64,000 nucleotides of DNA from a bacterium (GTDB lineage: Bacteria > Electryoneota > Electryoneia > Electryoneales > Electryoneaceae). Of the stretch, positions 1 to 64,000 are shown piece by piece (the first letter of the stretch is position 1; each line of letters starts with the position of its first letter). Where the stretch lies: positions 434,001 to 498,000 of the forward strand of contig JAHLLH010000003.1 of assembly GCA_020444265.1 (NCBI GenBank). The letters are read 5' to 3'. The notes beneath the pieces are model-generated. The model was not told the DNA's origin, searched no databases, and was given only the letters and a program-made list of their open reading frames with translations. The translations under genes were made by a program, and so were the position numbers.

Positions 1-714
1 TTCTTGAGTCTCCACTTCATACACCATGATCGCATTTCCAGTGCTCCAGCCGTATCCATCCACTGCATGAAGCAGGATCATTTCCAGACCAGGATCGTCA
101 TCGGCATCGAATTGGCTCAGGCTGTTGATCGTCCAACCTGGTTCAATTTCCACATGCTGCCAGATCGGAAACTCGCCGCTTATATCGTTCAGTTTGTAAA
201 GGTCAACGGAGAGGTCGTCCTCCGCATCCCGATAGCTGACTCCCCAGCAGGTTTCCGCTTCATTGAGACCGATAGAATCCCACAAGCTGATGCGCCCAAG
301 GAATTCGTCAAAACCATCAGCATGGGTGAATTCAAACAGGTTTTCGCCGGTTTGGAGATCCGTGATGTAATAATCATACAGGTAGGGATGTTGGTAGGTG
401 ATTGGATGGGACCAGACGATTTCGATACCCGCATCTATATCGAACGAATGGTTTGTGACAAATTTAATCTGGTCACCGTCCTCCAACTCGATTGTGCCAA
501 GATTGTCTACGTCGGGAAAGGTGTACAACGTGTGATTCTGACCTGATTTCTGAATGATCAGTTCTTGCTCATCCAGATAAAAATGATACTGATCTGCGAT
601 TTCGTCCCACTGCCTGAGATCCACAGTCTGGACGAGTGTGGGCGGGAATTGTGCGATTGCGGGGTATGCAGAGATGAGGAACAGGCATACAATACCTGCA
701 AGGAGAGATTTCAT
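1..714 (-). CDS. Secreted protein of unknown function, C-terminal part missing
   Basis: The minus-strand frame is open from an ATG at 714 to the window edge (238 codons, no stop). It is preceded by CAGGAGG, a good ribosome binding site. The N-terminus is a clear Sec signal peptide (basic MKSLLAG, then a hydrophobic core ending near AIAQ). The mature part is acidic and aromatic, with phrases such as GWSTGNAIMVYEVE that suggest beta-propeller or beta-sandwich repeats, but I cannot name a family. A protein of this type would be periplasmic, surface-attached or secreted. It probably continues beyond the window and could carry a C-terminal sorting domain there. It shares a strand with hemL but lies downstream of it across 77 bases. 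The overlapping plus-strand frame at 4-546 has no ribosome binding site and is a shadow. Confidence 0.75.
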   Translation of the reverse strand, partial: MKSLLAGIVCLFLISAYPAIAQFPPTLVQTVDLRQWDEIADQYHFYLDEQELIIQKSGQNHTLYTFPDVDNLGTIELEDGDQIKFVTNHSFDIDAGIEIVWSHPITYQHPYLYDYYITDLQTGENLFEFTHADGFDEFLGRISLWDSIGLNEAETCWGVSYRDAEDDLSVDLYKLNDISGEFPIWQHVEIEPGWTINSLSQFDADDDPGLEMILLHAVDGYGWSTGNAIMVYEVETQE

Positions 715-791
715 ATTCGCCTCCTGTGCTGATTCGTACATCTATCAATATGGATGATGTCCGCATTTTGGCGAACGATCACCCGGGGATG

Positions 792-2075
792 TCAATTCGA
801 TGCAATCAATTCCATGGCCACCAGCGCAGCGTCAATGGTGTGGTCGATCACCCGGTTGCTATGGGCTGTTGAGAGGAACCACGATTCATAACTGCTTGGG
901 GGGAGATGGATGCCCTGCGCGAGCAGGGAGTGGAAGAACGTCGCGAACCGGTTGTGATCGGCTTTACGAGCATCCTCATAGTTGCGGACTGGTTCATCGC
1001 GGAAAAAGAGGGTTAGCATGGAGCCGACTCGTTGTACGGTTGCCGGGATGTGGTATTCGCTGGCAGCTTCAACCAACCCTTCTTCAAGACGTGCGCCCAA
1101 CGATTCAAGAACCTTGTATTTCTTGTCATCAAGCAGAGCCAACGTCGCAGCGCCTGCTGCCATCGCGAGGGGGTTGCCGGAAAGTGTGCCCGCCTGGTAA
1201 ACCGGTCCTTGCGGGGCAATCATGGACATCAATTCTTCGCTGCCGCCAAAGGCGCCTACAGGAAGCCCGCCGCCGATGATCTTGCCGAAGGTGGTGAGGT
1301 CGGGACGAATTCCGTACAATTCCTGTGCGCCACCTTTGTGGACACGGAACCCGGTCATCACCTCGTCAAAGATCAGCAAAGCGTCATGGTCGTAGCATAG
1401 CGATCTCAATCCGGCGAGAAACCCTTCAGCCGGAGGAATAACCCCCATGTTCCCGGCAACCGGTTCCACAATCACCGCCGCGATTTTTCCCGTCTGCTTC
1501 TCCAGAATTGCCTTGACCGAGTCGAGATCGTTGTAGGTCGCGACAAACGTATCCTTTGCCGCTCCTTTGGTAACCCCGGGGCTGTCTGGAAGGCCAAGGG
1601 TCGCGACCCCTGACCCAGCATGGATGAGGAATGGGTCCGCATGACCGTGGTAGCATCCTGCGAACTTGATGATCCCATCGCGCTTCTTTGCAGCTCGTGC
1701 GAGACGGATCGCACTCATGGTCGCTTCGGTTCCTGAATTGACAAAACGCAGCTTCTCTAAGGAGGGTACTCTTTTCAGGATCATCTCAGCGAGGGAAATT
1801 TCAGTTGGGTTGGGTGTGCCGAAGCTGGTCCCGCGTTTTGCAGCATCAATAACAGCGGCGGTAACCGAGGTGTGCGCGTGCCCAAGAATCATCGGACCCC
1901 AGGATCCGATGTAATCGAGGTATTCCCGTCCATCAGCATCACTCAGACGACAACCTGATGCTGAAAGGATAAAGGGAGGGGTTCCGCTGACGGAACGGAA
2001 GGCACGAACCGGGGAGTTTACACCGCCGGGCAATAAGTGGGATGCACGCTCGAATAATTCGCGGGATCGTTCCAC
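792..2075 (-). CDS. hemL: Glutamate-1-semialdehyde 2,1-aminomutase
   Basis: This PLP enzyme converts glutamate-1-semialdehyde to 5-aminolevulinate, the first committed intermediate of haem and other tetrapyrroles in the C5 pathway; it is cytoplasmic. The full-length protein (about 427 residues, normal for the family) shows the typical N-terminus LFERASHLLPGGVNSPVRAF, the aminotransferase class III core, and the PLP-binding lysine in TFGKIIGGGLPVG. With the GTG start chosen here that lysine is residue 265, as in classical family numbering. GTG at 2075 is preferred over GTG at 2081 because the GAGGAG ribosome binding site overlaps the latter and sits five bases before the former. The gene stands alone, divergent from the TonB receptor gene. 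Confidence 0.95.
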   Translation of the reverse strand: MERSRELFERASHLLPGGVNSPVRAFRSVSGTPPFILSASGCRLSDADGREYLDYIGSWGPMILGHAHTSVTAAVIDAAKRGTSFGTPNPTEISLAEMILKRVPSLEKLRFVNSGTEATMSAIRLARAAKKRDGIIKFAGCYHGHADPFLIHAGSGVATLGLPDSPGVTKGAAKDTFVATYNDLDSVKAILEKQTGKIAAVIVEPVAGNMGVIPPAEGFLAGLRSLCYDHDALLIFDEVMTGFRVHKGGAQELYGIRPDLTTFGKIIGGGLPVGAFGGSEELMSMIAPQGPVYQAGTLSGNPLAMAAGAATLALLDDKKYKVLESLGARLEEGLVEAASEYHIPATVQRVGSMLTLFFRDEPVRNYEDARKADHNRFATFFHSLLAQGIHLPPSSYESWFLSTAHSNRVIDHTIDAALVAMELIASN

Positions 2076-2863
2076 AGGCACTCCTCATACACGGTGAGGG
2101 TGGGCACTTCCGGCCATCCTCCTCCGCCGCATCCAGTCTGATCTACCCGTTGAGTGGACCGGGTGTTAAGAAAATAAGCTGGATTACGCTTCCTGAACAT
2201 GAATCTGGGGCAGGATATCCAGATTTTTAAGCGCAATTGCTCTCTCTGGGAACCAATTCACAATCTCCAAATATGAAGTCTCATTTTAAACAGGTGGGGA
2301 GCAGGTACCTCCAGTTCATGTATGAACTTGGGGTGGGAATCTGCACGCATTGCTGCCATGTATGAATCGTTCCCAATGGAATAAAAGAAGTTGAACCAAC
2401 ATGTTGGAAGGTTCTTGTTCCAGCTGGAATAGGACGATATTACAGAAATGTTCCCCGCTTGTTCAGAAAGACTCAAAGCGCTGTTTTTGGGGTGGTGGTA
2501 CTTGCACGACCTTCTCCTGATTGGGTAATTTGTAAGGCGATCACCGGAACTTGGGATCGCGGTTCATCCGCACAAAACAGATACGACGTTTCCCCGGACG
2601 GTTACCTGCCGTGTGCCTGAATCGGATCCCCCGCGTGGCAATCAGTACAGCGGGATGTACACGAGCAAGATGTCGCGCGCGGGCTTACCCGCCAGTCTCA
2701 CAATTCCGTACAAACTCCTTTTGCCAGCTTCTGAGGAGTGGAGTGTGCAGAAAAGGGATGCGCAGCCTGTTCGCGACATGTTGAGATACGATACGCTGTT
2801 GTCTGGACCGTTGTCCGAAGATTGACATCGGTAGGTGACTGCAGCACACGATGGCGAGGGACT
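2076..2863. other. 788-base divergent intergenic region without a supported gene
   Basis: The region separates minus-strand hemL from the plus-strand TonB receptor gene. Small frames exist on both strands but none has a ribosome binding site together with a plausible protein. TTGACA occurs at 2823-2828, but no convincing -10 element follows at the right distance. I see no RNA gene, repeat or riboswitch that I can support. Promoters for both neighbours must lie here or close by. Confidence 0.6.
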
Positions 2864-5731
2864 ATGAGAGTGTTTCGCAAGGTTTGGACCTTCACACTGC
2901 TGCTTCTCCTGCTCACTGTCTTGCCGACGTTGGCACTTGCTGGTACGACAGGTAAGATCGCTGGCACTGTGACCAATTCGGATACGGGTGAACCCCTTGC
3001 AGGGGTCAACATCCTCCTCGAAGGCACCAACCGCGGTGCTGCTTCTGACCTGGATGGCGTTTACTACATCATTAACGTATCCCCTGGCACATACACGATG
3101 GTCGTATCGGCCGTTGGGTTTGCGCGCCAGGAGATTACAGATGTCCATGTGGCGGTTGACCGGACGACAACGATCAATATGCGTCTACGCCCCTCCGTCA
3201 TTCAGGGTGAGGAAGTCACCGTCAAGGCGAGCCGTCCAGCAGTGGAAGTGGACCGGACTTTCTCCACCGCTTCGGTAGGAGATGAGGACCTGCGAGTCAT
3301 GCCGATTACCCGAGTCAGCGAGGCGATTGACCTCCAGGCGGGTGTTGTGGATGGTCACTTCCGTGGAGGCCGTTCCGGTGAAGTCGTCTATATGATTGAT
3401 GGTATTCCTGTGCAGGATGTCTATGACAACAGTCAGGGCACTCAGATCAGTCAGGACGTCGTCAAGGAACTCCAGGTGATCACTGGTACCTTTAATGCCG
3501 AATATGGCCAGGCAATGTCTGGCGTGGTCAACATGGTGACGAAGGACGGTGGCGAGAATTTCCACGGGATGGCAGGTATTGAGACGGGCGATTTCTTCTC
3601 GAACCACAAAGAAGAGTTTTATAATATTGATGAAGTCGATTTTACCGCGATCAACAACTACCAGTTCTCCCTTTCCGGACCTGTCCCGCAACTGGGCGAA
3701 AAGCTTTCGTTCTACCTGAATGGACGGTTGGACCAGTCCGATGGCTGGTTGTACGGCTGGGATCGGTTCGATGTCAATTTCCCCGAAACACTGACACGTC
3801 TCAGCGATCAGATCAACGCGATGCCCCCGGAAGAACAGGCGCAATGGTTTTCCGACAATGAGATTGACCCGGAACTGCTGAGTGATGACAATGAACTGCT
3901 GCTTGCCCTGCTCGACAAGTTTGGTCGACTTCCCACGGATGAGGATCACCCACGTGGTATGCCGCAGGCAATGAATCCCGACCGAAACATGTACCTCTTC
4001 GGGAAGCTGACATATAAGCTGACGCCGACCATGAAGCTGAGCTACATCAGCATGTGGGAGGACCGGGACTATCGCGACTTTGACCGTGAATACATCAATA
4101 TTCCGGATGGGGACTACAAGCGGTTCCGTCGAGCACGCACAAACAGCGTCAAATTGACCGAAAGCCTTGGGCAATCGGCCTTCTATGACATTGGCTACTC
4201 AAATAACTACACTGAGTACTACCATTATGTCTACGAAGACATTTTCGATGATCGTTACCACTACGATTTCTTCGGGCTATCTGACATCAATCCCTCGTAC
4301 ACGACGAATGTGCAGGGCGTGAAGTACGAACACTTCCGACGGTACTCGAATTCCCATGTACTGCAGGGAAAACTGTCCTGGCAGGTAAACCCGACCCATT
4401 ATGTGGTCTCGGGTGTGAACTTCAACTACAATGAAGTGTTCTACCGGTCGCTGAACGATGATATCGGGGATGTAGGTCCGACTCTCGATCCGGATGAAGG
4501 ACTGCCGGGAGTGGGGGACTTCAACCATGACCACTACCGTTATCAGCCGATCGAAAGTGCTTTCTATGTACAGGACAAGATCGAGCTGAAGTCATTGGTG
4601 GTGAACGCTGGTATCCGCCTCGATTACTTCAATTCACGTGGTAAAGTGCTCGCAGACCCGAAGGATCCGGATGCGTACCATCCGATTCAGAAATGGGTGG
4701 ACCAGGGTTTGAACTACCGCTTGGACAGGTGGTACGAGGACCCGACAGCGAAGGTACAGTTGTCACCTCGTTTAGGTATTGGTTACCCAGTATCCGAAAG
4801 TGGCGTGCTCCACTTCGCCTATGGTCACTTTTTCCAGCGCCCGAGGTATGAATACCTCTACGCCAACCCTGAGTTTGAGATCAAACGGCAGGGTGCTGGC
4901 CTTCATACGGTGATGGGAAATGCGGACCTGGACGCGGAAAAGACCGTTTCCTACGAATTTGGTTTCGAACAGGCCATCACCAACGACCTCACCTTCGGCC
5001 TGAGCATCTATCAGCGTGATATCCGAGGCTTGGTCTCGGCGGACCGTATTGTCGAAACCTACAACTCGGGTATCTATTACGCACAGTATGTCAACCGCAG
5101 CATCTCAGAAGTACGCGGTTTTCTTCTCAGTGTAAAGAAACGTTACTCGGACAATTACAGCGCCGGTGTGGACTACACTTACCAGATTGCCGAGGGTGTC
5201 GCCTCCGATCCTCAGGATGCCTACAACGCTCAGTCGGGGGACACCAACAACGAACCGATTTCCCAGCTTATTCCGTTGGATTGGGACCGCCGTCATACGA
5301 TCAATGTCAACTTCAACTATGTCGTACCTGGTAGTTGGGGTGCTTCCTTGATTGGGACCTACGGTAGCGGCCTTCCCTATACCATTGATTCGGGCAAGAG
5401 TAAGGTGCAGGACCTCAGTTTGACGTTTGAGAACGATGGCCGGAAGCCCACCTATTTCAACCTTGACATGAACATCTTCAAGGATCTTGGCTTCCTGACC
5501 GGGTCGAAGTACAACGCTCGTATCGAACTGATGGTTCGAAACCTGTTAGATCGTCTGAACGAGAACGATGTTTACCGCGACACAGGCCGTGCGACCTACC
5601 GCACAGACTTGCCGTCCACTAATGCGGGTGAGAATCCGGAGTTCAGCACCTTTGAGGAGTTTTTCTACTACAACCCGCAGTATTACAGCCGTCCGCGCGA
5701 AGTACGGATTGGAATCGTCTTCGAATTCTAG
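2864..5731 (+). CDS. TonB-dependent receptor with carboxypeptidase-regulatory-like domain
   Basis: Outer-membrane active transporter of about 955 residues. After a signal peptide (ending near TLALA) comes a CarboxypepD_reg-like beta-sandwich (GKIAGTVTNSDTGEPLAGVN...), then a plug domain (VVYMIDGIPVQDVYDN, ELQVITGTFNAEYGQAMSGVVN) and a long beta-barrel ending in an aromatic-rich strand with terminal phenylalanine (IGIVFEF). This is the SusC/OmpA-like receptor layout common in the FCB group. The start at 2864 is chosen because the signal peptide begins there and GAGGG lies just upstream; the in-frame upstream extension has no secretion signal. The neighbourhood of starch enzymes suggests alpha-glucan or maltodextrin as substrate, but the sequence itself does not show substrate. 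No SusD gene follows it. Confidence 0.88.
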   Translation: MRVFRKVWTFTLLLLLLTVLPTLALAGTTGKIAGTVTNSDTGEPLAGVNILLEGTNRGAASDLDGVYYIINVSPGTYTMVVSAVGFARQEITDVHVAVDRTTTINMRLRPSVIQGEEVTVKASRPAVEVDRTFSTASVGDEDLRVMPITRVSEAIDLQAGVVDGHFRGGRSGEVVYMIDGIPVQDVYDNSQGTQISQDVVKELQVITGTFNAEYGQAMSGVVNMVTKDGGENFHGMAGIETGDFFSNHKEEFYNIDEVDFTAINNYQFSLSGPVPQLGEKLSFYLNGRLDQSDGWLYGWDRFDVNFPETLTRLSDQINAMPPEEQAQWFSDNEIDPELLSDDNELLLALLDKFGRLPTDEDHPRGMPQAMNPDRNMYLFGKLTYKLTPTMKLSYISMWEDRDYRDFDREYINIPDGDYKRFRRARTNSVKLTESLGQSAFYDIGYSNNYTEYYHYVYEDIFDDRYHYDFFGLSDINPSYTTNVQGVKYEHFRRYSNSHVLQGKLSWQVNPTHYVVSGVNFNYNEVFYRSLNDDIGDVGPTLDPDEGLPGVGDFNHDHYRYQPIESAFYVQDKIELKSLVVNAGIRLDYFNSRGKVLADPKDPDAYHPIQKWVDQGLNYRLDRWYEDPTAKVQLSPRLGIGYPVSESGVLHFAYGHFFQRPRYEYLYANPEFEIKRQGAGLHTVMGNADLDAEKTVSYEFGFEQAITNDLTFGLSIYQRDIRGLVSADRIVETYNSGIYYAQYVNRSISEVRGFLLSVKKRYSDNYSAGVDYTYQIAEGVASDPQDAYNAQSGDTNNEPISQLIPLDWDRRHTINVNFNYVVPGSWGASLIGTYGSGLPYTIDSGKSKVQDLSLTFENDGRKPTYFNLDMNIFKDLGFLTGSKYNARIELMVRNLLDRLNENDVYRDTGRATYRTDLPSTNAGENPEFSTFEEFFYYNPQYYSRPREVRIGIVFEF

Positions 5732-5805
5732 AAGATCGCTGGACGATGATTTATTCGATTATGAACCCGCCCCAAAGGCGGTTGAACCTTGAAGTGAGGA
5801 GCAGG

Positions 5806-8800
5806 ATGGGGACTGAGAACAGGAAGTTCCTGGTGCGACCGAGATGGCAGAGTGCAACGTTTTTAACTGTTGCTGTCCTGCTTTTGCTCGGATTCGTTCT
5901 ACCCCTTGCCGCCCAACCTCTATCGGACTACAGGGGCAGCGAAAACTACCAGTACATCAATATTCACAGCGGTAACAAGGTTCGCACGACCTTCTACAAC
6001 TACGGTCTTGTCGGCAACGTGGGTGCGATCTCTGGTGAGTGGCCAATCGGTACTGGAAACGAGTACATCGGTGATGTAACCCCGTTGGTGGGAGTTGAGT
6101 TTGTCCACCCGAGTGGGGATACCATCCGGTCGGTCATTACCTGCTTGTCTCCCCGGCAGAGTCCTGAGTACGGCAACGATGGCAAATTTGGTGGCTTCAT
6201 GCCACTGATGGGCTTCGCTGCTCCGCCACCCCCGGACGAGCAGGGTGCTGTTGCGATGAGCAACATGCCCGAAACCTGGCCATCCTTCTGGCCGGACAAG
6301 ATGCTTACTGATCCCCGCGATCAGCTCTGGCGTCGTGATGATGTCAGCCCCGGCTGGCGTAATTCCTGGAATGGCTATTTTGGCCGCAATGTTTTTAACG
6401 CCGACCAGGAATCCTATTTCTACATGGATGACAACCAGGATCGAGAGTTCCTGGAGCAGACGGTTGGTGACACGACTTACACCTACTACCCGACCAGCGC
6501 GAACCTGGAGCGTGGAGGGCTTGGTATTCGAGTAGGAGTCCGTGGATTCCAGTGGGCGCACTTCCTCGCGGAAGACGTGATTTTCTGGCACTACGAAATC
6601 ACCAACATTTCGGACAACGACTATGACAAGGTCGTATTCGGAATGGTAGTTGGCACCCTCTCGGGTGGTCGCGGAGACTCGGATGACGATCTCGCCTCTT
6701 TCGATCCGGAAAACGACATTACGTATTCGTACGACTCGGATGACCAGGGGACTGCTGGCTGGATCCCGGTCCGTCCGGGTGGCCCGAACGTTGGCTATGT
6801 CGGCTATGCCTTCCTTGAGTCACCCGGGAACGCCTATGATGGCATTGACAACGATGGCGACAGCGAGAATATCACCAGCCCAACCTTGACCCAGTCGAAT
6901 CTGAATGACATGGTTAATGTTGGCCTGAACTACCCGGTTGGCAGCGAGCTGGTTCTGATCGACTACGATCTGTTTGCGGATACTGCCTACTACAGGGATC
7001 CGATGCGCGGCCGTTCTGTTGTTACCATGACCTCCGGTGGGTACGAGACCACGATCCGTGGTGAATCTGTGACCATCCTGCCAACTGTCTCCTATCGTGA
7101 GACAGCTGGTAACGGCATTGACGACAACTACAACGGTTTGATTGATGAGCGCCTTGTTGATCCGGCTGAAGGTGTCGATTCACGCCTTGACCATGTCGGT
7201 CTCAAGTACAAGAACTTCCTCACAGGAGCTGGTGTTAATGACCTGATGATCGACGAAGCCCGTGACGATGGTATTGATAACGACGGCGACTGGGACTTTT
7301 CGACGGACGATGTCGGATTCGATGGGACCAACGGCACCAGTGACCTGGGAGAAGGGGATGGTATCCCGACCTATGGTGAGCCCAACTTCGACCGCACGGA
7401 TATTGACGAATCTGACCAAATCGGCCTGACGTCGTTTGACTATTTCTCACCTCCCGGCAACCTTCGGATGAACGATGACAATGCCCTTTGGAACAGGATG
7501 AGTCCGGGTGTGGTGGATGTCGTCTCGAACGAACCGGAAGATGGTGACTTTGTCTACGGTTCTGGCTACTTCCCGCTTCCTTCAGGACGTACCGAACGCT
7601 TCTCGATGGCGTTGATGTATGGTGAGGATCTGGTCGACATCACCAACAACAAGCTGACCGTCCAGCAGATTTACAACAACAACTACACCTTCGTGAAGCC
7701 GCCGCCCAAGCCGACAGTCCAAGCTGTACCTGGAGATGGCAAAGTCACGCTTTACTGGGATTCTGAGGCCGAGACAGCGTTTGACCAGTCCATGCCGACC
7801 GGAAGCGAGGAGGACTTCGAGGGCTACAAGATCTACCGTGCCACCGACCCCGGCTTCCTAGAGAATTTCGTAATCACAGATGGCCAGGGGCGTCGTGTGT
7901 TCCACAAACCGATTGCCCAGTTTGACCTCGAGAACGGCAATTCTGGCTATTTCCCGGAAGCTGCTTTTGGTGTCTCCTTTTACCTTGGTGACGATACGGG
8001 ATTGCAGCATGTCTGGACCGACTCGACCGTCGAAAACGGTCAAACCTATTTCTACGCAGTTACCGCGTATGACCGTGGCTACTCAGGATTTGTCGATTCG
8101 TCAGCTGTCACCTTCTTCCCGGCTGAAACGCCAAAGGTCATCACCGTGGATCGCGATGGTGAGGTGAACCTCGATATCAACACCGTTCAGGTCACTCCGG
8201 GGGTGAAGGCTGCAGGGTATGAAGGTCCTGAAATCTCACTTGCAAACCATGTCTCCGGTGGGTCGACGGGTATCATCTTCTCCGAACCTGTGGATGATCG
8301 TCTGATCGAAGATAACCGGAATTACGAGATTACCTTCAGCCCGATCAACGAGGAGCAGGTGTCGGATACGGCCTTCATCAGCTATGCTGGCGCCGACACA
8401 GCGTTCCAGACGATTTCTCTTGGTGATTTGGGGGATGAGCGTCGAGTTCTTGACCAGTTTAACCCCTACTTCCGCGATCAGTTCAACGATCCATTCTTTG
8501 AGACATGGACTCGATTTGGAACCCAGGAAGCGGAAGTGTTTGATGGTCAGCGCGTCTACTTCATCGTGCCCAAGTTCCCAGGTCGTCAGATTCACGAAAT
8601 ATCCGGCTACCAGCACGGCGATGTACCGACAGATTCGCTGATGAACTACTCCTTCAGCATCGTCAACTACTCAACTGCGCGCATTTCCGGCAAGGAATAC
8701 TACAGAGACTACCTTGTCACCTTCCATGATCCCGATGGCCCCCCGGTGGACCAGGGGATTGAGCTGCGTGGATTCGCAGGGTTCCGTATCCCGCCAGTTC

Positions 8801-9435
8801 CAGTTTACTTCCGTGTGAAGGACCTGGTGACGAACGAGTACAAGTTGGTGGCGATCGATGAACGGAGTAGTGCTGCTATTCCCAATGGTCGTCCGGATGC
8901 GCAGGCTGAAGCGATTCTCATCTTCGAGACGGAAACGACGGATACGGAAACAGATACTGTGCCCACATGGGCCATCCAATTCAGTGCGAGTCTTCAAGGT
9001 GGGAATGTTAAACCGCCCGCCGAAGGGGATTCGCTGATTATCCGGATGTACAAGCCATACACGGACCTGGATCGCTACACGTTCGATACACAATCAGCGC
9101 GTGTCGATCGGGACCAGATAAACCTGAACAAAATTAAGGTCTATCCGAATCCCTACCTGGCAGCCAGTCCCCAGGAACCCTCGAACAACTACACATCAGG
9201 TCGTGGGGAACGTGAGATCACCTTTATCCATCTTCCGGAAAGCTGCACCATCCGCATTTACAATGTGCGTGGTGAGCTGGTCCGCAAGCTGGAACACAAT
9301 GGTGGTCTGCATGATGGTAGCATCAGTTGGGATCTGCGTTCGAAGGATGGGCTTGATGTCGCGTATGGCATCTATGTCTACCACGTTGATTCGGACTACG
9401 GCGAGCATGTTGGCAAATTCGCGGTGATCAAGTGA
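5806..9435 (+). CDS. Large secreted protein with FN3 domain and C-terminal sorting domain
   Basis: Secreted or surface protein of about 1209 residues. The start at 5806 follows AGGAG and opens a signal peptide (core LTVAVLLLLGFVLPLAAQ). The middle contains acidic DNDGD-type loops (DGIDNDGD twice, NGIDDNYNG once) resembling thrombospondin type-3 or EF-hand calcium loops. A fibronectin type III-like segment follows (PPPKPTVQAVPGDGKVTLYW). The last 100 residues form a FlgD/T9SS-type sorting domain (KVYPNPYLA ... IRIYNVRGELVRKL ... GKFAVIK). Proteins of this sort are very common beside TonB receptors and PorV proteins in FCB candidate phyla, but I do not know a biochemical function. It lies 74 bases after the receptor gene and was probably transcribed with it. 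Confidence 0.85.
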   Translation: MGTENRKFLVRPRWQSATFLTVAVLLLLGFVLPLAAQPLSDYRGSENYQYINIHSGNKVRTTFYNYGLVGNVGAISGEWPIGTGNEYIGDVTPLVGVEFVHPSGDTIRSVITCLSPRQSPEYGNDGKFGGFMPLMGFAAPPPPDEQGAVAMSNMPETWPSFWPDKMLTDPRDQLWRRDDVSPGWRNSWNGYFGRNVFNADQESYFYMDDNQDREFLEQTVGDTTYTYYPTSANLERGGLGIRVGVRGFQWAHFLAEDVIFWHYEITNISDNDYDKVVFGMVVGTLSGGRGDSDDDLASFDPENDITYSYDSDDQGTAGWIPVRPGGPNVGYVGYAFLESPGNAYDGIDNDGDSENITSPTLTQSNLNDMVNVGLNYPVGSELVLIDYDLFADTAYYRDPMRGRSVVTMTSGGYETTIRGESVTILPTVSYRETAGNGIDDNYNGLIDERLVDPAEGVDSRLDHVGLKYKNFLTGAGVNDLMIDEARDDGIDNDGDWDFSTDDVGFDGTNGTSDLGEGDGIPTYGEPNFDRTDIDESDQIGLTSFDYFSPPGNLRMNDDNALWNRMSPGVVDVVSNEPEDGDFVYGSGYFPLPSGRTERFSMALMYGEDLVDITNNKLTVQQIYNNNYTFVKPPPKPTVQAVPGDGKVTLYWDSEAETAFDQSMPTGSEEDFEGYKIYRATDPGFLENFVITDGQGRRVFHKPIAQFDLENGNSGYFPEAAFGVSFYLGDDTGLQHVWTDSTVENGQTYFYAVTAYDRGYSGFVDSSAVTFFPAETPKVITVDRDGEVNLDINTVQVTPGVKAAGYEGPEISLANHVSGGSTGIIFSEPVDDRLIEDNRNYEITFSPINEEQVSDTAFISYAGADTAFQTISLGDLGDERRVLDQFNPYFRDQFNDPFFETWTRFGTQEAEVFDGQRVYFIVPKFPGRQIHEISGYQHGDVPTDSLMNYSFSIVNYSTARISGKEYYRDYLVTFHDPDGPPVDQGIELRGFAGFRIPPVPVYFRVKDLVTNEYKLVAIDERSSAAIPNGRPDAQAEAILIFETETTDTETDTVPTWAIQFSASLQGGNVKPPAEGDSLIIRMYKPYTDLDRYTFDTQSARVDRDQINLNKIKVYPNPYLAASPQEPSNNYTSGRGEREITFIHLPESCTIRIYNVRGELVRKLEHNGGLHDGSISWDLRSKDGLDVAYGIYVYHVDSDYGEHVGKFAVIK

Positions 9436-9452
9436 CGGAAGGGAGGAAGATG

Positions 9453-10595
9453 ATGAAAAAGCAGCTTCAAGCCTCCCGTCCGGGCATGGAAAGGACGACC
9501 ATGCGACGCAAGGTGCTCCTGCATCTAACGTTAGCCATGATGACACTCAGCCTGTTGGTTCCGGGCAGTGCATTCAGTCAGAGCAAAGTAGGAACCTCGG
9601 CCGCACCTTTCCTGACGATTGGAATCGGTTCGCGTCCGCAGGCGATGGGCGGCGCATTTGTCGCCATGTCGGATGATATACATGCTCTTTACTGGAACCC
9701 GGCAGGTCTGGCGATGTTGCAGAAGTCCGAAGCGATGATGGTACATAGTACCTATCTCGCAGATATGAACCTCGATTACCTCGGCTTTGCCTTTGCCATG
9801 GGACCGGCCGGAACCGTCGGGCTAAGTGCAACCCTGCTGTCCGTTGGTGAGATGGAAGTGACCACCAACCGGTACCAGGATGGAACCGGTCTGATGTTCA
9901 ACTCATACAGCATGGCGAGTGGTCTTTCGTACGGTTACAGGTTTTATGATCGCTTCTCGATTGGCGGTACAGTCAAATACATCCAGGAGGCGATCTGGAA
10001 CGAATCAGCAACCGGTGTCGCGATTGACATTGGTACGATGCTGATCACCCCTTTGCACGACATTCGGCTCGGGATGAACATCAGCAACTTTGGTACGAAG
10101 ATGCAGATGGGTGGCCGTGATCTCGTGGTTTTCCATGATCCTGATCCAAACCGTGAAGGCAACAACCCTAATATCCCGGCAGAATACCAGACTGATTCCT
10201 GGAAATTGCCGTTGACCATGCGTCTCGGTTTTGCCGGGGAAGTGATCCAGACCACCACAAACCGGGTGACACTTGCACTAGACTGGGTAGTACCCAACGA
10301 TAACACGGAATTTCTGAACTTCGGTGTTGAGTACGGGTACAACGAATATGTCTTCCTTCGGGGTGGCTATCGTGCCATGCGTCCGGGGATGTGGGACACA
10401 GAAAAACTGGACAGCGACAACAAGCCCATCCGTGAGTTCCGTCTCTCTCAACCTGACAATGGGGGTGGCATGACCTTTGGTGCAGGTGTCAAATTGGGGG
10501 TTGCAACTGGTTTTGTTTTCGTTGCTGACTATGCGTATGAAGGTTACGAGCTATTGGGTAGCATTCATAAATACTCTTTAAGCGTTCAGTTTTAG
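9453..10595 (+). CDS. PorV/PorQ-family outer-membrane beta-barrel protein
   Basis: Predicted outer-membrane protein of about 380 residues. After a signal peptide ending in SAFSQ comes the family hallmark near the N-terminus: a small-residue stretch, then SRPQAMGGAFVAMSDDIHALYWNPAGLA. The rest alternates like a FadL-type barrel and ends in LSVQF. PorV of the type IX secretion system acts as shuttle for substrates carrying C-terminal sorting domains, and three neighbours carry such tails, which fits. The start at 9453 is chosen because GGGAGG lies six bases before it; an upstream GTG at 9432 overlaps the previous stop codon and lacks a site. Whether this copy is the general secretion component or a locus-specific paralogue cannot be told. 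Confidence 0.8.
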   Translation: MKKQLQASRPGMERTTMRRKVLLHLTLAMMTLSLLVPGSAFSQSKVGTSAAPFLTIGIGSRPQAMGGAFVAMSDDIHALYWNPAGLAMLQKSEAMMVHSTYLADMNLDYLGFAFAMGPAGTVGLSATLLSVGEMEVTTNRYQDGTGLMFNSYSMASGLSYGYRFYDRFSIGGTVKYIQEAIWNESATGVAIDIGTMLITPLHDIRLGMNISNFGTKMQMGGRDLVVFHDPDPNREGNNPNIPAEYQTDSWKLPLTMRLGFAGEVIQTTTNRVTLALDWVVPNDNTEFLNFGVEYGYNEYVFLRGGYRAMRPGMWDTEKLDSDNKPIREFRLSQPDNGGGMTFGAGVKLGVATGFVFVADYAYEGYELLGSIHKYSLSVQF

Positions 10596-10634
10596 TTGGG
10601 TGGGTAAGATCCCGCAAACAAAAGGAGAGAAGAG

Positions 10635-12113
10635 ATGAGTTCAGTGCGCAAAGTTTTTGTGGCGTTGCTTCTGGTCATGGTGGCCAGCGGTGCCGCATTT
10701 GCGACCGATGTCACCTTCCAGGTGAACATGTCCTTCCAGGAGACCCTGGGGACTTTTAACCCTGCGGAAGACATGGTTGTTGTTCGTGGTACATTCAATG
10801 AATGGGGCGGAAATGCTGAAGAAGTAACCGATCAGGGCGATGGCATCTATGCGGGTACCTTCGACATTACCCCTGGCGACCACAACTACAAGTTCGTGAT
10901 CGTTGCAGCTGGTGGCGATTCCTGGGAAGATATCGATGATCGTGCTGTCACGGTTGGTGATGAAGCGATGACCCTGGACCTCGTCTGGTTCGAAAACCAG
11001 GAACCTGTCGAGCAGACCAGTGTTGAACTTCTTTTCCAGGTTGACATGCAGGTTCAGATCCTGAACGGCACGTTTGACCCAGAGAATCACCAGGTCGTCG
11101 TCCGTGGCTCCCATCCCAGCATTGGTGATTGGGGCGGCGCGGTTGCGGTCCTCGAGCGTGAGACCGGTTCTGATGTTTACTCCGCATGGATCGAGTTTGC
11201 TGATGTCGCAATCGGCACGGCCATTGAGTACAAGTACGTTATCGTGCCGGATGCTGGTGACGATGTATGGGAGTCCAGCCCCAACCGTTCCTTCACCCCG
11301 ACTGGTGAAGAAGAGGATAGCGATGAGAACGGCTTTGGCGAAATCGTGACCGACGTGGTCTACTTTGCCAATGTTTCCGCTGATGACATCCTTACGTCCG
11401 ACCTGATGGTCCACTTCCTCGTCAACGTCCGTCCGGCTTTCTACAAGCTGGCCGACCCGGACAGCAGCATCATCGACGTCCAGACCCAGGACGAAATCAC
11501 TGAGATTACTGAAGTGAACGTCGCTGGTTTCTTCAACAACTGGCCGTGGGGCGGTTTTGATGCCGAACACATCCTGGCTGACGATGGCGCTGGTGTCGAC
11601 GAGACAGCGGGTGATACCATTTACAGCAAGGACGTTCAGTTCTTCGCGGGTGACCCGAAGGAATTGATCTTCAAGTTTGGTCTGAATGGCTATGATGTGG
11701 AAGCAGGCGTTGAAGCGAACCATCGTGTAATGCTTGACGTCGAAACTGCGCCGTACGTCATTTATGCCGTCTTCGGCACCAACGGTACCCTGTATGATCC
11801 GTACCTCGGCCTGGTCAGTGTTGATCCGCAGGAAAACAACACCATGCCCGAGCGCTTCAGCCTCGACCAGAACTACCCGAACCCGTTCAACCCGACCACC
11901 ACGGTTGGCTTCTCCCTGCCAGAGGCGGGTGAATTCATGCTGACGGTCTTCAATGTGAACGGTCAGGTCGTTTCCCTCGAGAACCTCGGTCACATGCAGG
12001 CGGGCCAGTACACCGCGACGATCGATGGCAGCAAGCTCTCCAGCGGCACCTACTTCTACACGCTGCAGGGCAATGGCTACATCGCGACACGGAAGATGAC
12101 CCTGCTTAAGTAA
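10635..12113 (+). CDS. Secreted protein with tandem starch-binding-like modules
   Basis: A 492-residue exported protein with a strong ribosome binding site (AGGAGAG) and a signal peptide ending AAFA. It contains three related beta-sandwich modules of the CBM20/CBM48-like E-set class: residues about 25-120 (VTFQVNMSF...RGTFNEWGG), about 133-245 (LLFQVDMQV...), and about 255-390 (HFLVNV...FFNNWPWGG). Aromatic tryptophans of the FNEWGG and WPWGG type are typical of glycan-binding faces. The final 85 residues are a type IX-style sorting domain (FSLDQNYPNPFNPTTTVGF ... RKMTLLK). No catalytic domain is visible. Most likely it is a surface glycan-binding protein comparable in role, not in sequence, to SusE/SusF. 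It precedes the GH13 genes and is followed by a strong hairpin. Confidence 0.82.
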   Translation: MSSVRKVFVALLLVMVASGAAFATDVTFQVNMSFQETLGTFNPAEDMVVVRGTFNEWGGNAEEVTDQGDGIYAGTFDITPGDHNYKFVIVAAGGDSWEDIDDRAVTVGDEAMTLDLVWFENQEPVEQTSVELLFQVDMQVQILNGTFDPENHQVVVRGSHPSIGDWGGAVAVLERETGSDVYSAWIEFADVAIGTAIEYKYVIVPDAGDDVWESSPNRSFTPTGEEEDSDENGFGEIVTDVVYFANVSADDILTSDLMVHFLVNVRPAFYKLADPDSSIIDVQTQDEITEITEVNVAGFFNNWPWGGFDAEHILADDGAGVDETAGDTIYSKDVQFFAGDPKELIFKFGLNGYDVEAGVEANHRVMLDVETAPYVIYAVFGTNGTLYDPYLGLVSVDPQENNTMPERFSLDQNYPNPFNPTTTVGFSLPEAGEFMLTVFNVNGQVVSLENLGHMQAGQYTATIDGSKLSSGTYFYTLQGNGYIATRKMTLLK

Positions 12114-12163
12114 GCACGGATCATACGGAACGTTTGTTTTCCGATGTTCCTTATTCTCGCATG

Positions 12164-12190
12164 AGAAGGGGGAGGCTTCCTCCCCCTTCT
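12164..12190 (+). terminator. Strong hairpin after the starch-binding protein gene
   Basis: A perfect 12-bp stem (AGAAGGGGGAGG with its complement) closes on a three-base loop about 50 bases after the stop codon at 12113. The following bases are TGTGTGTC rather than a T run, so it may act as a terminator, a processing block or an mRNA 3' stabiliser for this probably abundant transcript. Confidence 0.65.
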
Positions 12191-12320
12191 TGTGTGTCAT
12201 GACGGATCGTAGGTTAGCAGGTCATATCGAGCATTTATTCCCACAAGTTGGGGCTGGTGCGCAACAAGTCTGGACACTGTGTTACCCATGCAGTGACCGC
12301 TACAAAGGAACGGGGGAAAG

Positions 12321-13700
12321 ATGAAAGTCAGGATGCGGTTTGTCATGAGTGCATGGCTTACAGGGATGCTGCTCACAACCATGCTCGGCTGTCAGTCAAC
12401 CCCAAAAAACGGGATGGAGGATGATGTGACTGCACGCTGGTACTATGGGCAGCCTCTTTATGAGGCCTACGTGCGATCTTTCACCCCCGAAGGAACCTTT
12501 GCGGCGTTCAATGAGAACCTGGATAGAATCAAATTGCTCGGAGTGGACAACATCTGGTTGATGCCGATTCACCCACTGGGAGAGCTTGGCAGGAAAGGCA
12601 GCCTCGGCAGCCCTTATTCCGTCCATGACTATTTCGAAACCAATCCTGAATTTGGTAGCAAAGAGGAATTTCAGGCGCTGGTCGACAGTGTCCACGCCAA
12701 GGATATGCACATCATCCTCGATATGGTGATGAATCACAGTGCGAATGACCACAAGGAAATGGGAGCGCATCCCGAATGGTATATGCGGGATGAGAAAGGC
12801 AATTTTTTCCGCGAAGTCGAGGATTGGTCTGACATCACGGACTGGGATTTTGACAATCCTGAAACCGTGGACTACCTGACAGGCGTCCTCGAATATTGGG
12901 TACGTGAGTTTGATGTAGATGGCTACCGATGTGATGTGGCGGGTATGGTCCCCCGTGAGTTTTGGGAACACGTGATACCGCGTCTGAAAGCAATCAAACC
13001 AGATGTCTACATGCTGGCAGAATGGGAAGAGCCGTGGATTCTGGATGCAGGCTTCAATTCAGCCTATGACTGGACCCTCTACCACAGGATGAAGGACCAT
13101 GCAGCTGGGAAAATTGATGTCGACAGCCTGTGGACGGTGATCGAGGCGACTGAAGCTGCGTATGGCGAGCACAAATTGCCGTTACGCTTTGTCGAGAACC
13201 ATGATGAGCAGCGGTCTGCAAAGGTGTTTGGTTATCCCGATGTCATGCCCTACGCCAATCTCATTTTCACGTTGCCCGGCATTCCGTTGATTTACAACGG
13301 TCAAGAGGCTGGAGCGAAAACAAAACCCAGCTTGTTCGAGCGTGAACCGATCAAATGGGAAACCACCGCCTCCGGTGGCTACATGCATCTCTATCATAAC
13401 CTCATTAAAATGAGGAAAGAGAACGTTTCGCTGCTGACAGGGGACCTGGTCCGTGTTCACTGCAACACCGAAGGTGCCATGGTTTTTCTTCGCAGGGCCA
13501 AGCAGCAACAAGCGTTGGTTGCAATCAACTTCACGGGGGATGAAGTGACGGCAACCTTCCCAGTTAAAGACTTGCAGGGATTGTTCGTGAGTGGACTGGA
13601 AGAGATGGGTGCGATCGAGGGTGAGACTGCTGCATTGACCATCAAACCCTACCAGGGCCGTTATCTCTTCAGCCGACCGAAAACCAGTAATGCTGAGTAA
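12321..13700 (+). CDS. GH13 alpha-amylase-family lipoprotein
   Basis: Glycoside hydrolase family 13 enzyme of 459 residues, predicted to be lipid-anchored: the signal peptide ends in TTMLGC, a slightly atypical lipobox. The TIM-barrel shows all catalytic signatures: nucleophile Asp205 in DGYRCDVA, acid/base Glu234 in MLAEWEEP and Asp295 in FVENHDE. The barrel begins at WYYGQPLYEAYVRSF, and a short C-terminal beta domain follows. Family members of this shape hydrolyse or transglycosylate alpha-1,4-glucans such as maltodextrins; the exact specificity is not readable. GGGGGAAAG before the ATG is the ribosome binding site. The gene sits between the starch-binding protein gene and the larger GH13 gene. 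Confidence 0.9.
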   Translation: MKVRMRFVMSAWLTGMLLTTMLGCQSTPKNGMEDDVTARWYYGQPLYEAYVRSFTPEGTFAAFNENLDRIKLLGVDNIWLMPIHPLGELGRKGSLGSPYSVHDYFETNPEFGSKEEFQALVDSVHAKDMHIILDMVMNHSANDHKEMGAHPEWYMRDEKGNFFREVEDWSDITDWDFDNPETVDYLTGVLEYWVREFDVDGYRCDVAGMVPREFWEHVIPRLKAIKPDVYMLAEWEEPWILDAGFNSAYDWTLYHRMKDHAAGKIDVDSLWTVIEATEAAYGEHKLPLRFVENHDEQRSAKVFGYPDVMPYANLIFTLPGIPLIYNGQEAGAKTKPSLFEREPIKWETTASGGYMHLYHNLIKMRKENVSLLTGDLVRVHCNTEGAMVFLRRAKQQQALVAINFTGDEVTATFPVKDLQGLFVSGLEEMGAIEGETAALTIKPYQGRYLFSRPKTSNAE

Positions 13701-13748
13701 CAGATTGTTGCGTCCCCACGCATCCCAACCCGCAAGGAAGGATTGAAG

Positions 13749-16700
13749 ATGAGCCGCCCGAAGATCTACCTCGCCTCACTACTGCTATTCACGTTGCTGC
13801 CCGCCGTAGTATTGGCGCAGTCAGCGACATGGGATCCGACCAACCCGGATCCAGGCGACGTGGTGACCATCACGTACGATGCCAACATTGGAACGATCCC
13901 CGCTTCGACATCCTCGCTCAAGCTGCACTGGGGAATAAACCAGAGCAGTCAGGGAAACTGGGAGCAGCCGCCAGAGTCAATCTGGCCGGAGGGGTCGGTT
14001 CCCTGGAGCGATAACCTTGCGGTGCAGAGCCCGATGGTGGACCAGGGGGAAGGGGTGTGGCAGATCTCGATCAGCACCCATGAGGAGATCGAAACTCTCC
14101 ATTTCGTGGTGACCAACGGGACCGCTTGGGACAATAACAGCGAATCGAACTGGAATATTAATTTCGGGGATGAACCACCGCCCCCGACCTGGACCACGCA
14201 TCGTTTTGTCTACGATAGCCGTAGCGCTTTTGCGCAGTATAGACCTGAAGATATTCCCTCGATCTACGCAGCTGGAGAGTTCAATGAGTGGAACACCTCT
14301 GCAACCCCTCTTGCCGGGCCTGACAGCCGTGGTGTTTACTCGGCGGAGGTGCAGGTTCCTACTGGTGACAACTCCTACAAGTTTGTGATCAACGATCAGG
14401 GAAACACGATTTGGATGCAGGATCCGGACAATCCTTTGGACGATGGTACGGAGTACGGCAATTCCTATTTTTATGCTGAGCGCGATACGATTCCCTGGGG
14501 CACGATCCGTGAGCCACATGAGAACGCCGTCTTTCCACAAGGTGATCCGATCCTTGTAGAGGGACGGGCTCGCCGTGCGGACGATGATGTCGCCCTCGAA
14601 TCTGCTGAGCTGACCATCGATGGTGATGCGCTCGATGTGCAGAACTTCACCTTCGATGCAGTCACGGGTGAATTTTCTGCAGAACTGCTTACGGAGGATT
14701 CATTCGGCTCGTTCCGAATGGAATTGACGGTAACCGATACAGAAGATCGTGTCGGAAGTACGGATGTCGTGTTCGGTGTCAATGATGACTCGCATGGTTT
14801 CATTGCGGTCGATCGGCTTTGGGATGCGACCGGATCGGGCGAGTATATGCCACCAGGAGAAGATGGACCACCGGATCTCCGCCGCATGACCATTAGCAGT
14901 GTAGCCGAAGGCGATTCCCTTCGTTTCCAGACCTTGATTGCGAACCACAGCACGGACACCCGCTTGCTGATCCAGATCAACAGCCATATTTCGCTACCTT
15001 TTGTTGCTTCACCCCTGGCGGCGACTGAGATCAGCAGCCCCGAATGGAATGGACGTGGGGTCCAGATGCTGCTAGCGGACCCGGAAGCGGAGGATCTCGA
15101 CCCGAACCGTCACAACGTACTCGCCACACAGCGCATGCCGCTCGTGACTCAGGATGTGCTCGATGTGCGCGCAGCAGTCGACTTTACCGTAGCTGTGGCG
15201 GATATCGAAGCTGTCCTCGGTTCCTACAGCGGTGAGTGGTACTATTCAGCTTATACGTTCCTTGAGGGTCCGGAAGGGACGGTGGATGGTAGCTGGGAAG
15301 TTGATGCAGAGCATGGTGGTAGTGTCGATATCAATGACCCAGATGGCTTCGACGTGCTCTTCACCGATGACCTCTATATGCAGCAGACCCTCTTCGCCAA
15401 CTGGACCAATACCCATCATTCGACGATTGATAATGTCGGTCGTGGATTCGCCGCCATCCTGCCGAGTGCAATTGGTCCGGATGTAGGCAACGATGCTCCG
15501 TCTGTCAGCTTCATTACACGTAGCACGAGCACGGTTCGCGATACAAAAACCCTCTACATGTACTCACCCGACCCCTCGCTGATTATTCGTATTGATCACA
15601 CCTGGGATGAGGGTTCAACAACCTACACCACGGCGGGGAACAACGGTCAGTTTACTCGCGATGTGACCTTGCATCCAGGGAACAACGACTTCCAGATGTG
15701 GACGGTTGCCGAAGGGGATACTTCCTTCTCTTCGGTGATCAGCATTTTCCACAAAACCCCGCAGGCGCCGGATGTGGTGATGAACGGTTCGGTGGATGGG
15801 AGTACGATTACGCTGGATGCTTCCAGCAGCACCGACCCGCAGGAGCAGGAGATCAGCTATAGCTGGACTCCCGACCCAGACAACCCCGCCGTCGTCAGCC
15901 TGACAGGGATGGACAGCCCAACCGCCACCTTCCAGATGCCTGAATTGGATGGAGAGTACTACTTCGACCTTGTCCTCGAGGACAGCGAAGGAAACCAGGG
16001 GAAGGGACGTACGTTCGTGACTGTCGAGGATGGCATCGCTACCCCCTTCGATCTCAACATGAACGCCAGATGGGTGCAGGATGCCATTGTCTACGAAATC
16101 TTCGTTCGCTCGTACAATACGAACCATCAGATCAGTGCGGTGACCGCCGATTTGGATCGTATTGCCGAGCTGGGAGTGACCGCGATCTGGTTCATGCCCA
16201 TCTTCCCAGGCCCCACGACCCATGGCTATGCCATTACCGACTACCGGGAGATTGAGGAGGATTACGGTGACCTCGATGATTTCGCTGAACTTGTTGAGGA
16301 AGCGCACGCTCGGGGTATAAAGGTGGTCCTCGATCTCGTGATTAACCACACAGCGATTGAGCACCCATGGATGCAGGATGCAATCGCTATGGGCGAAGCT
16401 TCCAACACGTACGATTACTACGATCGTGATGCCAATGGCGATCATACCTATTACTACGACTGGTATACGTTGCCAAACCTCAACTTTGACAATCCCGATG
16501 TCTGGGACTATTTCCTCGAAACGAGCAAGTGGTGGGTTGAGAATTATAACGTTGACGGCTACCGTTGTGATGTCGCCTGGGGGGTGCAGGAACGTGACCC
16601 TGATTTCTGGGTAGAATGGCGCCGTCAGCTCAAGACGATCAAGCCAGAGATCTACCTGCTGGGCGAAGCAGATGCCACCGATTTCGCGATCCTCAATAAT

Positions 16701-17684
16701 CGTTTCGATTCGGCGTATGACTGGCCCTTGCACCATGCGGACCGCAACAGCTTCGTCAACCTCTTCAGCAATACGACCGTCGTAGGATTGCACAGCCGCA
16801 TCACCAACATGGGTTTCCCCTTCCCGGACTACAGATTCCCCTTCCGCTTTATGGAAAACCATGATGAGGGCCGGTATCGTGCGAGCCATTCACTGACTGA
16901 AACCGGCATGGCTGCCACCATGCTGTTGACCATTCCCGGCGTCCCGATGATCTATGCGGGTCAGGAAGTGGGGGAACAGACTCAACGTGATCCAATCAAC
17001 TGGTCGCAGGATGACGAAGGTCTCTTGGGTCACTACAAAACGTTGATTGAAGCACGACGCCGTCTGCCATCAATGAGTGACCCTGAGCAGATCAACCTGC
17101 CGAACGATCAGAACGGCGATATTTACAGCTATGGTCGCTATGCTGCGGGAGAACATCCGGTCTTTGTCGCGCTGAATATCGATGATCAGCCACATATGGC
17201 CACCATCGACCTCAGTGGGCAGGAGTGGGGAATTCAGCCTGATGAGACCTATTACGTTAGCGAACTGCTGACCCGAACCTCAACCGAGGTTCTTGGGTCG
17301 GAGCTGGACAGCTGGACGGTCGATCTTCCGATCTATGGTGACCGTGTCTTTGTTATTTCAGACACCCTTTTCGAGGTTTCCGCGCCCGAAGAACGTGCTC
17401 AGCCCCTCGAGTGGTCGCTGGATGCCAACTATCCGAACCCGTTTAACCCGAGCACCACGATCCGTTATACAGTTCCCCAGACTGCGAACGTCAAGCTGGC
17501 GGTCTACAACCTGCTGGGGCAGCGTGTGGCAACGCTGGTGGATGGAAATCGGATGGCAGGACGTCATTCAGTGGTCTGGAATGGTACCAGCCTGGGTGGG
17601 CTGCCGGTGGCTTCCGGCCTCTATTTTTACACCCTCGAGGGGGATGGTTTTGTCCAGACTCGCAAGATGCTGCTGGTGAAGTAA
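13749..17684 (+). CDS. Modular secreted GH13 enzyme with starch-binding modules and sorting tail
   Basis: Extracellular alpha-glucan-acting enzyme of about 1311 residues. In order: signal peptide (ending VVLAQ), an N-terminal beta-sandwich like CBM25/26, a CBM48-like E-set module (residues about 150-250, AAGEFNEWNTSATPL), Ig/PKD-like and linker modules, and a GH13 barrel from about residue 770. The catalytic residues are Asp941 (GYRCDVAW), Glu973 (LLGEADA) and Asp1039 (FMENHDEGR). An all-beta C-domain follows, and a type IX-type sorting domain (ANYPNPFNPSTTIRY ... RKMLLVK) ends the protein. ATG at 13749 is preferred to the in-frame TTG at 13743 because GGAAGGA lies six bases ahead. The paired FNEW-type modules suggest binding to insoluble starch or glycogen. 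Two hairpins follow the stop. Confidence 0.9.
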   Translation: MSRPKIYLASLLLFTLLPAVVLAQSATWDPTNPDPGDVVTITYDANIGTIPASTSSLKLHWGINQSSQGNWEQPPESIWPEGSVPWSDNLAVQSPMVDQGEGVWQISISTHEEIETLHFVVTNGTAWDNNSESNWNINFGDEPPPPTWTTHRFVYDSRSAFAQYRPEDIPSIYAAGEFNEWNTSATPLAGPDSRGVYSAEVQVPTGDNSYKFVINDQGNTIWMQDPDNPLDDGTEYGNSYFYAERDTIPWGTIREPHENAVFPQGDPILVEGRARRADDDVALESAELTIDGDALDVQNFTFDAVTGEFSAELLTEDSFGSFRMELTVTDTEDRVGSTDVVFGVNDDSHGFIAVDRLWDATGSGEYMPPGEDGPPDLRRMTISSVAEGDSLRFQTLIANHSTDTRLLIQINSHISLPFVASPLAATEISSPEWNGRGVQMLLADPEAEDLDPNRHNVLATQRMPLVTQDVLDVRAAVDFTVAVADIEAVLGSYSGEWYYSAYTFLEGPEGTVDGSWEVDAEHGGSVDINDPDGFDVLFTDDLYMQQTLFANWTNTHHSTIDNVGRGFAAILPSAIGPDVGNDAPSVSFITRSTSTVRDTKTLYMYSPDPSLIIRIDHTWDEGSTTYTTAGNNGQFTRDVTLHPGNNDFQMWTVAEGDTSFSSVISIFHKTPQAPDVVMNGSVDGSTITLDASSSTDPQEQEISYSWTPDPDNPAVVSLTGMDSPTATFQMPELDGEYYFDLVLEDSEGNQGKGRTFVTVEDGIATPFDLNMNARWVQDAIVYEIFVRSYNTNHQISAVTADLDRIAELGVTAIWFMPIFPGPTTHGYAITDYREIEEDYGDLDDFAELVEEAHARGIKVVLDLVINHTAIEHPWMQDAIAMGEASNTYDYYDRDANGDHTYYYDWYTLPNLNFDNPDVWDYFLETSKWWVENYNVDGYRCDVAWGVQERDPDFWVEWRRQLKTIKPEIYLLGEADATDFAILNNRFDSAYDWPLHHADRNSFVNLFSNTTVVGLHSRITNMGFPFPDYRFPFRFMENHDEGRYRASHSLTETGMAATMLLTIPGVPMIYAGQEVGEQTQRDPINWSQDDEGLLGHYKTLIEARRRLPSMSDPEQINLPNDQNGDIYSYGRYAAGEHPVFVALNIDDQPHMATIDLSGQEWGIQPDETYYVSELLTRTSTEVLGSELDSWTVDLPIYGDRVFVISDTLFEVSAPEERAQPLEWSLDANYPNPFNPSTTIRYTVPQTANVKLAVYNLLGQRVATLVDGNRMAGRHSVVWNGTSLGGLPVASGLYFYTLEGDGFVQTRKMLLVK

Positions 17685-17709
17685 GTTCTGGTTTGAGTAG
17701 CGAACGTGC

Positions 17710-17732
17710 CCCGGCTTGGCTAGCAAGCCGGG
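17710..17732 (+). terminator. First of two hairpins after the large GH13 gene
   Basis: A nine-base perfect stem (CCCGGCTTG with CAAGCCGGG) around a five-base loop is followed by TTTC. It lies about 25 bases after the stop codon. Its outer bases and the GGGTTTC edge recur in other gaps of this window (27937-27965, 28697-28722, 28863-28888), so it is both a terminator candidate and a member of a possible repeat family. Confidence 0.6.
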
Positions 17733-17751
17733 TTTCAGTAAAGCAATAACA

Positions 17752-17779
17752 GTTCTGGCCCGGTTTTCCGGGCCAGAAC
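17752..17779 (+). terminator. Second hairpin after the large GH13 gene
   Basis: A perfect 12-bp stem (GTTCTGGCCCGG with its complement) around a TTTT loop lies 20 bases after the first hairpin and 42 bases before the next start codon. No T run follows. It probably separates the GH13 transcript from the debranching-enzyme transcript. Confidence 0.55.
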
Positions 17780-17821
17780 CCCAGCTTGTATTATCACAGC
17801 CGATCCAACCGAGGAGGAGTG

Positions 17822-20800
17822 GTGGGACGTCGATGGTTTAGCGCCACAGTTGCAGGAATGATCCTTCTTGGAGGCAGTATGGTATCTGCTGGTGAAGTCA
17901 GACATCTTCTCGCCGCTGAGTACACCTCTGCCTATCTCGATTCCATGGCTATTGATCTCGAACCGGGCAGTGATCGTCCTTATCTCTTCAGTGGCACTGG
18001 AACTTCCTTCTTCTATGGCACTACCAAAACCGTCGCCGACGAAGGATGGATGGGCTTGCACTGGGGAGACCGTGAGCTGATCGACGATTGGATACTCACC
18101 TTCAATGGTGTCCCCTTGGACCGTGCCAAAGCAGAGGTCAGTGTCCGACCACATGTCGTCAGCTTCCGATGGGACAAGGGAGTTGTGCTGACCATCATGC
18201 CGATGGGGAAGGAAAGGGATGATCTACGATTCTCCATCTCCGGTGGCGACAAAACGGATACCTTTTCCCTCTTCTTTGTTTTCCCTGCGCATCTGACAGC
18301 CTCGACCCAGAAACAGAACAAGTCGCACGGCTATTACCCGATTCTCCTCTCTGCTGAAGAGGATACAGTTGGTATCGCGATTTGCAGTGACAGCTTCTTC
18401 TCGCCAGTTAACATGCAGCCCCTGGCAACGGGGGAGAGCGGGAACCGGCACCTCGTGGGTAAGGCGATCCACGGTGGGATGTTCCAAGGCCCAACCGCCC
18501 AGGTGACTTTGGTCTATGGCAATTCGTATCCGGCGCTCGTTTCACGTTGGCAGGAGTTACGCGGAGCGCACCCTAAAGCGAGGAGCGAACGCAGCGAGTG
18601 GCTGCTGTCCGAGATCAACCGTAGCCCTTTCCGTTGTGAGGATGAACGCATCAACAAGGCACTCGCCTGGGCGAAGGTGTCGATGGCGCAGCTATGGGCC
18701 GAGGATGAGACCCTGATCTATGCTGGTCTGCCTTGGTTCAACGAAGGCTGGGCACGCGACACCTTCATCACCCTGCCCGGTGCGGCGCTTGTTTTGGGCA
18801 AGGACAAGCGGGCAAAGGCAGTCCTTGAACGATTCGCCAAGTGGCAGAATGTTGATCCGGAATCTTCGGATTACGGACGGATGCCGAACCGTGCCCGCCC
18901 GGATGAGGTTATCTACAACACCGCAGACGGTACACCCTGGTTTGTGCGTGAACTGTATGAATACGGCCTCTATACGGGTGACATTGAATTATGGCGTGAG
19001 ATGATGAAGCCGGGTGGTGTGGTGGAACGTTCCATTGAGGGGACCATCGAGTACCACACGGATGATTACGGTTTCCTTACTCATGGCGAAGCGGACAGCT
19101 GGATGGACGCCCGCGGCCCGGAAGGTGCCTGGTCCCCTCGTGGGGATCGTGCAATTGAAATCCAGGCTCTCTGGCTGACCCAGCTCGAAGCAGCGGTTGC
19201 GATGGCTGAGGCGGTGGGGGGTGGATCCGGGACGGATCCACGTGTCACCCGTTGGTCGCTCTTGGCCGACGAACTTCGTGGTCGTCTACCTGGTGCCTTT
19301 CTTCGCCCTGATAGCCTTGGTCTCTGGGATCATCTACTTCCCGATGGCTCTCCGAACGAGCAGTTGCGCCCGAACCAGCTCTTTGCGGTAACCGTCCCCT
19401 TCGAACCGATCTACGGTCCTTCTATCGAGAACCGTGTGGTGAAGACTGTGAAAGATTCCATGGTCTACCATTGGGGTGTTGCCAGCCTTGCGCAGAGTGA
19501 CAACGAGTTCCACCCGTACCACGAGACGGCCGAATACCCGAAGGATGCCGCTTATCACAACGGTACGGTTTGGACGTGGTTGTCCGGTCCCTACAAGAGT
19601 GCCTCCAGGCAGGGGTGGGCAATTGCCAGCAACGAAATCGACCAGATCCTCGACTGGGGGCTGCCCGGCAGCCTGAGTGAGAATCTTGATGCCGTTCCTC
19701 GTGACGGTGCCGAATGGCCCCGGACAAGCGGAACCATCACCCAAGCTTGGTCCCTATCCGAATTTCTGCGGACATGGTACCAGGATTACATCGGTCTGAA
19801 CCCAGTCACAGGTACCTCTGATAAACAATCGGGACCACATTGGTCCTTCGACCCACATATCCCGCTCGACTGGGGTTCCTTTGAAACCCGAATCGACCTA
19901 CAGCCTGGAGTATCTCAACTCCTGGTATCGATGGACATTCGACCGGACTCGGTCATCTTTGGATTTGTCCTCGATGGGGATCGCCCCGGGAAAACGCCTT
20001 CCATGCTGACTTTACGGCCTTTCCTGGATGCTCAACCGAAGGATGGATCGTGGACGGTCGACCCTGTCGAGTTGATCTCTGGCGATTTGCCGAGCCGTCG
20101 AGTTGAGCTCCGCTACAAACGCAGTGGCTCAACGAACATCCTCATTCAGGGCTCGGATGGTCGCAAACATGAGATCACCAGCTTCCTCAGTGGTGAAGAG
20201 GACAAACCCTTCCTCAAGCCAGAGGTTCGTGAAGGCTTGAAAGCCCTTGCCCCGCCATCGTGGCTGCTACTGGATGGTCGCCTCGTGAAAATGGAGGACC
20301 GGGAAGCAGAGATCATTGTGGACATGGATGATCCAGAGGGGGATGATTCCGGGTATGGCTACCCGACTGATGCTCTTTTCGCAGATGGCATCCTCGATCT
20401 GACCAGCATCACCATGACCAGCAATGGTGCTTTCGCCCATTTCAACTTGCGTTTCCGTAACCTGATCGATCCGGGCTGGCACGATGCTTATGGTTTCCAG
20501 CTGACCTACGCGACCCTTGCGATTCGCACCGGTGAGAAGGGTTCGACTACCACTCGCGAGGTCGGGGCCAACAGCGGTTACAAGCTACCTCGAAACATGG
20601 CGGCGGATCGTTTTGTTGATGTCGGTGGCGGTCTGAACATTCGGGATGCATCCGGCGAGACCATTGCACAGTACGTCCCGAACGATCCACGTTACCCTCT
20701 GGGTGATGTCGCGTCCGCGACTGTTTCCTTCAACATCCCGCTTGACTTGATTGGTGGCGATTCGCACGAGTGGAAAATCACTGTATTGGTCGGCGCACAG

Positions 20801-20923
20801 GATGATCATGGCGGAGCAGGCATCGGCGAGTTCCGCAATGTGTCGGAGACGGGTGGACGATGGGAAGGTTCCGGCGGCGGTCCGGACGAGCATAACGTAT
20901 ACGACATTCTTGAAGTGAACTAG
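17822..20923 (+). CDS. Secreted glycogen-debranching-type (GH133-like) enzyme with glucodextranase C-terminal module
   Basis: An exported enzyme of about 1033 residues. The start is GTG at 17822, just after AGGAGGAG; an in-frame TTG at 17786 overlaps a hairpin and is rejected. A signal peptide (ending MVSAG) leads into an N-terminal supersandwich domain. An (alpha/alpha)6 barrel typical of amylo-alpha-1,6-glucosidase/glucoamylase-like enzymes follows (LIYAGLPWFNEGWARDTFITLPG, YNTADGTPWFVRELYEYG, ADSWMDARG, YHNGTVWTWLSGPY). The last 220 residues match the glucodextranase C-terminal module (DPEGDDSGYGYPTDALF ... FDLT-like strand). Expected activity is removal of alpha-1,6-linked glucose from branched or limit dextrins. 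Unlike cytoplasmic debranching enzymes it is exported but has no sorting tail, so a periplasmic place is likely. Confidence 0.82.
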   Translation: MGRRWFSATVAGMILLGGSMVSAGEVRHLLAAEYTSAYLDSMAIDLEPGSDRPYLFSGTGTSFFYGTTKTVADEGWMGLHWGDRELIDDWILTFNGVPLDRAKAEVSVRPHVVSFRWDKGVVLTIMPMGKERDDLRFSISGGDKTDTFSLFFVFPAHLTASTQKQNKSHGYYPILLSAEEDTVGIAICSDSFFSPVNMQPLATGESGNRHLVGKAIHGGMFQGPTAQVTLVYGNSYPALVSRWQELRGAHPKARSERSEWLLSEINRSPFRCEDERINKALAWAKVSMAQLWAEDETLIYAGLPWFNEGWARDTFITLPGAALVLGKDKRAKAVLERFAKWQNVDPESSDYGRMPNRARPDEVIYNTADGTPWFVRELYEYGLYTGDIELWREMMKPGGVVERSIEGTIEYHTDDYGFLTHGEADSWMDARGPEGAWSPRGDRAIEIQALWLTQLEAAVAMAEAVGGGSGTDPRVTRWSLLADELRGRLPGAFLRPDSLGLWDHLLPDGSPNEQLRPNQLFAVTVPFEPIYGPSIENRVVKTVKDSMVYHWGVASLAQSDNEFHPYHETAEYPKDAAYHNGTVWTWLSGPYKSASRQGWAIASNEIDQILDWGLPGSLSENLDAVPRDGAEWPRTSGTITQAWSLSEFLRTWYQDYIGLNPVTGTSDKQSGPHWSFDPHIPLDWGSFETRIDLQPGVSQLLVSMDIRPDSVIFGFVLDGDRPGKTPSMLTLRPFLDAQPKDGSWTVDPVELISGDLPSRRVELRYKRSGSTNILIQGSDGRKHEITSFLSGEEDKPFLKPEVREGLKALAPPSWLLLDGRLVKMEDREAEIIVDMDDPEGDDSGYGYPTDALFADGILDLTSITMTSNGAFAHFNLRFRNLIDPGWHDAYGFQLTYATLAIRTGEKGSTTTREVGANSGYKLPRNMAADRFVDVGGGLNIRDASGETIAQYVPNDPRYPLGDVASATVSFNIPLDLIGGDSHEWKITVLVGAQDDHGGAGIGEFRNVSETGGRWEGSGGGPDEHNVYDILEVN

Positions 20924-20926
20924 GTG

Positions 20927-20963
20927 GCATGGGTGCCCCGCCACCCATGCTTGCATCTCAGCA
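20927..20963. repeat. Post-stop palindromic repeat, copy 1
   Basis: Directly after the TAG of the debranching-enzyme gene is a nine-base stem GCATGGGTG/CACCCATGC with loop CCCCGC, followed by TTGCATCTCAGCA. A near copy sits directly after another TAG at 55849-55885. The two stems differ by a paired base change that keeps pairing, so the structure rather than the sequence appears conserved. Confidence 0.6.
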
Positions 20964-20993
20964 TACCAGACTTGACCAGACCGGGGGTAGGAT

Positions 20994-22265
20994 TTGCGTT
21001 ACCTGACAGGAATTCTGCTGTTTGCATTGATTACAGCAGGTTGCACCAGCTCGACTGGAGTTGTCACCAATACAACTGCAGTCGAAAAGGATGACCGTGC
21101 CCCGGATTGGTCCGAACAGTTCCGTCACACGGACGAGCTGGACGAAATCGACTTCGATGCATTCCTCGCCCAGCTTTACAACGCGCCGAGTGCAGATCGT
21201 CAGGCGATGGTCGACAGTTTCCTGACTGTCATCGAGGGATCGGATGAGTACGGCTTCCCCTTGGTCAGCGAGGATCAGGCGGTTTACATTTATACCCATA
21301 CATCAGCCAGCACGGTGACCCTGCCCGGGGACCACAACGGTTGGACGGCTGCGGATGATGTGTTGGCACGCGTTTCCGGTACCAATTTCTGGTTCCGGCG
21401 GAAAAACTATCCGAACGACGCTCGCCTCGATTACAAACTTGTTGTGGATGGCAACTGGATTCTGGACCCACGCAACCCACACCGGGTCTATGGCGGCTAT
21501 GGTCCCAATTCAGAAATGGCGATGCCGGGATACGTACAGCCGGTTGAGATCCAGGAGGATCCCGACATACCCCACGGTACCATCGACCAGATTACCTTCG
21601 AGAGCGATTCGCTGAACAACAGCCGTACCGTACGCATTTACACCCCACCGGGCTACGATCCGGAAAACGAGATCTACCCGGTCATCTACGTGCATGATGG
21701 CGGCGAATACATCTCGCTCGGATCGATGGATCATGTACTGGATTACAGCATCGCAAATGGCTATTGCGAACCCTTGATCGCCGTCTTTGTCGACCCGGTC
21801 AACCGGATGGACGAGTACTGGCGTAACGATGCATTCATGGAAATGTTTGTCCACGAGCTGATCCCTGCTATCGAAGCCGACTATGCCATCGAGGATGATC
21901 CGAGCCGTCGCGCGGTCATGGGTTGTTCTTTGGGCGGGGTGACATCGGTCTACTTCGGTCTGCATTATCCGAATGTCTTTGGGAAAATTGCCGGACATTC
22001 CTCAGCACTCTGGATTGATGGATCGGCGACAGTGGATGAGGTCGAAGCGAATCCCATGTCCGGGATGGTCTTTTACCTGGATACGGGCACGTTCGAGGGA
22101 TCGACCTACTTGGATGACAATCGTCGGTTGCGTGATGTCCTGAGGGATAATGGCAACCAGGTAACCTATACCGAGTGGCATGAGGCGCATTCCTGGGGCA
22201 ATTGGCGTGCGCACATCGATGATATCCTCTACGCATTGTTCCACACGAACAGTGTGCCTGAGTAA
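20994..22265 (+). CDS. CBM48-like/esterase-D family lipoprotein
   Basis: A 423-residue exported protein with a TTG start behind GGGGGTAGGA. The N-terminus ends in a lipoprotein-like signal (LITAGC). Residues about 95-175 form an E-set/CBM48-like module (VTLPGDHNGWTAADDVL ... VDGNWILDPRNP). The C-terminal half is an alpha/beta hydrolase of the esterase-D (Fes/enterochelin esterase-like, PF00756) family with nucleophile Ser312 in MGCSLGG, oxyanion-side YVHDGGEYI, and a likely catalytic His in EAHSWGNWR. This domain pair is common in periplasmic or extracellular carbohydrate esterases. Here it would remove acyl groups or act on a modified glucan, but its substrate is not evident. It is followed after 17 bases by the GH57 gene. 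Confidence 0.82.
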   Translation: MRYLTGILLFALITAGCTSSTGVVTNTTAVEKDDRAPDWSEQFRHTDELDEIDFDAFLAQLYNAPSADRQAMVDSFLTVIEGSDEYGFPLVSEDQAVYIYTHTSASTVTLPGDHNGWTAADDVLARVSGTNFWFRRKNYPNDARLDYKLVVDGNWILDPRNPHRVYGGYGPNSEMAMPGYVQPVEIQEDPDIPHGTIDQITFESDSLNNSRTVRIYTPPGYDPENEIYPVIYVHDGGEYISLGSMDHVLDYSIANGYCEPLIAVFVDPVNRMDEYWRNDAFMEMFVHELIPAIEADYAIEDDPSRRAVMGCSLGGVTSVYFGLHYPNVFGKIAGHSSALWIDGSATVDEVEANPMSGMVFYLDTGTFEGSTYLDDNRRLRDVLRDNGNQVTYTEWHEAHSWGNWRAHIDDILYALFHTNSVPE

Positions 22266-22282
22266 CTGAGTGGGAGGTCCCG

Positions 22283-24508
22283 ATGGGTCGGTTGGGAAGA
22301 GTTGGGGTTGGTCTACTACTCTTGTGGGTGGTCACCTGCGTGCCGTCGAGTCTCGCAGCAGAGTCGGGACCGCCCTCGATGAGCAACGGGATTGTCCACT
22401 TTGTCTACGAAGCACCAGATGCAGAGATTGTTTATCTCGCGGGTACCTTTAATGCATGGGATGGCACAGCGTTACCTATGGAACAGGATGAACAGGGCCT
22501 TTGGTACGCGGACATTCCTCTATCGGTGGGGTTCCACGAGTACAAGTTTGTCGATGGTGGCAGCTGGCTGCCTGACCCTTCAAACCCAGCGACCGTGACC
22601 AACAACTATGGCGAATCCAACTCAATCCTCTATGTCAACGCATTGGGTGAGGTGGAGTTACGGTCCAACGAGGGCGACAGCGCTACCGCCGAGATGCCCG
22701 CGGGGGAGGGGACCGTCTACCTCGCACTGGTCTGGCATCAGCATCAGCCCTACTACTACGATGCTTCTGCGGATGCCCTGATCGCACCTTGGGTCCGTAC
22801 TCACATCACCAAAGACTATTACGACATGACCTCGATGCTGCTCGAACATCCCGATGTGCATGTCACCATGAACCTGACCCCGGTTTTGCTTACTCAGATC
22901 GATGATATCTATGTCAAACGAATCGGCCCTTACCTCGACCGTAAAGCCAATCGGATCAACTCGGCCGAGTTTCTGAAAAAATGGGCAGGTCGCACCGATC
23001 CCTTTATCGACCTGATGCTGAAGGATACCGAAGGCTTCTCCGAGGTAGACGAGAGTTACCTCTTCCGCAATGAGTGGTCGGCATTCAGCATCTCACGAGT
23101 AGTCATGGCACGTTGGCCTGAATACCTCGCGTTGCGCGATAAACCGCGTGACCAATTCACAGTAGCTGATAAACGTGACTTAAAGTGTTTCTTCTACCTC
23201 GCCAATTTTGATCCCCGCTTCCTGCGTGGGTCCGTGGAGCTGGTAACGGGGGAGACAGTCGATCTGTCGGATATGGTGAACGAAGCCGATGGACCAATTT
23301 GGACCCTGGACCGTCACTTTACCGAGGATGATGCCAATCGTCTGGTGGCCGAGACAGTTAAAATCGCGGAGGCGATCATCCCGCTGCACAGCGCAATGAT
23401 GTACGATCCAGTCGAACGGACAGGACAAGTAGAGGTGACCACCACACCCTATTTCCATCCGATCCTCCCCCTGATCCAGAATCTGCACGCGGGCAAATCA
23501 GAGTCGGATCAGGCACCAGACAGCATTCAGATTGCCTATCCTGATGATGCAGCCTGGCATGTGGAGCTCGCCGCAGATGCGTTCGAGGAGTGGTTTGGTG
23601 CACCGGCGACCGGCTTCTGGCCAGCGGAAGGATCGGTGTCGCAGGAGGTGATCGACCACTTTGCGATGTATGGCATTCATTGGCTGGCGACAGGTGATGG
23701 TGTTCTGAGCAAGTCCCTGCCTGACGGCATGGTGGCGGATCGTCCCTATTCAGTGCGCGGTCCGAATGGGGGCGAGGTGGCGATGGTTTTCCGTGACACG
23801 GAACTCTCCGACCTGATTGGTTTCGCCTACCAGCGTAGTGAGCCGGAAGCGGCTGCCGAGGACCTGATCAACCGCATCCTCGCAAAAGCGCCCGAAAAGA
23901 AAGGCGATTCTATGCTCCTGACCGTCCTCCTGGACGGTGAGAATGCGTGGGAGTGGTATGAACAGGATGCCGATGCCATCCAGTTCCTGACCGCCGTCTA
24001 CCGCAAACTGGGTGAGATGCAGGAGACTGGTCGCATCATCACCGTCACTCCTGCGGAGTACCTTGCAGGCAACCCGGAGCGGAATGTGCCCGCGCACCCA
24101 ATTGATTCGCTCGACCGGATCGAAACCCTCTGGCCCGGTTCGTGGATTCGCGCCGACTATTCCACATGGGTTGGCGAGGATGAGGAAAACCGAGCCTGGG
24201 CGTGGCTGGCCAAGGTTCGGAGCGATGTGGATCGGATTCTACCAACTTTCGACCGAAAAGACTACCCCGCCGTCTGGCGTGCGATGGGTGCCGCCGAAGG
24301 CAGCGATTGGTTCTGGTGGTATGGTGTCGATCAGAACACCGGCGAAGGGGACTCGCGCTGGGATCGGCTCTACCGTGCCCATTTACGTCAAGTCTACATC
24401 GAGTTGCGCAAGGCCGGATTCGAAGCGCAAACTCCAGACATCCCCAGCTTGATGGAAAGCGGTACTGCATCGGATGAGGATGGCGGCGCAATGTCGCGCG
24501 GACAATGA
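22283..24508 (+). CDS. Secreted CBM48-GH57 glucan hydrolase or transferase
   Basis: A 741-residue exported enzyme; GGGAGG precedes the ATG. A signal peptide (ending SSLAA) is followed by a CBM48-type glycogen-binding module at about residues 30-125 (VYLAGTFNAWDGTALPM ... HEYKFVDGGSW). The GH57 catalytic domain starts at LALVWHQHQPYYY. It shows nucleophile Glu449 in GFWPAEGSV and acid/base Asp551 in LLDGENAW, both expected in family 57 alpha-amylase, amylopullulanase or 4-alpha-glucanotransferase-type enzymes. GH57 enzymes are often intracellular, so the signal peptide is noteworthy. The stop codon lies just inside the ATG overlap of the next reading frame, and the gene is clearly in one operon with the sugar transporter that follows. 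Confidence 0.88.
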   Translation: MGRLGRVGVGLLLLWVVTCVPSSLAAESGPPSMSNGIVHFVYEAPDAEIVYLAGTFNAWDGTALPMEQDEQGLWYADIPLSVGFHEYKFVDGGSWLPDPSNPATVTNNYGESNSILYVNALGEVELRSNEGDSATAEMPAGEGTVYLALVWHQHQPYYYDASADALIAPWVRTHITKDYYDMTSMLLEHPDVHVTMNLTPVLLTQIDDIYVKRIGPYLDRKANRINSAEFLKKWAGRTDPFIDLMLKDTEGFSEVDESYLFRNEWSAFSISRVVMARWPEYLALRDKPRDQFTVADKRDLKCFFYLANFDPRFLRGSVELVTGETVDLSDMVNEADGPIWTLDRHFTEDDANRLVAETVKIAEAIIPLHSAMMYDPVERTGQVEVTTTPYFHPILPLIQNLHAGKSESDQAPDSIQIAYPDDAAWHVELAADAFEEWFGAPATGFWPAEGSVSQEVIDHFAMYGIHWLATGDGVLSKSLPDGMVADRPYSVRGPNGGEVAMVFRDTELSDLIGFAYQRSEPEAAAEDLINRILAKAPEKKGDSMLLTVLLDGENAWEWYEQDADAIQFLTAVYRKLGEMQETGRIITVTPAEYLAGNPERNVPAHPIDSLDRIETLWPGSWIRADYSTWVGEDEENRAWAWLAKVRSDVDRILPTFDRKDYPAVWRAMGAAEGSDWFWWYGVDQNTGEGDSRWDRLYRAHLRQVYIELRKAGFEAQTPDIPSLMESGTASDEDGGAMSRGQ

Positions 24509-24522
24509 GAAGGGGAGGCAGG

Positions 24523-26733
24523 ATGAAACGCTGGTTGCTGCCGGCGCTGCTGGTGCTGATCGGGCTGACGGGTGTGGCGCAGGCTGCCGAAACCCCTGTC
24601 GAAATCACCCTTTGGCACCAGTTCAACTATGCCGAGCGCGTGGTTCTCGAGAAGCAGCTCGAAGAATTCAACCGCCTGCATCCCGAGATCAAGGTCACCT
24701 CACTCTACCGCGAAACAGAGGAGCTGCGTTCCGGCTTCCAGAATTCGGCCCTTGCAGGACGTGGGCCGGAGATGATTCACGGTCCGTCCGACCAGGTTGG
24801 GCCATTTGCCATCATGGGCATCATCAAACCGCTGGAGGGGCTGTTTGGAGAAGCGGAACGTGACTCGCTGAATCCCCAGGCTCTGGTCTGGTTTGAAGAT
24901 CATCTCTACCAGGTGGCGGATCGTTTCGGCAACCATCTGACGCTCGTCTACAACAAAGCGCTTGTCCCCGAACCGCCCACCACCGACCTCGAGCTGATCC
25001 AGATCGGACAGGAGCTGACAAAAGATACCGATGGGGATGGTAAGGTTGACCAGTTCGGCCTGACCTGGAACTTCACCGAGCCATTCTTTTTCATCCCCTT
25101 CCTCGGTGGCTTCGGCGGCTGGATGATCGACGATCAAAATCGTCCAACCCTGGACACCCAGGCGAATCGTGACGCTCTCCAGTTCGTTCAGGACCTTCGC
25201 GATAAATACAAAATCACGCCACAAAACGCTGACTACGAGACCGCGCACACCCTTTTCAACGAGGGCAAGGCGGGGATGATTATCAACGGCGACTGGTCCT
25301 GGGCGACCTATATCGAGAACGGCATTGATATTGGAGTGACCCGTATTCCTAAGATCACCAAGACAGGTTTGTGGCCCACTCCGATTGTCAGCCCGCGAGG
25401 GTACTCGCTGAATCGCAACTTGAAGGAAGAGAAGCTTGATGCGACGTTGACCTTTATCCGCTTTATGCTCTCCTACGATCAGCAGAAAGCACTCGCCGCC
25501 CAGACAGGGATCATGCCGGCCAGGACCGCATTACGTGATGATCCGGTCATCTCGGACAACCCGATCATGACCGGCAGCCTCGAGCAGATTGAGGTGGGCA
25601 AGCCGATGCCGGTCGTGCCGGAATTGCGTGCCATCTGGGACTCGATGCGTCCCTTCTACCAGGCTGTCCTCGGTGGAACCATCACCGCTGACGAGGCCGC
25701 AACGGGCATGCAGAAGACTGCTGAACGCAAAATCGCCGAGATGAATACGGTGATCCAACCGGCGCCGTACGTGCCGGTGCTGTATGGCATTGCCCTGCTC
25801 GCGCTGGTGGCCCTGCTCTGGTTCAGCCGTCACTCATTTGGTCAATTCGTTCGTGATGCACGCAAACGTCCCTTCATTTACTGGATGGTGGTTCCGGCCT
25901 TTGTCGTCATCTTCCTGACTGTTGTCTATCCCTTCCTCTACAATGTTGTCCTAAGCATGTCGAACATGGGGCTGCGTAACTTCTTCGATTGGGATGTGGT
26001 AGGCTTCCAGAACTATGGCAAGGTCTTTCTCGAGCCGGGCTTTTACGGTGTGCTGGGCAAGACGATTATCTGGACCTCAGTTAACCTCGTCTTCCATGTC
26101 GGGATTGGGGTCTTCCTCGCGCTCCTGCTACATCGTGTTCTGCCGGGCCGTGGCCTGATCCGTATGCTTTTGATCCTGCCCTGGGCGGTGCCTCAATACA
26201 TCACCGCTTTGACCTGGCGCGGCATGTTCAACACCGAGTATGGCGCGGTCAACCTGATCATCGCCAAATACTTCAGCATGCCGATTGTCAACTGGCTGGG
26301 CAGCCCGGTGGAAGCCTTCACCGCCTGCATCCTGACCAACATCTGGCTCGGCTTCCCCTTCATGATGATCGTTGCCCTTGGCGGCCTGCAGTCGATCCCG
26401 CACCAGCTCTACGAAGCGGCGGACATCGATGGCGCATCGCCCTGGCAGAAGTTCAAAAACATCACCTATCCGTTGCTGAAACCGGTGATGACGCCATCGA
26501 TTATTCTGGGGACCGTCTGGACGTTTAACAACCTGAACGTCATCTGGCTCGTCTCGAATGCTGGCGAACCGTCCGATCAGACACACATCCTGGTCAGCTT
26601 CGTCTACAAGAGCGCATTTAACCTGTATCGTTACGGCTATGCTGCCGCCATGTCGATGGTGATCTTCGCCATCCTGCTCGTCTTCGGCATCTTCTTCCTG
26701 AAACGAGCTCGTGCGGTCGAACCCGTTTATTGA
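24523..26733 (+). CDS. Fused maltose-type solute-binding protein and MalF permease
   Basis: One 736-residue polypeptide combines two subunits of a maltose/maltodextrin ABC transporter. After a signal peptide (core LLPALLVLIGLTGVAQA) residues about 25-405 are a family 1 solute-binding protein (ITLWHQFNYAE ... DTDGDGKVDQFGLTW ... GKAGMIINGDWSW). A transmembrane segment (YVPVLYGIALLALVALLWF) then leads into a full MalF-type permease with the EAA loop EAADIDGASPWQKF. The binding domain would be tethered at the periplasmic face. The start at 24523 is preferred to the ATG at 24505 because AGGGGAGGCAGG precedes it. The gene is coupled to the GH57 gene upstream and to a small gene plus malG downstream. 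Confidence 0.88.
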   Translation: MKRWLLPALLVLIGLTGVAQAAETPVEITLWHQFNYAERVVLEKQLEEFNRLHPEIKVTSLYRETEELRSGFQNSALAGRGPEMIHGPSDQVGPFAIMGIIKPLEGLFGEAERDSLNPQALVWFEDHLYQVADRFGNHLTLVYNKALVPEPPTTDLELIQIGQELTKDTDGDGKVDQFGLTWNFTEPFFFIPFLGGFGGWMIDDQNRPTLDTQANRDALQFVQDLRDKYKITPQNADYETAHTLFNEGKAGMIINGDWSWATYIENGIDIGVTRIPKITKTGLWPTPIVSPRGYSLNRNLKEEKLDATLTFIRFMLSYDQQKALAAQTGIMPARTALRDDPVISDNPIMTGSLEQIEVGKPMPVVPELRAIWDSMRPFYQAVLGGTITADEAATGMQKTAERKIAEMNTVIQPAPYVPVLYGIALLALVALLWFSRHSFGQFVRDARKRPFIYWMVVPAFVVIFLTVVYPFLYNVVLSMSNMGLRNFFDWDVVGFQNYGKVFLEPGFYGVLGKTIIWTSVNLVFHVGIGVFLALLLHRVLPGRGLIRMLLILPWAVPQYITALTWRGMFNTEYGAVNLIIAKYFSMPIVNWLGSPVEAFTACILTNIWLGFPFMMIVALGGLQSIPHQLYEAADIDGASPWQKFKNITYPLLKPVMTPSIILGTVWTFNNLNVIWLVSNAGEPSDQTHILVSFVYKSAFNLYRYGYAAAMSMVIFAILLVFGIFFLKRARAVEPVY

Positions 26734-26744
26734 TGGAGAACGAA

Positions 26745-27044
26745 ATGGCTGTCTACATGGTATCCTGTGATTCCGACAAGAACGATCCGAAAATGGCGGA
26801 GATTCACGAGGGACTGCTGGACCAGTTTGATGCAGTCCAGGTGCTGACCGGAAGCTGGTTGATCTCCAGCGACGCCTCCATCGACGATATCGACGAGAAG
26901 CTGGCGAAGGTCTTCCCTGAAACTGAACCGATGGTTCTGGTCGAAATCGGTGGCGACTTCTCGATGCAGGGACTTGGGGACGAGGAGATGGAATGGATCA
27001 GCGAACGTTTCGGAGGTGGGGAGGAGCCCGATGGTCAAGAATAA
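26745..27044 (+). CDS. Small Cas2-fold-like (SinR-family-like) protein between malF and malG
   Basis: A protein of about 99 residues. Its N-terminus MAVYMVSCDSD resembles the first beta strand of small ferredoxin-fold proteins annotated as SinR family or Cas2-like (M-x-Y-M-V-S-x-D), and the central SWLISSD plus the strand MVLVEIGGDF fit the same pattern. That assignment is by eye only and moderate. The start at 26745 follows GGAGA; an ATG at 26733 overlaps the malF stop and is possible. It overlaps the malG gene by 14 bases, so it is co-translated with the transporter. There is no CRISPR array or cas gene nearby, so a role in CRISPR is not suggested. It might be a regulator or accessory of the transporter, but nothing shows which. 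Confidence 0.7.
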   Translation: MAVYMVSCDSDKNDPKMAEIHEGLLDQFDAVQVLTGSWLISSDASIDDIDEKLAKVFPETEPMVLVEIGGDFSMQGLGDEEMEWISERFGGGEEPDGQE

Positions 27045-27864
27045 ATGGCCGACAAGAATCCTGATTTACGCGATCCTGCTGGTCTTCGTGCTGATTGCCG
27101 TCTACCCGGTGATTCGTGTCGCGAGCATCAGTTTGCGTCCCGGTGACCGTCTACTCTCGACCTCGCTCGCCCTGATACCGCCGGATGCGACGCTGGATAA
27201 CTTCCGTATCCTCTTTACGGAACGTCCCTTCCTGCGCTGGGTCCTGAACAGTACGATCGTCTCCTTCGCGGTGACCTTGTTCGGTGTCGCTCTTGCTTCA
27301 ACGGCGGGCTACATCATCAGTCGCTACAAGTTCGTCGGACGGACCACCGCGATGTTGTCGATCCTGACCACCCAGATGTTCCCGGCGACGATGCTGCTGC
27401 TGCCGATGTACATCATCATCAGCCGCCTCAATCTGATCAACACCTATGTCGGCCTGATTGTGGTTTACTCCGCGACGGCGTTGCCCTTCTGTGTCTGGAC
27501 GATGAAAGGCTTTTACGACACCATTCCTTCCAGCCTCGAAGAAGCGGCGATGATCGACGGCTGCAACCGTTTCCAAGCCTTCTACAAGGTAGTTTTCCCG
27601 CTCGCTTCGCCCGCCCTGGTGATTACCGGCCTCTTCAGCTTCATCTCATCCTGGTCGGAATACCTTGTCGCGGCGCAGGTCTTGCAGGACCCGGTGATGT
27701 ACACCTTGCCGCTCGGTCTCAAGCAGTTCCAGCAGAGCATGAGCACGGAATGGGGTCTCTACGCCGCCGGTGCGCTGGTTGTCTCGATCCCGGTCATCGG
27801 CCTCTTCCTCTTCGCGAACCGCTGGCTGGTTGGTGGGTTGACGCTTGGTGGGGTGAAGGAGTAG
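27031..27864 (+). CDS. malG: MalG-type sugar ABC transporter permease
   Basis: Inner-membrane permease of 277 residues with the six-helix pattern of the carbohydrate CUT1 family and the conserved cytoplasmic EAA loop EEAAMIDGCNRFQAFYKVVFP, which docks the ATPase. It begins MVKNKWPTRILIYAILLVF; GAGGAG lies four bases before the ATG, inside the preceding small gene. Longer in-frame starts overlap that gene without a site. It pairs with the MalE-MalF fusion and, by family logic, the MalK ATPase at 28895-29968. Confidence 0.9.
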   Translation: MVKNKWPTRILIYAILLVFVLIAVYPVIRVASISLRPGDRLLSTSLALIPPDATLDNFRILFTERPFLRWVLNSTIVSFAVTLFGVALASTAGYIISRYKFVGRTTAMLSILTTQMFPATMLLLPMYIIISRLNLINTYVGLIVVYSATALPFCVWTMKGFYDTIPSSLEEAAMIDGCNRFQAFYKVVFPLASPALVITGLFSFISSWSEYLVAAQVLQDPVMYTLPLGLKQFQQSMSTEWGLYAAGALVVSIPVIGLFLFANRWLVGGLTLGGVKE

Positions 27865-27936
27865 TGGTGGCACTTGCATCTTGCCCGTGCTTCGCGCTGA
27901 AGGCGCGATAGGGTGACACCTTACTGATTGGTTACA

Positions 27937-27965
27937 GAAACCCCGCTTGGCGAGTTTAGCCGGGG
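27937..27965. repeat. Decayed hairpin of the CCCG...CGGGTTTC type
   Basis: Read on the minus strand this stretch begins CCCCGGCT and ends AAGCGGGGTTTC, closely matching the hairpin at 17710-17735, although the stem now has a bulge. It lies in the 190-base gap between malG and the kinase-like gene. The orientation is opposite to that of the 17.7-kb copy. Confidence 0.45.
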
Positions 27966-27984
27966 AACCCGTTGGAAAACTGTC

Positions 27985-28037
27985 GCGTCAGGCGCCCACA
28001 CCTGACGCATTGTCTGTCAGACGTAGGCGTCTGACAG
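27985..28037. repeat. Double hairpin repeat upstream of the kinase-like gene
   Basis: Two hairpins lie side by side: GCGTCAGG/CCTGACGC (27985-28008) and CTGTCAGACG/CGTCTGACAG with a four-base loop (28014-28037). The pair occurs again in inverted orientation at 56013-56064. The second hairpin ends 17 bases before the start codon of the next gene, so it may also influence translation or mRNA stability there. Confidence 0.55.
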
Positions 28038-28054
28038 AACTCTACGGAGCGACC

Positions 28055-28687
28055 ATGTCTGAGAAACTTGTCCCGAAAGTGATCATTGAGGGTACTCGCA
28101 TCACCCACAAGACCGACCTCGCCTTTGCGCTGAACGAGCATCCGCGGTTTGTCGGTCCACGCAAGTACAAGTACCATTCACCGGTCGTGTCGGCGGAGTG
28201 GTGCGGGTTTACCAACTATCCTTGGGGCAGGGGACTGATCAACTTCGCCGAGGATGAAGAATCCATGGCGATCGAAACCTACCAGACCTGGGTGCGTCTC
28301 TTTGAGCTGCAACGGTATTACTCCTGGATCGTGGACCGTTTCCACATCTCAACCAAACTCTTCCAGCAGGCGGCACGAGGGATTGATTACGATTTTCATT
28401 GGCTCGAGGAACGTCTGGTCAACCTCAACTTCCGCCTGATTTTTGTCACACGTACACCGGATTCCTTCGAGGAGGCTCGTGAAGAGCGGCTGAAGGTGTC
28501 CGGCAATCCCTCGCAATACGACGATCTGCAGGTTTTTATCAATCAGCAGGAAGATTTCCGTGAGCTGGTTGAAAAATCTGCGCTGCAAACCTTCGAGCTG
28601 GACATCAGCGATGGAGATGTGGATCGCGCGGCGGACAAGGTCTGCGACTACATGTACGAAAGTGGAGGAATGACCTTGGACGAGTAA
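28055..28687 (+). CDS. Thymidylate-kinase-like P-loop protein with altered Walker A
   Basis: A cytoplasmic protein of 210 residues; GGAG stands six bases before the ATG. Near the N-terminus VIIEGTRITHKTDLA follows the pattern of a P-loop (G-x4-x-K-T) but has His in place of the last Gly before the Lys. Further on, SWIVDRFHIST resembles the DR-x-x-x-S motif of thymidylate kinases and related deoxynucleoside kinases. I therefore call it a kinase-like P-loop protein of unknown substrate. It sits between malG and convergent malK, separated from malG by 190 bases full of hairpins, and may not belong to the transporter operon. The function is unknown; the frame and start are well supported. Confidence 0.75.
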   Translation: MSEKLVPKVIIEGTRITHKTDLAFALNEHPRFVGPRKYKYHSPVVSAEWCGFTNYPWGRGLINFAEDEESMAIETYQTWVRLFELQRYYSWIVDRFHISTKLFQQAARGIDYDFHWLEERLVNLNFRLIFVTRTPDSFEEAREERLKVSGNPSQYDDLQVFINQQEDFRELVEKSALQTFELDISDGDVDRAADKVCDYMYESGGMTLDE

Positions 28688-28696
28688 CGATTCCCT

Positions 28697-28722
28697 GGCC
28701 CGACACTTCAGTGTCGGGTTTC
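28697..28722 (+). terminator. Terminator-like hairpin after the kinase-like gene
   Basis: An eight- to nine-base stem CCCGACAC(T)/(A)GTGTCGGG is followed by TTTC, ten bases after the stop codon. An inverted copy of the same 26 bases (one mismatch) lies at 28863-28888 next to the end of malK. Each copy is oriented correctly to terminate its own neighbouring gene. Confidence 0.65.
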
Positions 28723-28862
28723 TTCAGAGTTTCCACACCAACAATATGTACTTGTCCAAGAAATGCTCCCGGACACCTTCGCCTGAATACTGCGCTGCAA
28801 CGGTTGAAAACAAAACCCTGACTTCAGTAGTCAGGGCTTGGTGTGCTTGGGACACTCCGATG

Positions 28863-28888
28863 AAACCCGACACTAAAGTGTCGGGCCA
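28863..28888 (-). terminator. Terminator-like hairpin after malK
   Basis: On the minus strand the hairpin CCCGACAC/GTGTCGGG is followed by TTTC, six bases beyond the malK stop codon. It is the inverted near-identical copy of 28697-28722. A third, related hairpin (CCCTGACT/AGTCAGGG) lies between them near 28815-28840. Confidence 0.65.
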
Positions 28889-28894
28889 GTCAGA

Positions 28895-29968
28895 TTACCT
28901 CAGCACCTGCGATGTTTCCGGGTCGAAGAGGTGGGTTTTCTTTGGTTTGAAGTGCAGCTTTGCTTCGGCACCGGTGTCGAGATCGTTGGAAGGCTCGACC
29001 CGCGCGATCAACTTGCCCGCACCGACCAGTACATGCAAATAGGTCTCCGCGCCGAGCGGTTCGGCGATGTCTACGGTCCCGCTGACTGTACCGTCCCCAT
29101 TGCTCGGGTCGCCCAAGGCGAGATCTTCAGGACGAATCCCCATGATCACTTCACCCTTGGCGCCGGAGTTTTTCTGAGCGTCGGTCAGCTTAAACTGGAC
29201 TCCACCGCCTTTGAACTCGTCCGCCTCTATGGTGCCGGTTACAAAATTCATCGTTGGCGAACCAATGAAGCCAGCGACAAAATGGTTGTTCGGGCGATCG
29301 TACAGGTCGATTGGAGCGTCGATCTGCTGCACCAGGCCATCTTTCATGACCACAATGCGAGTCCCCATTGTCATCGCTTCCACCTGGTCGTGGGTGACAT
29401 AGATGATGGTTGCATCGAGACGCTTGTGGAGACGGAGAATCTCGGCGCGCATCTGGTTACGAAGTTTGGCGTCGAGATTGGATAGGGGCTCGTCAAAAAG
29501 GAAGACTTCCGGCTTGCGCACGATGGCACGGCCGAGGGCGACTCGTTGACGCTGGCCGCCGGAGAGGGCCTTAGGCTTACGGTCCAGCAGGGGAGTCAGC
29601 TCGAGGATTTCGGCAGCTTCGTTGACACGAGTGTCGATTTCCTGCTTGGTGAACTTCCGCAATTTCAGGCCGAAGGCCATGTTGTCGCGTACGCTCATGT
29701 GAGGATAAAGAGCGTAGTTCTGGAAGACCATGGCGATGTCACGGTCTTTCGGGGCGACATCATTGACAACCTTACCGTTAATCGAAATGGTGCCCTGGGA
29801 AATCTCTTCAAGCCCGGCGACCATACGCAAGGTGGTGGATTTTCCGCAACCCGAAGGGCCAACCAGCACAACAAACTCTTTGTCATGGATTGTTGTACTA
29901 ACATCTTCTACTGCGGTGACATCACCGGGGTAGATTTTATATACGTGATCCAAGACGACTTCTGCCAT
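28895..29968 (-). CDS. malK: Sugar ABC transporter ATP-binding protein (MalK/UgpC/MsmX type)
   Basis: Cytoplasmic ATPase of 357 residues, normal length for CUT1 ATPases. It shows Walker A GPSGCGKST at residues 37-45, Q-loop VFQNYALYPHMSV, signature LSGGQRQRV, Walker B VFLFDEPLSNLDAK, and the switch His in YVTHDQVEA. The C-terminal regulatory TOBE/OB domain is complete (MGIRPEDLALG ...). GTGAGGAC precedes the ATG. It is convergent with the malF-malG genes but is the only CUT1 ATPase here, so it probably energises that transporter; such ATPases can serve several transporters. Confidence 0.93.
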   Translation of the reverse strand: MAEVVLDHVYKIYPGDVTAVEDVSTTIHDKEFVVLVGPSGCGKSTTLRMVAGLEEISQGTISINGKVVNDVAPKDRDIAMVFQNYALYPHMSVRDNMAFGLKLRKFTKQEIDTRVNEAAEILELTPLLDRKPKALSGGQRQRVALGRAIVRKPEVFLFDEPLSNLDAKLRNQMRAEILRLHKRLDATIIYVTHDQVEAMTMGTRIVVMKDGLVQQIDAPIDLYDRPNNHFVAGFIGSPTMNFVTGTIEADEFKGGGVQFKLTDAQKNSGAKGEVIMGIRPEDLALGDPSNGDGTVSGTVDIAEPLGAETYLHVLVGAGKLIARVEPSNDLDTGAEAKLHFKPKKTHLFDPETSQVLR

Positions 29969-30561
29969 GATTTGTCCTCACTTCCGGTTCCCGCGGATCA
30001 GGTCAAACGATCCACTAGCTACACCCCGCAAAGATACAACGAAAACAGCTAACCTGCCCGCTTTGAAGGAGTGCTGAGAATCATCTTCAATTCGTGGGCT
30101 CCATCACATCACCAGCTCATCTTCCCTGATAGCTTACCCGGATAAATCATCGGATCCCATGTACGCTGATGCAACAGGAAGCAGAGAAATGGACCGAGAG
30201 CCCGAGGTGCTAAAAAGTGTGTTTCAAAAAGGGCTTGACTTGCATAAACAGGGATGAGCTTCAAACATTGAGGATTGTTAGCAGTTCGGAAGAAAACCAG
30301 ACGCTTGTTCGGTACCTGCCCACTTCGCACGGTGACCTGTACAGCATGATCCTCCTGCGAGGCAGGGAAGGATAGAGAGGCAGGGGTAGCGAGGTTCGAG
30401 CCTAGATTCTGCGCGGCATTACGGATGGGCTCACGTCTCCAGCGACTCTCATTTTTTGGTATTCACTCCTTTTTTAGGATACCACTTGCGTCGATTCTGT
30501 TAATAGTGTAGATTCTTACAAAGACAGTATTTCGTAGTTCAACAACCACAGGGAGAGAGAC
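29969..30561. other. 593-base divergent gap between malK and the pilus operon
   Basis: The gap contains no frame with a convincing ribosome binding site and protein-like composition. It must hold the malK promoter (minus strand) and the pilus operon promoter (plus strand). An AT-rich stretch at about 30450-30535 is the likely pilus promoter area. I see no RNA gene or repeat. Confidence 0.6.
30486..30514 (+). promoter_or_regulatory. Weak sigma-70-like promoter candidate for the pilus operon
   Basis: TTGCGT (30486-30491) and TAGATT (30509-30514) are separated by 17 bases and lie about 50 bases before the pilin start, in the only AT-rich part of the gap. Both hexamers are poor matches, and no sigma-54 site was found instead. 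Confidence 0.3.
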
Positions 30562-31017
30562 ATGGGTCAACAGCAACTTCTTCTCATCGTGCTAGGCGTT
30601 ATCATCGTCGGTATCGCCGTCGCCGTCGGAATCAATATGTTCTCGAGTTCGGCCGTTGATGCGAACCGTGATGCAGTGACTTCCGACTTGGCACACCTCG
30701 CCTCCAAGGCGCAGCAGCACTACAAGAAACCGACCACGATGGGTGGCGGAGGCAATGACTTCAACGGGTTCACGTTGGGGACACTTGACCAATCCAATAC
30801 CAACGGTGGGTATCGTTTGACCACGACTGAGCCGACGTCTGCCGGTCTTGTTACAGCTGCTCCCGCGGCTGCAGCTGCGAACACCGCGATTTCTGCAGCA
30901 GCCCAGACGATTTACATCGTCGGTTATGGTGGGGAAACGGGTCGTGATGGCACGAACCTCGTCATGGCGTATGCTACTGTAACTCCGAACGCAATTACGA
31001 CAGCCGTTTTGAACTAG
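30562..31017 (+). CDS. Type IV pilin-like protein, probable major subunit
   Basis: A 151-residue protein with GGGAGAGAG before the ATG. It begins MGQQQLLLIVLGVIIVGIAVAVG, i.e. a very short leader ending in Gly followed at once by a long hydrophobic helix, as in prepilins processed by PilD. The usual Glu at mature position 5 is absent: after the Gly come Gln-Gln-Gln-Leu-Leu. The C-terminal part is rich in Gly, Ala and Thr, typical for a small globular pilin head. Its place as first gene with its own strong terminator right after it suggests high expression, fitting a major pilin. It could alternatively be a pseudopilin of a type II secretion-like system. Confidence 0.75.
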   Translation: MGQQQLLLIVLGVIIVGIAVAVGINMFSSSAVDANRDAVTSDLAHLASKAQQHYKKPTTMGGGGNDFNGFTLGTLDQSNTNGGYRLTTTEPTSAGLVTAAPAAAAANTAISAAAQTIYIVGYGGETGRDGTNLVMAYATVTPNAITTAVLN

Positions 31018-31044
31018 TCGTTGTTCCGGAGATCAGGAAACTTC

Positions 31045-31079
31045 GATCAGGGGCGAGGCTTCTTGACTCGCCCCTGATC
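31045..31079 (+). terminator. Intrinsic terminator after the pilin gene
   Basis: A perfect 13-bp stem GATCAGGGGCGAG with its complement around a nine-base loop is followed by GTCTTT, 27 bases after the pilin stop. It probably lets the pilin be made in excess, with partial read-through into the assembly genes. Confidence 0.75.
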
Positions 31080-31146
31080 GTCTTTGACAACGCAGGAGGC
31101 GTGTGCCTCCTCGACTGGTGTTTACCAACAAGCGCAACTGACCTCT

Positions 31147-32475
31147 ATGGCTGATTTTCGGTTTGAAGGTACTTCGTTTAACGGGAAACCGGTTCACGGA
31201 GTGATCCAGGCGGATAAACTGAAGGATGCGAAGAAGCGGATCGACGCTCTCGCGCATGCTCGAAAGTTTACTCCCAAGCGCATCGTGCCCAAACGCACCT
31301 ATCGTTACAAGGTGAAAAAGGGGCAGGACAAGCCGATTCTCGGTGAGCAGAAATCGTTCAGCAAGGAAGAGGTCCAGGGAGCGCTGGAACGTCTCGGTTA
31401 TACGGTTATCAGCGTCAGCCCGAAGTTGTTTGATTTTCGTATGAAACCGCCAGAGACGGACATTGTCACCTTTGTGCGTGTGAGTGCTGACCTGTTGCGG
31501 GAAAAATTACCGTTCAATGAAGTATTGCAGCTGCTTGTTAATGACATCCAGAACCAGAGCCTGCGAGAAGCCATTAAGGAAATCAATAGCGACCTTCAGC
31601 AAGGCAAGGATAGCGAGGAAGCCTTTGTCCGACAGGAAAAATACTTAGGAAAGTTTACCGCACGGATGCTTGGCCTTGCTTCCAAATCCGGTAACATGTC
31701 CGACATCTATGAGAGTACCGCAGTCTTCCTGGAACGAAATGCAGAGTTTAAGAAATCGATTAAAAGTGCATTGATCATGCCGTTGTTCACCCTGATCCTG
31801 TTGTTGGGGGTCGTTGTTTTTTATGTCGCATACATTTTCCCGGAAACTGCATCGCTCTTTGTCAGAATGGGGATTGAGCTTCCGCCGATGACCAAGGCAA
31901 CCTTGGCACTCAGTGATTTTCTGCTGGCCAACATGGTTTATATGTTGATCGGCACCTTGATGCTGGCGGCAGGCATCTGGTATTCGCTGCACCTCGAAAA
32001 GGTGCAGATGTGGAAGGATCACTACATGATGAAAATCCCGGTCATCGGGAACCTGATTCATAAGACAGTAATTGAAATTTTCTGTCGAGTCTTTTACGCT
32101 CTGTATAGCGGTTCCGGGGAAAGTATTGATGCGATCAAGCTTTCTGCAGAAGCGTGCGGAAACAAGCACTTTGAAAAGCGAATCAATACCGTCTCTATCC
32201 CGATGATGCTATCAAAAGGTGTCGGGCTGGTTCAGGCGTTTGAAGCGGCAGATGTTTTTACCGATACCGCCTTGTCCAGGTTTCATTCCGGCGCGGAAAC
32301 GGGAACTGTGAAAAAGACTGCCTTGCAAATTGCGAATTACTACGAAAAAGAGACGGTCTACAAGCTGAAAAACGTTGTAGAGTTCATCCAGATTGTGGTT
32401 GCGATGGTGATCATGGTGGTGATGACCGGGTTGACGATTGTATCCTCCGAAACAGCGACCATCAAGCCGGGGTAA
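31147..32475 (+). CDS. pilC: Type IV pilus inner-membrane platform protein (PilC/GspF family)
   Basis: A polytopic inner-membrane protein of about 442 residues with two copies of the GspF domain and three hydrophobic segments: LIMPLFTLILLLGVVVFYVAYIF, a second from NMVYMLIGTLMLAAGIW, and a C-terminal IVVAMVIMVVMTGLTIV. The motifs FVRVSADLLREKLPFNEVLQLL and the paired FHSGAETGTVKKTALQIANYYEKE are typical. PilC links the pilus base to the assembly ATPase. The start at MADFRFEG is chosen because the family N-terminus begins so, though no clear ribosome binding site precedes it; an in-frame TTG at 31084 is the alternative. Confidence 0.88.
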   Translation: MADFRFEGTSFNGKPVHGVIQADKLKDAKKRIDALAHARKFTPKRIVPKRTYRYKVKKGQDKPILGEQKSFSKEEVQGALERLGYTVISVSPKLFDFRMKPPETDIVTFVRVSADLLREKLPFNEVLQLLVNDIQNQSLREAIKEINSDLQQGKDSEEAFVRQEKYLGKFTARMLGLASKSGNMSDIYESTAVFLERNAEFKKSIKSALIMPLFTLILLLGVVVFYVAYIFPETASLFVRMGIELPPMTKATLALSDFLLANMVYMLIGTLMLAAGIWYSLHLEKVQMWKDHYMMKIPVIGNLIHKTVIEIFCRVFYALYSGSGESIDAIKLSAEACGNKHFEKRINTVSIPMMLSKGVGLVQAFEAADVFTDTALSRFHSGAETGTVKKTALQIANYYEKETVYKLKNVVEFIQIVVAMVIMVVMTGLTIVSSETATIKPG

Positions 32476-32522
32476 GTGGACGCTCAAGTACGATCAGATG
32501 ATAAGTTAGAAAACGGGAAATC

Positions 32523-34346
32523 ATGGCGGACGAAGCACAAGTCAACTTCCGGATTAAGGATAAGCTGGGCCTTGCGCTGGTCAACCAGGGCCTGGTGGAT
32601 GCTGAAATCGTGGAAAAGGCCCTGCGTCTCAAGGAACGTGAGAACCAGGACAGGGTCAACGTGCGCGCCAAGCGAGGCTTGGCGCAAATCCTGGTTGAAG
32701 AATTTAACCAGGATCACGATGTCGTTTTCGGCACTGTGGCGAACGTCTACGGATTCCGTGAAATTCATCTTTCCCAAGAACAGATCAACGAGCATCGTAT
32801 TGAATTTATCAAAAAGATGTTCGAGCCTGTCCCGCAGTCGACTCGGGACTATATGGTCCAGAAAAAAATACTCGCCGTACGTTACGACCGTGACCGTCCC
32901 TACCGCTTGATCTTGATCGCCGCCGACCCGACCGACCGGATGATTCCGGCGATTGCGCGTGCCATGAACGTGCAAAGCTACGATGTCTGCTATGTGCGCT
33001 TGCGTGACATGACCATGCTGATCGAGCAGGTCTTCCCACCTGAGAACCAGTTCCTCAAGGATATTGAAGAAGGCGATCTCGATCTGTCGGAAGACGAGTT
33101 TGAGGATGAGGGATTTGATGAGGCCTTAATTGAGGCCGAAATCAACAAATCCCTCCTCGTCAACCTCGCCGAGGGTATGCTGATCGAAGCGGTTCGCCTT
33201 GGTTGCAGCGACATCCATATCGTCCCGACCAGCGCCAATGCCACCGACATCATGTTCCGTATCGATGGGACCTTGCGTTTGTGGCACCGCCAGGATGGGG
33301 TCCGCCCCGAAGCGATTTCGGCGGTGATGAAAGATCGTACAAAAAATGTCGATCGTTTCGAACGTGAGCAGGCGCAGGATGGTTTCATCCAGCGCAAGAT
33401 TGATGGCCACCACATCCGGTTCCGTGTCAGCGTGATTCCCATTGTGGGTCGTGAGTTCCAGTACAAGTTCGAGAGTATCGTCATCCGTATTCTCGATGAC
33501 CGCAAAGTCATCACCGACTTGGATAAGCTGGGTTTCCACGGCACCGCGCGAGAATCGTTTGTCAAGGCAATCCGTCAGCCGCAGGGAATGGTCATTGTCA
33601 CCGGTCCAACCGGATCTGGTAAGTCAACCACCCTAATTGCCGCGTTGTCCCATATTGTGACCCCGGAGATCAATGTTCTGACGGTTGAGGACCCTGTTGA
33701 ATACATCATTCCGAATGTCCGCCAGCTCAAGATCAACAACAAGATGGACTTCGAGCTGGCGTTACGTGCGATTTTGCGTCATGACCCGGATGTGGTCATG
33801 GTGGGCGAGATTCGTGACAAGATTACCGGTGAAACGGCCATCAAGATGGCGAATACTGGCCACTTGACCTTCTCGACCCTGCATACCAACGATGCCCCCA
33901 GTGCAGTCTCCCGTCTTTTCAAAATGGGCATCGAGTCCTTCCTGATTGCCTATGCGATTAACATTGTGATTGCCCAGCGGTTGATCCGGAAGCTCTGTTC
34001 AAACTGTAAGCAGGAGATCACGGAGAAGGATGATGTCTTTCTTGCTGCGGCGAAGGCAGTTGGCTTCACTGACGAAGAAATCCAATCCACAACCTTTTAT
34101 AAGGCAGTGGGTTGCGACAAATGCATGGGCGGGTACAAAGGACGTGCCGCAATCCACGAGGCGCTCTACTTCACAAAAGACATCCGCAAACTGATTTTTG
34201 AAGCAAAGGGTGATATCAACGAGGAGGCAATCCGCAACCAGGCGGTCAGAGATGGTATGCTGACCCTGCAAGCGGCAGCTCGTGCACGAGTCAAGGAGGG
34301 GGTAGCCAACATCGAGGAAGTCGCCCGGGTGACCTCGGACGACTAA
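32523..34346 (+). CDS. pilB: Type IV pilus extension ATPase (PilB/GspE family)
   Basis: A cytoplasmic hexameric ATPase of 607 residues. The N-terminal MshEN-like domain (about 10-170) precedes the secretion ATPase core with Walker A GPTGSGKST at residues 361-369, Asp box, Walker B VVMVGEIRD, and the His box TGHLTFSTLHTNDAPSAVSR. The C-terminal tetracysteine zinc motif is present (CSNC ... CDKC). An acidic insert near residues 180-200 (EEGDLDLSEDEFEDEGFDE) is unusual. It powers pilus extension through PilC, encoded 47 bases upstream. Confidence 0.93.
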   Translation: MADEAQVNFRIKDKLGLALVNQGLVDAEIVEKALRLKERENQDRVNVRAKRGLAQILVEEFNQDHDVVFGTVANVYGFREIHLSQEQINEHRIEFIKKMFEPVPQSTRDYMVQKKILAVRYDRDRPYRLILIAADPTDRMIPAIARAMNVQSYDVCYVRLRDMTMLIEQVFPPENQFLKDIEEGDLDLSEDEFEDEGFDEALIEAEINKSLLVNLAEGMLIEAVRLGCSDIHIVPTSANATDIMFRIDGTLRLWHRQDGVRPEAISAVMKDRTKNVDRFEREQAQDGFIQRKIDGHHIRFRVSVIPIVGREFQYKFESIVIRILDDRKVITDLDKLGFHGTARESFVKAIRQPQGMVIVTGPTGSGKSTTLIAALSHIVTPEINVLTVEDPVEYIIPNVRQLKINNKMDFELALRAILRHDPDVVMVGEIRDKITGETAIKMANTGHLTFSTLHTNDAPSAVSRLFKMGIESFLIAYAINIVIAQRLIRKLCSNCKQEITEKDDVFLAAAKAVGFTDEEIQSTTFYKAVGCDKCMGGYKGRAAIHEALYFTKDIRKLIFEAKGDINEEAIRNQAVRDGMLTLQAAARARVKEGVANIEEVARVTSDD

Positions 34347-34391
34347 TCGGCATGGTGTGGCCGGACATCATGCAAAACAGGCAGGTACTCC

Positions 34392-34928
34392 ATGAATACG
34401 GGACAAAGCCTTCTGACCCTCGGTGCGTTGATGTTGATTACCATCACCATCCTGAATTTCAACAGGACGATGAACAACATCGACTCCACCCTGGACTACA
34501 ATCGTTTCCGGCTCGAAGCTCTCTCGGTGATGACCTCTCACGTCGAGCAGGCCTCGCAGTATTTCTTTGACGAGGCCTCCACGGACACCACCAGCCAGAA
34601 ACTGCTTACCGATTTTGCCAATCCTAACCAACTCGGCTTTGAGGCAAACGACTCCTCTGAGGTGGATGATCTGGATGATCTCAATGGTGTCGTCGTCTCC
34701 GATACCGGTCGAAGCGGTGTGATATATAACGTGCTCTATGAAGTGGATTACGTGACCCTGTCTGGAAATACCGTAACAAAGGTCGCCTCACGCCAGTACC
34801 ACAAGCAGGTCACCCTCAAGGTTTACGACACGTATGATCCCCCACTGATTTTCACGGAGCAGAGTGGTACCAAGCTGCGTGATACGCTCAATGTCAGTTT
34901 CGTGATCAGCTACTGGTTCTACAACTGA
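34392..34928 (+). CDS. Minor-pilin-like membrane-anchored protein
   Basis: A 178-residue protein starting with a hydrophobic anchor (TGQSLLTLGALMLITITIL) and a polar, beta-rich exported part. It has no recognisable prepilin Gly-Phe-Thr-Leu-x-Glu site, but the short N-terminus, single anchor and its place between pilB and two similar genes suggest a minor pilin or pseudopilin. The following gene starts 13 bases later. I do not recognise a named family. Confidence 0.65.
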   Translation: MNTGQSLLTLGALMLITITILNFNRTMNNIDSTLDYNRFRLEALSVMTSHVEQASQYFFDEASTDTTSQKLLTDFANPNQLGFEANDSSEVDDLDDLNGVVVSDTGRSGVIYNVLYEVDYVTLSGNTVTKVASRQYHKQVTLKVYDTYDPPLIFTEQSGTKLRDTLNVSFVISYWFYN

Positions 34929-34941
34929 CGGAGGGGCATGT

Positions 34942-35622
34942 ATGTCTACCATGATCGATATTATCGGCGGCATTATGATCGGCAGCATCCTGCTGTTGGT
35001 TTCCATGACCGCCATGGACAATGCCCTTCAGCAGTTTGTCAATCACAATGCTGATGCCATTGTCCAGAACGAGCTGGCCAGCCTGTCGAACATCATTCAG
35101 GATGACTTGCGCAAGATGGGCTACGCTATTCCAGAGGCTCAGCAATCCCAGATTCTCCAGGTTGCAGATTCCAACCGTGTTGTCTTCATCTCAAACCTGA
35201 ACCAGGATCGTGACTATTTCGAAGTTGTGCACGGCAACCTGCACACGGACCAGATCCCGGATACGGTTGAGTTTTCAGTTGCACCGCTTGATACATTCGT
35301 CTTTATGGACACTTCGATTGTGCTTTATTCGATCAACCGACGTGTGAAAGTGTCCCAGGAGTCGGAAGTTTCCGGTTCCATTGGCACCATTTCGAATACG
35401 GCTGTTTTCCGCTACCTCAACCAGGTTGGGCAGGAGGTTTCCTACATCCCGGCAACAGTAATGGTCGAGGTCACTCTGATCACCGTCAACCCAAACATCT
35501 ACATCAGTGACGAGGTGATTGAAGCGAATGATCCCGTCGAACGGATGCGTGAGCTAAGAAAACTGCTGCGCGAATCCTACTGGCGTCAGACTCGTGTGAT
35601 TTCAAAGAATCTGAGACGGTAG
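34942..35622 (+). CDS. Pseudopilin-like (PilW/GspJ-like) protein
   Basis: A 226-residue protein with GGAGGGG just before the ATG. An N-terminal hydrophobic segment (IDIIGGIMIGSILLLVSMTAMD) is followed by an amphipathic stretch containing IIQDDLRKMGYAIPEA, which resembles the region after the helix in PilW/GspJ-type minor pilins (D-L-R-x-M-G-Y). A beta-rich domain ends in a basic tail (SKNLRR). It has no canonical prepilin leader. Its position in a run of three small exported-protein genes suggests a priming complex at the pilus tip. Confidence 0.65.
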   Translation: MSTMIDIIGGIMIGSILLLVSMTAMDNALQQFVNHNADAIVQNELASLSNIIQDDLRKMGYAIPEAQQSQILQVADSNRVVFISNLNQDRDYFEVVHGNLHTDQIPDTVEFSVAPLDTFVFMDTSIVLYSINRRVKVSQESEVSGSIGTISNTAVFRYLNQVGQEVSYIPATVMVEVTLITVNPNIYISDEVIEANDPVERMRELRKLLRESYWRQTRVISKNLRR

Positions 35623-35635
35623 GGAAGGAGGTCCC

Positions 35636-36892
35636 ATGTTTGGAAAAGGAGCTCTGATCTGGGTCGCTGGTTTCGCGATGATCTTTTCACTCTACTCGCA
35701 GAAGCTGAACCGACTTGCTGTTACCGCAGGGGACAACTTCAACGAACACTACATGTCCACCCTGGTGCATGAAGCGGCGATGACCGCGATGAATTTTGCA
35801 GTCAATGATGTGTGGGCGAACGATACAGATTCGGCAGATGTTTCAATCTACAGCCCGCCTTGCACATCCCTGGTGACCATTCGTCCAGTGGGACTCGATA
35901 CCATTTTAGTCCGAGTTCGTGCAAGGGCGCAGTATTTCGATGATGAGCATTATGCCACCGACAGCACCACCATGACCTTGCAAGACTCGATGTTTGCCTA
36001 TTTCTCTTACTCGACACCCGTCTCTCGCTATTTCTGGTACACCAACTCGGACGCCGGTGTCTACTGGATCACGGGTGACACAGTCTGGGGGCCGATACAC
36101 TGCGACCATGTACTTCGAACCAACGGAAACCCGGTTTTTTATGGCAAGGTGACAGCTCGCCTTGGGATCAGTCCAAATCCGGGGCGACGTGGGAACCGTG
36201 CCGACTTCTTCGGCGGTTGGGAAGTAGGGGTTGAGGCGGCGTTGCCTACCGATATGAGTCCACTACTGACAGCAGCAAACGCTGGCAACGGCGGCGCTGC
36301 GGTAAATACGAAATGTGTCTATGATCAGCCACTCGAACTCGAGTTTCTTGCAAATGGCGACATGATCCGTTCAATTGGAGGTGGGGCACCGGATACCGTT
36401 TCCATCGCAACCATTGCTCCAACAGGGGTGATCTACTCCTCCGAAGAAGTTCGAGTGAAGGGCACCATCAACGGCCAGCTTTCAATCTACACACCAGAAG
36501 ATATTTTTGTGGATGATGACATCGAGTATGCTGTGAACCCTGTTGACGATCCCACTTCTGACGATATTCTCGGCCTGATTTCCGGGGAAAATGATGTCAT
36601 TCTGACTGATAACGCTCCAAATAACAGTGATGTTGTGCTGCATGCGAGCGTCATTACTCCTCAAGGTTCTTTTTACGCTGAGAATTACAATTCTCGGCCG
36701 ATTGCAGGGACACTTAGCCTCGTCGGGAGTATCGCCCAAGGGGAACGAGGGCCAGTCGGAACGTTCGGCTGGGGGTCGTCAATCAACCACGGTTTTTCAA
36801 AACGATACTACTATGATCCGCGCCTGCAGACGATGAGCGCGCCTTATTTTCCCTACGTTCGAGTTCTAAGACTTGTAACCTGGTGGGAGTGA
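35636..36892 (+). CDS. PilX-like/DUF4900-like pilus-associated protein
   Basis: A 418-residue exported protein; GGAAGGAGG precedes the ATG. A hydrophobic N-terminal anchor (ALIWVAGFAMIFSLYSQ) is followed by a long beta-rich domain with features I associate with DUF4900/PilX-type proteins: WGPIHCDHVLRTNGNPVFYG, VYSSEEVRVKGTINGQLSIY-type strands, then IEYAVNP ... SDDILGLISGENDVIL. Such proteins are encoded in pilus operons of many FCB and delta-type bacteria and are thought to be tip or adhesin components. It is the third of three consecutive minor-pilin-like genes. Confidence 0.7.
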   Translation: MFGKGALIWVAGFAMIFSLYSQKLNRLAVTAGDNFNEHYMSTLVHEAAMTAMNFAVNDVWANDTDSADVSIYSPPCTSLVTIRPVGLDTILVRVRARAQYFDDEHYATDSTTMTLQDSMFAYFSYSTPVSRYFWYTNSDAGVYWITGDTVWGPIHCDHVLRTNGNPVFYGKVTARLGISPNPGRRGNRADFFGGWEVGVEAALPTDMSPLLTAANAGNGGAAVNTKCVYDQPLELEFLANGDMIRSIGGGAPDTVSIATIAPTGVIYSSEEVRVKGTINGQLSIYTPEDIFVDDDIEYAVNPVDDPTSDDILGLISGENDVILTDNAPNNSDVVLHASVITPQGSFYAENYNSRPIAGTLSLVGSIAQGERGPVGTFGWGSSINHGFSKRYYYDPRLQTMSAPYFPYVRVLRLVTWWE

Positions 36893-37057
36893 TCTCGGGG
36901 AGCGGATTTGGTTCGAAAAAGCGGGATGGCAACGATTATTCGCTTTTTCACCCTCAATCTATCGCATCCCGAAAATATGATGAGTACATTGATCGGGTTG
37001 ATAGAATAGTCAGTAATGTAAGTATCTGGCGTAGTGAGCGAGGAGGAAGGGTTCCAG

Positions 37058-38296
37058 ATGGACGCAGCGCAGGTCGAAAAGGTCAAGGCGCTTGTTAAGC
37101 AATTGGCGGATAAAATCCCCCACTCGCTGATCGGGACTGAGAAGCAGGAGTACATCAACACGGAACTCCTATGGCGTCTGGATGCGGATGACAAGGATAC
37201 TTTGCGCGACTTTCTGGATGGCTGCCTTGAGGATATGAGGAGGCGGGATGCCTCAGATATCGACCTTGGCGGCTGGGGATCGAAAGGGATGATCTGGTTG
37301 CGAACCCAGGGTGTGAAATCCCCCGTCCGGGAGTGGGGCACCTACACGATGAACCAGACAGACATCCTTATCCAGAACATCCTGACGCGTGACCAGCGGT
37401 CGTTCCTGTTCGAGAACCGGAACCTCGACTTTTCTTACATCTTCCGTGATGAAGAAGGGGTTCCGAATCGAAATCGTGCGGATGCTTATTTCGACCTGGA
37501 CAGCCTTGCGCTCAACATGCGAGCGATTAACACAGATCTTCGTAAGTACGATGATTACGGCTTCCACCACAATGTGACCCGGTCGCTCAGCCTGGAGCAT
37601 ACAAAAGAGGGGCTGATCCTGATCACCGGCATCACCGGGTCGGGTAAATCGACAACCCTCGATGCCATTGTTGACATGAACAACTCATCGGTCGAAGCGC
37701 ACATCGTCATTATTGCCTCCCCGGTCGAATTTGTTCATTCATCCAAAAAGTCAATTATCCGCCACCGTGAAGTGGGCGGAGATACGATATCTTTCAAGCA
37801 CGGCACCATCGAAGCACTGCGTCAGGATCCAGACATTATCATCATCGGCGAAATGCGTGACCCGGAAACCATTATGGCGGCCCTGGAAGTGGCCGACTCC
37901 GGTCACAAGGTGCTCAGCACCCTGCATACTTCGTCGGCTATAGAAAGCATTGACCGCATCATCGGTGAAGTGGCGCCGGAAGAGCAGGACCGTGTCCGTC
38001 ACCGTCTGGCCGATGTCTTGCGTTGCGTTATCTCGCAGAAACTTTGCCCGAGCCTGGATGGGAAACGTGTCCTAGCGAAGGAGATCATGATCATGACTCC
38101 CTCGATCCGGGCTGCTATCAAGAACAACAACACGGGCGAAATCTACCAGATGATCAATGAAGGCTTGAAGTACGGTATGTGCACGATGGAACAGGACCTG
38201 AAAGAGCATGTTGTGGCGAGGCGCATCAACAAAGAAACGGCGATGAGCTTCGCAAACAACAAGCGTATGATGCAACAATTGCTCACGTCACTGTAA
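37058..38296 (+). CDS. pilT: Type IV pilus retraction-type ATPase (PilT family)
   Basis: A cytoplasmic ATPase of 412 residues with Walker A GITGSGKST at residues 191-199, Walker B IIIIGEMRDPET, and the His box GHKVLSTLHTSSAIESIDRI. A region near TPSIRAAIKNNNTGEIYQMI takes the place of the PilT AIRNLIRE motif. It carries an N-terminal extension of about 80 residues relative to typical PilT. ATG at 37058 is chosen because GAGGAGGAAGG lies eight bases upstream; an in-frame GTG at 37034 precedes that site. It would retract pili or, given its divergence from classical PilT, act in a variant retraction role. Confidence 0.88.
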   Translation: MDAAQVEKVKALVKQLADKIPHSLIGTEKQEYINTELLWRLDADDKDTLRDFLDGCLEDMRRRDASDIDLGGWGSKGMIWLRTQGVKSPVREWGTYTMNQTDILIQNILTRDQRSFLFENRNLDFSYIFRDEEGVPNRNRADAYFDLDSLALNMRAINTDLRKYDDYGFHHNVTRSLSLEHTKEGLILITGITGSGKSTTLDAIVDMNNSSVEAHIVIIASPVEFVHSSKKSIIRHREVGGDTISFKHGTIEALRQDPDIIIIGEMRDPETIMAALEVADSGHKVLSTLHTSSAIESIDRIIGEVAPEEQDRVRHRLADVLRCVISQKLCPSLDGKRVLAKEIMIMTPSIRAAIKNNNTGEIYQMINEGLKYGMCTMEQDLKEHVVARRINKETAMSFANNKRMMQQLLTSL

Positions 38297-38315
38297 GCAA
38301 GGGGATAGAGGCCTC

Positions 38316-40001
38316 ATGGCAGGCAGCAAGGACTCAGGACGGATTGTCGTAGGTGTCAGCGGCGAAGGAAACACCCTTCATGCCGTCAAAATCCGCCGTC
38401 AAAAGGACAGCTACCAGCTCCTCGAGATGAAGAGGATTACCCTCAAAACTCCTCTCGATGCGCAGGTTCTCCATCCCGGTGGGGAAGCGCCCGATGATCT
38501 GGACATCATCGAAGGCGAGGGTACCGATGTATTAAGCGCCGCGCCGGATGATGTTCTTGATCCAGAGCTGGAAGAACCACCGAAAGAAGAGCCGAAGAGT
38601 TCATCCTCGAGTTCCATCGAGATCAAGATGGATGAGGAGGATGAAGAACTCGCGTTGATGGGGCTTGAAGCGACAGAAGAGGATGCTGAGGATTCCGGTA
38701 AATTTACCGAACTGCTCCAGATGGTGCCGGACCGTAAAGCCAGGATGGTCCTCACTCTCGCTGAACCGCAAATCTTCTACAACACCTTTGAAACGGACTG
38801 GGAGTTAAAGGGTCGCCGTCTGATGAAACGGCTCACAACTGAGTTGGCGACCCTCAAGGAGGAATACCACGCCCTTGACCAGGATGCGATTGGCCTCGTA
38901 CCGATGACCCAGGGTCACCTGACCGCCGTCGTTCGCGAGGGGCAGTTCACGATCCTCAACGAATTTGACAAGGTGAAAAGCTTTGTCGGGGGACGGATTC
39001 CGATCATCCAGTTCATGGAATCCATCGAGATTTCCCTGGTCAACCTGGTGCGCTTCAAGTACGAGCTGCCCGAAGAAGCGGTCACCCTGCTCCTCTATGT
39101 GGGACAGGATTACAGCCGTTTCATTTTTTTGAAAGGCGGTGAGATCCACCACATCTCGCAGATGATTGCGGATGGCGCTAATTCTCCAGCCGTAGCCAAC
39201 ACCATCTCAAGCCGTTTACTGTTCGAATTGGACGATATTGATGTTCCCGGGATTGATTCCGTTTTCCTGTTAGGAGAATCGGACAACGAGGAACTTGTTG
39301 AGCTTCTATCGGACAGCCTGGCGCCTGAAGTTCAGATTGAACGAGTCGAGATCGATTTCCTCGACCGCAGCTTGCAGCAGGGCAATCCTACCACGGACAC
39401 TGCTCCCTTTGCTCCGGCCATCGGCGCGGCGCTGCGTGCACTCGATGCCGAGGATGCGGACGGGTTTAAAGTCGATCTGACTCCGACAAAGGTGAAGGAA
39501 GGTCAGAATACCCTGATCATCTCGACACCGGGTTGGGTGATCCTCGTCCTGATTCCCCTGATCCTAGCGTTCACTTTCTGGAGAATCAGTGAGAAAGAGG
39601 CGGAGTACCGTGAACTTCGACGCAGCCTGATCCCGAGAACGGTCCAAATGGACCAATACCGGGAACTTGAGGACCGAATTGAGCAGGCTCAAACAACCCT
39701 TGCCAGTTTTGAACGCTCCTTCTCTGTGATTGATTCGCTGGTGGTTGGGACGGACACTTGGAGCACCTTCCTGACACGAGTCGAAAATATAACGGACAAT
39801 ATTCGAGGATTCTGGTTTACAGATATCACCTCCATCGAGAACAACCAGGTTCGTCTGGTGGGCTATTCACTTTATCGAAACCGCATTCCACGATTTGTCG
39901 AGAAACTCGGAAACGCGAAACTTGAACGAGTGGACGTGCAGGAAATCCGTGAAAAGCGCGTCTACCGGTTTGAAATCGCCGCGTCGGTGACGGAACAATA
40001 G
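38316..40001 (+). CDS. PilM-PilN fusion-like pilus alignment protein
   Basis: A 561-residue protein. Residues about 1-395 are cytoplasmic and resemble the actin-like PilM in layout (VGVSGEGNTLHAVKIRR at the start, a later LLYVGQDYSRFIFLKGGEI strand pair, FLLGESDNEELVELL), with a long acidic, serine-rich insertion at about 60-125. A single transmembrane helix follows (VILVLIPLILAFTFW, about 408-423), then a coiled coil and a PilN-like domain ending YRFEIAASV. PilM and PilN are normally separate proteins that interact through the PilN N-terminal tail; here they appear joined. The assignment rests on layout and gene order (next gene PilO-like, then PilQ-like). Confidence 0.72.
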   Translation: MAGSKDSGRIVVGVSGEGNTLHAVKIRRQKDSYQLLEMKRITLKTPLDAQVLHPGGEAPDDLDIIEGEGTDVLSAAPDDVLDPELEEPPKEEPKSSSSSSIEIKMDEEDEELALMGLEATEEDAEDSGKFTELLQMVPDRKARMVLTLAEPQIFYNTFETDWELKGRRLMKRLTTELATLKEEYHALDQDAIGLVPMTQGHLTAVVREGQFTILNEFDKVKSFVGGRIPIIQFMESIEISLVNLVRFKYELPEEAVTLLLYVGQDYSRFIFLKGGEIHHISQMIADGANSPAVANTISSRLLFELDDIDVPGIDSVFLLGESDNEELVELLSDSLAPEVQIERVEIDFLDRSLQQGNPTTDTAPFAPAIGAALRALDAEDADGFKVDLTPTKVKEGQNTLIISTPGWVILVLIPLILAFTFWRISEKEAEYRELRRSLIPRTVQMDQYRELEDRIEQAQTTLASFERSFSVIDSLVVGTDTWSTFLTRVENITDNIRGFWFTDITSIENNQVRLVGYSLYRNRIPRFVEKLGNAKLERVDVQEIREKRVYRFEIAASVTEQ

Positions 40002-40009
40002 GATCGACC

Positions 40010-40903
40010 ATGTCATTTAAGACAAGAAATACGTTGATCATCCTCGCCTTCGCCCTGTTGATCGGAGGCTTCAGCCTCTACATCAACCTGAAATACTATC
40101 CTGCGAAGATCGATTCGATCAATCAGCAGATTGCCGATATGGACCAGTATATCGTGCAACTGCCGGAGCGGGAAGATTACCTGGGACAGGTGCAGACGAT
40201 TATCGAGGAAAAGCGGGAGCTGCTGTCGGGGCTCGACAAAACCATCGAGCCCAACATCACCCTAGCTGAAGCGTTTGATTATCTGGATGACATTCAGGAT
40301 CGCTACGGTTCCCTGAAATTTGCGCTGAATGCATTGAAGGAAGTCAGTGCCAATGGCTATGGGTATCGCAGTTTCCAACTCACAGGCGAGGGCTCTTATC
40401 GCAGTATCTACGGCATGATTTACGCCCTTGAACGTGGTCCCAAGATGTTTGTGATTGACGATGTCAATCTGCGTGGGGTAGAGGCTGGAAGCGAAGAAGG
40501 GCAGCCACCGGAAGTGGTCACTCCTTTTGACCTTAAAATCCGTGCGCTGTATGCCGATGTGCCCGAGCTTCCACCACTGAAGCGAACCCTGCGTGATGTA
40601 CGCGTTCCCTGGAGCGACAACCTCTTCTGGCCGATCATCGCCAAAGCATTGCCTCCAAACAGCAAGGGGCTGCTTGAGGCGGAGCGATCCGAGTTAAGGG
40701 CTTTGCTGCCAGGAAAGGCGGTCCTGGTGGACCATGAGGGTGAGATTCATGTCTTGAAAGAAGGGGATGAGGTCTATCTGGGTTACATCACGAAGATTGA
40801 CATCTCCAACAACCGGGTCGAGTTTACCCTGAACAAGGGCGGGATCGTGGAACGTTACCGTCTCACGCTTCCCTTCCCTTCAGAAGAAGAGACCTATGAC
40901 TAA
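40010..40903 (+). CDS. PilO-like protein with C-terminal PilP-like domain
   Basis: A 297-residue inner-membrane protein: one N-terminal helix (TLIILAFALLIGGFSLYIN), a coiled coil (residues about 30-75), a PilO-type ferredoxin-like domain (SFQLTGEGSYRSIYGMIYAL), and from about residue 225 a small beta domain (EGDEVYLGYITKIDISNNRVEF) that resembles the PilP C-domain. PilP bridges the inner-membrane PilMNO complex to the PilQ secretin, so a PilO-PilP fusion would tie the complex directly to the next gene product. The gene overlaps pilQ by eight bases. Confidence 0.7.
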   Translation: MSFKTRNTLIILAFALLIGGFSLYINLKYYPAKIDSINQQIADMDQYIVQLPEREDYLGQVQTIIEEKRELLSGLDKTIEPNITLAEAFDYLDDIQDRYGSLKFALNALKEVSANGYGYRSFQLTGEGSYRSIYGMIYALERGPKMFVIDDVNLRGVEAGSEEGQPPEVVTPFDLKIRALYADVPELPPLKRTLRDVRVPWSDNLFWPIIAKALPPNSKGLLEAERSELRALLPGKAVLVDHEGEIHVLKEGDEVYLGYITKIDISNNRVEFTLNKGGIVERYRLTLPFPSEEETYD

Positions 40904-42119
40904 GCGAAGACACCTGACCGTTCCGCTGGCCCTGATGCTGATGCTCCTGTTTGCATCACCCCTCCTCGCACAGCTCGGCGGGCCGCGTGAGATGAGGAAG
41001 ATTGCCGCGAAACCGGATGAGATGATCTCCCTGTCGGCATCGCTGCCTTTCGATGAGGCTGTGGCGGTCTTCAGCGAGCTGTCCAAGCGTCACCTCGGCA
41101 AAATCATCATCGATCCTGCCGATCGTTCTATGCAGATCGGGGTGAATGTCGAGACAATGCACTGGCTGGATGCTTTCGAACGAGTGCTGCTCGCCCAGGA
41201 TCTCTGGTATGAGGAACACCAGGACCACATCCAGATTGTGAGTCGGGCGCAAGCGGAAGAGTCCGAAGAGCTGAAGAACAGTCGTGAGCTCTATTCAACA
41301 CGTGAAGTGGTCATCTACGCCGTCTTCTTTGAAGCGAACTTGAACAAAATTCGCTCGCTGGGCATGAGTTGGAACTTCTGGAATAGCGACTCGACCCAGG
41401 CCGTGGCACAGACCGCTGCGACAACAAAGAGTGGTATCCTCGATGCCGCCTACCTGTCCGAGCAGGATTTTGGCAACATGCTGATCCGCTTCAAGGCACT
41501 CGAGAACAACCAGGCGGGTGAGATCCTCTCCAGTCCCAGAATTGTAGTCCGTTCAGGGAAGGAAGGACGTATCCAGGTCGGGTCGGACTTCACCATTACA
41601 ACCCAGGACTTTGCGGGCAATACGGTGACCCAGTTCTTCTCGACGGGTTCGATCATCGAGGTGAAGCCGGAAATCCTGACCCATGACACCCTCACCTTTA
41701 TCCACCTTGACCTCGACGTCCAGAAGAGCAGCGCCAACAGCAGTGACCTCGGCATCGAGGTGAAGAAGAACACCGCACAGACATCGATCCTGCTACTGAA
41801 TGGCGAGGAGACGGTCATTGGCGGCCTCTATACGAACGAAGAGAGCATTTCACGTGAAGGGGTGCCCTTCCTGAAGGATCTGCCCTGGTGGGTGTTCGGG
41901 CTGCGTTATGTCTTTGGCTACGAGTCTAAAAGTGTCGTCCGCAAGGAGCTGGTCATTGTCCTGCGTGCGGAACTGGTTCCCAGCCTTGATGTCCGGATGA
42001 AAGACCGCTGGCGTGCGGAGGGCGCCGAAGATGTCCTCAAGGATGCGCTGGAACGGATGGAGTCGGACCGTGAGAAATACCGTGACCAATCCGACCGGAT
42101 GGAAAAAGCGAAGCCGTAG
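40896..42119 (+). CDS. pilQ: Short PilQ-type outer-membrane secretin
   Basis: A 407-residue secretin with a signal peptide (ending PLLAQ). An N-terminal secretin/TonB short domain (residues about 40-115, LDAFERVLLAQDLWYEE) is followed by the secretin beta-barrel domain with AGEILSSPRIVVRSGKEGRIQVGSDF, SIIEVKPEIL, and the end motif TSILLLNGEETVIGGLYTNEES ... GVPFLKDLPWWVFGLRYVFG. Typical PilQ proteins are much longer, with AMIN domains and more N-domains, which are missing here. A charged C-terminal tail extends beyond the usual end. It is the last gene of the pilus operon and is followed by a terminator. Confidence 0.87.
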   Translation: MTKRRHLTVPLALMLMLLFASPLLAQLGGPREMRKIAAKPDEMISLSASLPFDEAVAVFSELSKRHLGKIIIDPADRSMQIGVNVETMHWLDAFERVLLAQDLWYEEHQDHIQIVSRAQAEESEELKNSRELYSTREVVIYAVFFEANLNKIRSLGMSWNFWNSDSTQAVAQTAATTKSGILDAAYLSEQDFGNMLIRFKALENNQAGEILSSPRIVVRSGKEGRIQVGSDFTITTQDFAGNTVTQFFSTGSIIEVKPEILTHDTLTFIHLDLDVQKSSANSSDLGIEVKKNTAQTSILLLNGEETVIGGLYTNEESISREGVPFLKDLPWWVFGLRYVFGYESKSVVRKELVIVLRAELVPSLDVRMKDRWRAEGAEDVLKDALERMESDREKYRDQSDRMEKAKP

Positions 42120-42141
42120 GAAATCCAGTTGGATTAGCGAT

Positions 42142-42172
42142 AAAAAGCCACCGGAAACCCCGGTGGCTTTTT
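42142..42172 (+). terminator. Intrinsic terminator of the pilus operon
   Basis: A perfect 13-bp stem AAAAAGCCACCGG with its complement around a five-base loop ends in TTTTT, 22 bases after the pilQ stop codon. This is the clearest rho-independent terminator in the window besides the one at 50804. Confidence 0.9.
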
Positions 42173-42204
42173 ATTTATCATGAATTCATTCGATCGCACG
42201 AATT

Positions 42205-42250
42205 GGGACATTTTGTCCGCATAGGGGGCTCGATTGGGTCAAAACGTCTC
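42205..42250. promoter_or_regulatory. Two copies of a 15-bp palindromic motif, far upstream of gdh1
   Basis: GGGACATTTTGTCCG (42205-42219) and GGGTCAAAACGTCTC (42236-42250, the complement reading GAGACGTTTTGACCC) have centres 31 bases apart, close to three helical turns. They belong to the motif family GRGWC-RTTTT-GWCYC seen also at 42440-42475, 50185-50217 and 59382-59396. They lie about 320-370 bases before the glutamate dehydrogenase start, at the distance of a remote regulator site. Confidence 0.55.
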
Positions 42251-42400
42251 GAAAGGAGGCCTCACGTCTAACTTTTTTAGATCATTTTCGCGGAAGTCAG
42301 AATTGTGCTAAACTCCTTGGAGTAAATGATTAAGCTGGTTGTACTTAAAAGTGTAGACGTGGACTATCAAGTAGTTAGCGTGGTAGGGGAGGCGAACGGG

Positions 42401-42429
42401 TTGACAACGAAAAGGGGGGCGACTACTTT
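42401..42429 (+). promoter_or_regulatory. Sigma-70-type promoter candidate for gdh1
   Basis: TTGACA (42401-42406, perfect -35) and TACTTT (42424-42429, weak -10) are separated by 17 bases, about 140 bases before the start codon. Transcription would begin near 42436, immediately before the two palindromic motifs at 42440-42475. Confidence 0.5.
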
Positions 42430-42439
42430 TCTTCACAGT

Positions 42440-42475
42440 GAGACATTTTGACACGGCGTTGAGTCATTTTGTCTC
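42440..42475. promoter_or_regulatory. Tandem palindromic operator candidate in the gdh1 leader
   Basis: GAGACATTTTGACAC (42440-42454) and GAGTCATTTTGTCTC (42461-42475) are two copies of the same 15-bp motif with centres 21 bases apart, i.e. two helical turns on the same face. They sit just after the predicted transcription start, the place of a repressor operator, although activator binding is equally possible if the true start lies further downstream. Confidence 0.6.
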
Positions 42476-42559
42476 GGGCTGGACCTGGATCGAACCAAAC
42501 GGAATTCCCCGTTGTGGAGACCTACTCCCGCGGGATAGACACGTTCAACGATCGCATAG

Positions 42560-43933
<1,374 letters not shown>

Positions 43934-43961
43934 CCGTTTCGGGTAGATCGATCAACATACT

Positions 43962-43991
43962 GCGCGGAACGGTCCACGGATCGTTCCGCGC
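43962..43991 (+). terminator. Hairpin after gdhA
   Basis: A perfect ten-base stem GCGCGGAACG/CGTTCCGCGC around a ten-base loop lies 28 bases after the stop. It is followed by GGTTCGTTCC, not a T run, so it may only partly separate gdhA from the PPDK_N gene 35 bases further on. Confidence 0.5.
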
Positions 43992-44026
43992 GGTTCGTTC
44001 CAAACACCCTTTTACACTGAGCACCG

Positions 44027-47008
44027 ATGAGTAAAAACGGCAGCAATAGCCCGCGCGCGGAACAGGCGCAGGCACAGCTGGGATTCCAGAACCTGATGCG
44101 CAATCGTGTCCACCAGGTGCTGCTGGTCTCCAGCCTCTACGACTCGTTTATCCTGTCGCAGGATGGGCAGATCAACGAGCTGCTGCTGTCGGACTTCATG
44201 GCGCTCAACCTCTACCAGGCCCCGGAAACCACACGAGTTCCCCGGGCGAAAGAGGCGTTGAAACTGCTTGAAGAGCAGGCTGATCGATTCAACTTGATCA
44301 TCACAACAGCTCATGTCGGTACGATGCACGTCCTCACCTTCGCCAAACGAGTGCGTGAGATGGGGATAAAAGTTCCGATTGTTTTGCTCTCATATGAGAA
44401 CAAGGAAGTACAGGGACTGAAGAAGCGGAAGGATATCAAATACGTCGACAAAATTTTCCTCTGGCAAGGCGATTTTCGGATGCTCCTCGCCATCGTTAAG
44501 TTTGTTGAAGACCAGATGAATGTTGAGCATGATACGAGTGAGATGGGAGTGCAGACGATCATTCTGATCGAGGACAACACCCATTTTTATTCCTCCTATC
44601 TACCGATGCTCTACACCGAATTGATGAAGCATTCCCAAAGTCTGATCGGGGAAGGACTGAATACGGGGCACAAAATCCTCCGAATGCGTGCCCGCCCGAA
44701 AATCCTGCTTTGCGAAACGTATGAAGAAGCGTGGGAGCATTACGAAGCATATGCGCCCTGTGTGATGGGTGTTATCTCCGATGTGGAATTTGAACGGAAT
44801 GGCGAAAAAGATTCTAATGCTGGAGCAACCTTTGTCGCGGAGGTGAAGAAACGTCAGCCCGATATGCCGGTGCTGTTACAGTCGTTCCGTCAGGATATGG
44901 ATGGCGAGGCGGAAGAGATCGGTGCGGGTTTTATCCGAAAAGACTCGCCCACCCTTTTGAAGGAACTGAAGGCGTTCCTGACCGAGCAGCTTGGCTTCGG
45001 CGATTTTCGCTTCCTCTCCTCTCAGGGCGAGGAGGTTGATCGCGCAAAAGATCTTCGAATGCTCGAAGAAAAACTTCGAACTATTCCGGATGACAGCCTG
45101 GTCTTCCATGCTGAACGAAACCATTTCTCCAACTGGCTGAAGACCAGAACCGAATTTGCTCTCGCCGATAAGCTGAAGCCGCGAAAGGTCAGCGACTATC
45201 CATCGACAGATGCGCTTCGTGACTATCTGATCGAAAGCCTGCGCAACAGCCGTCGTGAACTGCAGCGGGAGCTGTTGGTCGATTTCAGCAAGGAGTCCTT
45301 TGATCCCGATTCCGGGTTCGCACGTATTGGTGGTGGCTCGCTTGGTGGCAAGGGGCGTGGCCTCGCTTTCATGCATCATCTGCTCAACATCAACCGGTTG
45401 GGTGAGCAGTTCAAAGATGTTACCGTTACCGTGCCACCGACCGTAGTCCTCTGCTCGGATGTCTTCGACAGTTTCCTCGACACCAATGACCTGCGGGATT
45501 TCGCAGTTCAGTCGATGGATGAAGAGGCCTTGCTCCAGCGGTTCCTCGATGCTGAAATGCCCGAAGAGGTCTATACCCAGCTCGGCGAGTTGGTGGAGAT
45601 GGTCGATTATCCGTTGGCCGTACGATCCTCAAGTTTGCTGGAAGACAGTCAGTACCAACCGTTTGCGGGCGTGTATGAAACGTACATGCTGCCCAACAAC
45701 CACCCGCAAGCAAGTCTTCGTCTACAGAAACTGATCTCGACCATCAAACGTATCTTCGCCTCGATGTACCGTGAACTGGCACGCCGTCACATCTCGGCCA
45801 CACCTTATCGTCTCGAAGAGGAGAAGATGGCGGTGGTGATCCAGCGGTTGATCGGCAGGCGACACGGCCCACGCTACTATCCGGATATATCAGGTGTTGC
45901 CAAGTCCTATAATTACTATCCGAAAGAACCGATGGACGCGAAGGATGGCGTTGCCTCCCTCGCGCTTGGTCTTGGCAAGCTGGTTGTGGAAGGCGGTGAG
46001 ACGGTACGAGTCTGTCCGAAATACCCGAAGCACATCCTCGCGCCGAGCACGAACCCGGAGTTCCTGGAGCATTCGCAGAAGCAGTTTTATTCGTTGAATC
46101 TCGAAGCCGAAGCCCTTGATGAACATGGTGCACCCGCACTGAACAGCCACCCGTTGAGCATCGCCGAAGAAGATTTGACCTTGCACTATGTCGGATCGGT
46201 GTACAGCCATGAGAACGACGCGATGTATGATGGCCTTTCGAGAGCCGGGGTTCGTCTGGTCACCTTTTCGCCGGTGCTGAAGTTGGGAGTCTTTCCGCTT
46301 CCAGCCATCCTGACCGATTTGTTGAAGATTGCCTCGGAGGGTACAGGGGGCCCCGTCGAGGTGGAGTTTGCCGCCAACTTGTCAGTACCAAAAGGGGAGG
46401 CGAGAGAATTCAGCGTGCTGCAGATTCGTCCGATGGTTCTGAACCGCGAGGCGGAATCGATCGATTTTAACGGTATCAGCCGGAATGACATCCTCTGCGA
46501 AAGTGAGATGGTGCTTGGTGTCGGACAAATGGACGACATTTACGACATCCTCTATGTTGACATTACCGAGTTTAACCGGGCAGAAACGAGACGTGTCGCG
46601 CAGGAGCTGGAACGGTTCAATGGTACGTTAGGCGCGGAAGAGCGGCCTTATCTTCTGATTGGTGTTGGACGGTGGGGTTCGTCCGATCCCTGGCTCGGAA
46701 TCCCTGTGAGCTGGGACCAGATTTCGGGTGCAAAAGTGATCGTTGAAACCGGGTTCACGGACATCAAGGTTACTCCGTCCCAAGGCGCGCATTTCTTCCA
46801 CAATCTGATGTCGTACATGATTGGCTATTTCACCGTGAACCCGGCATATGGAGAAGGCAGGATTGACTGGGAATGGCTGCGAAGACAGCAGGTGGAGACT
46901 GAAGGGGAGTATATCCGGCACTTGCGGTTTGATACCCCGGTCGTGGTCAAGATGAATGGTTCAAAGCGCAAGGGAGTTATCTGCAAACCAGCGGCAGGAA
47001 AACGCTGA
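44027..47008 (+). CDS. Receiver-like/PPDK_N protein without phosphohistidine and PEP domains
   Basis: A cytoplasmic protein of 993 residues. Residues about 28-165 have a receiver-like pattern, but the phosphoacceptor position in LIITTAHV (about residue 94) is not Asp. Residues about 178-335 form a second receiver with acidic pocket ILIEDN, Asp252 in VISDVEF, and IRKD Lys. From about residue 435 follows the ATP-grasp domain of PEP synthase/PPDK (SLGGKGRGLAFMHHLL, LAVRSSSLLEDSQYQPFAG). The swivelling His domain (G-G-x-T-x-H) and PEP barrel are absent. Instead the C-terminus has GVGRWGSSD (879-887) and GAHFFHNL (His922), shared with the protein at 56128-59349. Next come a kinase and an NtrC-type regulator. 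The reaction is unknown; ATP-dependent phosphotransfer is an inference. Confidence 0.85.
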   Translation: MSKNGSNSPRAEQAQAQLGFQNLMRNRVHQVLLVSSLYDSFILSQDGQINELLLSDFMALNLYQAPETTRVPRAKEALKLLEEQADRFNLIITTAHVGTMHVLTFAKRVREMGIKVPIVLLSYENKEVQGLKKRKDIKYVDKIFLWQGDFRMLLAIVKFVEDQMNVEHDTSEMGVQTIILIEDNTHFYSSYLPMLYTELMKHSQSLIGEGLNTGHKILRMRARPKILLCETYEEAWEHYEAYAPCVMGVISDVEFERNGEKDSNAGATFVAEVKKRQPDMPVLLQSFRQDMDGEAEEIGAGFIRKDSPTLLKELKAFLTEQLGFGDFRFLSSQGEEVDRAKDLRMLEEKLRTIPDDSLVFHAERNHFSNWLKTRTEFALADKLKPRKVSDYPSTDALRDYLIESLRNSRRELQRELLVDFSKESFDPDSGFARIGGGSLGGKGRGLAFMHHLLNINRLGEQFKDVTVTVPPTVVLCSDVFDSFLDTNDLRDFAVQSMDEEALLQRFLDAEMPEEVYTQLGELVEMVDYPLAVRSSSLLEDSQYQPFAGVYETYMLPNNHPQASLRLQKLISTIKRIFASMYRELARRHISATPYRLEEEKMAVVIQRLIGRRHGPRYYPDISGVAKSYNYYPKEPMDAKDGVASLALGLGKLVVEGGETVRVCPKYPKHILAPSTNPEFLEHSQKQFYSLNLEAEALDEHGAPALNSHPLSIAEEDLTLHYVGSVYSHENDAMYDGLSRAGVRLVTFSPVLKLGVFPLPAILTDLLKIASEGTGGPVEVEFAANLSVPKGEAREFSVLQIRPMVLNREAESIDFNGISRNDILCESEMVLGVGQMDDIYDILYVDITEFNRAETRRVAQELERFNGTLGAEERPYLLIGVGRWGSSDPWLGIPVSWDQISGAKVIVETGFTDIKVTPSQGAHFFHNLMSYMIGYFTVNPAYGEGRIDWEWLRRQQVETEGEYIRHLRFDTPVVVKMNGSKRKGVICKPAAGKR

Positions 47009-47047
47009 ACGTCGGCAATTGTCGGCAACAGGGGGAACAGCTGCATC

Positions 47048-48775
47048 ATGGGTGACAACCCGACCATGAGCAATCCAGCAGGAAAATTCAGCGCGGACGA
47101 TATTCATTCGTTGTCCCAGCAGATCAACATCCTCTGCATCCAGGACAACCATCGAATCTCGTTCCTGACGCGTGTTACCCGTATGCTGTTGACGCATTCC
47201 CGCTGCGACTCGATCAACATCTGGTTCCGTGAAGGGTCCGGTTTCCTAACGGTAGAAAGTTCTCTGGCCAGCGCGGAAAAAGTACGAATCGAAAATGTAC
47301 CGGTGATGTTCGTACCCTCTCATTGGGCGCGTAACTCGATTGCCATGCGCAGCCATCTGAACGATATATGCCGGCGTGTGCTTCATGATTCGCATCCGGA
47401 GAATGGACTGAATGTCACCCCCTATGGCAGCGCCTGGGCTGGGGATGTGACCACTCAATTGCCTGGCTACCATGACAAGCGTGCGAAACGATCCGCTGAA
47501 TCTACCACCTATGACCGTTTCATCGCCATTGTGCCGGTTCGGATCGGGAAGCTGAGAACTGGGGTGATGTTGCTGTCGGCAGAAGAACCAAATGTATTGG
47601 ATGAACAGGATATTCTCTATTTCGAGGATATTGCTGAAACCCTGGGCATCGCCTTTAACCACATCCAGACCCAGACCGCCCTCAGCGAGCGAATCAAGGA
47701 ACTGACCTGCCTCTATGGCATTTCCAAGATCGGGGAAGATCCCAATCTCGATTTTCCGACGATGCTCCATCACATTGTCGAATTGATCCCACCTGGTTGG
47801 CAGTATCCTGAATACACGATGGCTCGGATTATTCTTGACGGTGAGGAATATCGGACCCAGGTCTTCAAGGAAACAGCTTTCATGCAGGAGGCGGCCATTG
47901 CGGTCAGTGGTCGTAAACGAGGCAAGGTGGAAGTCTATTACGGCCATACCTTCCCCGAGCTGGACGAGGGGCCCTTCCTCAAGGAAGAACGCAATTTGAT
48001 CAATGCGGTGGCCCGTCAGATCGGCAATCTCGTTGAGAAACAGGAAGCGGAGGAGGAAAAACTGGTCCTCGAGGAACAGCTCCTCCACTCGGACCGTCTC
48101 GCCACCATCGGTCAGCTTGCAGCAGGTGTAGCGCACGAGATCAACGAGCCGCTCGGCAATATTCTCGGTTTCGCACAACTCGCGCAACAGAATGAGAACA
48201 ATCCACCGCAAACAAAACAGGACTTGGAAAAGATTGTCAATGCTTCCCTGCACGCTCGTGAAGTGATTCGTAAGTTGCTGGTTTTTTCAAGGCAAGTGCC
48301 GAAGAAGAAAACCCTTTTGCAGTTCAATGAAGTCATCGAGGATAGCCTCTACTTCTTTGAGTCTCGATTTATCAAATCCGGCATTCAAATTGTCAAGGAC
48401 TACACCGAGGACCTGCCAAGACTGGCAGCAGATCCGACCCAGATTTCGCAAGTTGTGATCAACCTGATTGTCAATGCGCTCCATGCCATGTCTTCGGGTG
48501 GCACCCTGACCCTGCGTACCTTCAGGCAAGAAGGGTTCCTGGTCTTGCAGATCATCGACACAGGTGTCGGGATGAGTGATGAGGTGCGCAGTAAAATGTT
48601 CCTGCCCTTTTTCACGACCAAAGATGTCAATGAGGGTACGGGACTCGGGCTGGCCGTGGTGCACGGTATCGTCACCTCACATGATGGGTCGATTGAGGTG
48701 CGCAGCGAGTTGGGCGAGGGGACCGAAATCGATGTACGTTTCCCACTAATTGAAGAAGCTGAGGGAGAGGACTAA
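47048..48775 (+). CDS. Cytoplasmic sensor histidine kinase with GAF-like domains
   Basis: A 575-residue soluble kinase with no transmembrane segment. Residues about 25-205 form a GAF-like domain. Residues about 213-340 form a second (ELTCLYGISKIGEDPNLDFP ... GKVEVYYGHTF), clearly related to the N-terminus of the PPDK_N-nucleotidyltransferase protein at 56128-59349. The HisKA domain has H-box His363 in GVAHEINEPLGNI, and the ATPase domain has N, G1 and G2 boxes (NLIVNALHAM, IDTGVGM, GTGLGLAVVHGI). The lack of membrane helices indicates a cytoplasmic signal. It ends one base before the response-regulator gene, its obvious partner; the receiver of the upstream PPDK_N protein could be a second target. 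Confidence 0.9.
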   Translation: MGDNPTMSNPAGKFSADDIHSLSQQINILCIQDNHRISFLTRVTRMLLTHSRCDSINIWFREGSGFLTVESSLASAEKVRIENVPVMFVPSHWARNSIAMRSHLNDICRRVLHDSHPENGLNVTPYGSAWAGDVTTQLPGYHDKRAKRSAESTTYDRFIAIVPVRIGKLRTGVMLLSAEEPNVLDEQDILYFEDIAETLGIAFNHIQTQTALSERIKELTCLYGISKIGEDPNLDFPTMLHHIVELIPPGWQYPEYTMARIILDGEEYRTQVFKETAFMQEAAIAVSGRKRGKVEVYYGHTFPELDEGPFLKEERNLINAVARQIGNLVEKQEAEEEKLVLEEQLLHSDRLATIGQLAAGVAHEINEPLGNILGFAQLAQQNENNPPQTKQDLEKIVNASLHAREVIRKLLVFSRQVPKKKTLLQFNEVIEDSLYFFESRFIKSGIQIVKDYTEDLPRLAADPTQISQVVINLIVNALHAMSSGGTLTLRTFRQEGFLVLQIIDTGVGMSDEVRSKMFLPFFTTKDVNEGTGLGLAVVHGIVTSHDGSIEVRSELGEGTEIDVRFPLIEEAEGED

Positions 48776-50149
48776 ATGACGCGCGAGCTGGCAGGCCGGG
48801 GAGAACGAATCCTGATTGTGGATGATTCTCCCGCGACACTCGAGGTCATGAGCCGTAACCTGACCAACCAGGGCTACAAGGTCAGCACCGCTCCGAGCGT
48901 GCTCGAAGCCATCGCGTTCCTCGACGAGAACGAGGTCGATCTGGTCATCACCGACTACATGATGCCGAAGATCAGCGGTTTAGAGTTGATGAAACATGTC
49001 CGCGAAAACGTACGCGATACCGAAATTATCATGATCACCGGTTATGCATCGGTGGAGGGTGCTGTCGAGGCGATGAAGGTGGGGGCTGAGGAATATCTCT
49101 CAAAGCCCTTCACCGATGAGGAGTTGTTCGACGCAGTACGTCGTGCCCTGGACAAATTGGCGATGAAACGGGCTACACGGTCCATCCCAGGTCAAAAACC
49201 ACGCGAACAGTATGGTATCCTCGGCAATTCCGAAGCGATCCGTGAACTTCGAAACCTGATCGCAAAAGTTGCATCCACTCCGGCCACAGTGCTGGTGACA
49301 GGCGAGAGTGGAACGGGCAAAGAACTGGTCGCACGCGCCGTCCACTACAGTGGTAACCGTTCCAATAAACCTTTCGTACCCGTCAATTGCGGCGGCATCC
49401 CCGAGTCCTTGCTCGAAAGCGAGTTGTTCGGGTATGTGAAAGGTGCCTTCACCGGGGCAGGTGAGACACGCGGGGGCTTTTTCCACACCGCTGATGGCGG
49501 AACCATTTTCCTCGATGAAGTGGGTGAGATGAGTCTCACGATGCAGGTCAAACTCTTGCGCGTGCTACAGGAAAGAGAAGTGACCATGCTGGGCAGCAGC
49601 AGGCCACAGAAGGTGGATATCCGTATCATCGCGGCGACCAACAAGGACCTGCCTTTCCTTGTGCAGAAAGGACTCTTCCGCGAGGATCTCTATTTCCGTC
49701 TGAACATCATCACGATCAACACCCCACCGTTGCGAGAACTGGGCAATGATATCCTCCTGCTGACTCAGGTCTTCACCCGGAAGTACGCCGAGGAAATGGG
49801 TAAAGTAGTGCCGAGTTACAGCGATAAAGCGCTCGAGATTCTGCGTGATTACCATTGGCCCGGCAATGTCCGTGAGTTACAGAATACGATCCAGCGGCTG
49901 GTGGTGATGTCTGATGGGGATTCCATCCAGATTCCCGACCTGCCCTCGTTAATGCGTTTCACAGTAGACCGGCGCGGCGGCGTCAACCGTACCCTGGAGG
50001 AAGTGGAATGGGAGCACATCCTCAACGTGCTCGCCAGTGTTGATAATAATAAATCTCGGGCTGCCGAGATTCTAGGCATCAGTCGTAAAACCCTCCACCG
50101 GAAGCTGAATGCGATGGGACGGGATGGGGACGAGGAGAGCGACGACTAG
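48776..50149 (+). CDS. NtrC-family sigma-54 response regulator
   Basis: A 457-residue activator. The receiver domain has phosphoacceptor Asp60 in LVITDYMMPK. The AAA+ domain carries Walker A GESGTGKE, the sigma-54 contact loop GAFTGA at residues 223-228, Walker B GGTIFLDEVGEM and arginine-finger region FREDLYFRLN. The C-terminus has a Fis-type helix-turn-helix (NNKSRAAEILGISRKTLHRKL). It is fused tightly to the kinase gene (no gap) and is followed, 215 bases on, by a consensus sigma-54 promoter with palindromic sites between, so an autologous target is likely right next door. It acts by remodelling sigma-54 RNA polymerase. Confidence 0.94.
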   Translation: MTRELAGRGERILIVDDSPATLEVMSRNLTNQGYKVSTAPSVLEAIAFLDENEVDLVITDYMMPKISGLELMKHVRENVRDTEIIMITGYASVEGAVEAMKVGAEEYLSKPFTDEELFDAVRRALDKLAMKRATRSIPGQKPREQYGILGNSEAIRELRNLIAKVASTPATVLVTGESGTGKELVARAVHYSGNRSNKPFVPVNCGGIPESLLESELFGYVKGAFTGAGETRGGFFHTADGGTIFLDEVGEMSLTMQVKLLRVLQEREVTMLGSSRPQKVDIRIIAATNKDLPFLVQKGLFREDLYFRLNIITINTPPLRELGNDILLLTQVFTRKYAEEMGKVVPSYSDKALEILRDYHWPGNVRELQNTIQRLVVMSDGDSIQIPDLPSLMRFTVDRRGGVNRTLEEVEWEHILNVLASVDNNKSRAAEILGISRKTLHRKLNAMGRDGDEESDD

Positions 50150-50180
50150 CCGCAGTTGTACATTATGTATCCGATTGTCA

Positions 50181-50221
50181 AAGTGGGACTTTCTGACTCG
50201 ATGAGTCATAATGTCCCACTT
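50181..50221. promoter_or_regulatory. Long inverted repeat made of two 15-bp motif copies; possible enhancer or terminator
   Basis: Two 19-base arms (17 matching) flank GAT; each arm contains the motif (GGGACTTTCTGACTC and GAGTCATAATGTCCC). It lies 32 bases after the response-regulator stop codon and about 170-190 bases before the start expected from the sigma-54 promoter at 50364, the usual distance of an upstream activator site. It could also fold as a terminator, as it is followed by TATTTATT. Confidence 0.6.
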
Positions 50222-50363
50222 ATTTATTGTTGAGGTGAACTCTCCTTGACCACCAGTTTCTCCTGATAGAGGATGGAGTTTGCTATATAAGAGTATGTAA
50301 TAAAAAGAAATAGATAGTTTATATGATCCCGAATTACGATTGACTCCAACCATTCCTCCAAAC

Positions 50364-50379
50364 TGGCACTCCGGTTGCA
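50364..50379 (+). promoter_or_regulatory. Sigma-54 promoter
   Basis: TGGCAC (50364-50369), five bases, then TTGCA (50375-50379) match the -24/-12 consensus completely. Transcription would start near 50391, about 47 bases before the small-protein start codon. The neighbouring NtrC-type activator gene supports it. Confidence 0.88.
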
Positions 50380-50437
50380 AATAGAAGAGTCAAACAACAA
50401 CAGATACAGCATCGCAACCTTGCGGGAGGATAGAAAG

Positions 50438-50770
50438 ATGGAAACGATTGTCAAGAGCACCCAGCCGACCAACGTTGAAGAGAAAAATGTTGCCAGCGAA
50501 GCGAAGCAGGATCAGGTCACCTATCTTGACAGCGAGACCCGTATCCGGATGATGACCCCGACTTTCAGCATGCGCGGTATCGACGATGCTCCCGTCGTTG
50601 AGCTGAAGTCCGATCCCGGTTTCCATATCGAGGGTGAAGCTCAGGCCGAGCCAGAACTGGTGCGCGCCGACATGGTCCTGACCGGGATCTGTGTCAACTG
50701 TGCCCAGCGGACCGACTGCAAGCTGACCCACCCGGAGAATGTGATTTGGCACTGCGAAGAATACTATTGA
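50438..50770 (+). CDS. Small protein with a C-terminal cysteine motif, under sigma-54 control
   Basis: A 110-residue soluble protein; GGGAGGA stands before the ATG chosen here, while the in-frame ATG further up would overlap the sigma-54 promoter. The N-terminal two thirds are acidic and low in structure. The C-terminus, CVNCAQRTDCKLTHPENVIW followed by HCEEYY, has four cysteines spaced as a possible metal- or redox-binding knuckle. I recall similar short tails (C-x2-C-x5-C ... W-H-C-E-E-Y) in small uncharacterised proteins of other bacteria, but know no function. It is the only gene between the sigma-54 promoter and a strong terminator, so it is the direct and single target of that promoter. 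Confidence 0.8.
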   Translation: METIVKSTQPTNVEEKNVASEAKQDQVTYLDSETRIRMMTPTFSMRGIDDAPVVELKSDPGFHIEGEAQAEPELVRADMVLTGICVNCAQRTDCKLTHPENVIWHCEEYY

Positions 50771-50803
50771 TCGACCCTTTCTCCATGCGGGACCCATCCA
50801 ACG

Positions 50804-50838
50804 CAAAACACCCCGGCAGCAGATGCCGGGGTGTTTTG
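50804..50838. terminator. Bidirectional intrinsic terminator
   Basis: A perfect 15-bp stem (CAAAACACCCCGGCA with complement) around a five-base loop has T-rich and A-rich flanks on both strands. It lies between the small cysteine-motif gene (plus) and egtD (minus), so it can end both transcripts. Confidence 0.9.
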
Positions 50839-50852
50839 TCTCGTCGTCTCAA

Positions 50853-51857
50853 TCAATCTACTTCTTTAACAACACGCCAGATCGAATCGACAAAGTCACG
50901 GTCGTCGTCAAACAGTTGATGTTCGATTACAAAACCTGTGTCAGCAGCAAGTTGTTCGATATCCGAGACCAGGAATTTGTAAGAGTATTCCGTATGAATC
51001 GGCTCGAAGGGGAGGAAGTTGAATCGCTGGTTCACCTCACGGATGTAGACCTCCTGCTCGACCTTGCTGACAAGGTAGGATTCCATCGCTCCGCTGAAGA
51101 CATCATAGTTGGCATAGTGACGCCAATTGCTCAGCACAAAATTGCCTTCCAGCTCACGATTGATCCTTGTCAGGAGATTCAGGTTGAAGGCACGGGTCAC
51201 ACCTTCTGTGTCATTATAGGCTCGAACCATCCGTTCGATGTTTTTCTTCAGATCGAACCCGATCAGGATGCAATCGTCCGGTTTGAGAAAATTCCAGACA
51301 CTCCTGAGGAAGGCTCTCGCTTGCCCACGATGGAAATTGCCGATGTTTGAGCCGAGGAAGAGGACAAAATTCCGTTCTTTGCTCTGATGAGAATGCCACA
51401 ACAATCCATCGAAGTATTCTGCGACAATCCCTTCGACATTCAATGCACTGAAACGATCTTCAAGGTCTTTCATTTGCAGCTGGACAGCGGCTTCCGAGAT
51501 GTCTATCGGGGTGTATGTAAAGTTCAAGTTGCGCCTGATAAATTCTTCGAGTAACTGGTTGGTTTTGCGCCCGTCTCCCGATCCCAAATCGATCAGGTTA
51601 AAGGATTCGCCGCCCATCATCTCTGCCAGTTTCCCTTTGTTCACATCAAGAATTCGATGTTCAGCCCCAGTCAGGTAATAATCATCCAGGTTTGTGATCT
51701 GCTGGAAGAGACGGCTGCCTTCATCATCGTAGAAGAAACGTGATGGCAGGCTTTTTTCGGTTTTGGACAGCCCCAACAGAACTTCGAGGCCGAACAGCTC
51801 ACGTGTGCTGCGTACCGATTCAAGATCCTGGTGGGTGAGGACTTTGTACTGTTTCAT
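50853..51857 (-). CDS. egtD: L-histidine N-alpha-methyltransferase
   Basis: A SAM-dependent enzyme of about 334 residues that trimethylates histidine to hercynine, the first step of ergothioneine synthesis. It shows the family opening GLSKTEKSLPSRFFYDDEGSRLFQQI, LDDYYLTGAEHRIL, the SAM-binding LIDLGSGDGRKTNQLL, and FLGSNIGNF. ATG at 51857 is preferred because GAGGA lies just ahead; a longer in-frame start at 51878 overlaps the egtB stop region. It follows egtB by ten bases in one operon. Confidence 0.92.
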   Translation of the reverse strand: MKQYKVLTHQDLESVRSTRELFGLEVLLGLSKTEKSLPSRFFYDDEGSRLFQQITNLDDYYLTGAEHRILDVNKGKLAEMMGGESFNLIDLGSGDGRKTNQLLEEFIRRNLNFTYTPIDISEAAVQLQMKDLEDRFSALNVEGIVAEYFDGLLWHSHQSKERNFVLFLGSNIGNFHRGQARAFLRSVWNFLKPDDCILIGFDLKKNIERMVRAYNDTEGVTRAFNLNLLTRINRELEGNFVLSNWRHYANYDVFSGAMESYLVSKVEQEVYIREVNQRFNFLPFEPIHTEYSYKFLVSDIEQLAADTGFVIEHQLFDDDRDFVDSIWRVVKEVD

Positions 51858-51867
51858 CGTGGATTCC

Positions 51868-53151
51868 TCAAGGAGCATCGTCGGCGAGACGGATGCCGTT
51901 GAACTGCCACCGTTTGTCAGCGTGGAAGAAATTCCGATAGCTGGTGCGGATGTGGTTGCGAGGGGTTGCGCATGATCCGCCGCGCAGAACCATCTGGTTG
52001 CTCATAAACTTGCCGTTGTACTCGCCAATTGCACCATCGGCAGGCTTAAAGCCCGGGTAAGGGAGATAGGCGCTGGCGGTCCACTCCCAGACATCTCCGA
52101 ACATTTGACGCAGGCCATCGCCCGGTGCGGCTGGGGCGGGATGGAGTGAGTTGTTCTCGACAAAGTTTCCATCTTTCATCGAGCCACGTTGCGACGCGTG
52201 TTCCCATTCAAATTCTGTTGGGAGACGTTTCCCCGACCACGTAGCGAAGGCATCCGCTTCGTAGTGGCTGATGTGGGTGACTGGTTCGTCTGGATTCAAC
52301 TCACGAGGACCGGAAAGGGTAAAGATTTTCCAGCCGCCACCTTCACGCATCCAGTAGAGCGGTGCTTCCCACCCCTCATGGTCACAGGTAGCGAAACCAT
52401 CAGAGAGCCACCATTTCGCGTCCTGGTAGCCCCCATCCTCGATGAAATCAAGGTATTCGCCTACCGTTACCAGGGTGTTGCGAAGCTTGAAAGGATTCAG
52501 GATGACACGGTGACGAGGAAGTTCATTATCATAGCTGAACTCCGCGCCGTTATAGCCGATCTCAACCAGCCCACCATCAAATTCCACCCAATCAATTTCC
52601 TGCCTCGACTCGTACTTGGTCAATTGTTTCAGATCCTCACGATAGGCGGGCAGCAGCGGGTTCAGGTAAAGGTTGTACTTCACATCGGTCAGCATCAATT
52701 CCTGGTGCTGTTGCTCGTGGTTGAGGCCGAGGGTGATCAGGTTATGGACGGTGGGGTAGAGGGAGTCATCGACGTCATGGATCAGCTCGGCAATCCGATT
52801 GTCGATCTCCCCGCGAAACCGCACGATCTCCTCGACCGTTGGCCGCCCCACCATGCCACGGTGGTCACGACGATGTCTTGGTCCCGCCTGCACATAGTAG
52901 GAATTGAAGAGGAAGGCGTACTTTGGATGGTAGGGGGTATAATCCTTGACAAAGTCACCTAGTACAAAGGCCTCAAAGAACCAGGTCACATGGGCCAGGT
53001 TCCAGGCAGGTGGAGAAGCATCTTCCATCCCCTGAATGACATGCTCCTCGAGGGTCAAAGGTGCACAGAGGGTTTCAGTTTGACGACGGACCTCTTGGTA
53101 GCGGCGGATCAGTTGGTCACGAGAAAGCATTTTCCTATCCCAGTCTGTCAT
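51868..53151 (-). CDS. egtB: Ergothioneine biosynthesis sulfoxide synthase EgtB
   Basis: A non-haem iron enzyme of 427 residues joining hercynine with cysteine or gamma-glutamylcysteine by oxidative C-S bond formation. The N-terminal DinB-like domain supplies iron ligands: His54 (NLAHVTWFFE) and the H-x3-H motif His145/His149 in LNHEQQHQE. The C-terminal formylglycine-generating-enzyme-like domain ends RGGSCATPRNHIRTSYRNFF. No egtA, egtC or egtE is nearby, so sulfur-donor and lyase steps must use genes elsewhere. It overlaps the upstream DUF427 gene by four bases (ATGA). Confidence 0.93.
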   Translation of the reverse strand: MTDWDRKMLSRDQLIRRYQEVRRQTETLCAPLTLEEHVIQGMEDASPPAWNLAHVTWFFEAFVLGDFVKDYTPYHPKYAFLFNSYYVQAGPRHRRDHRGMVGRPTVEEIVRFRGEIDNRIAELIHDVDDSLYPTVHNLITLGLNHEQQHQELMLTDVKYNLYLNPLLPAYREDLKQLTKYESRQEIDWVEFDGGLVEIGYNGAEFSYDNELPRHRVILNPFKLRNTLVTVGEYLDFIEDGGYQDAKWWLSDGFATCDHEGWEAPLYWMREGGGWKIFTLSGPRELNPDEPVTHISHYEADAFATWSGKRLPTEFEWEHASQRGSMKDGNFVENNSLHPAPAAPGDGLRQMFGDVWEWTASAYLPYPGFKPADGAIGEYNGKFMSNQMVLRGGSCATPRNHIRTSYRNFFHADKRWQFNGIRLADDAP

Positions 53152-53432
53152 CGTTCGATCAGGACACCCCTCCAGAAGGCGATAAAGCCACGAATATTTT
53201 CAGCAGCTTCTTTTGGGTCAGGGTAATACCAGGCGGCATCCGTGTTGACCTCGCCATCCACCACAACATTGTAGTAGCTGGCGGTACCCTTCCACCCGCA
53301 TACCGTCGTGGTATCGCTCGGTTTCAGGTAGGTTTTATCGATTGAAGAAGGTGGAAAGTATACGTTTCCCTCAACCAGTTCGAATGTATCACTTTCAGCC
53401 AGAACGGCGCCGTTAAAGATTGCACGTGCCAT
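53148..53432 (-). CDS. DUF427-family small protein
   Basis: A 94-residue cytoplasmic protein with the DUF427 pattern: ARAIFNGAVLAESD at the start, VYFPPSSID, and the signature TTVCGWKGTASYYNVVVDG. Its last part has AAWYYPDPKEAAENIRGFIAF. GAGG precedes the ATG. It overlaps egtB by four bases and is the first gene of the DUF427-egtB-egtD operon. The family is widespread and has no established biochemical role known to me; translational coupling with egtB hints at a link with thiol or ergothioneine metabolism. Confidence 0.9.
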   Translation of the reverse strand: MARAIFNGAVLAESDTFELVEGNVYFPPSSIDKTYLKPSDTTTVCGWKGTASYYNVVVDGEVNTDAAWYYPDPKEAAENIRGFIAFWRGVLIER

Positions 53433-53574
53433 GGGAACCTCGTACGTTTCTCAACATCTGCCTAACTCTACACAAACGATTTCGCTGAATCACGTTTCGC
53501 TTTGGGGACAACGTGGAAAAGTGGAGCGGCATCTGGAATGGGTAGCGACAGGTTCGAAACGGCAGGGATAAGCG

Positions 53575-54351
53575 ATGATCCAGCTCGATCATGTGGGGAA
53601 ACAATATCCCTCGTCCAGTTCCTGGGCGGTACGCTACCTCAACCTCGATGTGGAGAAGGGGGAGCTGCTGGTCCTGCTGGGTGGGTCGGGAAGCGGGAAA
53701 ACGACGACGCTAAAAATGGTCAATCGCCTTATCGAACCTACCGAAGGCCAAATCCTCATCGATGGTCACGACACCGTGTCCGGGGACCCGGTTCAGCTTA
53801 GGCGCAGCATCGGGTATGCCTTCCAGGGTATTGGCCTCTTTCCACATTTTACCATCGCCCAAAATGTGGGTGCGGTTCCCTCTCTGCTTGGCTGGTCTCA
53901 AACAGAAATCCAGACTCGTGTTCAGGAGCTGTTGGAATTGGTCAACCTCGATCCGGATGTGTTTGCTGAACGAAAACCTTCTGAACTGTCTGGGGGACAG
54001 CAGCAACGAGTTGGTGTGGCACGTGCATTGGCCGCTCGTCCCCAGGTCATGCTGTTGGATGAGCCCTTTGGAGCACTCGATCCATTAACACGAGATGCTC
54101 TACAACAGGAGTACCTCACGATTCACCGTTCCCAGGGGCTGACCGCCATCCTGGTGACGCATGACATGACAGAAGCGCTGCTGCTTGCGGATCGTATCGC
54201 GGTGATGGATCAGGGCACCATCCTGCAAGTCGGAACCCCTTCCGAATTGCTTCGCAACCCGGATCACCCCAACGTAGAACAACTGATGCAGACTCCGAGA
54301 CGACAAGCGGATCAGCTTGAGGCCCTGCTGCGTGGGGGTGGCAATGAGTGA
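53575..54351 (+). CDS. Glycine betaine/choline-type ABC transporter ATPase (OpuCA/ProV-like)
   Basis: An ATPase of 258 residues: Walker A GGSGSGKTT, Q-loop AFQGIGLFPHFTI (the Gln-Gly-Ile-Gly-Leu-Phe-Pro-His form typical of osmolyte uptake ATPases), signature LSGGQQQRV, Walker B VMLLDEPFGALD, switch LVTHDMTEA. It lacks the C-terminal CBS domains of full OpuCA/ProV, so ionic-strength gating may be absent. It overlaps the permease-binding-protein gene by eight bases. Confidence 0.9.
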   Translation: MIQLDHVGKQYPSSSSWAVRYLNLDVEKGELLVLLGGSGSGKTTTLKMVNRLIEPTEGQILIDGHDTVSGDPVQLRRSIGYAFQGIGLFPHFTIAQNVGAVPSLLGWSQTEIQTRVQELLELVNLDPDVFAERKPSELSGGQQQRVGVARALAARPQVMLLDEPFGALDPLTRDALQQEYLTIHRSQGLTAILVTHDMTEALLLADRIAVMDQGTILQVGTPSELLRNPDHPNVEQLMQTPRRQADQLEALLRGGGNE

Positions 54352-55846
54352 CCGCGTCCACGATGCCCTCGCGCTGCTGCCGGACTACCTCAGCGGTCAC
54401 ATGAGCCTGTCCATCGGGGCGCTGCTGATTGGGTTGATCATCAGCCTTCCCATGGCGCTTGCTGCGACACGGATCAAATCGCTGAAGCTTCCCCTGTTGA
54501 CGATCACCAGCCTGTTGCAGACCATCCCCAGCCTCGCCCTGTTGGCTCTTATGGTGCCACTGCTTGGACGGATCGGTTTCGTGCCCGCGTTGATCGCTTT
54601 GATCCTCTACAGCATGTTGCCGATTGTGCGAAATACAGTCGCCGGTATCGAAGGAGTAGATCCGGCCTTGACTGAGGCGGCACGTGGGATCGGGATGACT
54701 GACTGGCAGATGTTGACACGTGTCGAACTTCCGCTCGCCGCACCGGTCATCCTCGCAGGAATACGTACGGCCACAGTCTGGGTAGTCGGCATCGCCACCC
54801 TCTCGACACCAGTCGGTGCGACCAGCCTCGGCAATTTCATCTTCAGTGGTTTGCAGACTCAGAATACGACCGCTGTCCTGGTTGGGGTGGCCGCTGCTGC
54901 AACCTTGGCTATTGCCCTGGACCTGTTGATACGATTGCTCGAAATCGCAGCGGCGAAAAGGAGTTTCGCCCTCGGATTGCTGGCGGGTCTGCTTCTGGTG
55001 GGTGGTATCGGTGGCTCTTTCATGCTGAAACTATCCAGTATGGGGGCCGGGGATGCGCCCGTTGTTCGGATCGGCACCAAAACCTTCACCGAGCAGTACA
55101 TCCTCGCTGAGCTGATCGGCAACCGTCTCGAGCTGGCTGGGTATCATGTCGAGAAGGTTGAAAGCCTCGGATCAACCGTCATGTTTGAGGCCCTCTCGCA
55201 GGGCAACCTTGACATCGCCGTCGATTACAGCGGCACGATCTGGGCCAACCACATGCAGCGCAGGGATAACCCGGGACGGCAAGCGGTTTTGGATACGATG
55301 ACCCAGTGGCTTCTGGACGAGAAGGGTATCCATTGCCTCGGCTCCTTGGGTTTCGAGAACGCCTATGCGATGGCGATGAGTCGGGAGAGGGCCGAGAAGC
55401 TGGATATCCTTACAATCGCAGACCTGGCGACGCATTCCTCGAACCTCAGTATCGGTGGGGATTATGAGTTTTTCGACCGGCCCGAGTGGTTCGTAGTACG
55501 AGATACCTACGGCCTTGACTTCAGCGAGCTGCGTCGCTTCGATTCCAGCCTGATGTACCCGGCGGTGCGTGATGGTCTGGTTGATGTGATCGGCGCCTTC
55601 AGCACGGATGGACGCATCCTCGCTTATAATCTGGTTGTTTTAGATGATACCAAGGGAGCCTTTCCACCGTACGATGCGGTCTTGTTGCTATCAAAGGATG
55701 CCGTTGAGAGGGGTTTGGCTGAGGAGCTGCATACGCTGGTTGGCAGCATCAGCAATGAAATGATGATGGATGCGAACAAGCGGGTCGATTTGGATGGGAA
55801 GTCTGTTGAGAACGCCGCAATTTCACTTGCTGATCCCCAACGGTAG
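54344..55846 (+). CDS. Fused permease and substrate-binding protein of a quaternary-amine ABC transporter
   Basis: A 500-residue protein. Residues about 1-215 form an OpuCB/ProW-type permease with the EAA-like loop LTEAARGIGMTDWQMLTRVELP. After another membrane helix (FALGLLAGLLLVGGIGGSF) residues about 240-495 form an OpuAC-type binding protein (VVRIGTKTFTEQYILAELIGN, DIAVDYSGTIW). The fusion of permease and binding protein is known in this transporter family. Expected substrates are betaine, choline or similar osmoprotectants. The ATG at 54344 is used since earlier starts lie inside the ATPase gene. Confidence 0.88.
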   Translation: MSDRVHDALALLPDYLSGHMSLSIGALLIGLIISLPMALAATRIKSLKLPLLTITSLLQTIPSLALLALMVPLLGRIGFVPALIALILYSMLPIVRNTVAGIEGVDPALTEAARGIGMTDWQMLTRVELPLAAPVILAGIRTATVWVVGIATLSTPVGATSLGNFIFSGLQTQNTTAVLVGVAAAATLAIALDLLIRLLEIAAAKRSFALGLLAGLLLVGGIGGSFMLKLSSMGAGDAPVVRIGTKTFTEQYILAELIGNRLELAGYHVEKVESLGSTVMFEALSQGNLDIAVDYSGTIWANHMQRRDNPGRQAVLDTMTQWLLDEKGIHCLGSLGFENAYAMAMSRERAEKLDILTIADLATHSSNLSIGGDYEFFDRPEWFVVRDTYGLDFSELRRFDSSLMYPAVRDGLVDVIGAFSTDGRILAYNLVVLDDTKGAFPPYDAVLLLSKDAVERGLAEELHTLVGSISNEMMMDANKRVDLDGKSVENAAISLADPQR

Positions 55847-55848
55847 TG

Positions 55849-55885
55849 GCTTGGTTGCCCCGCCACCCAAGCATGCATTTCAGCA
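55849..55885. repeat. Post-stop palindromic repeat, copy 2
   Basis: Directly after the TAG of the transporter gene, the stem GCTTGGTTG/CACCCAAGC (one mismatch) with loop CCCCGC and the following ATGCATTTCAGCA match copy 1 at 20927-20963. The stem differs from copy 1 by a compensated base pair. Confidence 0.6.
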
Positions 55886-56012
55886 CTCCGAAGCTCGAGA
55901 ACTTGTCATTCCCAGCTCGCAACACCGCGACAGCGGTGTCATGAACGAAGTGAATCCGCAGCGTCGGGAATCCCCTGGGATTCAGCCCAGATATCAAGCC
56001 CCCCCCTGTACC

Positions 56013-56064
56013 GTCAGACACCCACGTCTGACAAAGAAAAGCGCCAGGCTCAGGGGCCTGACGC
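56013..56064. repeat. Double hairpin repeat, inverted relative to 27985-28037
   Basis: Hairpins GTCAGAC/GTCTGAC (56013-56032) and GCGCCAGG/CCTGACGC (56041-56064) align over about 50 bases with the reverse complement of the double hairpin at 27985-28037. They lie in the 281-base gap between the osmolyte transporter and the PPDK_N-nucleotidyltransferase gene (convergent). Confidence 0.55.
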
Positions 56065-56127
56065 AACGGCTCTATCCCGTGCCGGAGGTGAAACCAGGGC
56101 AGGGGACTGCCCGAGCCACCCTTTGCA

Positions 56128-59100
56128 CTATTCACTTACGTCCGAGGTACCAATGGGTGCTGCGCCGTGCCGTATCCCACTCTTGTGCTTCCCCAGCGGG
56201 ATCTGCTTCGCCGGGTCGGTGGGGGAGTTGATGCGCTCGGCGTAGTCACGGTTTTTCGCGATGTCTTTGTCGGTCACCATGTGCACATCCAGCAGTCCGC
56301 CTGTACGGTGCCCGGTGCGCGCAAAGTTGATCTCATCCATTGCGTACGACCAGCCATCGAACCATGCCTGCAATTCCTTCTTCTGACGGCTGTTCGCATC
56401 GACATGCACCAGAAGATCAACATCACTGTCTGGCAACACATTGCCGTTCTTCGTGCTGCCGAAGAGGTAGAGGGCTTTGACCCCGAAACGTTCTGTATCC
56501 ACTTGTTCGGCAATCGCCTCTACCATTTTCATCCGCCAACGCCAGTGGTCTTCCTGATCCTTGTGCCAGTGGGACCGCTTTTTCAAGCCGCTGGACGTTG
56601 TCTGACCGGATCGTTGCGAGAAGATTGCCACCGCTTCGTCCACATCGGCGTTCATGAAGACACGTACCACCTTACCTTCCATCACTTCAGGGACGTTGAT
56701 CACACGGACAACGTCAGCGAGGTGACGATACTCCGGTAGCATGTCAGGCAGTTTGTTCTCGGTGTCCAGCAGGAAGGATTCGTTGAAGACTGATTCCTCG
56801 TCATCGGGGTAGAGGGGCAAATACCGGATGGAGGCTTCGACCAGGTCCTGGAAGAAGTGGGTTCCGAACGACAGGTCGGGCAGGTAATTACCCTTCTGTT
56901 TCGCAATTTCAATCAACATGGCCGTATTGTTGATGTCGCTATAGGTGACGTTGACACCCAGCTTGATATCGCCGCGGCTGCCCCAACGGCCTGGCCCCAT
57001 CAGGATAAATTGACGCTTCGGCAGGATGCTGTTGAGCTGGCCGACGACACGCCCTACCGTCATCAAATCTTCATGGCTGGAAATTTCGCTGTACTTGATC
57101 GGATCGACGTAAACCACGTGGGTGATGTCCGGAACCTTGCCATTGCTGACAAACTTGTTGGCGGTGAAGAGGATCGCGTTTTCCGGGATATCCTGCGGGA
57201 TCGGAGTCGATTCGATCTCCATCGAGTTGCTCTGGGGACGGCATTGCAGCAAATAGAACCGTTTCCCATCCGAAGCGTACTCGATATCCACCGGGACGCC
57301 CATTTTTTCCTCGAGGACGCGCAGGATGGTCTGCATCAGCTTGATGAAAGGGCCACGGTGGACCAGTCCCTCGAAGGTGACAACAAAATCATCCTGCTCG
57401 AAATCGAGGTTAAGTAGCGTGGTATGGGTGAGACGATTGTCCTCCAGCTTGGAGACAAGGCGTTCCACAGCCGGAAGTTCCGCGCCATGCTCCTTGAGGA
57501 AGGCTTCTGCTTCTACCGTCTCAAATTCGTTCGTGTCAAGGTTGATAACGTCCATGTAGCGTGGTGCGTAACGGATCGTTTCATCTACCGTCACATTGAC
57601 CCGCAAGCCCGGCTGACCGGGAGCCACAAGGATGGTGTAGTCGTCCGCCAGACGGTCCACGGCTCGAGTACCCAATCCCGGCACGAGGCGGATCAGGCCA
57701 TCCTCTCGCTTGATCCGTGGCGACCAGCGGAACTCGTTGCGACTGAACGCCACGCCCGCGAAACTGGGCAGGAAGTAGTCCCCGACACGAGTGCCTACCA
57801 CTTCCTGGATCAGGATGCCCATTTCCTCGTGGAAATCGATCAGGCCGCGTTCCGAACGATACTCGATCGGGTCGCTGCCAAATGTCGAGGAATAGACCTC
57901 CGCGATCGCATCCATCAGGGCTTCCAAACGTTCCCGTTTCGTCCCCTGGTTGGCGAGGAAGAGGCTGGTATACTTCCCGGAGAAAGCGGCACCCAAACGG
58001 TCCTCGAGCAGGGAGGAGGAGCGGACAATCAACGGTCCGTCGCCAAAGTCATCAAGTGCCATCGAGAGGCCCTGGATAATTTCGGAGGGGAAACGTGAAT
58101 TTTTGAAGAGTTGAATGACGTGGGGGTGTTCGATCCGTACCTGCTTCAGCCCCTTGTATTTCTGTTCGGTAATCTCTTCCAGATTATTGTGCTGCAGGAA
58201 GCTGTGGAGGCCGTCCGAGGTGATGTACCAGGTCTTCGGCATCCGCACATCCGTCAGCTCCGGGTACTCGGCGCTCATCTGTTTCAGGATACGGTTGGCG
58301 AGGAATAGCCCGGCACTCTTGCCTCCGACCTTGCCACGGCTGGAGACGGGGTGGATCAGCTTACGGATCAGGGTGATGAAGTCCTTGATCTCGACATACT
58401 TTTTTGCGATGTCGATGAACTCGACCTGATCGGTGAGGAAGCGACGAACCAGCGCCACCTTCAGCCCCTGCCTTGTCCACTCCGGCAAATCGAGCGAGTC
58501 GAGCGAGAGGTGGTGGAAACGGCGGACCGCTTCGGAAATATCGTTGAGCGAGGTGTCGAGGTTGATCAGCGTGCGGACAAGGAAGCCGGCACGGTCTTCC
58601 TGCATCCACTGCTGGATCAGCGCACGGCTGTCCACATCCTGCAGGTTCTCCTCCGCGATCCGGAAGATTTCCTCGCTGACCAGCATGATGTTGTAGGTGT
58701 TGCTGCGCTGCATGGGACGGTTGCCATTGACATCGACACTGTCCTCCGAACCCAGCCGATGCAAGACCTCCTCGACCTCCCGGACTCCATTCATCGACAG
58801 GTGAGTCATCATCTTGCGTGCGATGCGGACATATAGCTCCTCATCGGTGACACGCAACATGTCGACCACGACACGCCACTCTCCGCTTCGGGTGAAGGAG
58901 TCGAGCCGGTTCCCGCTACGATCCTGAAGGATCTCGGTCAGCTGACGGCGGCTTAAAAACTCGCCGAGACGAGTGGCGATGGTCCGCAGGAGCCGTTTCT
59001 CTTCCTCGTGGAAGAGCGAGTCGCTGCGCTTCTCGAGATCGTTGTCGTAATAGACCTCGACATACCCCTCAGTACGGTCGTTGACCTCGATCGGAGCCTT

Positions 59101-59349
59101 GTACGACCGGCTTGTCGGCCGCCGTCCAGCGGGGATGTACTGCCTGCCCTGGCAGGTGATCCGCGCGAAGCAATGGTCGGTGTAATGCCACCCGCTCGGG
59201 ATCGCATTGATCACCCCATTAAAAATCGTATCCATCGGCGCATCCGTCTGCGCCAACAGCTCCTCGATTTCCAACAGGCACGACAATTCCTTCGCCCGTT
59301 CCTCGAGCGACTTCAACAATCGCTCGTTCGTATTAAACATCTCGGCCAT
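56128..59349 (-). CDS. GAF-like/PPDK_N/nucleotidyltransferase fusion protein
   Basis: A cytoplasmic protein of 1073 residues. The N-terminal domain (about 15-140; CLLEIEELLAQTDAPMD ... GYVEVYYDND) is a GAF-like domain related to one in the kinase at 47048-48775. A helical region follows, then the ATP-grasp PPDK_N domain from about residue 335 (GKVGGKSAGLFLANRIL, LIVRSSSLLEDRLGAAFSG). The phosphohistidine and PEP domains are absent. A domain with GPGRWGS (785-791) and GTHFFQDL (His831) is shared with the protein at 44027-47008. The C-terminus has an MNT/AadA-type nucleotidyltransferase: Gly964-Ser965, then Asp976 and Asp978 (GS-x10-DVD). Its gene follows the second GDH gene with a terminator between. 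It may couple nucleotidyl transfer to nitrogen or carbon status; this is inference. Confidence 0.85.
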   Translation of the reverse strand: MAEMFNTNERLLKSLEERAKELSCLLEIEELLAQTDAPMDTIFNGVINAIPSGWHYTDHCFARITCQGRQYIPAGRRPTSRSYKAPIEVNDRTEGYVEVYYDNDLEKRSDSLFHEEEKRLLRTIATRLGEFLSRRQLTEILQDRSGNRLDSFTRSGEWRVVVDMLRVTDEELYVRIARKMMTHLSMNGVREVEEVLHRLGSEDSVDVNGNRPMQRSNTYNIMLVSEEIFRIAEENLQDVDSRALIQQWMQEDRAGFLVRTLINLDTSLNDISEAVRRFHHLSLDSLDLPEWTRQGLKVALVRRFLTDQVEFIDIAKKYVEIKDFITLIRKLIHPVSSRGKVGGKSAGLFLANRILKQMSAEYPELTDVRMPKTWYITSDGLHSFLQHNNLEEITEQKYKGLKQVRIEHPHVIQLFKNSRFPSEIIQGLSMALDDFGDGPLIVRSSSLLEDRLGAAFSGKYTSLFLANQGTKRERLEALMDAIAEVYSSTFGSDPIEYRSERGLIDFHEEMGILIQEVVGTRVGDYFLPSFAGVAFSRNEFRWSPRIKREDGLIRLVPGLGTRAVDRLADDYTILVAPGQPGLRVNVTVDETIRYAPRYMDVINLDTNEFETVEAEAFLKEHGAELPAVERLVSKLEDNRLTHTTLLNLDFEQDDFVVTFEGLVHRGPFIKLMQTILRVLEEKMGVPVDIEYASDGKRFYLLQCRPQSNSMEIESTPIPQDIPENAILFTANKFVSNGKVPDITHVVYVDPIKYSEISSHEDLMTVGRVVGQLNSILPKRQFILMGPGRWGSRGDIKLGVNVTYSDINNTAMLIEIAKQKGNYLPDLSFGTHFFQDLVEASIRYLPLYPDDEESVFNESFLLDTENKLPDMLPEYRHLADVVRVINVPEVMEGKVVRVFMNADVDEAVAIFSQRSGQTTSSGLKKRSHWHKDQEDHWRWRMKMVEAIAEQVDTERFGVKALYLFGSTKNGNVLPDSDVDLLVHVDANSRQKKELQAWFDGWSYAMDEINFARTGHRTGGLLDVHMVTDKDIAKNRDYAERINSPTDPAKQIPLGKHKSGIRHGAAPIGTSDVSE

Positions 59350-59381
59350 GCAAAGACCTCGGCTCGGTTACTAGTCCAGGT

Positions 59382-59396
59382 GTGGCGTTTTGACCC
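59382..59396. promoter_or_regulatory. Single palindromic motif upstream of the PPDK_N-nucleotidyltransferase gene
   Basis: GTGGCGTTTTGACCC, followed by AC, is a diverged copy of the 15-bp motif (closest to the 42236 site). It lies 33 bases before the start codon of the minus-strand gene, in its promoter region. Confidence 0.4.
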
Positions 59397-59462
59397 ACTG
59401 TTACGAAGGTACAATCCAATTCGACTAGCGGAAAGGTACGACAGACAGGGAAGAAACAGAAA

Positions 59463-59485
59463 GGGCGCTCCCGCTGGGAGCGCCC
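59463..59485 (-). terminator. Terminator after the second GDH gene
   Basis: On the minus strand a perfect ten-base stem GGGCGCTCCC/GGGAGCGCCC with a three-base loop is followed by TTTCTGTTTC. It begins 21 bases after the GDH stop and implies that the downstream PPDK_N gene has its own promoter. Confidence 0.82.
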
Positions 59486-59506
59486 AAAGACAGCATCATC
59501 GCTAGA

Positions 59507-60793
59507 TCAGCACCACCCACGATCCTTACACGCCTGTGCGACGCGGTTGATGGAGATGGCGTAGGCGGCGTCGCGCATGTAGAGCTTCTTCTTGCGGGAG
59601 AGTTCGCTGACGGCTTTGAAGGCAGTGGTCATCTTCTCGTCGAGCTTGGTGAGCACCTCTTCACGGGTCCAGAAGTAGTTCATGTTGCACTGCACCTGCT
59701 CGAAGTAGCTACAGGTCACACCGCCGGCGTTGGCGAGGAAGTCCGGCACGACGAAAATGCCGCGACGTTCAAGCTCGACGTCCGCTTCCGGCGTGGTCGG
59801 GCCGTTGGCACCTTCCGCCACGATCTTGACCTTGTCGCTGATTTTCTTGGATGTCTCACCCGTCACCTGATTTTCCAGCGCGGCGGGGATGAGGATGTCG
59901 ACATCCTGCTCGATCCAGGCGCCGCCCTCGAGGACCTCGTAGCCCAGTTCCTTTGCCTTCGCTTTGTCGATGCCGCCGAAACGGTCGGTCACCGCGAGGA
60001 GCTCGTCGATGTTGACGCCGACCGTCTTGCGGAAGGTGTAGGACGTCTGGTCGCCTTGGTCCCAACTGGAGACGGCGACAACCGTGCCACCGAGCTCGTT
60101 GTAGAGGCGGATGGCGTACTGCGCCACGTTGCCGAAGCCCTGGAAGCTTGCGGTGGTGGTGGCGGGATCGATATTCTTTTCTTTGAGCGCTTCGCGGACG
60201 GTGTAGATCACACCATAGCCCGTCGCTTCGGTACGGCCAAGGCTACCGCCCATGCCAACCGGCTTGCCGGTGATGAAACCAGGGGCCTTGTAGCCGCTGA
60301 TCTGCTCGTACTCGTCCAGCATCCACAGCATGTGTTGACTGTTGGTCATCACGTCCGGTGCGGGAACATCGTTGAGCGGGCCGACGTTTTTTGCCATCTG
60401 ACGGACCCAGCCACGGCAGATCTGCTCCTGCTCGCGCATGGAGAGGTTGTGTGGGTCGCAGATAACACCGCCCTTACCGCCGCCGAGGGGGATGTCCACC
60501 ACAGCACACTTCCAGGTCATCCAGGTCGCGAGCGCCTTGACCGTATCCACCGTTTCCTGCGGGTGGAAGCGGATGCCGCCCTTGCTGGGACCGCGTGCAT
60601 CATTGTGCTGGACACGGAAACCCTGGAATACCTTCACGGTACCATCGTCCATGCGGACGGGAATACTGAAATGGAACTGACGCAACGGGTTGCGCAACAG
60701 TTCTCTTGTGCCTTCATCGAGGCCGATTTGCTCAGCGACCTTGTCAAACTGGGCTTGGGCCATCTCGAACGGATTGAACGCCTTGCCAGCCAT
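59507..60793 (-). CDS. Glutamate dehydrogenase, GudB/RocG-like type
   Basis: A second glutamate dehydrogenase of about 428 residues, close in length to catabolic NAD-type GudB/RocG enzymes and clearly different from the 453-residue gdhA at 42572. Motifs: QHNDARGPSKGGIRFHP, the catalytic Lys region DIPLGGGKGGVICDP, DVPAPDVMTN, coenzyme fold FQGFGNVAQYAIRLYNELG, and LANAGGVTCSYFEQVQ. Coenzyme preference is inferred from similarity only. ATG at 60793 follows AGGAG by six bases; TTG at 60796 is less likely. Having both types allows separate assimilation and breakdown of glutamate. Confidence 0.94.
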   Translation of the reverse strand: MAGKAFNPFEMAQAQFDKVAEQIGLDEGTRELLRNPLRQFHFSIPVRMDDGTVKVFQGFRVQHNDARGPSKGGIRFHPQETVDTVKALATWMTWKCAVVDIPLGGGKGGVICDPHNLSMREQEQICRGWVRQMAKNVGPLNDVPAPDVMTNSQHMLWMLDEYEQISGYKAPGFITGKPVGMGGSLGRTEATGYGVIYTVREALKEKNIDPATTTASFQGFGNVAQYAIRLYNELGGTVVAVSSWDQGDQTSYTFRKTVGVNIDELLAVTDRFGGIDKAKAKELGYEVLEGGAWIEQDVDILIPAALENQVTGETSKKISDKVKIVAEGANGPTTPEADVELERRGIFVVPDFLANAGGVTCSYFEQVQCNMNYFWTREEVLTKLDEKMTTAFKAVSELSRKKKLYMRDAAYAISINRVAQACKDRGWC

Positions 60794-61245
60794 CAAAAAC
60801 TCCTAAAGGTAGACTACTGCCCGTACTACAGATAGAAAAAGGGGACCGATCCCCCGGCCCCGCAACTTGTGCGAAAGGTAACAAGGCTTTTCTTCTGCTT
60901 CAACCACGCAAACTCCAGAGTCTCCGGCTCCATTCAACGATCGATCAGGCACAAGTGGACGAGAAGGAAACAGGGGGAGGGCATGAACAATTCTTTCGCT
61001 CCCAATGACTCCGGGAGATGTGTCACGATAGCTACTGAATACACAGAATTAAACCTCCGCTGACAAGCTGTCAATAAATAGCATTTTAGATCGAAATGTG
61101 AAGTAACTCCGTCAGCGATTTAACATTGTTCAGCATTCGTGAACGTTTGCAGGAACGTTCGGCAAAGGCCTGTGATTCGATTCGGAAAGGCCTACTTTAT
61201 ACATTCCCCAACATATCGAACGACAGAACCACCGAGGCGATACCA
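60794..61245. other. 452-base divergent gap
   Basis: The gap lies between the second GDH gene (minus) and a secreted protein gene (plus). No coding frame with a ribosome binding site is convincing. No copy of the 15-bp palindrome and no sigma-54 site was found. Two AACGTT palindromes 12 bases apart (61142-61160 area) and an AT-rich stretch near 61190 may belong to the promoter of the plus-strand gene. Confidence 0.5.
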
Positions 61246-64000
61246 ATGAGACGTTTCCCCCTCTCTTTGCTGCTGCTGATACTCCTTTATCCTCCCTATG
61301 TTTTCGCGCAGGTAAACTTGAACGGGATTCGGCTGGATGCTTTTCTGGGCCAGATGTCGGATGAAGGGAACATCGCAGGATTTCAGGCGATGGCGACTGA
61401 CTTGTATGATTCGGGAATCGATCTGCCCGAACCACCTGCCCCCCAGGGAAGCTGCCTGATGGTCAGTTTCGGCTCGATGACCGGTGCCCCAGCTTGGTAT
61501 GGGTCATTTCGAGAGGATTGGCGAGCAGACAGCTTCGACCCGTCCACCGACACTGCTGTGTTTCCAATTAACGTGCAAGTTTCCGAAGCAACCGGGACCG
61601 TTGAACTTCAGTTTACACTTGGGGATCAGCTACCCGCGCAGGCACCTGTCTCTCTCTACCACGATGGCCTTTTTCAGGATGTACGTACCAACTCCAGTTT
61701 CTCTTTTGAAGCGTCAACCGCATCGGACCATGATCTCAGCCTGATCATCGGTACGCCACCCGAACCAACCATCACCTTCGAGAACCCCACGGGCAATCCG
61801 CTGTTTGTCAGTGGAGATCAGGAAGTGCTCGCTTGGCAGGTCCTGGGAGAAGTGGCCATCGAGGGCACGGTGGTCGACATCAGTCTGGACAACGGCTCGA
61901 GCTGGTCGACTCTGGTCGAAGAAGGCAATTTGGTCGAGGAAACTGCCTGGACTATTCCCACACAATCCACCGAGGAAGGGCAGTTGCGTGTAGAGGTGAT
62001 CGACCATCTGGATCGTCAATCCAGCAACATTGCATCGTTCCGGATCCAGGATCAGACTGAGTGGCTGACAGGAGTGCAGGTCACCGCGCCCGAAGATGGA
62101 ACCCCGGTTGTTGCTGGGGAATCAGTACCCGTCAGTTGGAATTACGAAGGTGGTGACGATAATGTGAGCGGTGCGGTGGTGGAATATCGCATCTCAGATG
62201 CTCCGTACCAGCTCGTTAGCGAAGTGACCGGGACTGGAACAACTACGACCTGGGTGCCGCCCACGGATGTTTTTTCATCCGAAGTCACCATCCGTGTCAT
62301 GGCGGAAGTGAGCGAAGGGGAGGGCTTCAGTGGGTTTGCCCAAGGGTTGACTCTTTGGCCGTTGGAGCTGCTGAACGACAACTTCGAGCTGTGGACCGAC
62401 CAGGGTGCAGAAACAGGTCCTCCCGATGACTGGGAGACCAATGGGGCCGGGTATGGCAGCTCATTCGAGGTTGTTCGCAGCGATGAGAATGCCGTCGAAG
62501 GGTTCTACAGCGCACGTTTGGAAGCGCTCGAACCGTGCAGCTTTTCTCTTCTTCAGGAGATCGCCAATCCGATTGAAGGGACTCAAGTTCTGTTGCGCGT
62601 CTCTTTGCTGGACAATGAGGTCGGAATCACGGGACGGATTGTCTTGTCTGCCCTGGACAACGCGGGGGATGTTCTACAAACCGCCAGCAGTGATGGAACT
62701 GTTAATAGCGCAGACTTCCAGACGCTTGCCGCCAGTGTGACTATTCCTGCTTCGAGTGCAGCGCTCCGACTTGAGATCGAAGGAACCGCCACCGAAGCAG
62801 GCTACCTGCTTGCCGACCTGGTTCGTCTCGAACAATCCAGCCCGAATCCAGACATCACGTTTAGCTCTCCAACGAGTGGAGATGTGTTCACGTTTGATGG
62901 GGAAACGACATTTGAGGTGGTGTGGAGCTACGGTGCAACAGCGCCATTTGTTGCATCTGCATCACTTGATGTGTCGTTGGATGATGGTGCTTCATGGCAG
63001 GAACTGGCCACTTTCGAGGATGCATCACCCACGACCTATTCCTGGATCGGCGAGGACAACTATTCCCTCCGAACCCTGTTTCGAGTTCGTGCAACCAACG
63101 ATGAAGGTATAGAGGGCAATGGGACGAGTGATTATTTAATTCTCCGACCATCATCAAGCAGCACCGCTCTGGATGGCGGCTGGCACCTGATCAGCATACC
63201 CCTCGAAGCGGATGAGATGACGGTCGGTACGATTCTCCAGGATGATCTGCCAAGCGCCATTGTTTACAGCTACCAACCATCTCTGGACCCGATCTATGAA
63301 CTCACAACTGAGTTGACGATAGGGGAGGGGTACTGGCTTGGTATCGATCAGGACGCATCGTTCGATGTGGAGGGGATTGCAGAAATAGAAAGCATGATTC
63401 GACCACTCGAAAATGGATGGAACCTTATTGGAAGCGGCTATCCCATTGCGGTCCCCGTTCAGCAGATCAAGCTTGCTGATGATACGGATACTCTTTCGTT
63501 CGGCGATGCTGTAACGGCTGGTTGGGTCACATCCACTCTCTACGGCACTCCAGATGGGACAGGGTTTTATACTGAGCTGGATGAGACAGGCTCGCTGGAT
63601 GTCTGGGAGGGCTACTGGTTGGGGCTGCTGGATGGGAATCGGACGATGATCCTTCCTGCGCCTTTGCCTGATGAGGCACCGTTGCAAAGACACCCTGGGG
63701 ACGATTTGGACGAACTGGACGAGGAGGGTGAATTCCTCGCACCCGTCCTGCTTCTTGTGGATGGAAATGAAACGTGCCATGTCGATCTCGGCCAAATGAT
63801 CGATGCGTCCAACGGTTATGATCCGTCCTATGACCAGCCTGCACCTCCGCCATCGCCGATACAACAGCTCCCGCGATTGACGATCCTCAATGAAGCTGAA
63901 ACCCTCCCAACAGGGCAGCACTTTCTGGCGGATATTCATGCCTGTTTGAGTGAGGAAATGCCACGTGACCAGTGGTTCCTCGAGGTCACAGGGACAGCAT
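61246..64000 (+). CDS. Large modular secreted protein, C-terminus missing
   Basis: The frame is open from ATG 61246 to the window end (over 918 codons) with no stop. The start has only a weak site (GAGGCGA). A signal peptide (core LSLLLLILLYPPYVFAQ) opens the protein. The body is a chain of Ig-like/FN3-like beta modules (repeated phrases of the type SLDNGSSWSTLVEEG near residue 220 and SLDDGASWQELATFE near 580). Then come segments with WHLISIPLEAD and WNLIGSGYPIAV, which match the repeated G-W-N-L-I-G/S-x-P motif of surface proteins of FCB-group bacteria. Such proteins usually end in a sorting tail, which would lie beyond the window. A role in attachment or polymer binding is possible but not shown. 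Confidence 0.82.
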   Translation, partial: MRRFPLSLLLLILLYPPYVFAQVNLNGIRLDAFLGQMSDEGNIAGFQAMATDLYDSGIDLPEPPAPQGSCLMVSFGSMTGAPAWYGSFREDWRADSFDPSTDTAVFPINVQVSEATGTVELQFTLGDQLPAQAPVSLYHDGLFQDVRTNSSFSFEASTASDHDLSLIIGTPPEPTITFENPTGNPLFVSGDQEVLAWQVLGEVAIEGTVVDISLDNGSSWSTLVEEGNLVEETAWTIPTQSTEEGQLRVEVIDHLDRQSSNIASFRIQDQTEWLTGVQVTAPEDGTPVVAGESVPVSWNYEGGDDNVSGAVVEYRISDAPYQLVSEVTGTGTTTTWVPPTDVFSSEVTIRVMAEVSEGEGFSGFAQGLTLWPLELLNDNFELWTDQGAETGPPDDWETNGAGYGSSFEVVRSDENAVEGFYSARLEALEPCSFSLLQEIANPIEGTQVLLRVSLLDNEVGITGRIVLSALDNAGDVLQTASSDGTVNSADFQTLAASVTIPASSAALRLEIEGTATEAGYLLADLVRLEQSSPNPDITFSSPTSGDVFTFDGETTFEVVWSYGATAPFVASASLDVSLDDGASWQELATFEDASPTTYSWIGEDNYSLRTLFRVRATNDEGIEGNGTSDYLILRPSSSSTALDGGWHLISIPLEADEMTVGTILQDDLPSAIVYSYQPSLDPIYELTTELTIGEGYWLGIDQDASFDVEGIAEIESMIRPLENGWNLIGSGYPIAVPVQQIKLADDTDTLSFGDAVTAGWVTSTLYGTPDGTGFYTELDETGSLDVWEGYWLGLLDGNRTMILPAPLPDEAPLQRHPGDDLDELDEEGEFLAPVLLLVDGNETCHVDLGQMIDASNGYDPSYDQPAPPPSPIQQLPRLTILNEAETLPTGQHFLADIHACLSEEMPRDQWFLEVTGTA

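Follow-up and report, generated by a model that had tools for sequence, protein, structure and literature searches.

The window, by which we mean the whole 64,000-nucleotide stretch of DNA that was analysed, carries a gene for a small Cys-motif protein of 110 aa (50438-50770, plus strand; 12.5 kDa, pI 4.6). Upstream of this gene lie genes for a sensor histidine kinase containing a GAF_2-like N-terminal region, HisKA and HATPase_c (47048-48775, plus strand; Pfam) and for an NtrC-family response regulator and sigma-54 activator containing Response_reg, Sigma54_activat and HTH_8 (48776-50149, plus strand; Pfam). The activator combines a receiver, an AAA+ domain with the GAFTGA motif and a Fis-type helix-turn-helix, as found in NtrC-family enhancer-binding proteins. 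An NADP-specific glutamate dehydrogenase (GDH) of the gdhA type (42572-43933, plus strand; NCBIfam NF006929, 757 bits with a cut-off of 536) is encoded in the same cluster as the kinase and activator, about 6.5 kb upstream of the small gene. Between GDH and the kinase is the gene for a 993-aa protein with PPDK_N (ATP-grasp) and response-regulator-like domains (44027-47008, plus strand; Pfam), the response-regulator match being below the family cut-off. A second GDH gene, archaeal-like, is located at 59507-60796 on the minus strand and adjoins the gene for a protein with PPDK_N and nucleotidyltransferase domains (56128-59349); both GDH genes of the window are therefore neighbors of a large PPDK_N ATP-grasp protein gene. 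At 53575-55846, the translations suggest an importer similar to those for osmoprotectants: an ABC ATPase, plus a permease with a substrate-binding domain fused to it.

A sigma-54 promoter of the form TGGCAC-N5-TTGCA is predicted on the plus strand at 50364-50379, with the transcript expected to start at about position 50390, and is followed by a putative ribosome-binding site, GGGAGG, at 50424-50429 (plus strand). The promoter sequence, TGGCACTCCGGTTGCA, matches the sigma-54 consensus perfectly, with the GG and GC of the -24 and -12 elements in place (TGGCAC-N5-TTGCW), and is the only site in the window with zero or one mismatch. The genome from which the window derives (4.33 Mb in 19 contigs, 94% complete) encodes one RpoN (PF04552, E = 3e-51) and contains 14 perfect sites, as compared with 7 for the reversed control pattern; on these counts, a chance perfect site in the 288-bp gap upstream of the small gene would be expected only ∼0.0005 times. 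The other perfect sites are found in contexts different from that of the Cys gene. The large FtsX/MacB-like permease genes at loci L118 and L123 of this genome resemble each other and each begin close to a perfect site; they may represent another group of sigma-54 targets in the organism. When 360 bases around the start of each of 73 non-redundant Cys genes were scored with a position weight matrix (PWM), a sigma-54-like site with a score of at least 22 was present upstream of the gene on the coding strand in 55 of 73 cases and on the antisense strand in 1 of 73. Sigma-54 control is therefore common to the gene family and extends beyond the window.

At the other end of the small gene, a 16-bp hairpin (50803-50839; fold z = -7.0 relative to shuffled sequences) with a T run on both strands separates it from a convergent egtD-like gene. 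This hairpin is a strong predicted terminator, probably bidirectional as judged from its sequence. It was not among the results of a simple terminator scan of the window, probably because its T run sits within the stem. The convergent gene encodes an egtD-like histidine methyltransferase (Methyltransf_33) and, together with an egtB-like gene (DinB_2 and FGE-sulfatase domains), occupies 50853-53151 on the minus strand; the pair probably belongs to the ergothioneine pathway. The original prediction for this region had named the TGGCAC-N5-TTGCA promoter, a strong terminator and a single protein as the entire output of the promoter. Both elements are present as predicted, the promoter as a perfect site of a kind retained upstream of family genes, and the orientation of the next gene fits a one-gene transcript.

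Upstream of the promoter, two adjoining inverted half-sites, GTGGGACTTTCTGACTC and GAGTCATAATGTCCCAC, form a putative enhancer (UAS) at 50181-50221. The arms of the inverted repeat (50181-50199 and 50203-50221) are 19 nt each, 89% complementary and 3 nt apart, with a 34-bp core dyad at 50185-50218 that outscored all of 200 shuffled versions of the intergenic gap. A 34-bp element, GGGGAAATTCTCCCC-AnTGG-TTCAAATnTCCCCG, occupies the equivalent position in the gaps of 66 of 72 related loci (matching at 20 or more of 34 letters) and was matched in 0 of 72 shuffles; the enhancer-like palindrome reported earlier from the window corresponds to this element. As a non-circular test, a PWM was built from 21 Planctomycetota elements alone and applied to the 50 other loci; 46 of the 50 scored at least 8, as compared with 1 of 1000 shuffles. 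Within the window gap, this PWM matches best at 50185, precisely on the palindrome (0 of 1000 shuffles), and an all-relative PWM built without the window gave the palindrome as the tied best match in the 64 kb. Mean pairwise identity is 0.67 inside the element and 0.27 in its flanks. The distance from the center of the element to the -24 position has a median of 169 bases among the loci and is 163.5 bases in the window. The window enhancer nevertheless scores 12.4, below all relatives (22.7-52), and its half-sites read GGGAC/GTCCC where those of relatives read GGGGA/TCCCC. From these comparisons, we conclude that the window palindrome is a diverged copy of the relatives' 34-bp element and that it is very probably the enhancer of the adjoining activator. 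A search of 11 relatives' genomes with a tight pattern for the full element gave a match in six, exactly one in each. Separately, the relaxed pattern TGRGWCN5GWCYC was no commoner genome-wide than its control and gave way to a tighter form. The combination of enhancer, promoter, activator and small gene recurs in other phyla far above chance.

The window activator is 60-67% identical to NtrC proteins encoded adjacent to Cys genes, versus 40-44% to second, non-adjacent NtrC proteins (two loci), and the window kinase is ∼40-45% identical over ∼560 aa to kinases adjoining the Cys gene in other phyla. These identities indicate that the window carries the same module, of which the 47048-48775 protein would be the cognate kinase. 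The recognition helix of the activator reads SRKTLHRK, unlike that of any of the 57 relatives compared, which follow the pattern D/N/G-R-K-T-L/I-R/L-x-K/R, where D and R predominate. The conserved element at 50181-50221 and an unusual recognition helix thus occur in one organism. Both helix and enhancer are unusual there, as a joint change would lead one to expect, and they appear to have changed together; this is seen in one lineage and so is a correlation of one.

The 110-residue gene with four terminal cysteines was also found as described. The only cysteines of the window protein are residues 85, 88, 94, and 106 (C-x2-C-x5-C-x11-C-EEYY), and residues 1-84 are cysteine-free. Related genomes yielded weak matches to the protein, and the family is defined by their alignment, in which two Cys4 sites, C-x2-C-x5-C-x12-C-E-E-F and C-x2-C-x5-C-x11-C-E-E-Y, are joined by 30-44 residues. 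The window protein retains the C-terminal site, a putative metal site with the signature G-I-C-x2-C-x5-C-x11-C-E-E-Y that agrees with the family form G-L/I-C-x2-C-x5-C-x11-C-E-E-Y in the alignment and is matched at 40 bits by an independent HMM built without the window sequence. The full family profile gives E = 1.8e-25, the window sequence itself being one row of that profile. The N-terminal site is missing, and an HMM of the first site had no match to the N-terminal part of the protein; in the multiple alignment, residues 17-50 look like what is left of the first site without its cysteines, but the HMM test did not support this reading, which is therefore not adopted. With its four cysteines and C-x2-C-x5-C-x11/12-C spacing, the protein resembles small Cys4 zinc-ribbon and rubredoxin-like proteins, but it differs from them in having no significant relative in Pfam, NCBIfam, PHROGs or PDB sequences. 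A scan of genome contigs with the single window sequence likewise returned no relative, and relatives were found by an alignment-based scan. AlphaFold2 models of the window protein and of a two-site relative (pLDDT 58 and 55, respectively; pTM 0.19) are too poor to show a fold. From the cysteine pattern, the Cys4 sites of the small protein may hold Zn or an Fe-S cluster.

Within the window's phylum, 15 of 39 genomes contain a match to the family profile; among GTDB genomes it matched 157 stretches, and the 80 best of these were taken as loci. These 80, nearly all metagenome-assembled, represent about a dozen phyla, including Planctomycetota, WOR-3, Deltaproteobacteria, Zixibacteria, Calditrichota, Latescibacterota, Gemmatimonadota, Kiritimatiellae, Omnitrophota, Spirochaetota, Cloacimonadota, Aminicenantes, Bacteroidota, and others. 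They were selected by the single peptide pattern [EP][GA]G[IV]W[HF]CE, and more distant family members lie outside the sample. Neighborhoods were read by ORF clustering and tblastn over the family loci and revealed a constant order: histidine kinase, NtrC, a gap of ∼300 bases containing the enhancer and sigma-54 promoter, the Cys gene, and then enzyme genes. Immediately before the Cys gene, 48 of 61 loci have an NtrC gene; a histidine kinase gene is upstream in 49 of the 57 loci with room for one. The gene after the Cys gene, scored at 71 non-redundant loci, is NuoE in 53, GDH in 13 and neither in five. The NuoE genes begin a glutamate synthase (GOGAT)-type operon with the order NuoE, NuoF/GltA fusion, ferredoxin-like protein, and GltB. 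Domains identified in representatives with Pfam/NCBIfam are 2Fe-2S thioredoxin-like; Complex1_51K, NADH_4Fe-4S, Fer4_20 and Pyr_redox_2; Fer2_4/Fer4; Glu_synthase; and ELFV dehydrogenase. An assignment of the downstream enzymes to [FeFe] hydrogenase was rejected on the GltA- and GltB-type domains seen in the same searches. Loci L088 (5532-6258), L008, and L106 have two Cys-family genes per operon or locus.

In the window, neither NuoE-GOGAT genes nor GDH follow the Cys gene on its 3' side, and the GDH gene of the cluster lies upstream. No operon-type GltB was found in the window genome, which has only weak Glu_synthase matches, nor was a NuoEF-GltB operon; its NuoE and NuoF homologues are in other contexts. 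As the genome is 94% complete, the absent operon could be missing sequence. The region upstream of the NADP-GDH gene contains four window-type half-sites (42204, 42235, 42439, and 42460) within 272 bases (42204-42475). A pattern derived solely from the two half-sites of the Cys promoter gave 19 non-self matches with up to three mismatches in the 4.33 Mb, one of which is at 42438-42454, where the number expected in the pre-GDH gap is about 0.002. These may be further binding sites of the same activator, and a shift of the regulon from glutamate synthase to GDH in the window lineage is possible. At another locus of the window genome (L128, 2060-2498; G000:C9:647859-648297), two window-type half-sites, each with one mismatch to the refined pattern, lie upstream of a pntA-type NAD(P) transhydrogenase gene, at a distance of 326 bases from each other.

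The half-sites at GDH and pntA could instead be operators of another regulator that shares the motif by chance, and we give this explanation somewhat less than even odds. It would account for the finding that neither the NADP-GDH nor the pntA gene has a recognizable sigma-54 promoter, which makes their control by the activator doubtful, and for the lack of such half-sites before the GDH orthologues of three relatives. Against it, the sites match the window's own divergent variant of the enhancer, and they are paired before GDH.

The best explanation of the locus, to which we assign a probability of roughly two in three, is that a sigma-54 module dedicated to glutamate synthesis has its control region and a target gene there. 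The composition of the module, the promoter, the position of the enhancer and the family membership of the small gene are well supported by sequence comparison. The small protein itself probably assists or regulates nitrogen assimilation. That it is constantly linked to two unrelated types of glutamate-forming enzyme speaks more for a helper or regulator acting in trans than for a structural subunit of either. The Cys protein could nonetheless be a structural or electron-transfer subunit (a small Fe-S protein) or a maturation factor of the NuoEF-GltA-Fer-GltB enzyme, with the window copy an orphan subunit serving another redox partner. In most loci, its gene precedes that of NuoE, the peripheral 2Fe-2S subunit of a complex rich in Fe-S clusters, and the Cys4 sites are invariant or nearly so across the family, both of which would suit such a role. 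However, the 13 loci at which the gene is paired with GDH involve an enzyme that needs no Fe-S cluster, the window and locus L107 carry the Cys gene alone, and both single- and double-site forms seem to exist; we therefore regard a subunit or maturation factor as unlikely.

A role in feedback on the kinase and activator, for instance by sensing a metal or the redox state and damping the response, would be in keeping with the adjacency of the Cys gene to the kinase and NtrC genes in most loci and with its being the sole output in the window. The downstream enzyme genes (66 of 71 loci) are more constant neighbors than is the adjacent NtrC, however, several loci hold the Cys gene with no NtrC next to it, and neither domains nor interactions speak for feedback, so that we consider this role improbable. 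Another idea is that the palindrome does no more than terminate the kinase-activator operon and that the small gene is what is left, in decay, of an operon that has been lost. This idea draws on the ability of the palindrome to fold as RNA (z = -3.1) ahead of a T-rich stretch, on the lost N-terminal Cys site and on the missing downstream enzymes, but is very improbable given that the primary sequence and spacing of the element are kept across phyla at enhancer distance, that the palindrome is absent from the terminator scan, that the gene has a perfect-consensus promoter, an intact frame and C-terminal motif and a dedicated terminator, and that the activator helix is unusual along with its site.

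Under the preferred reading of a glutamate-synthesis module, the kinase would phosphorylate the activator in response to some nitrogen or redox signal. By analogy with NtrC systems, the activator would bind the enhancer as paired dimers and loop to the sigma-54 polymerase, and ATP-driven opening would induce the small protein. The small protein might then act in trans, assisting glutamate-forming enzymes or regulating their activity, and the NADP-GDH encoded in the same cluster would be its likely partner in the window organism. In the window lineage, the enhancer would have diverged jointly with the recognition helix, and GDH may have joined the regulon. A fuller scenario, in which helix and enhancer were re-coded, GDH (and perhaps pntA) gained half-sites, the GOGAT operon was lost and the Cys protein was kept as a trans-acting metal- or redox-dependent regulator, is tentative and, taken as a whole, doubtful. 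The lone small gene is a lineage-specific exception. The original prediction had called its product the likely effector or feedback element of the circuit; 'effector' holds in the weak sense that the gene is a conserved target, but not in the sense of a lone effector, since the gene leads glutamate-synthesis operons in relatives.

In enteric NtrC systems, paired enhancer sites are located 100-200 bases upstream and the targets serve nitrogen assimilation; the NtrC site is of the TGCACC type. The module resembles NtrB/NtrC control (e.g., of enteric glnA) in its histidine kinase and GAFTGA response-regulator activator, paired upstream enhancer sites, sigma-54 promoter, and nitrogen-assimilation targets. 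It differs in the activator subfamily and in the enhancer, a GGGGA-N5-TCCCC double site, as well as in having its full element once per genome (in the six matched genomes) and an unnamed Cys protein as the first target.

Two further systems share parts of the relatives' operons. The GOGAT operon of Geobacter sulfurreducens, GSU1235-GSU1239, has a predicted RpoN promoter and five genes in the order hypothetical, hypothetical, pyridine-nucleotide oxidoreductase, Fe-S protein, and gltB, and its first gene is called only a 'hypothetical protein' (PMC2725144). Compared by order only, this arrangement matches that of Cys gene, NuoE, NuoF/GltA, Fer, and GltB, whereas the window is without the enzyme genes. 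The Sporomusa-type Nfn transhydrogenase StnABC (PMC7483475) has NuoE-, NuoF-, and GltD-like electron-input modules, as do the relatives' operons. Stn, however, consists of three subunits with a GltD-NuoG fusion and no GltB, while in the relatives' operons NuoF is fused to GltA, the ferredoxin-like protein is separate, GltB is present, and the Cys gene comes first.

Literature searches returned no paper on the small protein, and no description of this particular module was found in the sources searched. An NtrC and sigma-54 circuit is of a textbook type, but the product of the first gene here belongs to no family. Unusually for a bacterial enhancer, the element has also stayed recognizable in sequence from phylum to phylum, and in one lineage helix and enhancer have apparently changed jointly. 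The Cys gene is as constant as the activator and leads glutamate-synthesis genes in many uncultured phyla. Taken together, the module suggests that an accessory or regulatory protein has been overlooked at the main nitrogen entry point of the bacteria that carry it.
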